From Hexactinellida sp. DTS-2022 (taxonomy: Eukaryota > Porifera > Hexactinellida), in NCBI GenBank assembly GCA_028753945.1, contig JAPNXP010000001.1, positions 16,482,501-16,546,500 on the forward strand: 64,000 bases of DNA, read 5' to 3'. The number at the start of each line of letters is the position of its first letter. Position 1 is the stretch's first letter. Positions 1 through 64,000 of the stretch are shown piece after piece. The notes beneath the pieces were generated by a model. The model searched no databases. It was not told the DNA's origin and saw nothing but the letters and a program-made list of their open reading frames with translations. A program made the translations under genes and the position numbers.

Positions 1-858
1 TAAACAAATTAATGAAAATTCAAAATCAACCTAGAAGTTAGCTTCAACGGGTATTATAGGTAAACAAGTATGCCGAACACGAATTTCGCGTTTATAAATT
101 TCTCATATTAATATTTGTTGTTGTTGTTTACACAAAATAGGTAAACAAATTAATGAAAATTCAAAATCAACCTAGAAGTTAGCTTCCAACGGGTATTATA
201 GGAAAACAAGTATGCCGAACACGAATTTCGCGTTTATAAATTTCTCATATTAATATTTGTTGTAGTTGTTTACACAAAATAGGTAAACTAATTAATGAAA
301 ATTCAAAATCAACCTAGAAGTTAGCTTTCAACGGGTATTATAGGTAAACAAGTATGCTGAACACGATTTTCGCGGTTAAAATTTCTAATATGAATATTTG
401 TTGTTGTTGTTTACACAAAATAGGTAAACAAATTAATGAAAATTCAGAATCAACCTAGAAGTTAGTTTTCAACGGGTATTATAGGTAAACAAGTATGCTG
501 AACACGAATTTCGCGTTTAAATTTTCTAATATGAATATTTGTTGTTGTTGTTGTTGTTGTTGTTTACTCAAAATAGCTAAACAATTTAATGAAAATTCAA
601 AATCAACCTAGAAGTTAACTTTCAATAGGTATTATAAGTAAACAAGTGTGCTGAACACGAATTTCGCATTTATAAAATTCTAATATGAGTATTTGTTGTT
701 GTTGTTGTTTACACAAATAGGTAAACAAATTAATGAAAATTAGATAGCTATCTACCATTTCCATGGTAGAAAATGTCAGGAGTAAGGCCGCTCAGCGGCC
801 GTTAACTTGAGGTGCGTAGCACCGATCTGTCGCAAAGCGACCGAGACCGAAGGGCTCG
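1..858 (+). mobile_element. Helitron-like non-autonomous element, 3' part
   Basis: About six units of ~120 bp (GGTAAACAAATTAATGAAAA ... TTTGTTGTTGTTGTTTACAC) run to about 740, followed by the GC-rich tail shared by all copies: CCATTTCCATGG hairpin, GGCCGCTCAGCGGCC, GGTGCGTAGCACC, TCGCAAAGCGA, then CGAGACCGAAGGGCTCG|T. The 5' end is left of the window. It sits in the plexin intron before the PSI exon. Confidence 0.75.
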
Positions 859-1004
859 TTAAAATAAAATTATGTACGCAAAACTAATTCGTTTGTATAA
901 GTATATTGAGTCAAATTAAATTTTGGGATTTCTAGAAATTACTAGTGTCCCTTCATTTTCTAAATATCTTGACACATATAATTAAACTCACATTATGATT
1001 GTAG

Positions 1005-2924
1005 TTGGTGTCTATATATGTGGAAACCAGTTTGATTGTCAAAACTGTTTTACCAACAAGGATTGCAAATGGTGTACTACATTTGACAACAGAACTGGAG
1101 TGTGTGCAAGTATGTGCTCTAACAACATGAATACCTTCACATCTGTACAAACTTGTCCTCCTCCTGGAATCACTGACGTTAGTGTTAAATACGTATATAT
1201 TTACTTCTATCCATTCATTCATTTATTCTGCATTTCTTGAAAATAATATTATTAATACTAATGTAGAAAATTCTGTGTGTTGAAATATTACTACACTCCG
1301 TATGTGTTATGACTTTTTAGTTTTTACAAATTAATGAGTATTTTAGTTTATTTCTAAATATTGTTTTTTTGATTAAATTTCACAAAATTATGGAAGGAGA
1401 AAACAGGAATATTCATTTTAGAATTATTAGAATATATTATGTTTTTCATTTATGGTAAATGATTAGTCATTACTCAGCTATTTGTAAAGAAAATACTTTG
1501 ATGTAATAATCTGTGTATTTAGTTCGCACCTAGATCCACTGCTATAGGAGGATCTGTTGAGTTGGAAGTGAATGGATTCAACTTAGTTGTCGGAGGAAGA
1601 GAGACTTTAATTAGTGTAGGAGAGACCGCATGCCTGATTTCTCTGGCTAATCAAACCCTGTGAGTTTGTTTGAAATGAATACATCCACGTACGTATAGGT
1701 TATGTTTATGAAAATTGTTAATCTTATTATTAGAATAACATGCTCTCTTCAAGCTGCAAATCATATCTTATCTTCCAAGATTAATCTGACAGTTGATGGA
1801 GTTAGTGTGGAGAGTGATTACTTTTTTCATACAAGAATCCCAATCATAACAGGAGTATTACCCAACTTTACACCTCAATCTGGTGGCTCAAATGTGACAT
1901 TGTTCGGAAATAACCTCGTAATAGGATCAAATAGGGAAATCAAAGCTGGAGACACTCAACTTAATATAGTAGAAACACTGAATAACACGATAGGTGATGA
2001 TATAATATTGTCAAATATATAAATTAAAAAAACCGATAAAATTCAAATACATAGTTCGTCAGAATTTGTTGAAAAATACATATACTGATATTCTATTAAT
2101 CAATAGGGGATGAAATAATTTGTGTGTCCGAACAATCTCTTCATATCTCCAGTCCTCTGATAAGCATAACAATTGATGCATTTGCGACTTCATTCACTCA
2201 GGAGGCATTTAATTTGCTGGCTGACCCCCAAGTAACTAAAATGTACTTAGCGGGATATAACCAGGAGCTGAGAAGTATAATTGTATCTGGAGGCCTGGAC
2301 TATAGTCTTAGGGGGAGGAACCTCGGAGCTACACTCACTCAGATCCTGGTGTTCATGCTAGGCGACACGGAGATTAGTAGATCCGTAAGAATAATTATTA
2401 GTCACCTATTTAACGGCATAATAATATTATTACCTATATTCAATAGAAATGTACACCACCTTCAGATGCGATGTCTACTGAACTATTTTGCCCTGGAGAG
2501 TATTTGAATATCGATCCTTCTCCTGAAGGGACTGATGTTAGATTTGAGCTTATAATGGATTTTGTTCCAAATGTGACTAGTTTGTTCTTTGAAGTATTTG
2601 AATTCAAAATATATCCTAACCCAGTGTTAGTAAAAGGTAGTACTAACAACACTATATTGATCGAAGATGATTCCACAGAAATATTCATACAGGTGACACA
2701 CTGACAACAATATTATGTGTAACTGAGTTAATTTGTTGACATTTACTATTGAATTTGTTTAGATCCTTAATGTTGATATTATTCCCACACAAGCGATTTC
2801 GATAAGAGGGATACTTAGAGACAATATTACAGACGAAAATATTTGTTCCTCATCGAGATTTACCAACCTAGGTATTGCGTGTTCCATCAATTCTTCACAG
2901 ATAGATCAGATAATGAAATTAGAG
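1005..2924 (+). CDS. PLXN: Plexin ectodomain exons: PSI domain and IPT/TIG repeats
   Basis: The first exon encodes a PSI cysteine knot (pattern CGNQFDCQNCFTNKDCKWC, then CASMC and CPPPGITD). A phase-0 junction at 1177/1523 leads into an IPT repeat (PRSTAIGGSVELEVNGFNL), and exon 1734-1993 carries the next one (LPNFTPQSGGSNVTLFGNNL). Exons 2107-2384 and 2447-2692 continue Ig-like beta-rich extracellular sequence with N-glycosylation sequons. Exon 2763-2924 ends at a GC donor. There is only one PSI domain here; vertebrate plexins usually have two or three, so the array looks shortened, though upstream exons are not visible. Confidence 0.88.
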
Positions 2925-5900
2925 GCAAGCTCACACTTTGTATACTTAGTTTATAATAACAGAAGCAAATTTCTTAACTCATAATGATTATTACTAATTT
3001 TATAGGTTGAGATTGGTCTGAATGATAACAGATATATTATAAAACTCGATGTATTTAGAATTTCCGCTTCCAGAATAGGAATAGCATATCTGATATTTTT
3101 AGTAACTATATTTGGTTTGATGTTACTAGCAATCACCTGCGTTATTTCAACTGTGGCTTGTGTGTGTTGCTATGGACTTTTGAAAAATAGGAGGACCAAT
3201 AAGATGGCGAACTACCTCCAATTAGAGATGAACAATGTTGAGAAAGACCTTATCAACAATTGGGTTAAAGGTTTGGTAAAACGATGAGACTAACTAAATT
3301 AATTCTACTTACAATTAAGTGTGTTCATAAAATTTGGTTGAAAATTGGTTAAAAGCAAGTTAATAATTTATTTAGAACTACATGAACGCATAGTACAGAA
3401 TGTCAAATCATTAAATCATTTGAATTCCGAACATAAGCTTATGACCAAACTTAATTGATCAAACTTTAAGTTGTCAGTTAGCATTTGTCTGCAATGACTC
3501 TGAATACCGTATTGCCTCGAACAAGCGCCGGGGAAAGAAAAATGACATTTGTGTTATACAATTAATACCCATTAGTTGATACCTGGAGTATGATTAAATT
3601 TATTTTAGCAACTTCGCAATGTTTACTGTCTCTGAGAACCATTAGAATCCATCTAAATTATATTTCCTGGATTTTTCTAATAAGATTGAGGATAAATTTG
3701 GCCAACGAAAACAAAAGCGCCGGGCGCTTATTCGAAGCAATTAAGTATTTTTTAATATCAACATTTTTGGAACAATAGTTTCAGTATATATAGTCCAGCG
3801 GCATAGCCATAAAATTTCAAAAGATTGTTCATTTTTTTGATAAAAGCACCAAAATTAGTACACATGTACTTTGATGTAGTGCGAACATTTTTGGACATTG
3901 AGGCAATTGAAAGAGTGCTTATATCGGCCATAACAGCTCGCCAAAGTAACCACGTCCGATCAGGGGCGGATCCGGCCTCCCCTGAGATTTTTCTCATGGG
4001 GGCCCCCCTTACCCCCTTACCGTCGCTCGTTTCACTCGCTCCATACCCCTCCAAATTTCCCCCCCCCCCTGAGTCGAAGGGCTGTATCCGCCCCTGCGTC
4101 CGATAGTGTTCGCCGGACATGTTTCCCTTAAAAACTTGTTCAAATTAAGTTATATCGTCTTTTTATTGTTGAATTCGGTTTCCAAGTAAATTTCCGATAA
4201 TTTGATATATCACATGACCATATTTGGAATAATTTTACTTATTACCCAGGTACTTAATAATACAGGTCAACTGTACGTTGAGAAAGATAGGGTTTCTAGG
4301 TTTCACAGAAATGAATGCTGAAGACGAAGTTGATGATGAACTATTCAAAGTAGGAAATGTACCGCTACATGATTTTAAGACTTTCGTGTTGAGAACCCTC
4401 TTCTCAGGGTTACAAGACCATGCAGTATATCATCCTATAGAGGTTAATTATTCTTATAAACAAAGCGAAATTTGTGACCAATTATCTATACATATCCTTT
4501 TAGAAACCAAATAGCTTGGATATAAAAGCATTCAATACTGGTTTGCACGAGTTTGAACAACTTCTATATGATAAACGATTCCTGTTAGCCATGATCCACT
4601 CAATGGAAGATAATCCTAACTTCTCTAATACAGACAAAAGAAACGTGGCTAGTATATTAACTATAGCCCTGTTCAACTCAATGCCATATCTTACAGAAAT
4701 TTTGTTTGAATTGCTGCAAGAACTGATTAATAAGACAATGTCCAAGAAATCTCCTAAACTGCTATTCACAGAGTAGGTGGAATCGTGTAATTATTAACTA
4801 TATTAGGTAATCCGAAGTTATTACTACCGCTTTTGGATAACTTGAGACATTCCGATACGATCATATGTACAGACTAGTATAGACTAGTCACAGCATATAA
4901 TCAACAATGGATTACTTCAAGTCGACAAATGGAGAATTTACCATTATTTCAATAATTAATAATGATATAGCTGAAAAATGTATTATACTTGTAAGTTGTA
5001 ACTAGTAGTATATAGGAATATCATATCAAGGCACCCCTCAGAATTATTATATGTCATCATATGATGACGTTATCATAATTTGGTTCGAATTATCGTGTTT
5101 TATTGCCCACTTTTACATAGTTAATCGCGTTATAAATGTTCAAAATTGGAATATGATTATACCCAGAACAATTGTACATCGAAATTATGTTTGGAATGTT
5201 GACACAATCCTCAGTTTCCCAAATTTTTTAAATTCCTAAATGAGCCATAATCTCAAAAACTATCAATGTTTGTGTAAACTAGGCTAGTACAGATCTATCC
5301 ATAATAAGTAACTTCATATTTATTAATAGTACATTATCTATGCTTAATATAATGAGAATGTTATAAACTAACTAGTATTTCATATAAAGTATTAAACAAA
5401 TTTAGTATTGTACTAAACTCATAGAAAATTAACCATAGCACTTTAGGACTCCATCTGTTGCAGAAAGGCTGCTAACTGGTTGGCTCGCGTTCAATCTATA
5501 CTCACACTTACAGTGTTCACCCAGTGTATCAATATATGAACTGTTTCTGAGGCTCAAACATCACATTATGTCGGGACCTGTTGACGTTTTGAATGGTAAA
5601 GCAACCAATTCTCTATCTGAAGAAAAGCTGCTACAAGAGGAAATACCATACAGAGTCAGTATTTCAGTTTAACTTTATACAGATCAGCCGATACCTTTTC
5701 TAATGTTGTTTTCGGGCACTGGAAAGGCATTTTTTGCAAAGCGTATTTTATATTGAAAAGGTGTTTGCCGATTTTTAAGTAAACTCTTCATTTCTACTAT
5801 TCACTCAGAAGATATTATGCGTATTACAGTAGTTTGTAATTTGATTAGGAACTTGACATCGAGATAGAAGCAACAAAGAACAACAAGATTCCTTGTATAC

Positions 5901-8900
5901 TGTTGGACTGTGACACGATTACACAAGCTAAAATAAAGATAATGGATAAACTGTATCAAGGTACAGGATACTATCAGAGACCTAAGTTATAGGTGAGAGG
6001 TTTTTAATTGTAATACTTCATTATTTTTCGAGTTTGATGTTTGTGATCTTTTCAAGACAGTATATGCATTGCCACTTGTTAAATTTAATTTCTATTATAA
6101 ATACATTTCATATAACGTATATGCACCAAGATTATAAGAATTTATTAAGAGTGTTATACTCGTAAATTGGAATGTTTTATTATTACATTTTCGTATTTCA
6201 TAAAATACATACATTATGATGTTAGATCAGGGTTCCGCAAACTTTCATTTATATCAGGCCACATAATCTTACCAAAATTTTCTCAGGCCGCAAACAATAT
6301 CGAGAAATTTTTCGAAATTTATAACAAAACTATTATGTTGTCTAGACTAGAAGTCTATAACTATACTATAATTTCTAAGCAAAAAGTGCATAAAGGCCAC
6401 ACATGATACAAATTTCCATTGGGCTATCAGGCCCATAGGCGCAAAACCCGTGGGTGCCCTGGGTGCCAGGGCACCCACGACAGAATTTTTTGATATTTTT
6501 AGTTAAAAAATATAATTTCTTAACACATTTAATCGATAAATTTTAATGTCACAGAATAGAAATCATCACTTCGACCTTTTCTCATTCCTTTCAACAGCTG
6601 CCTCATGTCTTCTCTTCAACCTGACCACTGCTTCGGGTACCCACGACAGTTCGGGTACCCACGACAGTTGCGCTGAACATGAAAAAATTGCGCCAATGAT
6701 CAGGCCACACATAAGGTTGTTTCAGGCCGCATGCGGCCTGAAAAACCTAGTTTGCGGAACCCTGTGTTAGATAGTCAAAATAGCAGTCTGTTATGACTAC
6801 ATGAAAGGTTCTTGCATGAAAGGTTATTATTAAAAATAACTTGTATCCTGGTTTAGGATGTAGACTTGATGCTGAGGTTAGAAGGTAGAGGTAGACAGCT
6901 GCTGAGAGATAATGATATGACGAATGAAGAAGTTGGAGAATGGCGTAAAATTAACACACTATCTCATTACAAGATACAGAGTGGGATGTTGTTTGTTGTG
7001 GTACCTAGGAAGCCAAAGCCAAACCTTGGACAGGTATGGGACTACCCGGGGACTGCAATTTACGACTTTAGGGATGCTCAAAGGTAATTAAAGATTTGAG
7101 CACATTTATGTCGTTTATAGTAACAATTTATATCCTAAACAGTGGAAACACAATTTATGATATTTTTGGAGAAAATTAAGAATTGTTATATTCAACCGAA
7201 ATGATCGGACAATTTTGGAACTACAAATACATTTATCAATTTATTTGCTCATTAAGAATAAAAAAATTTCGGGGTTATGCCTTCCTAAACATTTCCTATT
7301 TACGAAAGATTTATTTGATAAAAACACGTTTATCGTTAAAAAAAAAAATATACAACTAATTGGAACATATCTATTATTGGCAAAATATTTGCCTGTAAAC
7401 TTCGTTGTACTACTTCAGATGGAATATATTTTTACGAACCCTTCGGTATCGGTCGCTTGGCGAAGGATAACTCAACGCGATTCAATTTTTGCATGATTCA
7501 ATAATGCATCACAAAAATTAATATTCATACATAAAATTCCCGATTCATATTATAATTTTGAAAATAATGAATTTTTAATTAATGTACTGTATTTACTCGA
7601 ATAGTAGCCCAGGCGATTATTAATTTTTAGCCTCCCCCGTCTAGGGAGTTGATTATTCGAAATGACAACAATAAATATTCATATTAGTTATTTGTAAATG
7701 CGATATTCGCAGTCAGCTTACTTGTTTACCTATAAATTAAAATAACATTTGGAAGTTAGTCTCTATCTGAAATATAGATATGTTCTGTTTCTTTTCCCTT
7801 ATCTCTTTAATCCAACCGAACAAAATAATATAGATACGTATCTACATTTTTCAATTATCCGAATGATTTAACCTTTCCGAACTAAATTAGAATTATAGGA
7901 GGATTAAACCCACCTCAATTTCCGCTTCCAAATTTTCTAAAGGAGAGCACTCCTGTAACCACTCAGCATATTCCTTTTAATGAGCATTTTTTTAATTTCA
8001 AAAAATATTCGGTGGCTTTCGCAATTCGCTTAATACCAATTATTCTAATTTATAATAGAAATAATATTGCTTAATTAATTAAGAACAAGTTGTTATCCGT
8101 CCCCATGCAAAATAATAATTATATTCCTCAAATAACTAGGTTGTCAATTAGCAAACAATTTTTCACAAGATGCGACTCGCTATCGCGTAATACCACTGAA
8201 AATCTATTCATGCACAAAATTTCTCGTAATTTAATGCGATGAGTCTCATAGGGATTCGGAATTAGATAAAATCTATATAATTAAATCTCGATTGTTGTTG
8301 TTTGTTTGTTTGTTTGTGTGTTTGTCCGGATTGTATTAAAGTTATGGGGGAATAGAAACCCCATTTATTATTGAGATAGAGACTAAGTTCCAAATGTTAT
8401 AGTAGGTAAACAAGTATGCTGAACACGAATTTCGTATTTATAAATTATAATATGAATATTTATTGTTGTTGTTTACAAAAATAGGTAAACAAATTAATGA
8501 AAATTCAAAAATTCAAAAGTTTAAACTATGGAAAATGGTAGAAAGGGTTGTATATAACATCCACTACCATTTTCCATGGTAGCAACTAGCAAGGGTGAGG
8601 AGGAAGGTCGCATAGTGGCCGTTAACTTGATGTGCGTAGCACCGATCCGTCGCAAAGCGACCGAGACCGAAGGGTTCGTATTGAATAAAATAGATCGAAT
8701 TTGAATGGTTGAATTACATCATTATTGAAACGATTTTTTTAAGATTTTATAACTTATTAAGAATACCGCATAAGAATATAATTGTTTCAACAGTGCTTCT
8801 CAATTGGTTACCCTACACGATACACAGATGAACAAAGTATATCATCTGCAAAATTCTGAGCAGAGTGGAGACAATTTGAAACTGAAGAAGAGAGCAACTA

Positions 8901-11900
8901 GGAAGAGAAATTTAAGAACTGAAGTATTCCTACCTAGGCTACTTGTTACTAAGGTACGCTAGCATGTAATAATGGTATAGATATAATGCATGTTATTCTT
9001 ATAGGCCGCGTTACAGAAATATGTCGATCAGTTGATGGAAGAAATATTCCCCATCACAAGTGTACATCTTATTTTCGACAATGCCAACCAGATCCCAAGA
9101 GCAATTAAGTTGTTGTTCGACTTCTTTGATGAGCAGAGAACAGTGTATAGCATTGAAGATCCTGATGTAGTGCATACTTGGAAAAGTAACAGGTAAATCA
9201 GAATTATTTCTGGATTTTGGAGTCAAATATTAATAATAATAATAAGTATAAGTTTGACTTCTCAGCTTGATAATCTAAAATTATTCGTATATTTTATGCT
9301 CCGGTTAATTCAAAAATTCATATTTAATAACTTCTGTTAACTTATTGAACAGATTATAGCAGTGTGTGGTCATGTGGTTGATAATTAACTCTCTGATAGT
9401 GTTATTCTGAGGTTCTGGGTAAATATACTAAAGAATCCTGATTTCCTATTGGACATCGCTAAAGGCGCTACGGTTGATGCAGCACTATCAGTGATTACAC
9501 AGGTATTAGGTTGGGACGAGTGGCGGCGCCAGGATTTTTAATCAGGGGGGGCTCTGGGTGGGCAGGGAGATTTCAGGGGGGGAACAATTAATAAATATTT
9601 TTAATGCTCCATTACAAGAAAAAACTATAAAGTTTAAGAAATCCATCAAATTTATAGTAATAAAGGAGCTACAGCAGAAAAGGGAATTGTCGATTGGTAC
9701 GGCATTTATGAATACTTAAAAATTTCATAACTAGAATAAATAAAAATTATTTGCCATTTTTTATTGAATTATATTACTTAGATAGTGAATTAGTGATTAC
9801 GAAATGAAACAAATAAATTCCAATTACTATGTATATGCTTTCATTTTTCAAATATTCATTCTAATTCAAAGGTACAGGGACAACATAAATGTAATTTCTA
9901 TAATACAACCTCGTACAGAGGTTGTAATATCCTTATGAGGGTGATATTCTATTGCAGCTCCGGGAGCGGCTCAGAGGGGGGCTCACCCGAAAATAGGGGG
10001 GGGGGGGCTCGAGCCCCCCCTTGCCCCCCCATAGCGCTGCCACTGGTTGGGACTTGGAACTTAATATATAGTTCGTTGGCTAGAGCATTAGGAACGTAGT
10101 ATTATCGTCTTCTGTTTGTAGGCTGTGATAGATAGCTGCTCTCCAGAGCAATACATCACGAAAGTGAGTTACTAACTGGATTCTAAATTCTAATTTATTA
10201 TTTTTTATAACATAATAATGAATAATTTGTATGGCAATTGAATTTATACCAGTAATTTGAAAAGGTTTTTGTAATATTTATAACTTGATTTATCGAGTCA
10301 TTGCTCACCAAGTCGATATTCCTTCTAATCAGGTTTCACATCTCTATAGGTGCATCTAATTTTAGAATACTTATTTATATATGTGTTGATATTTATATTA
10401 AACGAGCCCTTCGATCTCGGTTGCTTAACGACGGATCGGTGCTACGCACCTCAAGTTAACAGCCGCTGTGCGGCCTTACTCTCACCCTTTCTAGTATCTA
10501 CAATGAAAATTGGTAGAAAGGGACGTTATATACATCCCTCTATAATATTTCCATAATTTTAACTTGTTTTTCATATTCTAAATTTATAAAAGTGAAATTA
10601 GTGCTCAGCATACTTGTTTACCTATAATATTCGTTGAAAGCAAACTTCTAGGTTGATTTTGAATTTTCATTAATTTGTTACCTATTTGTGTAAACAACAA
10701 CAACAAATACTTCATATAGAAATTTTTAAACGCGAAATTCGAAATCAGCATACTACTTGTTTACCTATTATAACTTTGGAACATGGTCTGTCTCAATTAT
10801 CAATGCGGTTTCTATTCCCCCATCACTTTAATACAATCCTGACAAACAAACACACAAACACACACACAACAATCGAGATTTAATAATATAGATATAGTTT
10901 AAAGGCGAGTTTATAGTTTGGGAGAACTCTCTACACAATAGCTTTTATCATTTAATCAAATTTTACTATAAGGCCATATTAAATAAATAATTTTGTTTAT
11001 CATCGCTGTCCGTCCCAAACTTTACCCTCCCTCCGTCCGGATATATTTAATAGTTATCTTGATAACATAATCGTCCAAATATTAGTTATAAATTTGTGTA
11101 AAATACTCTTAATGTATCAATTTTTCATAAGTCTTGTATTTTAGAGCATTATATAATTATTTAAGGATTGTCATGGGATTTTATAATTAGATTAAATATT
11201 TATATTTATTGTTTGGCATAGGATAATGTTATCTTCATATTAATGGTATAAAAAAATAAAAATAAAATCCAGTCCACCGTCCGTATTTTCTGAAAAATCC
11301 GGATGAGAAACAATTTATTTATTTACCAGGCCTAATCATTTCCAATATATTCCATTCACATCGCCGTTTATTCGACTTGCTTCAGTTTTTATTAATTGCA
11401 TTTATCCATATAGGCTAGTCCAACAAACAAGTTGCTATACTACAAACAAGTACAAATTTACAAATCTCGAGTGTATAAGTAAGAATACATTTAGGATTAT
11501 TTATTGTTGTTATTAGTCATTTTTATGAATTTAAATATTCATAGTCGCATTCATTTTACAAATATAAATGGTATTCTACTCACATGACTTCTGCATAGAT
11601 ACTATGAGGAAATCAGGCATGCTCCCACAGTGCATATGAATAGCATTACATTCCCATTTAATGTAATTCAAGCTAGGGTACGTATCTAAAGCTTGATTAT
11701 AACACTGTATGAACAAATTCATATTCGCATGCTATTTTTCTAGGGACACGATTGCATGTTCCATGTAGATAGTGCTGTTTATGGACTATTTAGTTATGCT
11801 CAGTCCTATGAAGAAGAGGTAGGTATGGAATAGTATATGGATATTATCAGAGCATTAAAGGAGCTCTATTTATGAATGAGGAGCTCTTATAGCTCGGGAT

Positions 11901-12152
11901 ATTATAGACATAAATGCTGCGAAAATCTCTATTGAAAATAAATTGTTACACACTTGTTATTTAGTATTTAAACTAGGAGTGCCAATTTACTCTTAATTTA
12001 TATGCTTTGAATTTGAAGAAATCTAAGTTTCCGTTTGTTATTTCCAGGATTCACTCTAATTATAATTGCTTTAGATTCGAAACAGACTTGATATAGAAAA
12101 CCTGGAGCTGCAGAAAGAAATATTCTGTGAAGTTTGTTTGGCAATGACATAA
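1005..12152 (+). CDS. PLXN: Plexin, 3' part of gene (20 exons, PSI to end of RasGAP)
   Basis: Plexins are semaphorin receptors whose cytoplasmic RasGAP domain, split by a Rho-binding domain, controls adhesion and cell guidance. I placed these exons by splice sites, phase and family similarity: 1005-1177, 1523-1659, 1734-1993, 2107-2384, 2447-2692, 2763-2924, 3006-3275, 4266-4442, 4504-4772, 5447-5654, 5849-5992, 6857-7083, 8794-8953, 9005-9192, 9400-9502, 10122-10163, 11414-11478, 11599-11677, 11744-11818, 12075-12152 (TAA stop). Phases match at every junction. Order: PSI, IPT repeats, one membrane helix, GAP part 1, RBD, GAP part 2. Exon 1005 starts in phase 1, so an upstream exon (sema domain) lies outside the window. 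One intron (2925-3005) is GC-AG. The exon ending at 5992 closes with an in-frame TAG, so this copy may be non-functional or use another donor. Introns carry at least five mobile elements. The family call is very secure. Confidence 0.93.
3006..3275 (+). CDS. PLXN: Plexin transmembrane exon
   Basis: This exon starts phase 0 at VEIGLNDNRY and encodes a single hydrophobic helix (IGIAYLIFLVTIFGLMLLA and following, about 28 residues) ending in CCYGLLKNRRTNK, a basic stop-transfer stretch. A juxtamembrane acidic/amphipathic segment (LEMNNVEKDLINNW) follows, as in plexins, where it forms a helix before the GAP domain. I prefer the donor at 3276 (GTAAAA) because it keeps phase 0 into exon 4266. Confidence 0.88.
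3505..3741. mobile_element. TA-type MITE (TACCGTATTTCCCC family) in plexin intron
   Basis: A diverged copy of the family also seen at 42038, 45454, 47650 and 58904: one end TACCGTATTGCCTCGAAC, the other containing GCGCCGGGCGCTTATTCG. The inner sequence about TTGAT and ATGACATTT is shared between copies. No coding potential. Confidence 0.5.
3961..4096. mobile_element. hAT-type MITE, 136 bp, in plexin intron
   Basis: Terminal inverted repeats CAGGGGCGGATCC / GTATCCGCCCCTG, with an exact 8-bp target duplication CGTCCGAT at 3953-3960 and 4097-4104. The same family lies at 43941-44094. Confidence 0.9.
4266..5654 (+). CDS. PLXN: Plexin cytoplasmic GAP domain, first half (exons 4266-4442, 4504-4772, 5447-5654)
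   Basis: Exon 4266-4442 encodes VPLHDFKTFVLRTLF, matching the plexin segment before the GAP core. Exon 4504-4772 contains NFSNTDKRNVASILTIAL, the signature block of the first GAP half, followed by LLQELINKT. It ends phase 2 at a GTAGGT donor, just before what would otherwise be a stop. Exon 5447-5654 resumes with TPSVAERLLTGWLAF and includes SGPVDVLNGKATNSLSEEKL, the conserved linker into the Rho-binding domain. The intron between 4772 and 5447 holds part of a foldback-family repeat. Confidence 0.9.
4905..5290. repeat. Partial copy of the foldback element seen at 33121-34617
   Basis: The stretch around ATGTCATCATATGATGACG and GTTATAAATGTTCAAAATTGG closely resembles 33490-33940, the arm of the large palindrome. 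It lies in the plexin intron 4773-5446. The open frame here is not a gene. Confidence 0.6.
5849..7083 (+). CDS. PLXN: Plexin Rho-GTPase-binding domain exons (5849-5992, 6857-7083), with in-frame TAG
   Basis: Exon 5849-5992 encodes the ubiquitin-like RBD start with LLDCDTITQAKIKIMDKLY, close to the plexin consensus. Exon 6857-7083 continues DVDLMLRLEG and WRKINTLSHYKIQSG. Aligned with family members, the junction is residue-perfect, but the last codon of the first exon (5990-5992) is TAG, followed at once by a good donor (GTGAGA). An alternative donor at 5961 (GTACAG) paired with an acceptor ending at 6863 keeps frame and skips the stop, at the cost of about 12 conserved residues. Exon 6857-7083 ends phase 2. 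Confidence 0.82.
6228..6764. mobile_element. hAT-type MITE with a nested insertion, in plexin intron
   Basis: Terminal repeats CAGGGTTCCGCAAACT and AGTTTGCGGAACCCTG-like, with 8-bp target duplication TGTTAGAT at 6220-6227 and 6765-6772. The central part (about 6430-6690) holds extra sequence with repeats of GGGTACCCACGACAG, absent from the 265-bp sibling at 61370-61634, so another insertion has landed inside. Confidence 0.88.
7588..7670. repeat. Truncated TA-type MITE end
   Basis: TGTATTTACTCGAATAGTAG followed by CCAGGCGATTATTAA matches the ends of the elements at 22585-22846 and 47275-47466. The other terminus is not visible. The rest of intron 7084-8271 is AT-rich with nothing I can assign. 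Confidence 0.45.
8272..8678 (+). mobile_element. Helitron-like element, short copy
   Basis: Starts A|TCTATATAATTAAATCTCG, runs through (TTTG)n and a single tandem unit, and ends with the hairpin tail CGAGACCGAAGGGTTCG|T. It lies in a plexin intron. Confidence 0.75.
8794..12152 (+). CDS. PLXN: Plexin GAP domain second half, to the C terminus
   Basis: Nine small exons rebuild the conserved block. 8794-8953 has KVYHLQNSEQ and VFLPRLLVTK. 9005-9192 has ALQKYVDQLMEEIF and HTWKSN. 9400-9502 has LRFWVNILKNPDFLLDIAKG. 10122-10163 has AVIDSCSPEQYITK, 11414-11478 ASPTNKLLYYKQVQIYKSRV, 11599-11677 YYEEIRHAPTV, 11744-11818 FSYAQSYEEE. 12075-12152 is the final helix (RLDIENLELQKEI) and TAA. All phases agree. 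The catalytic second arginine is in the LRFWVN region (residue order L-R-F-W). The exons downstream of the TAG look well conserved, arguing against long-standing pseudogenisation. Confidence 0.9.
9518..10045. mobile_element. hAT-type element, 528 bp, in plexin intron
   Basis: Ends GAGTGGCGGCGCCAGG and GCGCTGCCACTG, with exact 8-bp duplication GTTGGGAC at 9510-9517 and 10046-10053. G- and C-runs lie near both ends. Related short copy at 29976-30123. Confidence 0.88.
10403..10892 (-). mobile_element. Helitron-like element, reverse copy
   Basis: Reads in reverse: 5' end at 10892 (A|TCTATATTATTAAATCTCG), CA/TG-rich stretch, two tandem units, then the tail ending CTCG|T at 10403. It lies in the plexin intron 10164-11413; the remainder of that intron (10900-11400) is AT-rich without recognisable features. 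Confidence 0.78.
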
Positions 12153-12810
12153 AATATTTCTCAGGTGAGCAATAATACTTAAATGAAATTATCAAATAAT
12201 TTAATCAAATCTTTCTCCTCAAGATTAATGAAAAGGAAGATGTGTATTTTAAGTGTAGTTTGCTCATTTTAAACTATATAATAACATTGTGTCATATTAA
12301 TATTCGTATTAATTAAAAGGAAGATGTCTCTTTTAAGTATAGACTGCTCATTTTAACTGTATAATAACATTGTGTCATATTAATATTAGCATTATTTGAA
12401 TGTGATATAGATAGTAGATAGATATACCGAAATTTACTGGATACTTTTATGAATATTACCTAAATGTGTGGAATGAATTGAGTTTTATTGCGTTACATTT
12501 TACATATAATTATTGATACTTCGTGTATAGAGTTTAGTTACGCAGACGGTGGGACCGTGCCTACATTACATAGCGTTTCCAAGGGGAGGGGGGTGGTTAA
12601 TTAATGTGTGATTTACCGTATTTTTGTATTACAAATTGGTCAAACAAACGTAACATTGGGAGGGAATTGTAAAATCTTTGCCAATAGTATATTGCACTAA
12701 AGATTCAATTATTTCAAATTAATTACGTATTTCAAATAATGTCACCAATACTTGAGCAATGCAACATATCATGAAGTTGTGCATCAAATTGCCATCAATA
12801 CATTTAACGA

Positions 12811-13665
12811 TCAGGTAAAAAAAGATGCAACATATTGGCTCAGCTCTAAATCGGGAGAAAAGTATGATTTTGATTTATGGAATGAATAAGCATACTATAA
12901 ATATAAATATATCCCTAGCGTCCCGAAGACAAACACCTCGATATTTTATTCTATTCACAACTGAAGGGGAACTAATAACTACGTACCTAAACCAGGATAA
13001 CATTAAGTTTCATACACAGGTGTCTATTCATTTTGCTTCAGACTGTATTATAATCCTATCATCCGAAGACTATCAATTTAATCATATTTACATGTATAGT
13101 GACTATGTGAGTAGTGTTACCAAGATAGAGGGTAGACTCTTTGATTGTCACAAGGGTGGAGACATTTATATAACTGACCTTCTACTTAATTCTATATCAA
13201 TTTATTCATCCGATGTTAATTCACTATTTTTTCAAACTTGCTACATCAAATACTGATTCTGGATCTATTGTTGGATTATCAATTGAGGATGATGTTCTGT
13301 TAGTTAGCATGAAGTTCTGCATGGAATTTACTATTGGAAAAAGTATTGAATGTACGTAGGCTACACAGATACTGCTTGAGAACTGGAGAGTTACTACAAA
13401 TTATTATTTTGAAAGATCGATTGAGTTTTACAGAGATTGAAGATATATGGGACACTAGTGGGTTTACAAATGTTATTGTGGACTGTGACAAATCAAGAGA
13501 GTTTTGCATGTGTAGTAAAGATGGGAAAATCTGCTATTCTGGATTGAAAAATTAGAATTTCGATATTAAAATACTCGAGGACACCATTAGTTGCTCTCTT
13601 ACAGATGCATTTCAATTGATTTGTGTTTCAGATACTAGTGAAATTTTGAAAATATGTACATAGCA
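12811..13665 (+). pseudogene. Broken copy of the beta-propeller-like gene
   Basis: Nearly identical to the intact gene at 24314-25264 but lacking its first ~32 codons. It carries a 1-base deletion near 13219, a 4-base insertion near 13352 that restores frame, and an in-frame TAG (AAA AAT TAG) near 13552. Upstream sequence 12640-12810 matches 23100-23217 of the second segment, so about 1.2 kb including the start codon is missing here relative to that copy. Only residues of the first half (HIGSALNREKS to ISIYSSDV) remain as one long open frame. Confidence 0.85.
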
Positions 13666-14330
13666 TTTAATCTTGTAATTTCCATACTTTTGCATAATTT
13701 CAACATTTCATTACCATTTTGGGAGTGTGGTATCATTTGGGTGGGAATAGGGCATCAGACGATTCTGAAAAAATGGATCGCGATCCTGATCCTTTTGAAA
13801 ATTTTTTGAAAAATCAGAAATTACTCAATGACAGAGCCTTCAATATCGAAAGTGACACAGAATAGACTCTGACGATATTATTTTCGTAATCAGATACATA
13901 GCAGTATTCGACAAATTAGGTGGTTATCCTCTATAGTGGACTCCTTCTATAGTTTATTCTATATGATGCACAGTTCTAAAATTATTCTTTAAGGAGTTCC
14001 TGCTGGCCGATCGGCCGTATAGTGCAGCCTGACTAGTGACTAGAGTCAATAGACTATTGGTGTATTTTGGTAGATATAGAAGATATGATATTCATAGTAT
14101 TTTCAGCACTCTGGTTTGAATATTATATTAAATGGAGGCGTCTTTTATCACAAATATAAATGCATTTTAGAATTACCAATCAATTTAATACAATGTATAA
14201 ATAAGGAAAACAGTGAAAATAATATAGAAATAAGTACAGAATCTTTAATTAGTAATTCTAATCAGTAAGAGCAATATTTAGAAACTAGAAATCAATTTAG
14301 CAATGTCTTAAATAGAGCCAAATAGATCTA

Positions 14331-15884
14331 TCAAATCTTCCCAAATACAAAAGAAGAGACAAACAAAATGATGCCAAACAACAACACAGTGATATACCGC
14401 ATGAAAAGAACAATCTTTTTATTATCACACTTTCTTGTTGGAAGTCTGTGAGTATCTGATATTGTCAGTAATATTGGGACAGGAATTGAGTTCTCTGTGC
14501 TAGTATTTGCTGCAACTTTCTTTGTAATATATTCCCAATTGTAGAAGTACAGTAGTAAGAGCTGAGAAATACTGGAAGCCATTAGACCGGTGGCTAGAAA
14601 GAGAAAATATCCTGACGCTTTCCAAGATATATAAAAGGAAAACAAACATCCAAGTGGGACTGTTAAGAGACACCAAATGAACTGCAGAGTTGTTGCATAC
14701 AACTGAAGGCAACAGGCATTACAAATGCCTCTAGATACTAGACACAAATCAGACAAAATGCATACACTGATAATCTTTAAACCGAATTCTATTAGTACCC
14801 TCATTTCTTCAATAGACGTGAAGACATAGGAAAGCCAGTTAGCACAACCGAATGTGATTATCCCAAATATACTGATTATGGAAACCATATAGCATATGCT
14901 TACAACAGCGGCTTTCTTAGCCTGTGTCAAATTATTCTCTCCAAGAAGGTTCCCGATTCTGACCAGGGCTCCCATTCCATATCCATATGAAGCTGCAGAA
15001 AATAGAGTCCAAACAATGTTTAGAATCCCCAACATCGCAAATTGTTTTGTATCTCCCAAAATAAATCCGATGAATACAACTGGAATAATTCTGGCATTGA
15101 TAATATCTACAAAGAACTGTCCAATGCAAGAAATTCCATACTTCAAGAAATGGTACCAGTCAGTTAAGAATTCAAATGACCAATCATTGTAGTTCCTAAT
15201 ATGCACCTCTGTCATTCGAACATACATGTATAAGAGAAAAGCAATCATGTATGTGCTAATTATATAGGACAGAGCAACACCTGTTATCTCCAAGGGAATT
15301 ACAACTACCAACAACCACTGTAGAAATACGTTTAAGCAATTTCCCAATATCACAATTACTAGAATTGGGTACACGATGTTCTGTGACTGTAGAAATCCGT
15401 TAGTCAGCTTGTAGAGGATATACGCTGGATATCCAAAGCAGAATATCGTTGTGTATTGCCCTGCTCCTTCTGCTAACAGAATATCGCCTGATAGGTAGTG
15501 TACGAGAGGCCTAACATTAATCAAGAGACTCCATAAAGGGAAACAGGTGAGAGATGCTATGAATAATGCCCTTGTGTAGTACATGCCGACTAGTTTGTGG
15601 TTCTTAGCCCCGTATGCTTGCGAACAGAGTGTGTTCATACCAGTTGCTATTCCCTGCATCATCACAAAAGCTGTGAAATATATTATCGCCTGCCCGAGAT
15701 ACAGAGAACTGACTTTCTCGCTCATCTCTTCACCTGATGTTCTTGAGATGAAGATTGTACCCATTTTGGATTGAATAGCATCACAAAAGAAACTAGATGC
15801 CCCTACTACAGCTAGCTTGTTTAAGTACTTGAGCTCTTCTATAATCCAATATGTTCTTTTTAAAACATTATATGAGATGTACAT
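14331..15884 (-). CDS. SLC47: MATE-family multidrug/toxin extrusion transporter, copy 1
   Basis: Intronless, 517 residues, close to the usual 500-570 of eukaryotic MATE proteins. These proteins export organic cations in exchange for H+ or Na+ at the plasma or vesicle membrane. Family marks are GMNTLCSQAYGAKN near residue 82, the SLC47-type CSQAYGA motif, and ALVRIGNLLGENNLTQAKKA in the second half, matching the repeat-related VRVGN...A..AK motif. About 12 hydrophobic segments are visible, the last near the C terminus. ATG at 15884 reads MYISYNVLKRTYW. It is convergent with the propeller pseudogene and divergent from the TRAF-like gene at 16714. It differs from the copy at 27748-29304 at about 25 positions. 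No lesion seen. Confidence 0.92.
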   Translation of the reverse strand: MYISYNVLKRTYWIIEELKYLNKLAVVGASSFFCDAIQSKMGTIFISRTSGEEMSEKVSSLYLGQAIIYFTAFVMMQGIATGMNTLCSQAYGAKNHKLVGMYYTRALFIASLTCFPLWSLLINVRPLVHYLSGDILLAEGAGQYTTIFCFGYPAYILYKLTNGFLQSQNIVYPILVIVILGNCLNVFLQWLLVVVIPLEITGVALSYIISTYMIAFLLYMYVRMTEVHIRNYNDWSFEFLTDWYHFLKYGISCIGQFFVDIINARIIPVVFIGFILGDTKQFAMLGILNIVWTLFSAASYGYGMGALVRIGNLLGENNLTQAKKAAVVSICYMVSIISIFGIITFGCANWLSYVFTSIEEMRVLIEFGLKIISVCILSDLCLVSRGICNACCLQLYATTLQFIWCLLTVPLGCLFSFYISWKASGYFLFLATGLMASSISQLLLLYFYNWEYITKKVAANTSTENSIPVPILLTISDTHRLPTRKCDNKKIVLFMRYITVLLFGIILFVSSFVFGKI

Positions 15885-16403
15885 AATCGATCGAAACTAT
15901 AAGGTTAGATGTACGTACTTAATACGTAGATTGTTAATTTATAGCTAAATGAATATACTCTTAAAGTACATCTTTTCATAACAAGGCGATCACTGCACGA
16001 CCTTGTGTTGGGCTTCTCTATTTATCAGGAATTAATTATATTAATTATGTCATACCACTTTTCTTGTTCAATCATGCTGTAGTAAAGGGGCAATAGCTCG
16101 TATCAGCATGACCCAAGACAATGGGCTTGACGACCCAATCATAGACTTAATATTTTTCAATTTTCAGAAAGCTTGGTGTCCGAAGTAGATGGTGGATCCG
16201 AACGAGGTCGAAATTATTGTAGGCTGCGTCTGTTCCCATATTCTAAATCTCTATAGTAGCATTATACCGATGTTATCGCTTAGGGGCGGTTGATGAAGCC
16301 TGCTTGTATTGCAGATTCAGCAAATACAGTACATTAAATTATCATTGACTAGACAGTGACAATCTTCCAGACCATCGCAGATTATTGGTCTGAGGTTATC
16401 CGG
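15885..16403. other. Intergenic region shared with the second segment
   Basis: 15897-16400 is closely similar to 29305-29815, the matching region beyond the second MATE gene. It includes an acceptor-like ..TTTTCAG followed by AAAGCTTGGTGTCCGAAG, conserved in both copies, which could be a small exon or a MATE upstream element. No ORF in it is convincing. Confidence 0.4.
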
Positions 16404-16443
16404 TGTAGGGGTTCGTTTGGGGGGGCCCAAACGAACCCCTACA
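16404..16443. repeat. 40-bp perfect hairpin insertion
   Basis: Arms TGTAGGGGTTCGTTTGGG and CCCAAACGAACCCCTACA around GGGG. The 6-bp ATCCGG flanks both sides (16398-16403, 16444-16449), and the paralogous locus has a single ATCCGG at 29816-29821. Confidence 0.85.
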
Positions 16444-16713
16444 ATCCGGAACCCCAAAAATAGGTACTTTTCCGCATATACACCCTATACCTGAGGTATT
16501 ATTTCACTTTGAATTCCCATGAGAGTCCCAAATTCTGAATATATTAACACAAAGTTATAACAATGAAGGACAAGTATGAGACTGATAAATCTTTTGGAAT
16601 AATGCGGGAAGCATCTCTTTGCGAGGGAGAAACAACTTGCTTGTTGTAGCCAAACTCCAGACAAGTTGAATGCTGTAAATATTGAACAGAATTCTGTACC
16701 AGTGTGATATAAA

Positions 16714-17689
16714 ATGTCCAATTCTGAGAAGCTGCAAATAGGAAGGGAAACTTTCAGAAGCAGAAAAGCAGATATGGAAGTTTGTGATAACTTTCTAATG
16801 AAATGTGCTGAGTGTAAACAGATATTTACCCGGAGAGAAGAACACTACCATAAAAGTGAGATATGCCAAATGCGGAAAATCATTTGCAAACACGGGTGTG
16901 GAAAATCCGGTTATGCCAAAGATTTAGAAAAACATGAAAAGTGTTGCATAAAGATCCCTATTTTATGTCCGAATTGTTGTGAGATGGAATTTCCTCAAGA
17001 AGACTCCTATGCACACAGGAATGTGTGTGAGTTAGAGGAGATCACGTGTACTTATGCTAAATACGGCTGTAAAGCTAATCCAATGCTAAAAAGAGACAAA
17101 CTTGCTCACAAGAAGGATAACATAGTGGAACATACAGACTTCAGCTTAAAAAGAATAGAAAAAACTTGAAACTAGAAAAAATGTTGAATGGACAATGAAA
17201 CAGTTGGACGGAGTTGAGTGGGAATTCCAATATAAAGATATTCCACGATATGAGCAGATGGAGGGTCCTACTTTCTATGTTAACAACTACAAACTGAAAC
17301 TCTGGGTTTCCTTTCTGGGGTTCTTGGTTTCTTATGACAAAATAATACGCTTTCGTATTAAGAAGATAGAAGGAGAGTTCGACAAACAATTGGGAATAGC
17401 TGCCATTACTCACTACAGAGTTATTATTGTAGACAAACAGAACCATAGCAAGTCTCATTATGCAGATGGACCATTGAATTATCAGCTTAAGATCGGTGGA
17501 AATAGCCAAGTATTTTGTTGCATAGACTGTGTTACCTATAGGAGATACTCAACAGCTGATAACTGTATATCAGTTAGATTCTATTTTGATATCAATAGTC
17601 AACTACCTCTTGTTCCAATACAAAAAATACAGGTCATACGATCAGAATCAGCAGATATTTATCCATTTGCTCCTAATTTTTCATTTTGA
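16714..17689 (+). pseudogene. TRAF-type zinc-finger and MATH-like protein, one frameshift
   Basis: TRAF-like proteins are adaptors with cysteine/histidine zinc fingers and a C-terminal MATH fold. ATG at 16714 begins a 151-residue part with repeated zinc-finger patterns (CAECKQIF...H..SEIC, CKHGCGKSGYAKDLEKHEKCC, CPNCCEMEF...H...C, CTYAKYGC). It stops at TGA (17167-17169). A second frame from about 17170 to 17689 continues MKQLDGVEWE, GPTFYVNNYKLKL, ITHYRVIIVDKQN, a MATH-like beta domain. The frames differ by one base in an A-run near 17158-17163; removing one A gives a continuous protein of about 324 residues. A sequencing or assembly error in the homopolymer is as likely as a real mutation. 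The sister copy at 21690 supports the joined reading. Confidence 0.8.
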
Positions 17690-17849
17690 AACCCTTTTGT
17701 TATATCTTTTGAAAACATATTCTTTGTAAATCCTATTAGTCAGTATATCCCTTTTTGTGTGATGCGCTTACTTATATATCGGCCAATCAAATTCGTATCC
17801 GCTATAAACTTTCGGCATGGGTTTATCAAGCTCAGTGCCGTTTTTAAGG

Positions 17850-18008
17850 TTTTTGGGCCTAGAGGCTATCATACATTTTTGGCCTAGAGGCTATTATACA
17901 TTTTTGGCCTAGAGGCTATTATACATTTTTGGCTAGAGGCTATTACACATTTTTGGCCTAGAGGGTATTACTATTATACTTTTTGGCCTCAGAGGCTATT
18001 ATACATTT
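17850..18008. repeat. Tandem repeat, ~25-29 bp unit, about six copies
   Basis: Unit GGCCTAGAGGCTATTATACA plus TTTTT. Copies vary by a few bases and in length. It starts 160 bp downstream of the TRAF-like gene. Confidence 0.85.
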
Positions 18009-18094
18009 GCGACATTTTTTGGAAGTTTTATTCTCAACCTCTACTTCCTCCCAAACTAAATATTGGCAATAAATATCATAAATAGGTATTGTAT

Positions 18095-18196
18095 TACAGT
18101 AGATTCCGGATATAAGAATACTGGTTATAAGAAAATCCGGATGTAAAATATTATATGCAGTTCCTGTCGATGTTCTTATAACCGGCATCCACTGTA
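18095..18196. mobile_element. pogo/mariner-type MITE, 102 bp
   Basis: TACAGTAGATTCCGGATATA at one end, TATAACCGGCATCCACTGTA at the other, flanked by TA. Confidence 0.75.
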
Positions 18197-18359
18197 ATAA
18201 TAAATAGTTGCACCTATTGCAATACACTATGCACTATACAGGTAATTCGCGGTGAAATTTCCTTTTTACTAAGTTAGCAGCACTCAAAGTTAGCATTTTC
18301 CTCAAAGTTTCCTCAAGGTTTGCAGCCGTAGGAGCTAACTCTTAATGTACAGCAATGCC

Positions 18360-18590
18360 ATTGCTTGCAGCCATCCCTGTATTTATGTTGACCTGCACTT
18401 TGACTTGACCATTTTGATCGTCCTAAATGTCCTCTCCATTCGATAGTTGGTGACCATAAGTGATATGTAAGTAATGTAGATCACTTCCACATTTGGTAAT
18501 GCACTGTGTGCCCCAGACTCTATCAAAGGGCAGTAACCGATAAGTGCCACAATTTTTCCATCTTCCTTCTTCACTGGAGACATCACTGAT
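18360..18590 (-). pseudogene. hAT transposase C-terminal fragment
   Basis: The reverse strand encodes TNYRMERTFRTIKMVKSKCR, which resembles the C-terminal dimerisation motif of hAT transposases and their domesticated relatives (T.S.ERSFS.L...K...RST). Only this short piece is open. A degraded terminal repeat (AGTGTTCCGCAACC) follows at 18611. This is a motif-level call. Confidence 0.45.
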
Positions 18591-18910
18591 CATTTGATGC
18601 ACGTATAGAAGTGTTCCGCAACCTTTTTGATTCTCGAGGCCAATTTTCTATAGCCCACAGCTGTGCCGGCCACAAAAAAATCGCAAGAATTCCCTAGTGT
18701 ATCACTTATTTGGTGGTTTATGTAGTAGTATAGTATACTAAATTTTTATTGTTCAAAATGGTGGATAACCCTAATTAACAAATTACGTGTATAATATAAT
18801 GATAGTTTTTTAATTAAATGTCAACGCCCAAATTAGTAGACTAGGCTCTGAATAGTAACGAAATATCTATATTATTAAATCTCGATTGTTGTTTGTGTGT
18901 GTGTTTGTCC

Positions 18911-19976
18911 CATAGACTCCTTAAGTAAAGGACTGGAACGTCGCGATCTCGGGGGTTTTAACTTGAGTCTGAGAGGCTCCAATTATAAAAATTGATAAAG
19001 CATTAAGTTTCCGCTCTCCAAATGTGATTTTTTGCATATAGGGGTAACTTTTGGCACCCGTCAACGATTTGAGGTTTTCACTCAAAATTTCTCACACCTC
19101 GACAAGTTATGACGTCATTGTCACATTTCGAGAACCCTGAAAAGTCACTTAATCGCACATAATTCGCGCCCTCTAAGAGATAAAAATCTGAAAATTTAAT
19201 AGAACATGTACATTAACGATGCGGACACTTTGGTAACACCAGATTGCCACTATGCTTACTCATTATCACATGATGACGTAATCACTAAAATTTCACATTT
19301 TTAAATTTGACTTTTAGGCCTATTTACGCTTTATAATCAATGTTAGAAGTGTATAAACCATACACCAACCGCAAAGCGGATGGTATGTGGTTGAGTTCTT
19401 CCGCAAAGCACGCTAGTATCTATATAGATTGATTCTACAGTATATCTATATATACTAGTGCGCTTGGCTTGCTAGGTCGCTTTGCGGCAGAACCCAACCA
19501 CATACCAACCGATTTGCGGTTGGTGTATGGTTTATACACTTCTATCAGATTATAAAGCGTAAATAGGCCTAAATAGTCAAATTTAAAAATGTGAAATTTT
19601 AGTGATGACGTAATCATGTGATAATGAGTTAGCATATCGGTAATCTGGTGTGACCAAAGTGTCCGCATCATTAATGTGCATGTTCTATTAAATTTTCAGA
19701 TTTTTATCTCTTAGAGTGCGCGAATTATGTGCGATTAAGTGACTTTTCAGGGTTCTCGAAATGTGACAATGACGTCATAACTTGTCGAGGTGTGAGAAAT
19801 TTTGAGTGAAAACTTCAAATTGTTGACGGGTGCCAAAAGTTATTCCTATATGCCAAAAATCACATTTGGAGACCGGAAACTTAATGCTTTATCAATTTTT
19901 ATAATTGGAGCCTCTCAGACTCAAGTTAAAACCCCCGAGATCGCGACGTTCCAGTCCTTTACTTGAGGAGTCTATG
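18911..19976. mobile_element. Foldback element, ~1.07-kb palindrome, 8-bp target duplication
   Basis: Two ~500-bp arms, nearly perfect inverted copies, begin CATAGACTCCTTAAGTAAAG and end with its complement. The centre (about 19425-19450) is AT-rich. GTTTGTCC precedes (18903-18910) and follows (19977-19984). Eight-bp duplication suggests hAT-type mobilisation. Transcripts across it would form a long hairpin RNA. Confidence 0.88.
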
Positions 19977-20972
19977 GTTTGTCCGGATTATATTAAAGTG
20001 ATGGGGGAATAGAAACCGCAATTAATATTGGGATATAATCTAACTTTCAAATGTTATGATAGGTAAACAATTGTTATAATAGGTAAACAAGTATGCTGAA
20101 CACGAATTTCGCGTTTATAAATTTCTCATATGAATATTTGTTGTTGTTGTTTACACAAAATAGGTAAACAAATTAATGAAAATTCAAAATCAACCTAGAA
20201 GTTAGCTTCCAACGGATATTATAGGTAAACAAGTATGCTGAAGACGATTTTCGCGGTTATATTTTTCTAATATGAATATTTGTTGTTGTTGTTTACACAA
20301 AATAGGCAAACAAATTAATGAAAATTCAAAATCAACTTAGAAGTTAGCTTTCAACGGGTATTATAGGTAAACAAGTATGCTGAACACGATTTTCGCGTTT
20401 AAAAATTTATAATATGAATATTTGTTGTTGTTGCTTACACAAAATAGGTAAACAAATTAATGAAAATTCAAAATCAACCTAGAAGTTAGTTTTCAACGGG
20501 TATTATAGGTAAACAAGTATGCTGAACACGATTTTCGCGGTTAAAATTTTCTAATATGAATATTTGTTGTTGTTGTTTACACAAAATAGGTAAACAAATT
20601 AATTAAAATTCAAAATCAACCTAGAAGTTAGCTTTCAACGGGTATTGTAGGTAAACAAGTATGCTGAACACGAATTTTGCGTTTAAATTTTCTAATATGA
20701 ATATTTGTTGTTGTTGTTGTTGTTTACTCAAAATAGCTAAACAATTTAATGAAAATTCAAAATCAACCTAGAAGTTAACTTTCAATAGGTATTATAAGTA
20801 AACAAGTGTGCTGAACACGAATTTCGCATTTATAAAATTCTAATATGAGTCTTTGTTGTTGTTGTTGTTGTTTACACAAATAGGTAAACAAATTAATCAA
20901 AATCAAAATCATAACGTCCCTATCTACCATTTCCATGGTAGAAAATGTGAGGAGTAAGGCCGCTCAGCGGCG

Positions 20973-21182
20973 TATTTCGTCCGAGAAGTGTGCCATCGTT
21001 AATTGAAACATCAAATCATCCTCGCTTTGCGTTAGGTCAACAAAAGTCTGTGCTAACTTAGACAGACCCTCAGATTCCAAAAGATGGAAGCTCTGAAAAC
21101 CAAATGCACAGATTGCCACTCAGAATCCTTGATAGCTTCTGAATCCTCTTTGGTTAGCTTGAACTTTTGCTTTGTAGCTGAG
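20973..21182 (-). pseudogene. Foreign fragment inside the Helitron-like element
   Basis: This insert is absent from all other copies, which read GCGGCCGTTAACTTG without a break. Reverse strand reads FHLLESEGLSKLAQTFVDL, reminiscent of the PFS..E..GF..L motif of hAT/ZBED transposases, but with frame disruptions. Capture by a rolling-circle element is a plausible origin. The protein identity is tentative. Confidence 0.4.
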
Positions 21183-21689
21183 CCGTTAACTTGAGGTGCG
21201 TAGCACCGATCTGTCGCAAAGCGACCGAGACCGAAGGGCTCGTTTCATATAAATTCAAAGGTCTGTCATGGAAATCTTGGTCCCCTTGGAAAATTGGTCC
21301 CTCTGAGTTATGTCTATTTAGTAACTCATTAATTAATTATACAGAATCAACTTGATGGAAGATAAGATTTGGGAGACTCAAGATCTGATACAAGACGTGT
21401 TCAGTACCTAAAAATGTCTGCCACTGGAAAATTGATCTCCCGAAAAATTGGTCTAATGGACTAAAGTTTTCAGTGGAAAAATGGTCCTAGGAACATTTTA
21501 AAATGAAATATTGCATGGAACTAGAAATCCATAAGAGATTCTATAAAACAATTATTGTCTGAAATTCTGCCGGCCGCAAAAAGTAATTTTCCGGACGCAT
21601 GCGGCCGGCGAATGAGGGGTTGCGGAACACTGAGTCTTATAGAAATAGAAGTCTATATATTGTACAAACTCAAGCATCAACTCCTTTGC

Positions 21690-22435
21690 TGAAGGAAAGT
21701 CATATGTAAGCGACCAAAGTCTGCGCATGAGAATGAAACCGTTCTTGCGGAATTCGGAATTCTTTCGGAAGTTCTAGAGATACATTATGAGGTTTGTCCT
21801 CTTTACCCAATCGATTGTCCGAATGGTTGTGGATTGAAGTTTCATAGGAATACATTGGCTAGTCACAGGAGTGAGTGTGAGTTGAGATGTCCCTTCATTG
21901 AGTATGGCTGTGAGGCTAATGCTATGTTAAGGAAGGATCTCCAAACACAAGAAGGAATTCTATATAGAGCATTTGGATATAAGCCAGAATAGGATTATAA
22001 AACTCGAATGGAAATTGAGGACAATGAAACAACTTGATGGAGTAGAATGGGAAGCAAAAAAGCATGAAAAACAACCTAAAGAAGGCCCTACTTTCTATGT
22101 TAACAAATATAAACTAAAAATATACAGCTTCGAAATTTCCCGTATAAATACGATATGCATATTTATCAAGAGGATAAATGGGGAGTTCGACAAACAATTG
22201 AGAAAAGCTGCCATTACTCACTACAGAGTTATTATAGTAGACAAACAGAACTATAGCAAGTCTCATTATGCAGAGGGACAATGAATTATTAGCTTAAGAT
22301 TGGTGAATATAGCGAGGAATTCTATCGTATAGATTATGGCCCTGGGTAAGATACTTAACAGCTGATAAATGATAACTTATTAGTTAGATTCTATTTTGAT
22401 ACCAATACTCAACCACCTCTTACCGAAATTGAAAA
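21690..22435 (+). pseudogene. Degraded TRAF-like/MATH copy
   Basis: Zinc-finger part CPNGCGLKFHRNTL...SHRSECE and CPFIEYGCEANAML at about 21805-21930 is followed by a 1-base frameshift near 21945, an open frame 21973-22284 (MKQLDGVEWE, GPTFYVNKYKLK, ITHYRVIIVDKQN) and a further 1-base deletion near 22280. The rest stays recognisable to about 22430. It is clearly a relative of 16714-17689, with more lesions and no intact start. Confidence 0.8.
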
Positions 22436-22584
22436 TGAAAAGGTCACACAATCTATGTCTACAGCTAATGATCCATTTACTCGTTTAAAATCCTATTATA
22501 TATCTACTAATTATTGTTAATAGTTAACTGTATGATGTTCTTTGATAATGTTTTTACAAAGAATATTCCTTTATTTGAGACAAG

Positions 22585-22846
22585 TACCGTATATACTCTA
22601 TTAGTAGCCCCTATTCGAATAATCGCCTAAATCCAATAATAGCCCCCCAAAATTAGCGAATACAAATTTACTACCGGTACCCTGAGTAAATTTATTTTAC
22701 TAATATTAGTCGCATTACGAATATCAACCGACTATACTAAATAAATTGTATCAACATGTGATATTCTCGAAAAGTAACAAAAAATATTGTTCACAAAATG
22801 GCCTAAAAACAATAATCGCCTAGGCTACTATTCGAATAAATACGGT
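22585..22846. mobile_element. TA-type MITE (TACCGTATWTACTC family)
   Basis: Ends TACCGTATATACTCTATTAG and CTATTCGAATAAATACGGTA. Relatives at 7588 and 47275. Confidence 0.75.
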
Positions 22847-23509
22847 ATTTGTTTTTGAAAGATTTATTAATGTAATTTATATTATCTGAATTGATCTTTC
22901 ATCAATTAACTCGAATACCTAATTTAATTCAGAGTTTGTCATCGATTGAAGAATTCGCTTTGATGTGTGATGGCATTTATCAATTAGAATTTATTTTGTT
23001 ATCATTACTCAACCATCCTCTTCTTCCAAGAGAGAAGAAACAAGGTCATGCGATGAGAATTAGCAGATATTGATCCATTTTCTCCTAACAATGAGAGGGG
23101 GTAGTATAATTTTTGGCATAGTATATTGCACTAAAGAATGAATTACTTCAAATAATGTCACCTTATACTTAAGCAATGCAACATATCATGAAGTTGTGCA
23201 TCAATACATTTAACGAAAAAGACATTTTAAAGCTAACTACATGTTTCCCGGACAGTGTTCACCACTGCTATACATATGATAGTCGAATGATTAATTACAA
23301 TTATTGTAAGCGAACGTTAAAATACAGTAATTAAACTTTCCTAGTTATAAAGTAAAGCTCGTAATTCTATCCATTGAAGTAAAATAAGCTTAAGTTTTGT
23401 GGTAATATTATCAGAAATAATTTGTATATAAAGTTGTTAAATCATGTAATTTAATTCCATGGCAATCATCATTATAATAAAATAGGTATTATTCCAGTAA
23501 CTTTGTCAT

Positions 23510-23974
23510 TAGTGTTTGCAATCCCGGGGCATATTTTCCAATCCCGGGATTCGGGATTGACCCGATACTCAATTCCGGGATCCCGGGATTAAACATTTCA
23601 CGTAACATAGTATGGAAAAGCTAGTATAAATGAAATCAACTTTTAAGGACCATAACTTAATCGATCTAAATATTACTTTAATGCTGTATAATGAGTGTAA
23701 TAGTAATAAAAGTATAAAGAATGAAAGAGGATAATTAGTAGTAAACACCTGGAATCCTATATGATAATTCTTGTTGAGCATCGTGTTTAAGTTCACACAT
23801 CTAATTATGAAATCAAAGGATTCGCATTAATGTAACGTGGTTAGTACTTAACAACAACAAATTGATCAGGATTCCTAGTACCTTATTTAATCCCGGGATT
23901 GGTCTTCGAATCCCGGGATTCAATCCCGGGAGAAAATGTATAGGGATCCCGGGATCCCGGGATTGCAAACCCTA
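23510..23974. mobile_element. hAT-type MITE, CCCGGGATT family
   Basis: Terminal repeats TAGTGTTTGCAATCCCGGG and CCCGGGATTGCAAACCCTA. Target duplication TTTGTCAT at 23502-23509 and 23975-23982. Sibling at 52619-53173. It lies in the part missing upstream of the propeller pseudogene. Confidence 0.9.
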
Positions 23975-24031
23975 TTTGTCATTCATTGAGTGAGCACTCT
24001 TTTTGATTCATCATTTAAAGCTGGAATTAAT

Positions 24032-24218
24032 ACAGTCAACTCCGCTTAATAGAGCCACCGGTTAATAGATTTCACTGCTTAATCGGGTCAAAATGTCGCA
24101 GGATTTATATAACGGATTACATTTTGGCTTGAAATAATTTCGGTTAATAGATTTCTCTGCTTAATCGGGTCAAAGAAACCTGGTCCCGAGGTGACTCTAT
24201 TAAGCGGAGTTGACAGTA
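24032..24218. mobile_element. pogo/mariner-type MITE
   Basis: TACAGTCAACTCCGCTTAAT and ATTAAGCGGAGTTGACAGTA ends, with two internal repeats of GGTTAATAGATTTC and CTGCTTAATCGGGTC. About 95 bp upstream of the propeller start. Confidence 0.78.
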
Positions 24219-24313
24219 TGTATGACTATAGTATGAATCAATGCATTTATTTATTGTAGGGAATTATATTTGAATATTTGAATATCTAATTAGCCTTGCT
24301 GATATATATGCAA

Positions 24314-25264
24314 ATGTCTACAAAGAGGAAACGTAAGAGAGATTCAGATTCTGACTTCAACTCATCTTTCCCAGAAAATTACTACTCCCCCGTAGCTCCG
24401 CCTATAGTGATCAGGTCAAAAAAGATACAACATATTGGCTCAGCTCTAAATCGGGAGAAAAGTATGATTTTGATTTATGGAATGAATAAGCATACTATAA
24501 ATAGAAATATATCCCTAGCGTCCCGAAGACAAACACCTCGATATTTTATTCTATTCACAACTGAAGGGGAACTAATAACTACGTACCTAAACCAGGATAA
24601 TATTAAGTTTCATACACAGGTGTCTATTCATTTTGCTTCAGACTGTATTATAATCCTATCATCCGAAGACGATCAATTTAATCATATTTACATGTATAGT
24701 GACTATGTGAGTAGTGTTACCAAGATAGAGGGTAGACTCTTTGATTGTCACAAGGGTGGAGACATTTATATAACTGACCTTCTACTTAATTCTATATCAG
24801 TATATTCATCCGATGTTGAATTCAAGTATTTTTTCAAACTTACTACATCAAATACTGATTCTGGATCTATTGTTGGATTATCAATTGAGGATGATGTTCT
24901 GTTAGTTGGCATGAAGTTCTGCGAGGAATTTACTATTGGAAAAAGTATTGAATGTAGGCTACACAGATACTGCTTGAGAACTGGAGAGTTACTACAAATT
25001 ATTATTTTGAGAGATCCATTGAGTTTTACAAAGATTGACGATGTATGGGACACCGATGTGTTTACAAATGTTATTTTGGATTGTGACAAATCAAGAGGGT
25101 TTTGCGTGTGTAGTAAAGATGGGAGAATCTGCTATTCTGGATTTAAACATACGATTTTCGATATTAAAATACACGAGGACACCATTAGTTGCTTTCTTAC
25201 AGATGCATTTCAATTGATTTGTGTTTCGGATAGTGGAATTTTGAAAATACAGAGCATCTTGTAA
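24314..25264 (+). CDS. Beta-propeller-like protein, intact copy
   Basis: A 316-residue intronless ORF. I chose the ATG at 24314 (MSTKRKRKRDSDSD) because the paralogue at 26243 starts at the same place; an in-frame ATG also lies at 24308. The N terminus is a basic/acidic stretch, possibly a nuclear signal. The rest is a series of short hydrophobic beta-strand blocks spaced about 45 residues apart (FILFTTEGELITTYL, VSIHFASDCIIILSS, DIYITDLLLNSISVYSSD, RYCLRTGELLQIII, GFCVCSKDGRICYSG, FQLICVSDSGILKIQSI), the look of a six-bladed NHL/WD-type propeller. I do not recognise the family and no catalytic motif is evident. It lies tail-to-tail with the MATE gene beyond the paralogue. Confidence 0.75.
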   Translation: MSTKRKRKRDSDSDFNSSFPENYYSPVAPPIVIRSKKIQHIGSALNREKSMILIYGMNKHTINRNISLASRRQTPRYFILFTTEGELITTYLNQDNIKFHTQVSIHFASDCIIILSSEDDQFNHIYMYSDYVSSVTKIEGRLFDCHKGGDIYITDLLLNSISVYSSDVEFKYFFKLTTSNTDSGSIVGLSIEDDVLLVGMKFCEEFTIGKSIECRLHRYCLRTGELLQIIILRDPLSFTKIDDVWDTDVFTNVILDCDKSRGFCVCSKDGRICYSGFKHTIFDIKIHEDTISCFLTDAFQLICVSDSGILKIQSIL

Positions 25265-25702
25265 TTTTTATACTTTTGCATAATTTCAAATCAACATTTC
25301 ATTACCATTAATTAAAGTGTCGGTAGGTTACCATTTTGGGAGTGTGGTATGATTGGGTGGGAATAGTGCATTAGACGATCCTGAAAAATGGATCGCGATC
25401 CCGATTCCGTTGAGGAATTTTGAAAAATCAGAAATTACTCAACGACAGAGCCTTCAATATCGAAAGTGTCTAAGAATAACTCTGTAGGCATTCATTTCGA
25501 TATAAGATACATAGTATGCTTAGTTAATAACAAGCAATTAATAATATCAACCAACAGCAAAATAGAGAATTTGCAATGTTATTTCTATCTGCTAATTGAA
25601 ATCCTGCGAGCAATTTTTAGTTCCCCTTTCACCTTGTACTACTATATAATTACAAAAGTATTGTATAAACTAGGTTTTCGTTCTAAGTTCTAAAGTTCCA
25701 AG

Positions 25703-26004
25703 TTACCTTATAGGAAATTAACGCGAATTGCTCCAATTCGCGTTAATTTCATGGAGCGTTAATTTCCGTCGTATTAATTTCATGGCGCGTTAATTTCCTA
25801 TAATAAGGTCATTGGACTAGGACAGAATATATCCGGGAATATAATTAGACTAGGACATAATTTACCCATGAGTATAATTAGACTAGGACATTACATCCTC
25901 GGGGGTATACCTTATTATAGGAAATTAACGCGCCATGACATTAACGCGAATTGCTCCAATTCGCGTTAATTTCATGGCGCGTTAATTTCCTATAATAAGG
26001 TAGT
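25703..26004. mobile_element. Composite of two palindromic TAACGCG elements around a shared spacer
   Basis: ACCTTATAGGAAATTAACGC ... CCTATAATAAGGT (about 25703-25808) and ACCTTATTATAGGAAATTAA ... CCTATAATAAGGT (25909-26003). Each has internal inverted GCGAATTGCTCCAATTCGCG. The 100-bp spacer contains repeats of GACTAGGACA. Related element at 62388-62756. Sequence 25265-25700 otherwise shows only similarity to 13666-13890. Confidence 0.65.
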
Positions 26005-26242
26005 TGTTCTAGTAACTTCTAAGTTATACAACTAATATGAAATTGTATTCCAGCAGGGAAAAAAAAAATTCAAAGATTATGTTTGATAAATTTCCCATTT
26101 AATTCCTTCAATAATCTTGTTATTATTCAAATTATTCCAGTAACCGGGGATCCAGGGATTGTAAACGACCAACGCTCGAATATATTACTAGTTTGTGTAA
26201 TCTTTCCAATAAACTTAATTTTAGATCAATAAATATTTCCAT

Positions 26243-27211
26243 ATGTCTGTTCAACAAGAACCAAGGCACAAAAAATACTCTGATTCAAAAGTTCCAGGTA
26301 CACACCCCTCTCTTTCAGAAAATTATCAATCCAGTTTAACTCCTCCTGCAATTACCTATACCAACTCATTATATTATGTTGGCTCATCTTTGAATCGAGA
26401 GAACAATCTGCTATTGATTTATGCGATAGATAAGCATAGATCTTCGTTTTACAGACATTTTCGTGGACATTTGCTTTTATTTACATTGGAAGGTTATCTA
26501 GTCACGCAGTATCTTTGTCGAATTGTACTCCTTGATCACTCAGCTGTTTCTGTTCATTTCACAACAGATAACATTCTTTTCTTACCAACCCAATACTACC
26601 CGCAAGGTGTAATTTTTCACTATACTGATTACTCCAGTGGAGCAAATAATATCGAAGGTATTCTATTTGCTTGTCATATGAACGGAGATATCTACAGCAC
26701 AGGAAAACAACAAAATTCAATCTCAGTTTATTCATCTGATTTTCAATTAAAAAGAAATTTTGCACTTGCTTCTTCGGATCCTATGCCTGGTTTCATTCTA
26801 GCATTAATGATCGAAGAAGATGTGTTGGTGGTTCTTGTGAAGTGTTGTGAGAAACTTCGTTGGAAACCAAATTTCGAGCGGCCAACTGTTACACCTGAAT
26901 GTGAGTTATACAGATACTGCTTGAAGACAGGCGAATTATTACAACTTTGTGCCTTGGCTGAAAGATTGGGTTATAGACATATTACTAATGTATGTTGTAC
27001 GGATCGTATTACAAATGTCTTATTGGACTGCGACAAATCATCTGGTTATTGTGTTTGGAGTCCAGATGGGAGAATTCGGTATTATCAATTGAAAGCGGGG
27101 AATTATCTTAGGAAATGGCCCAATAAAACAATTGGCTATTCACTCACAGATAACTTTCAACTTATCTGTGTTATGTATAGCGGAGGATTCAAAGTATACA
27201 ATATTCTATGA
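26243..27211 (+). CDS. Beta-propeller-like protein, diverged paralogue
   Basis: 322 residues, intronless, ATG at 26243. It shares the whole layout of the 24314 protein (GSSLNRENNLLLIYAIDKH, LLLFTLEGYLVTQYL, NGDIYSTGKQQNSISVYSSD, YRYCLKTGELLQL, ITNVLLDCDKSSGYCVWSPD, NFQLICVMYSGGFKVYNIL) at roughly 40% identity by eye. It has no counterpart in the first segment, so it arose or was retained only here. The conserved C-D-K-S...G-x-x-V and Y-S-S-D motifs between paralogues suggest structural blades kept under selection. Function unknown. Confidence 0.75.
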   Translation: MSVQQEPRHKKYSDSKVPGTHPSLSENYQSSLTPPAITYTNSLYYVGSSLNRENNLLLIYAIDKHRSSFYRHFRGHLLLFTLEGYLVTQYLCRIVLLDHSAVSVHFTTDNILFLPTQYYPQGVIFHYTDYSSGANNIEGILFACHMNGDIYSTGKQQNSISVYSSDFQLKRNFALASSDPMPGFILALMIEEDVLVVLVKCCEKLRWKPNFERPTVTPECELYRYCLKTGELLQLCALAERLGYRHITNVCCTDRITNVLLDCDKSSGYCVWSPDGRIRYYQLKAGNYLRKWPNKTIGYSLTDNFQLICVMYSGGFKVYNIL

Positions 27212-27267
27212 ATTTTTTCTGGAGTTTTATTTGTGTATACGTACATACTAAAACACCAAAGACCTAT

Positions 27268-27400
27268 CTATATTATTGAACTCTATTGTTGTTTGTGTTT
27301 TTTTGTCCGGATTGCATTAACGAAATAGGGGAATGGATCTAATCTTAATATTATCTCAATATTATTACCTACTTTGGTACAACAACAATTTAATGTGCTT
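27268..27400 (+). mobile_element. Truncated Helitron-like 5' end
   Basis: A|TCTATATTATTGAACTC, then TTGTTTGTG and TTTGTCCGGATTGCATTAA, the standard 5' region. No tandem units or tail follow. Confidence 0.6.
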
Positions 27401-27472
27401 CTTCTAGTAAACTATAGTAGGTTCCTATGCTGGTTTGAATATTAGATTATTGGAGGTGTATTATATCAAATA

Positions 27473-27576
27473 TACAGTGGAGTCTCCAAATAACGGACAC
27501 TTTGGGGACATGGATTTTGTCCGTTGTAGAGGGGCTGTCCCCTTCTCGGAGTGTTCGTTTTGGAGACTCTATTGTA
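27473..27576. mobile_element. MITE, 104 bp, with an empty site in the sister segment
   Basis: TACAGTGGAGTCTCCAAATA and TTTTGGAGACTCTATTGTA. The matching place in copy 1 (about 14153-14157) reads CAAATATAAATGC without it, proving insertion at TA after duplication. Confidence 0.88.
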
Positions 27577-27747
27577 AATGCATTTTGGAATTACCAATCA
27601 ATTTAATACAATCTAGAAATAAGGAAAAACAGTGAAAATAATATAGAAATTAGTACAGAACCTTGAATTAGTAATTCTAACCAGTAAGAGCAATGTTTAG
27701 AAACTCTAGAAATCAATTCAGTAGGTCTTAAATAGAACCAAATAGAT

Positions 27748-29304
27748 CTAACAAATCTGCCCAAACACAAAAGAAGAGACAAACAAAATGATGCCAAACA
27801 ACAACACAGTGATATACCGCATGAAAAGAACAATCTTTTTATTATCACACTTTCTTGTTGGAAGTCTGTGAGTATCTGATATTGTCAGTAATATTGGGAC
27901 AGGAATTGAGTTCTCTGTGCTAGTATTTGCTGCAACTTTCTTTGTAATATATTCCCAATTGTAGAAGTACAGTAGTAAGAGCTGAGAAATACTGGAGGCC
28001 ATTATACCGATGGATAGAAAGAGAAAATATCCTGACGCTTTCCAAGATATATAAAAGGAAAACAAACATCCAAGTGGAACTGTTAAGAGACACCAAATGA
28101 ACGGCAGAGTTGTTGCATACAACTGAAGGCAACAGGCATTACAAATGCCTCTAGATACTAGACACAAATCAGACAAAATGCATACACTGATAATCTTTAA
28201 ACCGAATTCTATTAGTACCCTCATTTCTTCAACAGACGTGAAGACATAGGAAAGCCAGTTAGCACAACCGAATGTGATTATTCCAAAGATACTGAGTATG
28301 AAAACCATATAGCATATGCTTACAACAGCGGCTTTCTTAGCCTGTGACAAATTATTTTCTCCAAGAAGGTTCCCGATTCGGACCAGGGCTCCCATTCCAT
28401 ATCCATATGAAGCTGCAGAAAATAGAGTCCAAACTATATTTAGAATCCCCAATATCGCAAATTGCTTTGTATCTCCCAGAATAAATCCGATGAATACTAT
28501 TGGAATAATTCTGGCATTAAAAATATCGCCAAAAAACTGTCCAATGCAAGAAATTCCATACTTCAAGAAATGGTACCAGTCAGTTAAGAATTCAAATGAC
28601 CAATCATTGTAGTTCCTAATATGCACCTCTGTCATTCGAACATACATGTATAAGAGAAGAGCAATCATGTATGTGCTAATTGTATAGGACAGAGCAACAC
28701 CTGTTATCTCCAAGGGAATTACAACTACCAACAACCACTGTAGAAAGACGTTTAAGCAATTTCCCATTATCACAATTACTAGAATTGGGTACACGATGTT
28801 CTGTGACTGTAGAAATCCGTTAGTCAGCTTGTAGTAGATATACGCTGGATATCCAAAGCAGAATATCGTTGTATATTGCCCTGCTCCTTCTGCTATCAGA
28901 ATATCGGCTGATAGGTAGTGTACGAGAGGCCTAACATTAATCAAGAGACTCCATAAAGGGAAACAGGTGAGAGATGCTATGAACAATGCCCTTGTGTAGT
29001 ACATACCGACTAGTTTGTGGTTCTTAGCCCCGTATGCTTGTGAACAGAGTGTGTTCATACCAGTTGCAATTCCTTGCATCATCACATAAGCTGTGAAATA
29101 TATTATCGTCTGCCCGAGATACAGAGAACTGACTTTCTCGCTCATCTCTTCACCTGATGTTCTTGAGATGAAAATTGTACCCATTTTGGATTGAATAGCA
29201 TCACAAAAGAAACTAGATGCCCCTACTACAGCTAGCTTGTTTAAGTACTTGAGTTCTTCTATAATCCAATATGTTCTTTTTACTAAATTATATAGATTGT
29301 ACAT
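27748..29304 (-). CDS. SLC47: MATE-family multidrug/toxin extrusion transporter, copy 2
   Basis: 518 residues, intronless, about 95% identical to the copy at 14331-15884, with ATG at the same place (MYNLYNLVKRTYW). It keeps CSQAYGA and VRIGNLLGENN and every hydrophobic segment. Differences cluster at the first ten residues and are conservative elsewhere (I/V, L/M, A/S), consistent with purifying selection on both copies. The stop is one codon later (..GQIC). Both paralogues are probably functional exporters; substrate cannot be told from sequence. Downstream it is convergent with the propeller paralogue. Confidence 0.92.
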   Translation of the reverse strand: MYNLYNLVKRTYWIIEELKYLNKLAVVGASSFFCDAIQSKMGTIFISRTSGEEMSEKVSSLYLGQTIIYFTAYVMMQGIATGMNTLCSQAYGAKNHKLVGMYYTRALFIASLTCFPLWSLLINVRPLVHYLSADILIAEGAGQYTTIFCFGYPAYIYYKLTNGFLQSQNIVYPILVIVIMGNCLNVFLQWLLVVVIPLEITGVALSYTISTYMIALLLYMYVRMTEVHIRNYNDWSFEFLTDWYHFLKYGISCIGQFFGDIFNARIIPIVFIGFILGDTKQFAILGILNIVWTLFSAASYGYGMGALVRIGNLLGENNLSQAKKAAVVSICYMVFILSIFGIITFGCANWLSYVFTSVEEMRVLIEFGLKIISVCILSDLCLVSRGICNACCLQLYATTLPFIWCLLTVPLGCLFSFYISWKASGYFLFLSIGIMASSISQLLLLYFYNWEYITKKVAANTSTENSIPVPILLTISDTHRLPTRKCDNKKIVLFMRYITVLLFGIILFVSSFVFGQIC

Positions 29305-29975
29305 AATCGATCGAAACTATAAGGTTAGCTGTACGTACATAATACGTTTTATTTATAGCTAAATTAATATACTCATAAAGTACATCTTTTTCATAACAAG
29401 ACGATCACTGCTCGACCTTTGTGGTTGGGCTTCTCTATTTATCAGGAATTAATTATATTAGTTATGTCATACCATTTTTAATTCGATGATGCCTTAGTAT
29501 TGGGGCAGCAGCTCGCATGAGCATGACCCAAGACAATAGGCGTGATCATCCAATCATAGGCGTAATATTTTCTACTTTTTCAGAAAGCCTGGTGTCCGAA
29601 GTAGATGGTGAATCCGAACGAAGTCGAAATTATTGTAGGCTGCGTCTGTTCCGAAATTCTACATCTCTATAGTAGCATTATAACAATGTTAGCGCGCTTA
29701 GGGTCGGATGATGAAGCCTGTTGTATTGCAGATTCAGCAAATACAGTACATTATAATAACATTCAACTGGATAGTGACAATCTACCAGACCCCTGCAGGT
29801 TCTTGACCTGAGGGAATCCGGATCCCAGAATAGGTACTTTTACGCCTATGCACCCAATACCTGAGGTATTATTCCGCTTTGAATTCCCATGGGAGTCCCA
29901 AATTTTGAATAATTAACAGTTATAACAGTTAAGGGCGCGTATGAGACTGACAAATCTAAAAAAGATGTAGTACAC

Positions 29976-30123
29976 AGTGGCGGCGCCAGGGGGGGGAGGG
30001 CATGGCCCCCCTCTTTTGAGGCTGCCCCCCCATAGAATAACATTGTTCTACAGTGTGGCCCCCCTGAAATCCCCCTGGCCCCCCCTGAGCTCCCCTACCT
30101 GAAAATCCTGGCGCCGCCTCTGG
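29976..30123. mobile_element. hAT-type MITE, 148 bp, near the end of the second segment
   Basis: CAGTGGCGGCGCCAGG and CTGGCGCCGCCTCTG ends, flanked by GTAGTACA / GTAGTACC (7 of 8 match). Similarity between the two duplicated segments fades at 29960, just before it. Sequence 30140-31070 beyond is AT-rich with no gene visible. Confidence 0.8.
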
Positions 30124-31089
30124 TAGTACCATATCTCTTTCATAATGCTACCTCCCACCTGATATATCAATTCAAACTATTTTGACTAATTGGTCCAAAC
30201 TCGGATAATCAAAACCAATTCAAATAATTGGGGTTAAAACAATCGAAAGTATTGATTTAAACATTATTATTTAAAAATGCATCTTTACCATAAGGTTTTT
30301 GAGACACTTTTGAGATCTTAAAACACTTTTCCTAGGTCAAGCCGATTCTTACGACAAGCTCTTACATCTAAAGACACTGTTTTGCACAGACAATGAAGTC
30401 CAGTCTATGGATATGATGCTTATAGTATAAATTTCAGTTGCTTTAAAAAAATATGATCATTCACTCTTTCTACACTAACTGGCCAAAAGTATTTCAATAT
30501 CAATAATTTGTATTCGTACATTCAAGCATATAGAAGCATAATAAAATTGGAAGATGCTTCAAAATGGCTATTTAGATAAAACAATATGTCAAGTATAAAT
30601 TAAAATAGCCAAATTTTTGAATTTATATTTTTATGCAGGTGTTGAACTCATTAACTATATAATTAGCTATTTAAATGTCTAATTTCTGATCATTAAGATG
30701 CAATGAGAATATACAAGTTCTATTGCAGATTTGAATACCACATGGTCGAATTACTCTAAATGCATAAATTCAAATCAATACGATTATTTTCTACTGAGAT
30801 ACAGCCACATTTCCATTTGTGCTACTTGTGCCACAAGTGGCAGGTGGCAGAAACACTTATGCCACTTAATGTATATTGGCTAAAATTACTTCAAATTTTA
30901 AAAAAAAAATTATAACCATAGTAAGATATTTATAGTAATTTCAGAGTATTTCAAACAGTCTAATTAAGTTACCAGACGAATATTGTGTGTGCATTAAAAT
31001 TCCTATTGTTCAAATACTTTTGGCTCGTTCGTACCCCTCGTATCCTTTAAGTAATTGACCTTCTTCACTTGTGATGAACTGTCTCGTAG

Positions 31090-31435
31090 GACCCATTTTG
31101 GAATACTGTCACAATTCAGAATCCATTTATGGACTACTGTCACAAGTTACAATTATTTATGCTACTGTCATAAGTCAGAACCCATTTTGGAATACTATGC
31201 CAATTCAGAATCCATTTTGTAATACTGTCACAAGTAATAATCCTTTTCTGAGTACTGTCACAAGTTACAATTCTTTTATGACTACTATCACAAGTCAGAA
31301 CCCATTTTGGATTGCTATCACAATACAGAATCCATTTTGGAGTACTGTCACAAGTAATAATCCTTTTCTGAGTACTGTCACAATCAGAACCCATTTATCG
31401 ACTACTGTCACAATTCAGAATCGATTCTCAGAATA
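31090..31435. repeat. ~30-bp tandem repeat array
   Basis: About eleven imperfect units built on ACTGTCACAA, TCAGAATCC and ATTTTGGA. Because the unit is a multiple of three, both strands stay open (121 and 84 codons). I treat those as chance frames. Confidence 0.85.
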
Positions 31436-31574
31436 ATTTCCAGCGCCCCACCCACTATTACTTTCTGGCTACAAGCCTGGCCACATTCCAAGATAATATA
31501 TCGGTGTAATGAGAACATTTCCTTGGTCCTCGGGGGTATTGTCCTTGGGAAAGACAAGTAGGTTGGCTGTCACG

Positions 31575-31900
31575 AAATATTTGGTCCGTGTTGTTTTTGG
31601 ATCGGGCGGACCAAATATTTCAGTTATATTTGAACCGGCCGGACCAAATATTTACCCGAACTAATTATATTTCAGACATTTTTGGTCCTCCCGGACCAAA
31701 TATTTCAGACGATTTTGTTTCGGCTTACCGCTATACATTTTGATTCCCTCGGACCAAATATTTCATGCGTTTTTGGTCCGGGTTTACATTTCACCAATGA
31801 GATTTGGCTTATTGGTAGTGACCGTCGTGCCAATAGTATACCGATTAGTCTCGAGGGAAGAGATTTTAAATAGTTGTAATGCGTGTTCCCCAAGGACCAA
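31575..31900. repeat. Interspersed GGACCAAATATTT repeat cluster
   Basis: GGACCAAATATTT recurs about every 35-60 bp (near 31608, 31643, 31693, 31750), with an inverted end GTCCTTGGG / CCCCAAGGAC around the block (31539 and 31888). Likely a MITE of about 370 bp. More copies follow at 32215-32235. Confidence 0.6.
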
Positions 31901-32077
31901 ACAAAAGAAGTACACTAATGGATAAAATCAATGCTGTTGTTAAATTAACTCTATATTTATCTGTTTAAGAAAATGCATATTTATTAGAATATTGCTCTCA
32001 TAATCTAGAATATATTACCCTATTGAACACAATAATATACAATCAGACCAAAAACGTATGAAATATTTCGTCTGTGG

Positions 32078-32178
32078 GCATAGGCGCCAATTTCCCTTTT
32101 TTTCGGGGTCGGACCACCCCAATTTCCAATTAGGACCCCCCCAACTTTTGGTGTCCGGCCTCAAAGGTTGGCGCCCAT
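32078..32178. mobile_element. hAT-type MITE, 101 bp
   Basis: Ends GCATAGGCGCCAA and TTGGCGCCCAT, with target duplication GTCTGTGG at 32070-32077 and 32179-32186. A possible end sequence (GCATAGGCGCC) recurs at 45789. Confidence 0.82.
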
Positions 32179-33120
32179 GTCTGTGGGACAAAAATGTAAA
32201 CGCGGACAAAAATGTCTAAAATATTTGGTCGGGGGACCAAAAATAAACCCGGAGTAGCAGCCCAGATTAACCCCCACCAGTGTATACCCGGGTATAATCA
32301 GGCCTAGGACAGAATATACCCCGGATATATTCTGTCCTAGCCTAAAACATTCCCGGGTATGAAGTGGGTTAGCCCAAAATCTACCCATCAAGCCCAGAAT
32401 ATACACCCTTGGGAGTATAATCTGAGCTAGGACAGAATATATCCCTCTCTTATTCAATTGGGTAAGCCTAATTTTCTGGATTTTACGGAACGGGACGGGA
32501 CAGTGGTCTAGTAGGTTATCAAATATGTAGTATTTCGAATGACGATTGAACAAAAAACCCACCACAGTCTATTAATTATGTGATTTTAATTTGTATAACT
32601 AAATACGTACTAATTAATTGAAAAGAATGGAAAATAATTGTGAATAGATTATAAGCAATTATTTTTGACGAATAATTATAATCCATTATTGATTGTTAAA
32701 ACTACCAAGATAACTAATTATTTGATCAAATTCAACTTCTCAGCGGGTAAACCTCGCTAATAAACTATCCATATCGCGAATACCCAAAATTTGCCAAAAA
32801 GTTATCGTGTAGTCATGAATATTTCGTTATATTCGAGAATCATTCAACTTAAAGATGGGACACACGCCTATTTGTTTATATATGAAGAAAATTAGATAGT
32901 AGAACAAAGTTGCATCATATATTTGGAATGTTGCATACAATTTTTTTTCGATATTTCATGTAAATTGTTGAGTATTCGACATTCATGCAAAATTGTTGCA
33001 CTTGTATATTACAATGTTGCATGCAACAAAGTTGCTTCGTGATGAAGGAATTTATGTATACATAGATTACACCAGATGCCCCACATTTTTCCATATGACA
33101 CAATATACGGTAGGCAGGGA

Positions 33121-34617
33121 CACGGACTACTATATTACCCGGACGCGACAAAGCCAAACCACAGTCAAAAATGCATAGGCTGAACATTGTATGACTGAAA
33201 ATATAGTCAATTCTGTATTTTTAGTCACTAAATTTGATATCTAACACAATCTTTTGGCGCTGAATTCACAAATGTCAATTTCAATGTTCAAAAACTCACT
33301 CCCCGCCCTAATCTTTTGCAAAAAGGCGTGGTCACACCCAAATATAGTCAATTCCATATTTTTGTTCTATTACTTCATCATAACACTAAATTCGCAATAT
33401 CCTCTTAACTAGGAACGGTATTGATGAACATATGATTAATAAATTGTTCAGCTAAATAATAAATATATATTACTACGTGACCTTCATTATACAAGGCCTG
33501 ACTTGCTAAGCGAAAATTTGTGTACCATGGATTACTTATAGCGCATTGAAAAATGGAGAATTGATCTTTATTCCAATAATTAGCAATGATAGAGCTGAAA
33601 GTGTATTATAGCTATATAGGAATATGGTATCCGGATATACATAGCACCCTCCAGAATTGTGATATGTCATCATCTGATGACGTTATGGTTATTTTGGTTG
33701 CGAATTATCTTGTTTTTCTAGCATACTTTTAACATAGTTAAACGCGTTATAAATGTCCAAAATTGGAACATGGTTATACCCAGAAGTAGTTGAATAAAAT
33801 ATATCGAAATTATAAATGGAATGTTGACACATTCCTCGGTTGCCATGGAAATTGTATATTTCCTAAATGTGCCATAACTCAAAAACTATGAATGTTATGT
33901 AAACTAGGCTGGTACTGATCTATCCGGAATTGGTAACTTCATATTCATTTACAATACAGTTTATATGCCTAACTTCAATAATCTTTGAGATAATCAGATA
34001 ATTAACACCTAATTCATTATTAGGTAATGACTCACTAAAAATAACCATAACGTCATCAGATGATGACATATCACAATTCTGGAGGGTGTTATGTATACCT
34101 GGATACCATATTCCTATAGCTATAATACACTTTGAGCTCTATCATTGCTAATTATTGGAATAAAGATCAATTCTCCATTTTTCAATGCGCTATAAGTAAT
34201 CCATGGTACACAAATTTTCGCTTAGCAAGTCAGGCCTTGTATAATGAAGGTCACGTAGTAATATATATTTATTATTTAGCTGAACAATTTATTAATCATA
34301 TGTTCATCAATACCGTTCCTAGTTAATTAAGAGGATATTGCGAATTTAGTGTTATGATCAGATGAAGTAATAGAACAAAAATATGGAATTGACCATATTT
34401 GGGTGTGACTACGCCTTTTTGCAAAAGATTAGGGCGGGGAGTGAGTTTTTGAACCTTGAAATTGACATTTTTGAATTCAGCGCCAAAAGATTGTGTTAGA
34501 TACCAAATTTAGTGACTAAAAATACAGAATTGACCATATTTTAAGTCATACAATGTTCAGCCTATGCATTTTTGACTGTGGTTGGCTTTGTCGCGTCCGA
34601 GTAATATAGTAGTCCGT
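33121..34617. mobile_element. Foldback element, 1.5-kb palindrome
   Basis: Arms of about 700 bp begin CACGGACTACTATATTACC and end with the complement. GGCAGGGA flanks both sides (33113-33120, 34618-34625). The middle (about 33910-34030) is non-palindromic. It contains the segment reused in the plexin intron at 4905-5290. It ends 170 bp before the ABCC relic. Confidence 0.88.
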
Positions 34618-34789
34618 GGCAGGGAGTATAATCTGTCCTAGCACAGAATATCCCGGGTATAAACACAGTAAATTGGATTAGAGGGAACTTGATTTCACAA
34701 ATCATCTATTTTTGGATCGAAAAACTTTTCCTAGTTAGCTAAGAAATGAGGAGCTGACATCAAAATAGCTCTTGCTAAGACATTGAAAA

Positions 34790-36273
34790 TTGAAATCTCA
34801 AGTTATTATCAGTGGAGTACTATTTCTAATAGAAGCTCTACTGTTGTTAATTCAAGCTGCGTTGGTCTCATATTTTGGCTCCAGTTTTACTCAGAATGTC
34901 AAAGGTACTGATATCAGTAAATTAAATACCAATAACCTAGGTGAGTCGTTGGGCTATGCGATACTTATTTCTTTCATTCTGATCTACCTGGTGTTTAATC
35001 GGGCAATTAGTGATAACTATGCATATAGTGCTGGAATCCAATTGAGAACAATTTGTATTCTGCTGTGTTCTGAAAAGCCATCAGACTACAACAAGCAACT
35101 CTACACAGAATCCCTAGTGGACATGTACTCAACTTGATATCCAACGACGTTTATAAGCTGGAGTTTGGTGGCTTACTGGAATTATATTTGGATAGCCCCA
35201 ATCGACTTAACATGTTAGCTTCATTGGTGTCTATTTCTGGTGTATTCCTGACATTATTCTCCCACTACATATTGGGGTGGTACCAATTGGTCGGTTTCTC
35301 CCTTCCATTGCTTCTCTCTATTCCTGCTTCTTTCCAGTACTTGATTAGGTGGAACTGTGACGTATAGCTACTGATGGTGTCAGTGGATCGTATTATGAAC
35401 TATTGCTGCAATCTAATTATAGAAGACACCAGCCCTGTGACATTCCAACTACCGTCTCTTGACTCCTGTGCGAGAGGAGGCGAAATAGAGTTTGTAAATG
35501 TATCTTTCAAATACTCAGAAGAGCTCCCATACTCCCTCTCTAATGTCTTTAGTCGTATCAAAGCTGGCGAGAAGGTAGGATTTATTGGTAGGACTGGAGC
35601 TGGCAAGTCTTCTCTCTTCAATGCTCTGTCGAATTAACGAGGCATCGGAAGGCTATATTTTGATTGACGGAGTTGACATATCAAAGCTGAATCTGTATGC
35701 GCATAGGAAGAGACTGTCTGTTATCCCACAAGATCCTGTTCTCTTCCGGGAACACTACTGTATAACTTGGATCCGTTTCATGAGTTCAGCTGTGAGTGAG
35801 GAGATCTGGACAGCAGTTAACAGCTGTCATCTTCAGGAGATGGTGGGGAGATTGCCTGATCAGCTGATGTCGCGTGTTGAGGAAGACGGACGTAACTTAT
35901 CTACGGGAGAGGGACAGCTGCTCTGTCTCGCCCGTGCTATTCTCAGGAAGAATAGGATAATACTGGTCGATGAGGCTACATCTAATGTAGATCTGCACAC
36001 AGACTTGTTGATACAGCAGGCAATACGAACTAACTTCAGTTAATGCACAGTATGCACTGACTGACCATAGCTCACAGGATTGAAACTATTATTGATTCTC
36101 ATAGAATAATTGTCCTGAACAAAGGTGGATTAATTGAATTCGATATTCCTCTCTTTATGCTTGAGGAGGAGAACAGCTACTTGAATAGTTTGATGGCTCA
36201 TCTTGATCGATTTTCTCAATTGAAGATGAGAAATTTAGCTCAAAGAAGTTACTTTGCATCTACATTTGTATAA
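34790..36273 (+). pseudogene. ABCC: ABCC/MRP transporter pseudogene, internally deleted
   Basis: MRP-type ABC exporters have two membrane domains and two ATPase domains. This relic has part of the first membrane domain (34790-35367: VLNLISNDVYKLE-type SNDV motif, read in a second frame) joined directly to the second ATPase domain: VSVDRIM, Walker A GRTGAGKSS near 35589, signature LSTGEGQL, Walker B RIILVDEATSNVD, H-loop region AHRIET near 36068, and a C-terminal tail ending TAA near 36273. The rest of TMD1, NBD1 and most of TMD2 are missing. Frameshifts or stops occur near 35080-35130, 35367, 35620 and 36040. The second NBD keeps unusually clean motifs, so decay is recent. Confidence 0.9.
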
Positions 36274-36451
36274 ACAATACTTTTATTACTATTATTTATT
36301 TTTGGATAAGTTACTTTTTATAATATCTTTTTTAGAAATTATTCCTATTTACAATTACAATTTAATTACATGTATCTATTCTTTATTTTGAGAATTTGGG
36401 TCAGGCTAATTCATGGACATCTCACTTAATAAAATCGCCAAGAGTGAACAC

Positions 36452-36671
36452 TACAGTCAACTCCCTTTATAACGAAATGCTCAGGACCGTAGTTTCATTT
36501 GGTTATAAGCGGAATTTCGTTATATCTATTTCGTTGTAAACGAAGTTTTGATAATGTAGTAAGATAAAAGGATTTCCGGACCATTGAACGACTTCGTTAT
36601 ATGCAGGTACTTCGTTAAATGACTTGAGTTGAGTTATGCAGGTACTTCGTTAAATGACTTGAGTTGAGTTT
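36452..36671. mobile_element. pogo/mariner-type MITE, imperfect
   Basis: Begins TACAGTCAACTCCCTTTATA, contains TTTCGTTATATC repeats, and has a ~37-bp tandem duplication (GACTTGAGTTGAGTT) at its far end. Confidence 0.55.
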
Positions 36672-36871
36672 ACTTTATTTGCTAATTACTGTGGAACTCG
36701 CTTAGTACGTACTCGGCTCTAAAGCCAATTTAGAAACTATATTTGATTCATAATTGTCCAGATATTATGTTTATCAAATATGGGAGTGAATTGAATATAA
36801 CTTAAGGATAATAGTAGTTCATTTTTACTGTGCCGACTATACTATTAGTGGGGCGGATTGGAATGTATATA

Positions 36872-37884
36872 TCTATATTATTAAATCTCGATTGTTGTTT
36901 GTGTGTGTGTTTGTTTGTTTGTCCGGATTGTATTAAAGTGATGGGGAATAGAAACCGCATTTATATATGAGATATAAACTAAGTTTCAAATGTTATAATT
37001 GGTAAACAAATGTTATAATAGGTAAACAATTATGCTGAACACGAATTTCGCATTTATAAATTTATAATATGAATATTTGTTGTTGTTGTTTACACGAAAA
37101 GGTAAACAAATTAATGAAAATTCAAAATCAACCTAGAAGTTTGCTCTCAACGGGGATTATAGGTAAACAATTATGCTGAACACGAATTTCGCATTTATAA
37201 ATTTATAATATTAATATTTGTTGTTGTTGTTGACACGAAAAGGTAAACAAATTAATGAAAATTCAAAATCAACCTAGAAGTTTGCTCTCAACGGGGATTA
37301 TAGGTAAACAATTATGCTGAACACGAATTTCGCATTTATAAATTTATAATATTAATATTTGTTGTTGTTGTTGACACAAAATAGGTAAACAAATTAATGA
37401 AAATTCAAAATCAACCTAGAAGTTAGCTTTCAACGGATATTATAGGTTAACAAGTATGCTGAACACGAATTTCGCATTTATAAATTTATAATATGAATAT
37501 TTGTTGTTGTTGTTGACACAAAATAGGTAAACAAATTAATGAAAATTCAAAATCAACCTAGAAGTTAGCTTTCAACGGGTATTATAGGTTAACAAGTATG
37601 CTGAACACGAATTTTGCATTTACAAATTTATAATATGAATATTTGTGGTTGTTGTTTACACAAAATAGGTAAACAAATTAATGAAAATTCAAAATCAACC
37701 CAGAAGTTAGAATCCAAAGGAATTATTGGTAAACAAGTTGGAAAATGGTAGAAAGGGTTGTATATAACGTCCCTTTCTACCATTTTCCATGGCAGAAAGG
37801 GTGAGGAGTAAGGCCGTACTGCGGCCGTTAACTTGAGGTGCATAGCACCGATCTGTCGCAAAGCGACCGAGACCGAAGGACTCG
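36872..37884 (+). mobile_element. Helitron-like element, full copy with tandem array
   Basis: A|TCTATATTATTAAATCTCG start, (TTTG)n, about five ~125-bp units, CCATTTTCCATGG hairpin, and the terminus CGAGACCGAAGGACTCG|T. The best-preserved complete copy in the window. Confidence 0.82.
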
Positions 37885-38349
37885 TATTATATAATGATTT
37901 AAGATCGGGAGGCACTTAGAATTCGACCTCTATGGATCCAATTATGTCATTTTAATGCCCATATATGGTAAATTGGTAATATGACTAATTCTCAGCTACT
38001 TAACCTTATATTGCTTCCAAATGTATTATTTAGGTATTGGAAGTCGGCTATTCTGAACATTTTACTGTTGGAAGCTAAACTCTATCTAGTACAGAAATGT
38101 GCTAGGCAATTTGGTTTCAATTATGTCCATATATGGTCATGCGACTAATAATTCGGCTATTTACGAAATATCGTTTCCAAATGTATTATTTAGGTATAGG
38201 AAGTCGGCTATTCTGAACATTTTACTGTTGGAAGCTAAACTCTATCTAGTACAGAAAATGTGCTAGCCAATTTGGTTTCATAATATAAATCTGTTTACCG
38301 CTATTTATTTATTTATTAATTTATTATTTATTTATTATTATTTATTTTA

Positions 38350-38660
38350 TTTTTATAAATTTCAGACATGGGGTCAAGCCGTTTTAAAAGGGCTTAAGTC
38401 CAAGCTCAAGCCCTTAATAATGGGCTTAAGTCCGGACTTAAGTCTTTTACTCTAATTATTTCGAAATATATACCGTATTTTATTGAATAAGTGCCTTGAA
38501 AAGAGCTTGTAAAAGGGCTTGAAAAGGGCTTGAAGCTCATCTATAAAGGGCTTAAGTCCAAGTCCGGACTTAAGCCCTTTTATAAAGGAGGACTTAAGTC
38601 CGGAATTAAGCCCTCTCAAAAATGGGCTTAAGCCCTTTGGGGCTTGGCCCCATGCCTCAC
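38350..38660. repeat. Inverted GGGCTTAAGTCC repeat cluster
   Basis: Ends CATGGGGTCAAGCC and GGCTTGGCCCCATG, packed with GGGCTTAAGTCCGGACTTAA motifs in both orientations, giving many alternative hairpins. A nested MITE. Confidence 0.75.
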
Positions 38661-39034
38661 CGCTAACAAATATTTTGTGATAAAAGTTTCAAACTTGACA
38701 CAATCAAATTACATGTTCTGATGGACATTTAGACTTAGAGTGGTACCTGAACTTTTTATCTGTATTCAAAGGCCATTACTAGGCCATAAAGATTATTTGT
38801 GTATTTAATATTTATCACAACATTTTCCACTAATAACTTAACTAAATGTCAAATATTATATCAAAAATTAGGAAATCATAAATTAGACCACAAAGTTGTT
38901 CAAAATATAATGGAAATAATCTAAATAACCATCATTTTATCAATCAATAGGCTATATAGCTAGTTCGCGTAAACTCTCCTTCACATGCAGTGCCAGGCTT
39001 GTCAAAAGGTCCCGCATTGTCAGGTCAGGCACAG

Positions 39035-39175
39035 GTCTTATATACAATATTTACGTTCAGGTCAGGTCAGGTCATGGTGGAAAAAATCATACAGGTCAGG
39101 TCAGGTCAGATATTTCACATTCTCAGGTCATTTCAGGTCAATTTCAGCTCAGGTCAGGTCAGGTCAGGTCATGAC
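39035..39175. repeat. (AGGTC)n simple repeat
   Basis: CAGGTCAGGTCAGGTC runs at about 39054-39075, 39092-39110 and 39150-39172 with degraded spacing. Confidence 0.85.
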
Positions 39176-39195
39176 AAGCCTGGCATGCACAAAGA

Positions 39196-39590
39196 GCAGT
39201 GCATTGCAGATTAGCTATTTTGCATTTGCATTGGCCACGACAACCTTTTTGCAGCCACAACAGATTAGTTCACAACACGCTTTCGCTGCTTCGGGGAGAG
39301 TAGTCCAGTTTGGCTCATACAGTGCATCATCATTCTTAATCCACCCCAAGTTCTCGGGTGAAGGAAGTACATGAGCTAATTTCTGTGTCTGTCCCCATAT
39401 GTGCCCACCTTGGTAGGCTGCTCTCTTGATATGTTGCTCAAGTGCAGCATATGTGAGTGGGATGGCTCCTGGTGATCATTTCTTGGGGAAAAACTTTCTT
39501 CTGGATTCATTTATGTCAGTACATGTGGTTGTGCTGTCATACATGAGTATAACAAATATTTCTATGATGCTCAAGCACTCGAATGAGACG
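39196..39590 (-). pseudogene. C-terminal fragment of a mobile-element-associated protein
   Basis: The reverse strand reads ...VILMYDSTTTCTDINESR, AALEQHIKRAAYQGGHIWGQ, LGWIKNDDALYEPNWTTLPE, AAKACCELICCGCKK. I recall this layout from uncharacterised, repeat-associated proteins of many invertebrates, ending in a cysteine-rich C.C...C tail. Here it has one in-frame stop near 39480 and the cysteine tail is cut. It is inside the 2.6-kb inverted-repeat element. The biochemical role is unknown to me. Confidence 0.6.
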
Positions 39591-40756
39591 TAGCTAGGAG
39601 CACAAGCTAACTAAGCAGCTAAAACTAAGCAAACAAAGTGGAAAAGCCTTCCATGCTGCCCAGGCAGTTTTCTTACCATATCCAAGAAAAGTTATTGAAA
39701 TGGTTCGTTTTTGTCATAATTGACATACGTATAACACAAAGATTCCACTTAGATGGAAATGTAGTAGATTGGTATGTGGATGATTGTGTTGCATCCAGGG
39801 TGTTATCCAGGCGTATTGAGCGCTCCTAAAGGAGCGTAATTTGGATGGATTTTAATCTAGGCGTACAAAAATCGTGTCTAGGCGTAGAATATCGAGATGC
39901 TCCCATAGACTTAATCCAAAATGTGCAAACTAGGCGTACAAAATGAAAAATGAACGAGCTCAAACTAAATTTAGGCGCGCAGAAATTTTTGTCTGGATGA
40001 TCATGAAAGCCTGAACTTGCATCCACAAGTTTAAATATTTTGGTCATGTTTAGTACGTATGATAAAGGCCTTCAAAACCTAGCTAATCCACTTGGAAACG
40101 ATGTTTCGTAAAATAGCCGAATTATTAGTCATATGACCATCTATGGACATAATTAGAACCAAATTGGCTAACAAATTTCTGTACTAGATAGAGTTTAGTT
40201 TCCAACTGTAAAAATGCTCAGAATAGCCGACTTCCTATACCTAAATAATACATTTGGAAACGATATTTCGTAAAATAGCCGAATTATTAGTCGCATGATC
40301 ATATATGGACATAATTGGAACTAAATTGCCTAGCACATTTTCTGTACTAGATAGAGTTTAGCTTCCAACAGTAAAATGTTCAGAATAGCCGACTTCCAAT
40401 ACCTAAATAATACATTTGGAAGCAATATAAGGTTAAGTAGCTGAGTATTAGTCATATTAACAATTTACCATATATGGGCATTAAAATGACATAATTGGAT
40501 CCATAGAGGTCGAATTCTAAGTGGGTTAGTACGTACACTTGGATAATATGCACAAATTTTATCTCCCGAGGGGTTACATGCTAACCGAGTTCTATTTTAA
40601 GCCAAAATGTCATTCCGTCCTAAAAATCCTGTGAAACCTTTACTCGATTAAGCGGAGAAATCTATTAACTGGTGGATCTATAAAGCGGAGACGACTGCGT
40701 TTGATCGACAGATTCGACACCAATACCTATCTTATATTCAACGGATATTTCCATAT

Positions 40757-40939
40757 TACAGTAGAATCTCGTTAGTACGAACACGGTTAATACCATTTCG
40801 CGGATAAGACGACAAACAGTTCCACAGAATCAAGTCCCTACAAGCTACAATGGGTTTTACTCCGGTTAATATGAACTCTGAATAAAGCTAACAAAATTTT
40901 ATCGTCCGTTGGTGCTCGTATTAACGAGGTTCTACTGTA
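40757..40939. mobile_element. pogo/mariner-type MITE
   Basis: TACAGTAGAATCTCGTTAGT and ACGAGGTTCTACTGTA; same family as 46021, 46268 and 63493. Confidence 0.85.
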
Positions 40940-41349
40940 TATAGGCATGCATGTAAAGATATTATCCATGTTATAAAATAAATCAATACTGTGTATTGCA
41001 GGTTTTTTTTGAGACTTTGGTGTAGCTCAGCAGCGGCCGTGGTGTAACTCAACACTGCAGCGTCCGCTGCCGACCCGAATCGTGGTGTAACTCCAAAACA
41101 TTTTGTTGCAAAAATTACACCAAGATCGGCCTTAAAAACCCTGGTGCATTCTATTTCCTGAAAATAGTCGATCTTATACTATAAGAAAAAAATATTGTAA
41201 AAGTCTGCGCCGATTGAGGACTACATCTTCCAGGTGAATGGCTCGATACGCCCCTGCCATTCGAGTTACCCAGTGATCATCGATTATTAATAGTTGCAGT
41301 TATAAACTCTTGTAAGTCGTTAGTTATTAAATAGGAGTTAAATTGGAGG

Positions 41350-41749
41350 CTTTGCGACGGATCTGTACTAAGCACCTCAAGTTAACTACTCCTCACTAAA
41401 CCATTGATGATAGAGTTAGTAAACATCAATTCTTCCCATTTCCATACTTTTAACTTGTTTAGCTATAATACCCGTGAAGCAAAATTCTAGGGTGATTTTG
41501 AATTTTCATTAAGTTGTTACCTTTTTGTAAACAACAACAATAATATTCATATTAAAATTAAAAAATGCGAAATTTGAAATCAGCATACGTACTTTGTTTA
41601 CCTATTATAACATTTGGAAGTTAGTTTCTATCTCGTATATAAATGAGGTTCTATTCCCATTCCCCCATCACTTTAATGCAACCTGGACAAACACACACAC
41701 ACAGTGGTCACACCACACAAACAAACAACAGTCGAGTTTTAATAATATA
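41350..41749 (-). mobile_element. Helitron-like element, old reverse copy
   Basis: Reverse tail GCTTTGCGACGGATCTGTAC and CACCTCAAGTTAAC at the left, CAACAGTCGAGTTTTAATAA at the right; two degraded tandem units between. The outermost CTCGT end is lost. Confidence 0.65.
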
Positions 41750-41855
41750 CATTCATCAATAGTTTCTTAAAATCCTTAGCCCTTGAATGTTCTCGCCTAA
41801 AATATTTTTGAGCGTTTAAACTAAATAAATCAAAATTAATTCAAAATGTGAAATA

Positions 41856-42419
41856 TACAATATAACCTCATTAGTACGAACACGGATAATGAGAATTTCC
41901 GGCTTACTATGGAACACAATTTTTGGACGCTTCAAAGAATCTTCAATTCGAATAACACCGGTTGATACCAATTTGTTATCATGAACGTGCAAATAGACTA
42001 GTGCAAAATAGCCGAAATAGAAGACACGAAAAGTGATTACCGTATTTCCCTGAATAAGCGCCCCGGCGCTTATTGTTTTCGTGTTCCAAAATTAAGCTGA
42101 AATTTTTGTGAAAAATCCAGAATATAATATTTATGTCGGTTCTAATGGTTTCCACCAATAGTATACCTACCGAAGTTGTCAAAATAAATGGAAATACATT
42201 ACAGTGATCAACTAATGTGTATAAATTTTATCATACCAATGTCATTTTTATTGACCCGGCGCTTATTCAGCCCCCGGCGCTTATTCGGGGAAATACGGTA
42301 TTTGATTTATACAGTACTAACTGACTTTACATTATATTGAGATACATATAAATTTACTAATTGGTTAAAAAAAATAGTACCTACTAAGCCGAAGTACGTA
42401 CTAACCGAGTTATATTGTA
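41856..42419. mobile_element. pogo/mariner-type element with a nested MITE
   Basis: Outer ends TACAATATAACCTCATTAGT and ACTAACCGAGTTATATTGTA. Nested inside at 42038-42300 is a TACCGTATTTCCC ... GGGGAAATACGGTA element. Confidence 0.75.
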
Positions 42420-42884
42420 GTACATATATGTATACAAAATCAAATAAATTTTGTCAATTGAAGTTTAATCAATGTTTAATGCTGATATTCGTAATCAGCA
42501 TAATATTTCCAGTCGTTATAGGGGTCACATGATCATGTTTGGGAGGGAGGACAATCCTTGACAACGCTGGAATGTGACACATTCCATTCTCAAATATTGT
42601 TTCTACTCTATCGAGTGACCCCTCTTTCTTCATCGCACAGTCATTTGAGAATAACTATGCGCATATAAATACTCTACGAGGTCATTTAACAAGTAATCGC
42701 GAGAGCGGGCCTTTGTCCGACACTTGCCGACAATCTTTGGCCGCCATCTTGAAAATATTAAAATTTCGTGATGCCTCCATATCCATATCTTTTAATAATA
42801 TATTTATCTATGTCTGTGCCAATTTTCATGCTTGTATCAAAAATTGAACAATTTTATTGCTATGCTGCCCCACTATTACTCCTT

Positions 42885-43034
42885 ATAACACTTGAAAGTT
42901 AGTTTATAACTTTATATCTCATATATAAATGCGGTTTCTATTCCCCATCACTTTAATACAACCCGGACAATCCGGACAAACAAACAAACAAACAAACACA
43001 CAAACACACAACAATCGAGATTTAATAATATAGA
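42885..43034 (-). mobile_element. Helitron-like element, 5' end only
   Basis: Ends at 43034 with the reverse of A|TCTATATTATTAAATCTCG and includes CAAACAAACAAACACAC and CCCATCACTTTAATACAA. It lacks array and tail. Confidence 0.65.
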
Positions 43035-43216
43035 TAATTAAACTTAATAAATGTAAGTTTACGTTGAAACTGGCGTAAAATTATTAATAATATTGATAAG
43101 TAATCTCTCCGAAATGAAGTGAGCTAAATGGAAACTTCCACCACTCTAAGGTTCGTTACCTTCCGAAACACCTTTCTGAAATGATTTAACACCTTTATAG
43201 TGATGATGACATAGCG

Positions 43217-43345
43217 AAAAATCCAAAATTGCAGCTGTGCTGAGCACGACAGCATGTTCCTTTGGAGGCACTATCAATTAACCAACCAACTAAATATAGT
43301 GCCTCCAAAGGAACATGCGTCGGCACACCTGCAATTTTGGATTTT
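43217..43345. repeat. Inverted repeat AAAATCCAAAATTGCAG
   Basis: Arms of about 50 bp: CCAAAATTGCAG ... GCATGTTCCTTTGGAGGCAC and their complements, around an AACCAACCAAC loop. Confidence 0.75.
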
Positions 43346-43940
43346 TTCAATAAAAGACAACCTAAGTCAAGTTCGAATGCTGCTTCCCACTTCATTCATA
43401 CACATGTATTTTTAGGTGGTTTAATCTTTTAATCTACCACCTGCATACTGGAAAATTGAAATGGTGTCCAACTTCTATTACCAATGAACAAGTCAGTGAC
43501 TGCAATTATAATTGGATCAGTATTTAGAAGTACTTATAATAGCATTATTAATAGTACGTATTCAATGATTCAAGATTATCGCATCATATAGCAGAGGTGG
43601 ATCCAGGGGAGGGGGGGGCGGGGGCCTGGGCCCCCTTTGAAACTGAATTTGATTGAAATTGAGGCTGAAATTGACAAAATATTTAAGAAACTTTAGCCTC
43701 AACTTTGAATTAGGGCTCGTTATAAAGAAATTAGCGTTTAAAATTACTTCAGAGTGTATATAAGTCAATAATTCTGGGGGATAACGCCCCAGACCCCCTT
43801 ATAAGTTGATCGCAACGTCTCGCATTATTTCTTGGGCCCCGCCTTTTTAACATTTCTGGATCCGCTAGTGTATAAGTATGAACGATATGCACATACCGGT
43901 ACAAATATTTATGATGTATAGTAAATTCATTGGGGCCGCC

Positions 43941-44094
43941 CAGGGGCGGATCTAGAGGGGGGCCAAGGGGGTCCGGCCCCCCCTGAGATTTTTCTCATGG
44001 GCCCCCATTACCCCTCTTACCGTCGCTCGTTTCACTCGCTCCATACCCCTACAAATTTGGGCCCCCCTGAGTCGAAGGGCTGTATCCGCCCCTG
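43941..44094. mobile_element. hAT-type MITE, 154 bp, just upstream of POLR1E
   Basis: CAGGGGCGGATC and GTATCCGCCCCTG ends, target duplication GGGCCGCC at 43933-43940 and 44095-44102. It ends 81 bp before the POLR1E start, so it lies in the promoter or 5' UTR. Confidence 0.88.
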
Positions 44095-44175
44095 GGGCCG
44101 CCCCCCTTTTCCTACTCCCTGAGGGCTAGAATAATATTCCTATTTACCTCTGTCATTATCATACTAGTTCACTAA

Positions 44176-45423
44176 ATGACTGACTCAACAGATTTTGAGA
44201 TTCACACTGACCTGGACCTCCTGTCCCCTGTCCCTATTGTCTCCTTCCTCCACTCTAACTCTCCCCTCCCGCCTGACGTCATATCAGACCCCGCCTCCTC
44301 TAGAATGCAATTCTCAATAGCTCCATCCACTGACACCTCAGGTCCCGTATTCACTGCCACCACAAAGAGCATGACGTACCAAGCCGCCCCCCGGGAGCAT
44401 CAGCTGACCGGATACTACGTAGCGGCTAGAGACAAGACCTCAGGGAAGATACGACTGCTGCCCACTCAGATATACCAACTCAACCCGAGCATCCTATCCC
44501 GACCCTCGAAGGAGAAAACAAAGGATGAGGAAGTTCTCACCCGCAGGCAGAAAGAGGCGGAGCTAGTCAAAGCGTTTGGTAGCTCCAAAGCCAAGCGGAA
44601 GCTCGCCTCCTCAGAGCGCAGTGTTAACGACCCGGACCTGCTAGCAGACACGATAGGGCACGCCCTCAGCTCTGTGGGGGAGATAGAGAACGGAGGTAGC
44701 GAGCAGCATACACCAGAGTCTCTGCTGCTCCCGCCGCACCACGCAGGCACTGAGCAGCCGGCTGATATATATCTGCTGGAGGAGCTCATCCCCGAGTCGG
44801 CGCTTAACTCCGTATCCAGCTACGCACGGGAGATACGAACAGCTGATTCCCAGCTGCTGGCCGGCTGGGTGGAGGAGGAGAAGTACCAGAGCTATGTGCT
44901 AACTTGGTTGAGCGAGGGGCGACTGAGTCAGCTGAAGGAGCACTCCCGATACCATTACAAGCCTCTGCTGCGAGGCATGATGTGTCTGCACTTCCTAATC
45001 TCATTCTACCTCCTCCCCATACGCAGGAAGAGCACGGGACAGCTGATGGAAGATACAGACTTCTTTCCGGCCGAGCTACGCGACTTCTGTGTTGCTTATT
45101 TCGCTGAGAAGTGCGCTGGCATCAGTGAGGAGAATGCATACTCACTGAGTCAGAAGCTCAAGGACAAGCTGGTGCTATTCATAATAACATTAGCTCTGAT
45201 TCTAGAGGATTACAGGATGGACGCAGTGACACTCATATCCAATCTCCGTATACAGCCTGATGCAGCTAGGAAATACTTCATTTCTATTGGCTGTCGATTT
45301 AGTTCTAACTTTCCTAAGAAGCGGAAACTGACGGACGGAGAGGGAGTAGATATTTCTATGAAGCTCTTCTTGCCGGCTCCGCTCCAGCTCCCGAAGAAAT
45401 CATTTTTTAGGAAACACCACTGA
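44176..45423 (+). CDS. POLR1E: RNA polymerase I subunit POLR1E (PAF53/A49)
   Basis: 415 residues on one exon, similar to the ~420-residue family length. POLR1E/A49 pairs with the A34.5-type subunit in the nucleolus and supports Pol I initiation and elongation on rDNA. The N-terminal half carries the dimerisation domain, ending with HQLTGYYVAARDKTSGKIRL and IYQLNP. A charged linker (RRQKEAELVKAFGSSKAKRK) follows. The C-terminal half has the tandem winged-helix region (LLEELIPESALNSVSSYARE; RYHYKPLLRGMMCLHFLISF; LSQKLKDKLVLFIITLALIL; MDAVTLISNLRI). It ends in a basic KKRKL segment. GC content is clearly above its surroundings. ATG at 44176 is the only in-frame start near the conserved N terminus. 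The next gene starts 1.1 kb downstream. Confidence 0.88.
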   Translation: MTDSTDFEIHTDLDLLSPVPIVSFLHSNSPLPPDVISDPASSRMQFSIAPSTDTSGPVFTATTKSMTYQAAPREHQLTGYYVAARDKTSGKIRLLPTQIYQLNPSILSRPSKEKTKDEEVLTRRQKEAELVKAFGSSKAKRKLASSERSVNDPDLLADTIGHALSSVGEIENGGSEQHTPESLLLPPHHAGTEQPADIYLLEELIPESALNSVSSYAREIRTADSQLLAGWVEEEKYQSYVLTWLSEGRLSQLKEHSRYHYKPLLRGMMCLHFLISFYLLPIRRKSTGQLMEDTDFFPAELRDFCVAYFAEKCAGISEENAYSLSQKLKDKLVLFIITLALILEDYRMDAVTLISNLRIQPDAARKYFISIGCRFSSNFPKKRKLTDGEGVDISMKLFLPAPLQLPKKSFFRKHH

Positions 45424-45453
45424 AATGGTTGTTACATTTGTAATATTTAATTA

Positions 45454-45666
45454 TACCGTATTTCCACGAATTGTTTTTCATGGGCCAAAATTTCCCATTT
45501 TTTGAAAAAGTAATATTAGGTGGATTCTAATGGTTCTCAGCGACACTAAATATACTGAAATAGCCTAATCAATGTAATTACACTTCAGTTATCAACAAAT
45601 TGGTATTTATTTTATCAGACATGTGCCATTTATACGGACCCGGCGCTTATTCGGGGAAATACGGTT
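45454..45666. mobile_element. TA-type MITE downstream of POLR1E
   Basis: TACCGTATTTCCACGAATTG and CGCTTATTCGGGGAAATACG ends. Starts 30 bp after the POLR1E stop, so it may be in the 3' UTR. Confidence 0.75.
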
Positions 45667-46020
45667 ATTGATCCCTATAACCAGGGATTGTTTAGAATAA
45701 ATGTATTTTTGCTATATGTTCCAAACGTATTTCTCCAACCTATACATTGCAGAAATAATAACCAACTAACCTCATTAATATTACATTGCATAGGCGCCTA
45801 TATTTTAGCAATAACTTAAACATGTGTGGGACAAATTTTACGTAAAAGATACACGGTTTAAATTAATTATATTATTTGGTATTAATTAGGTATATATGGT
45901 TATATAGATATTATCGTTACAAGTGTTTAAAAAAAATTATAAGTTGTGAAAAGTAAAGTTTTTTTCAGTTAGTCAACCTCGTGTTGGAAAACTAGGAGAT
46001 CGATATGTACTCGCCAACTA

Positions 46021-46198
46021 TACAGTAGAAGCTCGTTAGTACGAACACGGTTAATACGAATTTCCGGATAACAGTTCCACAAAATCAGGCCCCTACAATC
46101 GCTATTCAATGGGTATTACTCCGGTTATACGAACTCTGGATAAAGTGAACATATTTTTACTGTCCGTTGGTGTTAGTATTTAACGAGATTCTACTGTA
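46021..46198. mobile_element. pogo/mariner-type MITE
   Basis: TACAGTAGAAGCTCGTTAGT and AACGAGATTCTACTGTA with TA flanks. Confidence 0.85.
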
Positions 46199-46267
46199 AT
46201 TGATTGATACAATTATTATTGATATTTTGTAGCTAATAGCCATTCTCAATGTTGAAATCAAAGCACG

Positions 46268-46425
46268 TACAGTAGAACCTCGTTAGTACGAGGACGCTTA
46301 ATACGAAATTCCGGTTAATACGAACACTTTCAGTCCCCTTAAAAGCCTTTTCAATACAAATAACACAGGTTAATTCGAATTCCGGATAAGAGGAACGCAT
46401 TTCGTACTAACGAGGATTTACTGTA
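46268..46425. mobile_element. pogo/mariner-type MITE
   Basis: TACAGTAGAACCTCGTTAGT and GTACTAACGAGGATTTACTG. A second member 70 bp from the last. Confidence 0.82.
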
Positions 46426-46559
46426 TGTAATTAGGAATTCCAATCCCGAGATTTCTGCATTGAATCTCGATTTTTTTACTTTTTTGAATACTGCTTTGTT
46501 TATCAATTACTTTATTTATTTATTACCAGATACTTTTAAATTATTTGTTCTTATTAGAT

Positions 46560-47183
46560 ATGGGGTTTATAAGCTCTATTATTAAAATAATTATGCCTTT
46601 TAAATTTCGTCTTAAACGTAATATCAAACAAGAGACAATACAGTCCCTTATCTATCCGACTGCAGAAGGAACAGCTATTGTAGGAGACCCCGTGCTACTG
46701 CCCCGGAAGCCTATTCCTCCTGGAGTCTACGAGGAAATAATACAGAAACGGAGGTTCAAATTCGTAGAAGGATTCTGGAAGAAACCCGAGTTATCAGCTG
46801 TTGACTTGGCTAAGATTAAGAAAAAGTTTATTTTATCCGGATACGATTGGCCTGCTAAGCCACACGCGGATTTGTCTGGAAAGTTTAAGAATGTTAGAAC
46901 CACGTACTACCATCCTGATAAGTTAAAGCGTTTGCAGAAGATAGAAACTTGCATGAAGAATATGCCTGGGCTATTGAAGCAATACAAACTTAAGCTGGAG
47001 AAAGAGAAAAGCGATGAAGAGGCCAAGAGTTTCAAGACTGAGCAGGAAATATACGTCGACGCTCTTAATGCTGGGAAGAGAGAGACTCCAGAGTGGGTAC
47101 AGGAGAATATACGTCAAGCAAAGTTGAAGAGACACCAAGCTAAACAGTTGGTTTTAGCTACAAAGAAGAAGAAGAAAAAATAG
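46560..47183 (+). CDS. GADD45GIP1: Mitochondrial large-subunit ribosomal protein mL64 (GADD45GIP1/CRIF1 family)
   Basis: 207 residues from ATG 46560 (or 197 from 46593, MPFKFRLKRN). Family members sit at the mitoribosome tunnel exit and also bind nuclear factors. Support: the ordered PGVYEE, F-W-x-x-PELSAVDLAKIKKK block, then IETCMKNMPGLLKQYKLKLE, which corresponds to the conserved I-x-x-C-M-x-x-M-P helix, a lysine/glutamate-rich coiled coil and a poly-lysine C terminus. Length compares with ~220 in vertebrates. A mitochondrial presequence is not obvious beyond MGFISSIIKIIMPFKFRLKR. The family match is by remembered motif only, so I keep moderate confidence. Confidence 0.72.
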   Translation: MGFISSIIKIIMPFKFRLKRNIKQETIQSLIYPTAEGTAIVGDPVLLPRKPIPPGVYEEIIQKRRFKFVEGFWKKPELSAVDLAKIKKKFILSGYDWPAKPHADLSGKFKNVRTTYYHPDKLKRLQKIETCMKNMPGLLKQYKLKLEKEKSDEEAKSFKTEQEIYVDALNAGKRETPEWVQENIRQAKLKRHQAKQLVLATKKKKKK

Positions 47184-47274
47184 ATTAATTTAATTATGTT
47201 AATAGTCTTACAATTTATAATGTTTGTGTCGCTTTAATAAATCTGGATATCGAACTGGAAAGTTTTCCTTTCAA

Positions 47275-47466
47275 TACCGTATTTACTCGAATAATAGTCC
47301 GGCATTTCGCACTATAGCTATAGTATTATACTAGTGGCATTTTGGTGGATACAAATGGATGTGGCCTGTGCCCAAGTGCCGCACCCTGGCTACGCCTCTG
47401 AATCGCCGCCATGAAGTGACTTAAATATTAATAATCGCCTAGACTACTTTTCGAGTAAATACGGTA
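47275..47466. mobile_element. TA-type MITE
   Basis: TACCGTATTTACTCGAATAA and TTTTCGAGTAAATACGGTA. It lies 90 bp past mL64. Confidence 0.82.
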
Positions 47467-47649
47467 AATAAGCTACTCGTCAACTGGGACAACCCTCTAA
47501 TTTAATTGGCTAAAGCTTTTGCCAAGTTTCGAGAGATTTTAACTTGTTTCTAGATACAGTCTTCCCCGCCCTGTCTAATTACAAGTATGTAGCTCTTACC
47601 GGTTCCTCAATCAATTCCGAACAAACAGATATATTTAATATAATTTAAT

Positions 47650-47879
47650 ATAGCGTATTTGTATTTCCACCAAAAAAGAAAATTTAAATTTACCTCGTTT
47701 TTTTGAAAATCCAGGAAATCATATTTAGGTGGACTAGTTTATTATTCTCAGCGACAGTAAACATACATAAATTGCCTAATCAGTGTAATTACACTTCAGT
47801 TGATAACTAATGGGTACCATTATTTTAATCATGCAAATACCACTTTTTTCACCCGGCTCTTATTCGAGGAAATACGGTA
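47650..47879. mobile_element. TA-type MITE, diverged
   Basis: GTATTTGTATTTCCACC at the left, TTATTCGAGGAAATACGGTA at the right; internal similarity to 45454-45666 (AATCAGTGTAATTACACTTC). Confidence 0.65.
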
Positions 47880-47939
47880 TAAGATTTGTAACCTAAACAG
47901 AACCTTGACATAAATACCAGTGATAATATGTTAAGAATT

Positions 47940-48078
47940 TACTTATACAGCGATCATCGGCGTATGTTTTAAATAACGTGGCTAGTTTCTACCGATGGTG
48001 TTTTTTATAAACATAAAAAACAATCGGTAGAAAGTAGCCAGGTTTTTAATACAAACGCCGATGATCGCTGTATAAGTA
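47940..48078. mobile_element. Palindromic MITE, 139 bp
   Basis: TACTTATACAGCGATCATCG and its complement, TA at both ends, ~60-bp arms. The rest of 48080-49480 is AT-rich, with a degraded copy of the 18911 foldback arm near 48290-48400. Confidence 0.82.
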
Positions 48079-49479
48079 AACTCATAAATTAAATATTCAT
48101 ACTTAGTGTTATATGGTTGGAGCGCCTGGACCACTTTATAATCATCATCTCCAAGAATTTTTAAGTTGAATATATTATTGTCCCTTATAGGTATATCTAT
48201 TATTTATACTGTTATTTCTAAAAAGACTGGTATAGTATACGTAAAGGTATGCGTGTATATATTTGTTTGTATGTTCCGAGTTGATTAAGGTTCAAGAACC
48301 TGTACGGTTTCTAAATCTGATTTTTGACATATAGGGGTAGCCTGATAACAAGTTGAGGTTTCCACTTAAAATTTCCCACTCCTCGCTAAGATATGAGTGC
48401 CAGAGATCTGTTCCATTCGAATTCAAATGCTTCATTCCCATTCCGTACTAATATTTGGGATTGAATTCCCATTCCAATTGCTTGTGATTGAGTTTTCAGA
48501 TTATTTCCCAACCCATTCTGACTGGGATTTAAGCTTAAATCTCTAATTGCCTAAGCATTCATTTCGATAGGAATCGAATAATAACACTGTAAATTCAAAA
48601 AGCCCTTATAATTATGGCACATGTCCTAATTCGATATATGCATTTGTTATAATACCAGTGGATTATTAATTTGTAACGGAATCAAAGTACCCAGAAAAAG
48701 CCTTCCGCAGGAATTAACAGAAAACGCCGCAGAGGGCTGCGTTTTTCGGATAGTTTTAATCAAACGCTTATGGAGCTATTGAAATTATGAGCTTAGACAG
48801 TATATACTAAGTTGATGAATTGGATTCGATCAATTGAAGTGGGCTACATACATTCGATCAATTTAAGAACTTTCGTATACTAGGTGAATTATAATATCCC
48901 CGGATAACGTATAATACATAGTAGCTAAACATTATACAAAGAACAACTAATAAAATTATGCTATTTGTGAAATGTTTAATTATGTCGAGGAAAAGAGACT
49001 ATTATAACTGCAAATAAGTTAGCTTTCCTAATAATAAATAAATAATTTTCCTCCTAAATTTATATATTTGATATATCTTCTTTAAATAAGTTAATTATTT
49101 ATTTGCAATATGTAATGCAATTTAGCGTATTACTTATTATATGTAAAAACGTGATAAGCATATTATACAACGACTTTTTATGTCAATGAAATGTTTATTT
49201 CAATCTACGTATCGAGTTTGCTTAGCTAGAATTTGAAAATTTGAGGCAACTTTGTTTTGTTTGTATTTTGCACGTTGACAAGCTACTGCTAAACTAAACT
49301 AATGGCATTAACGTCACTACTACCGACGATTCGACACACAACGATTTGATATCTGAAATGGGTTTTATTCGCGTATCGAAATATCGGTACAGTGCTACCT
49401 CGATTATCCAAATTTGTTTGGCTGGTCCCAACGAGTTTGAACTGTATTCGGATAGTCCTGAAGTTTATGGAATGCCAGT

Positions 49480-49655
49480 GGCGTATCCAGGATTTTCATA
49501 AGGGGGGTGCTAAGGGCCGAATTTAAGGGGGGTGCTATGGGTGTTGAAACTTAGGCCTGCACCGAAGCCCATCTGACTATTAATACAGCCGTGCTTGATC
49601 ACCCAGCTAAGGGGGGTGCTCTAGCACCCTGAGCACCCCCCTGGATACGCCACTG
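49480..49655. mobile_element. hAT-type MITE
   Basis: CAGTGGCGTATCCAGGA and CTGGATACGCCACTG ends with GGGGGGTGCT runs. The flanks share only AATGC. Confidence 0.7.
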
Positions 49656-49853
49656 AATGCTATGGCTAATCTAATTGAGACAGAGTGCGCGAGTGAATTA
49701 ATTTGGCTCTAACTAAATTTAATGTAAGATATTATAGCTAACAGTAAGGGAGCAAGGTTATACAATGCCTTTATGCAAAAGGAATACAACAAAACTCAAT
49801 TTAATAATTTGATCACAATAATAGTACTTACAACAATAAAATATAGAGCATCC

Positions 49854-50020
49854 TTATATGTAGACCGTCTAGAAATAGACGGTCTATAAAAGCCCATACA
49901 AATAAGCCAAAAATTTGTAGACCGTCTATAAATTCTGTAGACCACTTGCCCTGCTTTTTATGGGTAATACTAATGTATAGGGAATAAAACCTGGTCTATT
50001 TCTAGACGGTCTACATATAA
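49854..50020. mobile_element. Palindromic MITE (TTATATGTAGACCGTC)
   Basis: Ends TTATATGTAGACCGTCTAG and its complement, with an extra internal GTAGACCGTC. It ends 131 bp before the 7TM-like gene. Confidence 0.8.
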
Positions 50021-50151
50021 GATATCTCTAAAAGATACTGTATTCCATATTTCATTCTTAAAAGTAACATAAATTGTATTACATTGTTAGAGTAAGGATT
50101 CATATTTTAATATAAATAACTGAATTAATATTACTTATCATATTATTTGAA

Positions 50152-51153
50152 ATGATTACTGCAATTATCACAAACTCAGTGTTTTTGTTAATTTTCCTAA
50201 TATTCTGTGCATATTGGGGTTTTATTTTCATTTGGAAAATCCATTGCTGCAGAAAATACAAGAGAGGAGTAGCGAGATATCTTTCAGGTGATTCAGGGTA
50301 TTTAAATAAACAATGGTATTATCATTATGAAACTGAAATATGGTAAAATACTTTATTACTTTTGATGAATATCTCTGAAATTTTTGGATGTATATTCTTT
50401 TACACATCAGATGTCATTGTGCATTACCTTATCCTCCATCAAGTAGGTAATATTCGTAATAATACATTAGAATTACCATTCTCTGATTGTTCTAGTTACC
50501 ATAAACCTGGACTGAAACAAGTTGATGCTTTATATATAGAAATTCCTTATTTCAATGTATTTTTCGCATTAGCGAAATCGGCTGAACTATTTACGGTTGC
50601 CCTCTGTACATGTTTGATGAATTATCTAATTATTCGTATCCAAAAGATTAAACATTCGAGTAACCCATTGAATTCTTGGCTATTCATTGTTGCCTCCTTG
50701 TTAAGTGTAGTCCTTATAGTGACTGAATTTGTACGATATACCACAATTATTAGTACTGTACTGTTTTTCATTTTTGTGATTGCTTATTTCTGTATATTTG
50801 TTCGCACTGCCAAACGATTCAAATGTGCCTTGCTCCAGAGAGCTTTGGAGCGTCTCATACAACAGGGTTCCAACAAGGAAGAGATGAAACAATACAGATA
50901 CTGCAAGAACACTATTAATATTGTATCATGGGGATATCTGTTCATAATAATATCAGAGATCATATTACATATTACTGATATCTTTACCAGTGTGCTATTC
51001 TATGGAGACTGTTATTTCCCGTTTAATTTATTAAGTTCGTTAAACTATGTTATTCGAACTGAAGAAGCTGTTGACAATTGGATTCATGGCGACCAAAAGA
51101 TGAAGTATAGCGCTTTTAATTCTAGCCTAAGGGAATTATTTGTTATTAATTAA
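50152..51153 (+). pseudogene. Multi-pass membrane protein with one in-frame stop
   Basis: ATG 50152 opens a 64-residue part with a membrane segment (SVFLLIFLIFCAYWGFIFI) and basic loop, ending at TAA 50344-50346. The same frame then runs on without any shift to 51153: NTLLLLMNISEIFGCIFFYT, NVFFALAKSAELFTVALCTC, LFIVASLLSVVLIV, STVLFFIFVIAYFCIFV, NIVSWGYLFIIISEIILHIT, about six more hydrophobic segments, so seven in all. The layout resembles a 7TM receptor, but I recognise no family motif (no DRY, no NPxxY). An ATG at 50365 could start the second part alone. No intron within 50280-50450 removes the stop in frame. It may be a young pseudogene, an assembly error, or a recoded stop. Confidence 0.6.
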
Positions 51154-51269
51154 TTAATTAATGTCTTCCATAATATCCTTTCAATAATTGTTATATTAAA
51201 TGTTTAAGTAAAGATCAAATGTATTGGTAGTATGGTATAAGTTTATATAATTTTTTAACAAAATACTTG

Positions 51270-51401
51270 TATGGAGCTGAGTTACTGGTAACTGAAGTAG
51301 GTTTTTATTTATGTCTAAATTTCATTTCTGAGCTTATGGGTCTTTTAGAATTGAAACACCTCCTTATATGGCAGTTCAGTTACCAGTAATTGAGCTCCAT
51401 A
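51270..51401. mobile_element. Palindromic MITE (TATGGAGCTGAGTTACTGG)
   Basis: TATGGAGCTGAGTTACTGGT and CAGTAATTGAGCTCCATA ends. Starts about 120 bp after the membrane-protein stop. Confidence 0.75.
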
Positions 51402-51878
51402 TAAAGTAATCTGTAATTTTAAATGGTGTCTACTTAGTGCTGCTTAGTGTGTAATATTAATTCTTAATGTACAGTTTACAATAAGACTTCAGGTTATTAG
51501 TGTTTACGAATTAAATATATTTCATTATCAACGCAGTTAAATTTATGATTGTTACAGTCTACTAGATTTAAGGGTTTTAAATTGAGATACTAACTCAAAG
51601 AACTCAATAAGTATAAATCTATAAAATTACTTCTATTCGCATTAAGGAGTTATTGAATTGACTAATTACTATCAATGAATGAATGGGAAATTTTTTTCTT
51701 CTTGGGAAATGGAACTTATACCTATGTTCTTATGACCAGTATCCACTCACTATACTGTATATAGTACGTAGATTCCGAGGTTACAATTATGATCACAATA
51801 ATTTACCTAAATTCAAAATTACAGGATACATGTACTACATTCCGAGATCGGGTAATATGAATGGATATTCGTATGTTC

Positions 51879-52079
51879 CAGGCACGTAGCTAGAGTATGT
51901 AATTCAGGGGGGCAAGTTTTATGTTGGGGGGGCAAGTGCAGGGAGTCGGGGGGGCAAGTGGGGGACGAATCACTCTATTTACTATAACGAACACTTCCTA
52001 ATTCTCTTGGGAGGGGGGGCGAGAAGTACTTTGGGGGGGGGGGGGGGGGGGCGGTCGCCCCCCCGTAGCTACGTGCCTA
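51879..52079. mobile_element. hAT-type MITE with G-runs
   Basis: CAGGCACGTAGCTA and TAGCTACGTGCCTA ends, target duplication GTATGTTC at 51871-51878 and 52080-52087. Contains an ~18-base G-run. Confidence 0.88.
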
Positions 52080-52279
52080 GTATGTTCGTTAATACTACCT
52101 TGGAGTTATTTCTGCAATATTTATTTTAGGTTACCCAAAGGTGCAAGAGAACATATTGAATTACTATACGCTGCCACTATTCGCTGGAATTTCCACCATT
52201 TCAAAATTATAGGATTCATACTACTCCCCTGTGTGATTAAAGCTACTAACATTGGCATTAATACAATCGTGGTAACATT

Positions 52280-53830
52280 TTGTTTTGTAGGAGGAGTGGG
52301 GTGATCATAGCGAATTCTTCTTATTTTCCTTTAATATTTGGTGTTTGACTAGTAGGTCTTTACAGTGGAGTTACAAATGTATTCATTGTCAGCTTTGTCC
52401 CAGAGATTTTCCATGAACAACAACTCCGTGTATTGAGTGCTGGGATAGGCTTCAGTAACCGAGTTGGATTATTCTTCGATTTTTCATTCAGTTGGCTTGC
52501 AGTGGTAGGGTTAAGCTCTGTTGTATTGTTTGTCTTCATTCCCCATTCACGAGTCTGATTTGTTCGCCAAGGATTAGAAACTCAAGCAGTGAATACTTTA
52601 CTCTCCCTCCATGGTAATTAGGGTTTTTACTCCCGGGATCCCGATGCTATTTCACTAGGGATAGAATCCCGGGATTTGATTTTCCAATCCCGGGATCCCG
52701 ACCACCAGGTTAATAATCCATTATTCTATGTTAGATCTCTAAACATGATACATATTGCGTTTTGAAAACTATTCTGGCGATCTATTTTTATCCGAAACAA
52801 TCTTTTTCCACCTTAATTAACACTAATCTTTGGAATATATTTTACACTGGGACAAATGTATATGCACTTGTATATTTAGACATTGTCGGAACGTATTAAA
52901 TAATCACTCACCTTTTAATCTTAAGAAAGAAAAATAATTCAATATTTGTTCAACTTAATTCTTTATTCATTCATTTTTAATTAAATCATTCATCAAAATA
53001 CTAGATATAATATCCGGCTTCGTTATAATTGGGAGTTGTCTGTAAATCTAGTGTATTTTTATACTCATGACAATATATTATTAATATATTTCTAATCCCG
53101 GGATCCCGGGATTTTGAAAAATCAGATCCCGAAATCCCGGGATTGTTAGAATAGTCCGGGATTGTAAACGCTAATGGTAATGCATTTGATGCTACAGCCT
53201 ACAGCCTACAGGTGAAATTCAGAATATCTTGTGTCAAAACATAAGTGCAGCATTTAGAAGGAAAACTGTTTTACTCTCAGAAATCTTCAAACTGTGAAAC
53301 CGATTTTGTTCTTGTCTTCACTAGCCCTATTTAAGGAGTTAGGAGGTGTGCTGTGTTTGTTTCCTTCTCATCACAAATTTTAGAGAGTCAACATTGAATG
53401 GAACCTACGTAGAGTTTGTTCTCACTTCTATCTCATATCAGTACAATTGGTTCTATCGTTTGCATTTGTATTATCAAGCACTGCAGTTTGAAATGAATGT
53501 TTATTGTAGCTTCATCCTTCCAAAAGTCTCTACTCTAAATTGCATTGTATTATTTTGTATCTAAAAGCTATTTGAATTGTAATATCAGATTTGTGTTATA
53601 CATACTTAGCTTATGGCCAGTATTCAATATATTTTGCTCTCTATGCATTTGCATCTTCAATGTGCTTTTGTTTGGTTTGTATTCTCTCAAGGCTATATTT
53701 TTCCAATTACACCGCGAAATATCATCAGCCATTCCTGAAATCACAACGAACCTTGCCAGCTTTTTGTTGATACTCACATTCTACTATCTCCTCCATCTAT
53801 TGATGGAGCATGGTCATTCTTGATATTCGT
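52280..53830 (+). pseudogene. Degraded multi-pass transporter-like remnant
   Basis: 52350-52560 encodes LYSGVTNVFIVSFVPEIFHE and LSAGIGFSNRVGLFFDFSFS before a stop. A hAT MITE (52619-53173) sits in the middle. Hydrophobic pieces continue at 53346-53560 and 53545-53823 (FVLYILSLWPVFNIF). The pattern of a TNxF...P..., then a short helix resembles nucleoside or riboflavin carrier C termini, but no motif is decisive. Several frames are used. Low certainty. Confidence 0.3.
52619..53173. mobile_element. hAT-type MITE, CCCGGGATT family
   Basis: TAGGGTTTTTACTCCCGGG and GGGATTGTAAACGCTA ends, target duplication ATGGTAAT at 52611-52618 and 53174-53181. Sibling of 23510-23974. Confidence 0.88.
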
Positions 53831-53999
53831 TGCAGTACAGATTATTTCTGTTATTTACATGTATATATTTCTCCACGTCTGATGATAATATATGATAAAT
53901 TTAATTGTTCAACTGTACGGAATTTGATTTGAATAGTTTGAATGTTTGATAGAATAACCCCCAAACTCATCGTAAATCCACATTTTTGAAAGGTTAGGG

Positions 54000-54424
54000 C
54001 AAGGGTGCTCAAACGGTGGCCCGCAGATAATTCGCTTCTTTTCAATTATATATACTCTACAAATGCATCAATGTTCCTAGTATGAATACAGTATTTGGTA
54101 ACTATAGTTTAAGTTTGCATTTACGAATAATATCAATTATTAGATATTATTCGATATTATTAGATTGCCCACTTGCTAGAAAACAAGATGAGTTCAAAAG
54201 AGACATCAAATGATTCGAATCCAATCAAAAGATTATAATTTAATTTTAAGTCAATAACTTGAATTTACAAGTAGAATCCATTGTTTTTTAATGCAATATG
54301 AGGTCAAATAGTATAGCTTGAAAATTGATTAAACTAAAGCCAGAGGCGATCTATGATTTGTGGCCCGTAAGGCGGAGCCTAATTTTTAAAGTGGCCCGTA
54401 GATTTAAAAGTTTGAGCACCCCTG
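54000..54424. mobile_element. hAT-type MITE, GGTGGCCCG family
   Basis: CAAGGGTGCTCAAAC and GTTTGAGCACCCCTG ends, target duplication GGTTAGGG at 53992-53999 and 54425-54432. Confidence 0.9.
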
Positions 54425-54672
54425 GGTTAGGGCCCATAAACCCCTTTTGTGGTTAATGTCCACTACTGGTCAGAAGATTTTGGAATCTCAGTGTTCAAAG
54501 CGGTTATAATTACAACAACCATTGCAGACTATAAATACCTATACGTCACTTTTGCTTATTATGGCCGTATCCCTAGAAATGTGTCAATTTTTAATACGGA
54601 GCAAATTTGTATCTCCTCAACTAGAGACTGATAGCTTAGCTCAAAAAATCTAACCTCATCCCTTATCTCATA

Positions 54673-55340
54673 CGAGCCCTTCGGTCTCGGTCGCTTTGCG
54701 ACGGATCGGTGCGACGGATCGGTGCGACGGATCGGTGCGACGGATCGGTGCGACGGATCGGTGCGACGGATCGGTGCGACGGATCGGTGCGACGGATCGG
54801 TGCGACGGATCGGTGCGACGGATCGGTGCGACGGATCGGTGCGACGGATCGGTGCGACGGATCGGTGCTACGCACCTCAAGTTAACGGCCGCTATGCGGC
54901 CTTACTCCTCACCCTTTCTACCATGGAAAATGGCAGAAAGGGAGATATATACATCCCTTTAGAAAATTTCCTTAGTTTTAAGTTTATAACTTGTTTTTCA
55001 TATTCTAAATTTATAAATGCGAAATTCGTGTTCAGCACACTTGTTTACTTATAATACCCGTTGAAAGCTAACTTCTAGGTTAATTTTGAATTTTCATTAA
55101 TTTGTTTACCTATTCGTGTCAACAACAACAAATATTCATATTATAAGTTTATAAACGCAAAATTCGTGTTCAGCATACTTGTTTACCTTATATAACATTT
55201 GTTTACCAATTATAACATTTGAAGTTAGTTTAAATCCCAATTATAATTGCGGTTTCAATTCCCCCATCACTTTAATACAATCCGGACAAACAAACAAACA
55301 CACAAACACACACACAACAATCGAGATTTAATAATATAGA
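54673..55340 (-). mobile_element. Helitron-like element with an expanded 13-bp repeat
   Basis: In reverse: 5' end at 55340, (TTTG)n, two tandem units, the GGCCG tail, then 13 copies of a 13-bp unit (54698-54866) that other copies hold once, and the terminus CTCG|T at 54673. Confidence 0.82.
54698..54866. repeat. 13 exact copies of GCGACGGATCGGT
   Basis: 169 bp equals 13 units of 13 bp with no mismatch seen, so expansion is recent. Four overlapping open frames here come only from the repeat. Confidence 0.95.
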
Positions 55341-55830
55341 TACACATGATTGAAATATATTTTAGACATCTGGTAAATACAAATGGTTGCAATAATATAC
55401 ATTCAGGAGAGTCCTGATGGATTCCGGATTTACGGATTTGACTGATTCCAAATCCATCAAATCCGTAATTTATGGATTTTAGAATGGCTTTGGAAAAATT
55501 CTCAAATCGACTCCAAAATCCATAAATTACTTATTATTTGGTGGAATTGGAAAGTATTCTCGCATATGGAATTTCGAATTGAGAATGTTCATTGTACAGG
55601 CCGGGCCACTACTACAATCTAAATTTAGATATAAATATACTTACCAGAAAGATTTCAAAATCAACCATTTGGATCTAGAAATTTGTATATGTATGCAATT
55701 CCATACGGATTTTGTAATTGTATACATTTGGAAATCCGGTATGGATTTGAAAATCAGCTATGAATTATGGACTGGGTATGGAATTTTAATTATGCATGAG
55801 ATGGATCATAGACTGGACATGGATAAGGAC

Positions 55831-56214
55831 CAGAGATGCAGCGGTCCGGAAATTTCATGGACCGGACCGGACCGTCATGATTTTTTTCTGGACGGTCCAG
55901 ACCGTATGATAAAAATATTGGATCGGTCTGGACCGGTCCAGACCGTTATATCCCTTATTTGGACAGTTACAGACCACATAGTAGAGTGGCTAATTATATC
56001 CACTTGTATTTATAAGATACTTATTACTCATGTGCTTGTAAACAATAGGAAATAACGGATTGGAGCCTGATCGTTTGTCCAATCTAGGATGAGTCCAGCT
56101 AGTCCAGACCGTGATATCGTTAATTTGGACCGGTCCAGACCGCACTTGAAAATAAGCGGACCGGACCGACCTGAGACCGGTCGGTCCGGTCCGGTCCAGA
56201 CCGCTGCATCTCTG
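55831..56214. mobile_element. hAT-type MITE, GGACCGG-rich
   Basis: CAGAGATGCAGCGGTCCGG and the complementary end GACCGCTGCATCTCTG, target duplication ATAAGGAC at 55823-55830 and 56215-56222. Internal GGTCCAGACCGT palindromes. Confidence 0.9.
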
Positions 56215-56838
56215 ATAAGGACTCTGATCCATTCGGACCTCTGTATACATTTGACATAAATTGACATTAGTGTCACTTCGACATAATTCGTAACAAAAAT
56301 GTTGGAATATCAGGATGGCCTAAACTTCAAAATATACTAACTGAGTTCCCTGAAAATTGAATAGTATGTTGATTAAGCAAAGTCCATAGGAAGCATAGAT
56401 AAATTTATGATAAATTTAAATTATGGGTCTGCACTCTGCAGTGGCAGAAATACCAAAACGGTATTCTGCAGACAAATATCCACAAAATTTGCCATAGACA
56501 AACGTTCAGAGAAAAAAAGCGCTTGTTAAGTATTATAAACTTTTATTCTCTACAAGAAAATACAAGTATATGATTACAACAAGATATTAACCGACGTCGC
56601 TTGTATGCATGTGTAATACTAATACAACGTATATAAACACTAAAACGCCCGGCTTTTTCCCTTCAAGAGGTATATTCCATAAAAGTGAAAATCAAAGTAA
56701 TATACAATAATACAATTAAATAAATATTTGGTCAAGAGAAAGTGTATTCGTTCAAGACAGGACACAGCACTAATAGAAGAAAGGAACTAAGTAATATAAA
56801 CATATATGTAGTCTACTAAGTCGATGAACACTCACTCA

Positions 56839-58812
56839 CTATTCGTCCCCAGTAGTAGTAGCATCGTCTTCTGAGTTCTTTCTATATTTCCATGAGATCC
56901 AACCTAAAAAGGCAAAGATGTTGACTAAAATAATTCCAACAGCTAAAAAAGCAACCAGTGAATAATTCAGAGATTTTGTGTTATACTCCAAACATGCCCC
57001 ACGAGCACCACATTCTGTCTCTTGCCATAAAATACAGTTTAGGTCGAAAATTGCACCAAGAGTTAAAGGGCCAGGCAATTCTCCGAATATTCGGACAATT
57101 AATGATTGAATTCCTAATGCAACAGTACGGTCTTTATCAGCTACACATCTCAGAGTTAGTTTAATGAATGGAATATTGTTATAAGACAATAAAAATATGC
57201 TGATAAACAACATTACACCGACGATAATTACTTGCACAGTACAGGAATCAGAGCATTTCCCATCTGATGCTATAGATCCGTTGCTGAGACAAGAACATTC
57301 TGTATAGGTATCGTTTGAATTAGCCTGTTCTGGACAGCCAGCAACACAAGGCGAAAAATAGGTAACTCCATTTGAGCAAATTGGTTGGAAAAAGTTCGAT
57401 CGACAGTCGCAGCTGGAAAAGCAACTAGTGTTTAGATCACGAATTGCAAAGTTTGTACTAGATGTGGAGTTTGCATAGTTCCTATTGACCCCAGCTATTT
57501 GAGGATTGGCACATCTCACTAATATTAAAGGAGGTATGACTAACTCTATCAGACTAAGAATTAGAACCATTAAGGCCAATTTCTCAACTGATATTTTCTT
57601 AAAGAAGAATAAAGTAAGCCCACCTAAAAATATTCCAATTGAAGCGGCGGGTATTATGATTCCACCAATCATGTAGGAAGCTATACTGGGAGATACTGAA
57701 AATTGGATTTCTAAATATTTGGGAAGAAAGGCTATGATTCCTGCACCAACGAACGAAGCAACGGCAACACCACACGAAACAAATAGAAAGGTTAGATTTT
57801 TGAGGATCCGTAATACGTATAATGGGTACTCTTTGATCATTGTGACAATGGATATGTTGTGATCCTCCTGGAATGAAGCGCCTTTATTCTCTACTGGTTG
57901 CTGTTCTTTCCTTAACTCATCATACACTTCAGATCCTTTGATACGTCTGGGATATAAGAAGAATTGTATAGACATTATAATGCTCAGAATACCAGTGAGC
58001 ACGAATCCAATCCACCAAGCACCTACCCACTGAGGGTCTCTATTTGTCAGTGTAGTTGGTGTGAGTGGATCTACGAAAAGGGATAAGAAGAACCCACCCA
58101 AGCCGAATCCTATTGATGGTCCAATAATGGCAACTGTATAAAACATACTGAGGTATATTGATGAATACCTTGGGTGAGTGCTATCATCAATAAACCCAGT
58201 ACCCACAGTATAGAGGGTGCTAGACCCAATTCCAATTATCATGTTACCGAGAATGAAGAGAGGATAGAAATATATGAGCGGTGAACCACAGTTAGGTTGG
58301 AACATAGAAGTGTTAGTACATATTTCCGCTGAAGAAGTAGAATTAAAGTTGTATGCACCACTGAAGTATTGAGGAGAAGCGAATATTAAACTCCCTACTC
58401 CCATTGTGAAGAGAGATATTCCTAACACTCTCGGCTTGTGGCTTCTTCCACCAAAGTAGCTGCTGAATGGAAGAGCCAATATAACTCCGATTTCGTAGGA
58501 AATGACAGCAAATGCAGCCAACGAGCTAGATAAATTGTAACGACGTTCGATGCTGGAGACTGCAACAGAAATAAATCCAGTGGCGACCGATCCTTGTAGG
58601 AGAATGAAGCAAGCGAGGGAGAATAGAAGCATTTTAGGATTATTGAATATTTGGAGCCATTTCGGGGAACATTTGTAAATTCCACATTTTCCGTCATAAA
58701 ATTTTGACTGATCTTTAGCTACTTCAGTTAGAACTGTAGGATTACCTGAAGTAGAGACAGTAATCCTTGTATTTTCTGATCTAACATCTCGTTTCAACTC
58801 AATCTCTGTCAT
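56839..58812 (-). CDS. SLCO: Organic anion transporter (OATP/SLCO family)
   Basis: 657 residues from ATG 58812 on one exon, typical of the family (640-720). OATPs carry amphipathic anions such as bile-salt-like and thyroid-like compounds across the plasma membrane. Membrane segment 1 is FSLACFILLQGSVATGF, followed by the OATP pattern SSIERRYNLSSSLAAF, the cytosolic stretch GRSHKPRVLG and GIGSSTLYTVGTGFIDDS, then FYTVAIIGPSIGFGLGG. The large loop before helix 10 holds a Kazal-like domain (CDCRSNFFQPICSNGVTYFS, PCVAGCPEQ, ECSC, GKCSDSC). Helices 11 and 12 and a short acidic tail (EDDATTTGDE) follow. The whole is intact. Intronless structure suggests a retrocopy or a compact-gene lineage. Confidence 0.93.
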   Translation of the reverse strand: MTEIELKRDVRSENTRITVSTSGNPTVLTEVAKDQSKFYDGKCGIYKCSPKWLQIFNNPKMLLFSLACFILLQGSVATGFISVAVSSIERRYNLSSSLAAFAVISYEIGVILALPFSSYFGGRSHKPRVLGISLFTMGVGSLIFASPQYFSGAYNFNSTSSAEICTNTSMFQPNCGSPLIYFYPLFILGNMIIGIGSSTLYTVGTGFIDDSTHPRYSSIYLSMFYTVAIIGPSIGFGLGGFFLSLFVDPLTPTTLTNRDPQWVGAWWIGFVLTGILSIIMSIQFFLYPRRIKGSEVYDELRKEQQPVENKGASFQEDHNISIVTMIKEYPLYVLRILKNLTFLFVSCGVAVASFVGAGIIAFLPKYLEIQFSVSPSIASYMIGGIIIPAASIGIFLGGLTLFFFKKISVEKLALMVLILSLIELVIPPLILVRCANPQIAGVNRNYANSTSSTNFAIRDLNTSCFSSCDCRSNFFQPICSNGVTYFSPCVAGCPEQANSNDTYTECSCLSNGSIASDGKCSDSCTVQVIIVGVMLFISIFLLSYNNIPFIKLTLRCVADKDRTVALGIQSLIVRIFGELPGPLTLGAIFDLNCILWQETECGARGACLEYNTKSLNYSLVAFLAVGIILVNIFAFLGWISWKYRKNSEDDATTTGDE

Positions 58813-58903
58813 TCTCAACCGTGAAAGAATTAATTTCAGCACTTTACTTTGCACCTTTCACAAAAAATGGAGTAAATTTACTCGAATTAAATAAAAACAT
58901 AAT

Positions 58904-59140
58904 TACCCTATTACCCCGAATAATCGTCCTAGCGCTTATTGTTTTCGTGGACCAAATTTATCTTCCAAATTGTTAAAAAATCCAGAAAATATTATTTATG
59001 TGGATTCTAACGGTTCTCAGCGACAGCATCATATAGAAATTGACTAAATCATTAAAATTCACTTCACTTCAACTAATAGGTATTAATTTTGTCAAATACC
59101 CGTCATTTTATTGACCCGGCACTTAATCGGGGAATAGGGT
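58904..59140. mobile_element. TA-type MITE upstream of the SLCO gene
   Basis: TACCCTATTACCCCGAATAA and GGCACTTAATCGGGGAATAG. Starts 92 bp beyond the SLCO ATG. 59150-61060 beyond holds only AT-rich sequence. Confidence 0.65.
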
Positions 59141-61067
59141 CACAAAAGAGAACACACTCCATTGAAAAAAGGAGGATAGTAATTTCCGTATCATATTAAA
59201 GACCGTATGGTGGTAATTCAAATAATACGCATAGGAAATTATCTAAACTTACCTTGAATTAGTTCACAAAGTATACAATAAAGTGGGATCACAATAAATA
59301 AATTTGATATTTTATGTGCATACAGACTATTTATACAAATTATTCTTTATAAACAAATAAACTGTAGCCATTAAACATACGTCAGTTTAGATCAATAAAT
59401 AAATATGTTTTGAAGTTTCATTCAATTGCAACTATTGAAATATATAATATACAATGTTGTAGCATACTTCAGTTTAGATCAATAATTAAATATGTATTAA
59501 AGTTTAATTCAATTCTTCTGAAATATTTATACTATTTTGTAACATGGATGATGACACAATTGAAAAATCAAAATTACTTTTATGATACAAGTATGCATAA
59601 TATTACTATCAGAGTTATTCAACTATTTACTGACCTATTTCTTCTGTATATTAACTGCTTCGTGACCCACTTTTATTTCTCCAACAAACTCGCGACCCCC
59701 TACCTAATGTAACTATATTTCATACCTTAAGTGAGATGATTTGATGATATGTTCCTTACACCATTCATAATAATAAAGTTACTTCATTCAGTTACTAAGA
59801 AGTAGTTTGTATATTTCTCTTTACATTCACAATAATTATAATCACACTATTTTCAGAAATTTATTACAATATAGGACCCCTGTGGCGAAACGGTGGCCAG
59901 TCAGGCCAGGCCCCGGTTATCGAAACCAGTGTGGACCCCACCTAGAGCAGTAGCCAGGGTGCGTCACTTGGGGCACATATATTGTGTCCACCATAGTGCC
60001 CACTACACTAACCTAGCTACCAAATGTATTAGTACCAATCATCAATTTGTGATACAAATGGTATATGGCGGAAATATGTTGCGAATTTAAAGTGTGTCTT
60101 ATGGAAATATTTTGAAATATAGCTTTTTTTGTTTGGGTAATCGCTTTTTATACTAAATTTTGGGACCATCTTCAGTTGACATTCCAAAGCTTGTTTCTGC
60201 CATGTGCCACAAGAGGTGGCACAATTTTTAAAGTGACTGTAATAAACAACAATTTGTAAGAATGTTTATAAAAAAGTTATAAAGTGTAATTCTGACATGT
60301 ACTAATCAAAACGGCATTCAGGGATTCTTAATTCGAATTTTTTTTGGTAAACAGCAACAAATATTTAGAGAGAATATTATCTAGTAAAATTTTCAACATC
60401 TCAAGAAAACATAAATTACAATAATTTTGTAATATTATAATCCTGATATACTAATTTATGAGTCTCATCACATCGAAACCCAATTAAGTGTGTACTTCTA
60501 TTGAATTGTTAATGGATGTAAAAATTAACATGGAAATTATTGCTCATCACTCCCATATACGTATTAACTTCCAGCTTTTGCAATTTAATTCATTCGAAAT
60601 CAAATCTATTGATTGCCAGCATTGTTGTATATGTATTTAAATAATGATTTGAACAGACAATTTATCCGTCAATAGTGCTTGTCCGTATGTATAAACCGAC
60701 TCAATAATTAAAATTAACCATTACTGAGGAAGTCCTCCTTTCATGCCGAGAAAAATATTTTAAAAGACCTTTTTCCTAAACAATTAATGAGATTGTGCAA
60801 TTAATTGGTTCTAATTGACTGTTTATAATCAATAGAAAACCGAATAACTTTCTTAAACAATCAACTACGTAGTAGGATTAAGAGAAGTGGTAATTTTAAA
60901 CATTCGATTAGTACAATTAATAGACTGTAAAGCCCTGAATAATCGGCCGGAGCCTATTGTTCTTGTGAGAAACGCTCGCTGCTTATTTTTCTTGTCGAAT
61001 ATATTATGCTGGCTTTTGAATGGCTCAATATAATATTATTATATTATGATTTACATGGCTATTACAG

Positions 61068-61702
61068 ACGAAGCGGGAGAGAATATAATTTTGAAATAAC
61101 TCTTAATAAACTTTCGGAAAAAGGATTAATTGGAAAAGATCTCAAAGCATTGACACTATTAATGATGGAAATCCAGAGAAATGATTTAGTAGAGAAACTC
61201 CAACAATATCAGAATGCTTTCTGTGGCATGGAAGAAGAGGAATTTGATAGCAAATTCAAGAAGGAAATTGGGAAACAAGCAAATGAAATGGAACAATAGG
61301 AAATTAAACTAAGAGAATTTGCAAAAATAAAATTCGAGAAGGTTAAACCATGGAATGCTATGGTTAAACCAGGGTTCCGCAAACTAGGTTTTTCAGGCCG
61401 CATGCGGCCTGAAACAACCTTATGTGTGGCCTCATAGCCCAATGGAAATTTGTATCAAGTGTGGCCTTTATGCACTTTTTGCTTAGAAATTAGTATAGTT
61501 CTAGACTTCTAGTAATACAACAACATAATAGTTTTGTTATAAATTTCGAAAAATTTCTCGATATTGTTTGCGGCCTGAGAAATTTTTTGTTAAGATTATG
61601 TGGCCTGATATAAATTAAAGTTTGCGGAACCCTGGGTTAAACAAATGATTGGAAAGGATAAATTGGTGAGCCTGGAAAGCGTATTTGTTGATTTAACAAT
61701 TT
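61068..61702 (+). pseudogene. Death-effector-like/coiled-coil fragment with stop and MITE insertion
   Basis: After an acceptor-like ATTACAG, the frame reads NFEITLNKLSEKGLIGKDLK, ALTLLMMEIQRNDLVEKLQQ, YQ, which resembles helices 3-6 of a death effector domain (the R-x-D-L-x-x-K-L pattern), then a coiled coil. TAG at 61297-61299 interrupts it. The frame continues EIKLREFAKIKFEKVKPWNA to 61369, is split by a MITE, and resumes after the duplication (MIGKDKLVSLESVF) to a TAA near 61702. No 5' exon found. The domain call is by pattern only. Confidence 0.45.
61370..61634. mobile_element. hAT-type MITE, 265 bp, inside former coding sequence
   Basis: CAGGGTTCCGCAAACTAGG and GTTTGCGGAACCCTG ends, target duplication GGTTAAAC at 61362-61369 and 61635-61642. 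Sibling at 6228-6764. Confidence 0.92.
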
Positions 61703-61804
61703 AAAAGAGGAACCTAGATAAATAAATATGGAAGATGAAATTACCTATAATGAAATTGCATACCTCAGGAAAATAGCAAATAAGGAGGTAGAAATAAGAC
61801 TTAG

Positions 61805-62192
61805 GGCTGAAACGAATATACCGAATATTCGAATATTCGTTCGAAATGATTGAACGAATATTCATTCGTTTCTAAACGAATATTCGTATGGAAGAATATT
61901 AGATTGAAACGGATATTCGTTGACTACTTTGGGACACCAACATGACTTTTGTTTAGCTTGGAGATCGTAAATATAAATTTCTACCTAAACTAGCTGATAA
62001 TTAGTTAACTTGGTAATGTACACATATATACACTTTGTAACCATTGTAACATTAATAAACACCTATTTTCCAATATATTTTGTCTTGAAAATGATTTATT
62101 GCTTAGTCATCCAAACGAATGAATATTCGAATATTCGTTCGTTTATAAAAAGATTCGTACGTTACATTTCGAATATTCGTTTTATCCCTAAG
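61805..62192. mobile_element. MITE rich in CGAATATTCG
   Basis: TAGGGCTGAAACGAATAT and ATTCGTTTTATCCCTA ends, flanked by AGACT. Packed with ATTCGTT and its complement. Confidence 0.75.
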
Positions 62193-62387
62193 ACTCAAAT
62201 AACGCCTGTCGATTTTACAGAATAATTATTAGCGTATGATACTGCAGGCATGAAATCTGGCGCATAATCAGGAATCCGGGATGTGGTAATACATTCTTGG
62301 CGGGTTGCCAATCCAATCGATTTAAATTTGGCAATCGATATCGATAGTTCATCCAATCGATGATATGATCCAATCGATGCAAGTTAC

Positions 62388-62756
62388 CTTATTATAGGAA
62401 ATTAACGCGAATTTCTCCAAATCGCGTTAATTTCCTTCGCGTTAATTTCATGGAGCGTTAATTTCCATGACCTTAATTTCCTGCTACGTATTTAGCAAAA
62501 GTATAATGGATGACAAACTTCCGAGCTATATATTTTCAGATGTGCAACTAGTTTGAAAGGATATACCATGTCTATCAAGTAGATTGGAAGCCTATTTGGG
62601 CACAATAATACTATTCAATCAGGAGATTAATAATCCTGAAATTTTTTTATAAAATTTATTCGCGTTAATTTCATGTATTTGAAAATGTTCAGCTCCAATT
62701 CGCGTTAATTTCCTTCGCGTTAATTACATGGTGGGTTAATTTCCTATAATAAGGTA
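62388..62756. mobile_element. Palindromic TAACGCG element with internal insertion
   Basis: ACCTTATTATAGGAAATTAA at the left and CCTATAATAAGGT at the right. GCGTTAATTTC arms; the central ~170 bp differs from the 25703 copies. Confidence 0.72.
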
Positions 62757-62984
62757 ATCTCTAGACAATGCGTCTTGCTTAGCCTCATTTGTCAAATTAT
62801 AGAAAACTATCAAAACTACTACAAAGTGGTTTATTGTCAAACGTGGGCGACTAAGCTGCCCCTATATTACTAACAAGACTAACAAGAATAACAAGAAGTG
62901 TTATCATTCTACGAATTTCAGGGGGATTGCTCCCAGTTTTATCTGTATGAAGTTATATATTCAAATATTAATAAGGGGGACCAT

Positions 62985-63040
62985 CCACGACTGCCATGGA
63001 TGGTCCGGCCGGACCTATTACGGCGGCGGACCATTTATGG
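62985..63040. repeat. Small inverted repeat GGACCATCC
   Basis: GGGGACCATCCACGACTGCC and ATGGATGGTCCGGCCGGACC. Short. Confidence 0.4.
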
Positions 63041-63492
63041 CGTGATGCTCCCAATCAACTAGTAATGGTAGATAATTAGTTTTTTTAATAAAATTGATAA
63101 TATTCATTTTTATAAAATGAGATCTCTGGAGAGGACATGTAGAGAACTATTTGGGAAAAAATCGACTTCGCATGCTCCCAAACCAAAGTTAGTGAAATGT
63201 AAATGCTAAATTCCCAAAATATTCACGTTTTAAAAACTAATTCTATTTCTGGTAAAGTTTTTGTGAAGAAATTCCAATTCTGCTAAACTTTTCATAAATT
63301 CACATATCTAAAGTTTAAGAAAAGCTATATTTCTTCTATACAACACAATTATAGTTTTAGAAACCTAATAAAACTTGAGTATTAAAAATAGTTGAGTATA
63401 TTTGAGTAAATTTGGAAAATTTGAAAAATTTAAGTATTTTTGGAATTTTCTCAAAATATAATGCTGTGTAATCTATTATCTTAAGTGCTGAA

Positions 63493-63592
63493 TACAGTAA
63501 ACCCTCGTTTGTACAAACACGGTAGATACGAATTCCGGATAAGGTGAAACATTTTGACGATTCCCTGGTGTTCGTGCTAACGAGGTTGTACT
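63493..63592. mobile_element. pogo/mariner-type MITE, short
   Basis: TACAGTAAACCCTCGTTTGT and CGTGCTAACGAGGTTGTACT. Confidence 0.75.
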
Positions 63593-64000
63593 CAGTGATG
63601 TGCTCCGTTACTAGTAACGGAGTAACGGTAACGGAAAAAGTAATGGTAGCGGAACATCCGTGACTTTTAACTAGTTATCGTTATCTTTATTCAGTTACTC
63701 TTACCATTACACTATCCACGGACTACAACCGTGCACTATCGTAACACTGTTACCGTTACTACGTTAAACTTACACCATTGCCATTACAGCGTTATTTTTA
63801 ATCAGTTACCGTTACATTAAGGTAACTGTACTGATTAAAGGTAAACGGATTAACTTAACAAAAGTAACGGAGTAACGGTAACGGAAAAAGTAATGGTAGC
63901 GGAACATCCGTGACTTTTAACTAGTTATCGTTATCTTTATTCAGTTACTCTTACCATTACACTATCCACGGACTACAACCGTGCACTATCGTAACACTGT
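63593..64000. mobile_element. hAT-type MITE with repeated GTAACGGAGTAACGG, cut by window end
   Basis: Begins CAGTGATGTGCTCCGTTAC, directly after the pogo-type MITE. 63620-63750 recurs nearly exactly at 63863-63993. No second terminus in view. Confidence 0.65.

Follow-up and report, generated by a model that had tools for sequence, protein, structure and literature searches.

A plexin gene of the glass sponge Hexactinellida sp. DTS-2022, lying in the 64,000-nt stretch of DNA analysed here (the window; contig C1, 16482501-16546500), carries an in-frame TAG at 5990-5992, which translation places as the last codon of a 144-nt exon (5849-5992). Judging from sequence comparison, we favour with moderate confidence a recent nonsense change, segregating or lately fixed, which would have hit an exon-end codon, probably Glu before, of a glass-sponge plexin duplicate. 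A fresh nonsense allele or an assembly error had been proposed in a preliminary description of this DNA and fits best: the codon differs from that of the closest paralogue in the same genome (locus L010), and the rest of the gene model is intact. Read as a nonsense allele, the finding is ordinary, sharing with other nonsense alleles and young pseudogenes one disabling change, an otherwise intact gene and a close paralogue.

Gene model and position of the stop

The exon reads ELDIEIEATKNNKIPCILLDCDTITQAKIKIMDKLYQGTGYYQRPKL up to the stop, and its peptide ends in YYQRPKL before the TAG, the preliminary description having given RPKL and then TAG. Directly 3' of the TAG lies the donor GTGAGAGG, and the next exon (6857-7083) begins GATGTAGACTTG, i.e. 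DVDL, in phase 0; both the good GTGAGA donor and the in-phase resumption described earlier were confirmed. Using L010 as a guide, 14 exons were modelled, covering the gene from its last extracellular segment onwards (Table 1). This cytoplasmic model comprises 682 codons and 13 introns, all GT-AG and with matching phases, has the TAG as its sole internal stop, and ends with a natural TAA at 12150-12152. The later coding exons are intact and in phase, as had been claimed, but the model contains nine of them after the stop, not ten. A search of the 112.4-Mb assembly with the TAG site returned one match, the site itself; mitochondrial COX1 had no match in this assembly.

Several matches identify the gene as a plexin, of type A-like kind. 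The plexin cytoplasmic RasGAP domain (PF08337) was found at the window locus by four of 23 exon-wise genome matches, all above the cut-off, and with an X put at the stop the protein matches Plexin-A1 in the PDB (E 2.6e-111). The Sema/PSI/IPT ectodomain was detected as colinear tblastn pieces in the window and an upstream locus (L015), against residues 1-1264 of a plexin of Oopsacas minuta (P0195). The two loci together, matched as pieces rather than as exon models, are colinear with P0195 between residue 1 and the transmembrane helix, and the window gene continues colinear into its C-terminal part. We read a seeming stop codon within the Sema region, at L015 3702-3704, as the end of a 75-nt GT-AG intron (L015 3630-3704), a length that fits an insertion relative to Oopsacas.

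Table 1. Features of the plexin gene in the window
Feature	Positions	Strand	Remark
Exon W1	3006..3270	+	last extracellular residues, transmembrane helix, cytoplasmic start; matches Oopsacas P0195
Exon W2	4300..4442	+	juxtamembrane/GAP start; exon model
Exon W3	4504..4772	+	GAP, first half; ends LLFT-E vs family LLLRR, Arg-finger pair replaced
Exon W4	5447..5654	+	GAP, first half; exon model
Exon W5	5849..5992	+	first part of the Rho-binding-domain insert; length 144 nt, phase 0 at both ends; exon model
Cryptic donor GTACAG	5961..5966	+	in-frame bypass with acceptor before 6864, minus 13 codons including the stop
In-frame TAG	5990..5992	+	L010 codon GAG; Oopsacas P0195 residue Glu
Donor GTGAGAG	5993..5999	+	L010 identical over 7 nt
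Exon W6	6857..7083	+	Rho-binding-domain insert, second part; resumes DVDL; exon model
Exon W7	8794..8953	+	exon model
Exon W8	9005..9192	+	GAP, second half; exon model
Exon W9	9400..9502	+	LRFWVNILKN; second Arg and Asn pair of Rap interface kept; exon model
Exon W10	10122..10163	+	L010 without intron before it; exon model
Exon W11	11414..11478	+	SPTNKLLY activation segment kept; exon model
Exon W12	11599..11677	+	exon model
Exon W13	11744..11818	+	exon model
Exon W14	12075..12152	+	ends in natural stop TAA; exon model

Other features of the window were also recorded. Near the plexin exons, stretches rich in A and T that contain GTTGTTGTT runs and a common core recur, by eye, at 1-720, 8390-8530 and 10580-10800, and are probably mobile elements. 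Two similar transporter ORFs of 521/522 aa (14331-15896 and 27748-29316, both on the minus strand), which we take to be of the MATE type, apparently belong to a larger duplication; by eye, it also repeats the ORFs 12819-13555 (broken) and 24290-25264, and 16708-17689 and 21693-22284. A long foldback element at ∼18900-19980, likewise seen by eye, has two inverted arms of roughly 500 nt each.

Relatives, constraint and the arginine finger

The genome contains further plexin loci, four on contig C15 (L010, L011, L012 and L013) and one partial copy on C1 (L014, G000:C1:13149500-13158500). The latter is an L010-type plexin represented by two pieces of the cytoplasmic domain, both from its first half; the alignment of one piece contains an in-frame stop, and the copy is probably a decayed duplicate. 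In L010, the exon corresponding to W5 has the same phase and ends CCCAAGCTGGAG followed by GTGAGAG, where the window gene has CCTAAGTTATAG followed by the same seven bases; the L010 codon at the stop position is GAG. The Oopsacas protein reads RPKLEDVEVE at that place, i.e. it has Glu. Homologues were taken as the 120 of 176 and 120 of 188 matches listed, among which one Oopsacas plexin (P0195) is named; the stop column holds Asp in 56 and Glu in 29 of the 120 homologues listed. Twelve of the 13 modelled introns are common to the window gene and L010, and the window gene alone, compared with L010 and P0195, has a premature TAG and Thr-Glu in place of the Arg-Arg finger.

L010 and the Oopsacas protein share 75.8% identity (592 positions), and the window gene shares 57.8% with either of them (585 positions). 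Two trees place the window gene as an outer or unresolved branch, with a tip of 0.51-0.52 changes per column against 0.15-0.18 for the other two tips (in the first tree 0.18 for L010 and 0.15 for Oopsacas, which there share a further 0.16). In the first tree, L010 and Oopsacas are grouped (support 92/92, not starred); in the second, the fork is drawn open, and pairing the window gene with L010 gave an AU p of 0.043. That the duplication would be older than the split from Oopsacas is thus only weakly settled. The paralogues lie on different contigs, and their third-position GC is 71% in L010 and 38% in the window copy.

Conservation is similar on the two sides of the stop. Identity to L010 is 146/255 (57.3%) before and 193/326 (59.2%) after it, and most differences on either side fall in third codon positions (131/84/224 at positions 1/2/3 in 341 codons before, 100/68/216 in 330 codons after). 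Across the 14 modelled exons (2046 coding nt) and 13 introns, a single disabling site was found, the rest of the frame and the splice sites being intact, as expected of a young pseudogene or nonsense allele. Counting 2046 coding nt and 52 splice-site bases, and assuming a transition bias and an indel rate, we estimated 213-408 disabling hits per unit neutral divergence, the range coming from these assumptions; at such assumed rates, the probability of seeing no second hit falls below 5% beyond 0.7-1.4% neutral divergence, whereas the tip branch of the window gene amounts to about 0.5 changes per column. Considering GAG or Glu in the relatives, the intact rest, the equal conservation and the lack of a second hit, the TAG appears to be recent, erroneous or bypassed. 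The idea that the gene is decayed throughout was unsupported, departures at conserved columns being similar in the window gene and its relatives: of 88 columns with at least 95% conservation among 239 homologues, 13 differ in the window gene, 13 in L010 and 10 in Oopsacas, including 2/13, 2/13 and 1/10 gaps at cut edges, respectively.

In plexins, an arginine pair normally provides the catalytic residues. The family motif LLLRR is LLFTE in the window gene (4768-4772 with 5447), i.e. Thr and Glu stand in place of the Arg finger (R711 in zebrafish PlexinC1) and the Arg next to it. These two columns hold Arg in 112 and 110 of the 120 homologues listed (gaps in 4 and 5, other residues in 4 and 5), and are 97.9% Arg in the 233 filled rows of a larger homologue set. 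Passages of PMC3787391 describe Arg711 as the finger of zebrafish PlexinC1, report an R1407/1408A mutant as the negative control in a cell-collapse assay, and assign catalysis or Rap contact to Arg1001, Asn1005, Asn1009, Gln1032, Pro1050, Asn1052 and Lys1053. All seven of the latter are the same in the window gene, and all lie beyond the TAG. Two other contacts, P611 and K666, are not kept, being Ser and Thr in the window gene, and Pro and Arg in L010 and Oopsacas. Constraint on the gene therefore seems to have persisted despite the absent finger pair, which points to a non-catalytic, possibly Rap-binding plexin. The finger was presumably lost before the stop arose.

On the nonsense reading, mRNA of the TAG allele would be spliced at the normal donor and translation would stop inside the Rho-binding insert. 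The message would then be degraded, or a membrane receptor would be made with 342 codons of the modelled 3' part, the last 338 codons, including the second half of the GAP fold, being lost. Such a loss may be tolerable because there are at least five plexin loci, a close paralogue exists and the Arg-finger pair is already missing.

Alternative explanations

A bypass of the stop or a base error would predict an intact frame after the TAG just as well. Bypass, which we regard as unlikely, would join donor 5961 to acceptor 6864 at the cost of 13 codons, or skip W5 altogether, which would keep the frame since this exon runs from phase 0 to phase 0; in both cases a receptor would still be made, in agreement with the conservation downstream of the stop. 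The matrix used to score splice sites was built from 24 donors and 24 acceptors found in the window gene and L010, the intron in question being left out. Among the in-frame, stop-free pairs scored, 5961/6864 was best (6.36 + 3.71, against 6.20 + 5.79 for the annotated pair), its donor exceeding six and its acceptor two of the 24 training sites. An alternative of equal or better total score is, however, offered by 5/24 other introns, a comparison in which the control introns are the training set and so are partly scored by themselves. The donors of those five pairs are weaker than 5961 (0.0-4.4) and lean on a strong true acceptor, and only one of the best alternative pairs in the 24 other introns has a stronger donor. 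The total score of the pair is therefore unremarkable, although its cryptic donor, taken singly, is good. The 5961/6864 junction suggested in the preliminary description is thus formally possible, with a donor (6.4) matching the true one (6.2), but has a weaker acceptor (3.7 vs 5.8); moreover, L010 lacks the GT at 5961 and keeps the normal donor, and the RPKLE residues to be removed are kept in the Oopsacas protein. Another candidate donor, at 5986 (GTTATA), was rejected with a score of -0.41.

A base-call or assembly error at 5990 would equally account for a lone change in a gene model that is intact everywhere else, and the site being present in one copy only means that there is no second haplotype to compare; no haplotig or further copy carrying a sense codon was found in the 112.4-Mb assembly. 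Against this, the assembly has 18 contigs for 112.4 Mb, which suggests long reads, and the nearest homopolymer longer than 2 nt is the TTTTT at 6001-6005. We consider such an error decidedly unlikely.

A more speculative combination, to which we give little credence, is that the gene encodes a finger-less, non-catalytic, Rap-binding receptor in which splicing around the exon-end stop would toggle the product between full length and a truncated decoy, yielding two receptor forms from one gene. Selection for the truncation as such, the stop yielding a plexin with a shortened cytoplasmic part (a decoy or co-receptor), seems quite improbable. The missing Arg-finger pair would agree with it, as would Amphimedon queenslandica, for which PMC6374515 reports six plexins, four with truncated intracellular parts. 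However, the stop lies deep in the GAP/RBD rather than at a short tail, and the exons and splice sites beyond it have remained intact, so the short form cannot long have been the sole product.

Restoration of the full protein by RNA editing (UAG to UIG, read as Trp), stop readthrough or a suppressor tRNA is hardly credible, the intact downstream frame being the only point in its favour. Folding of the RNA from 5849-6150 is unexceptional (z -0.56, with 26/100 shuffles folding as well), no arm of the 25 of 41 inverted repeats listed covers 5990, and Trp is outside the ten commonest residues of the mostly acidic stop column in the 120 homologues listed. The RNA-level correction raised in the preliminary description thus found no support from the fold or from those inverted repeats. 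ARAGORN, run with bacterial settings, found no tRNA genes in the window. Reassignment of TAG as a sense codon was rejected, since TAG terminates other genes here: it ends three of the 11 window ORFs looked at (TGA five, TAA three), including an SLCO-like gene (56842-58812, minus strand; best named matches in Oopsacas minuta at 69% identity, unnamed ENA proteins up to 79%), where it lies near the family C terminus, at most 11 alignment columns from where 19 relatives end, the codon after it being TGA.

Truncated plexins in sponges

A search of the literature on plexin with Hexactinellida, and on the arginine finger or plexin GAP, found no print record of the window plexin among the matches listed, and the main text of the Oopsacas genome paper (PMC10280926) contains neither "plexin" nor "semaphorin". 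The nonsense reading resembles the Amphimedon case, as reported in PMC6374515, in that both concern sponge plexins without a full GAP domain. It differs in that the Amphimedon intracellular parts are reported there as short and without conserved domains, whereas intact coding exons follow the stop here. With that precedent, a truncated sponge plexin would be no new kind of thing.

If the stop is spliced around, truncation of this gene would be regulated, in a family for which Amphimedon already provides truncated members. If the nonsense reading that we favour is true, the gene would show a decay route of a semaphorin-receptor duplicate in an animal lineage without neurons: the catalytic arginines gone, a truncating stop added, presumably in that order, and the rest intact.
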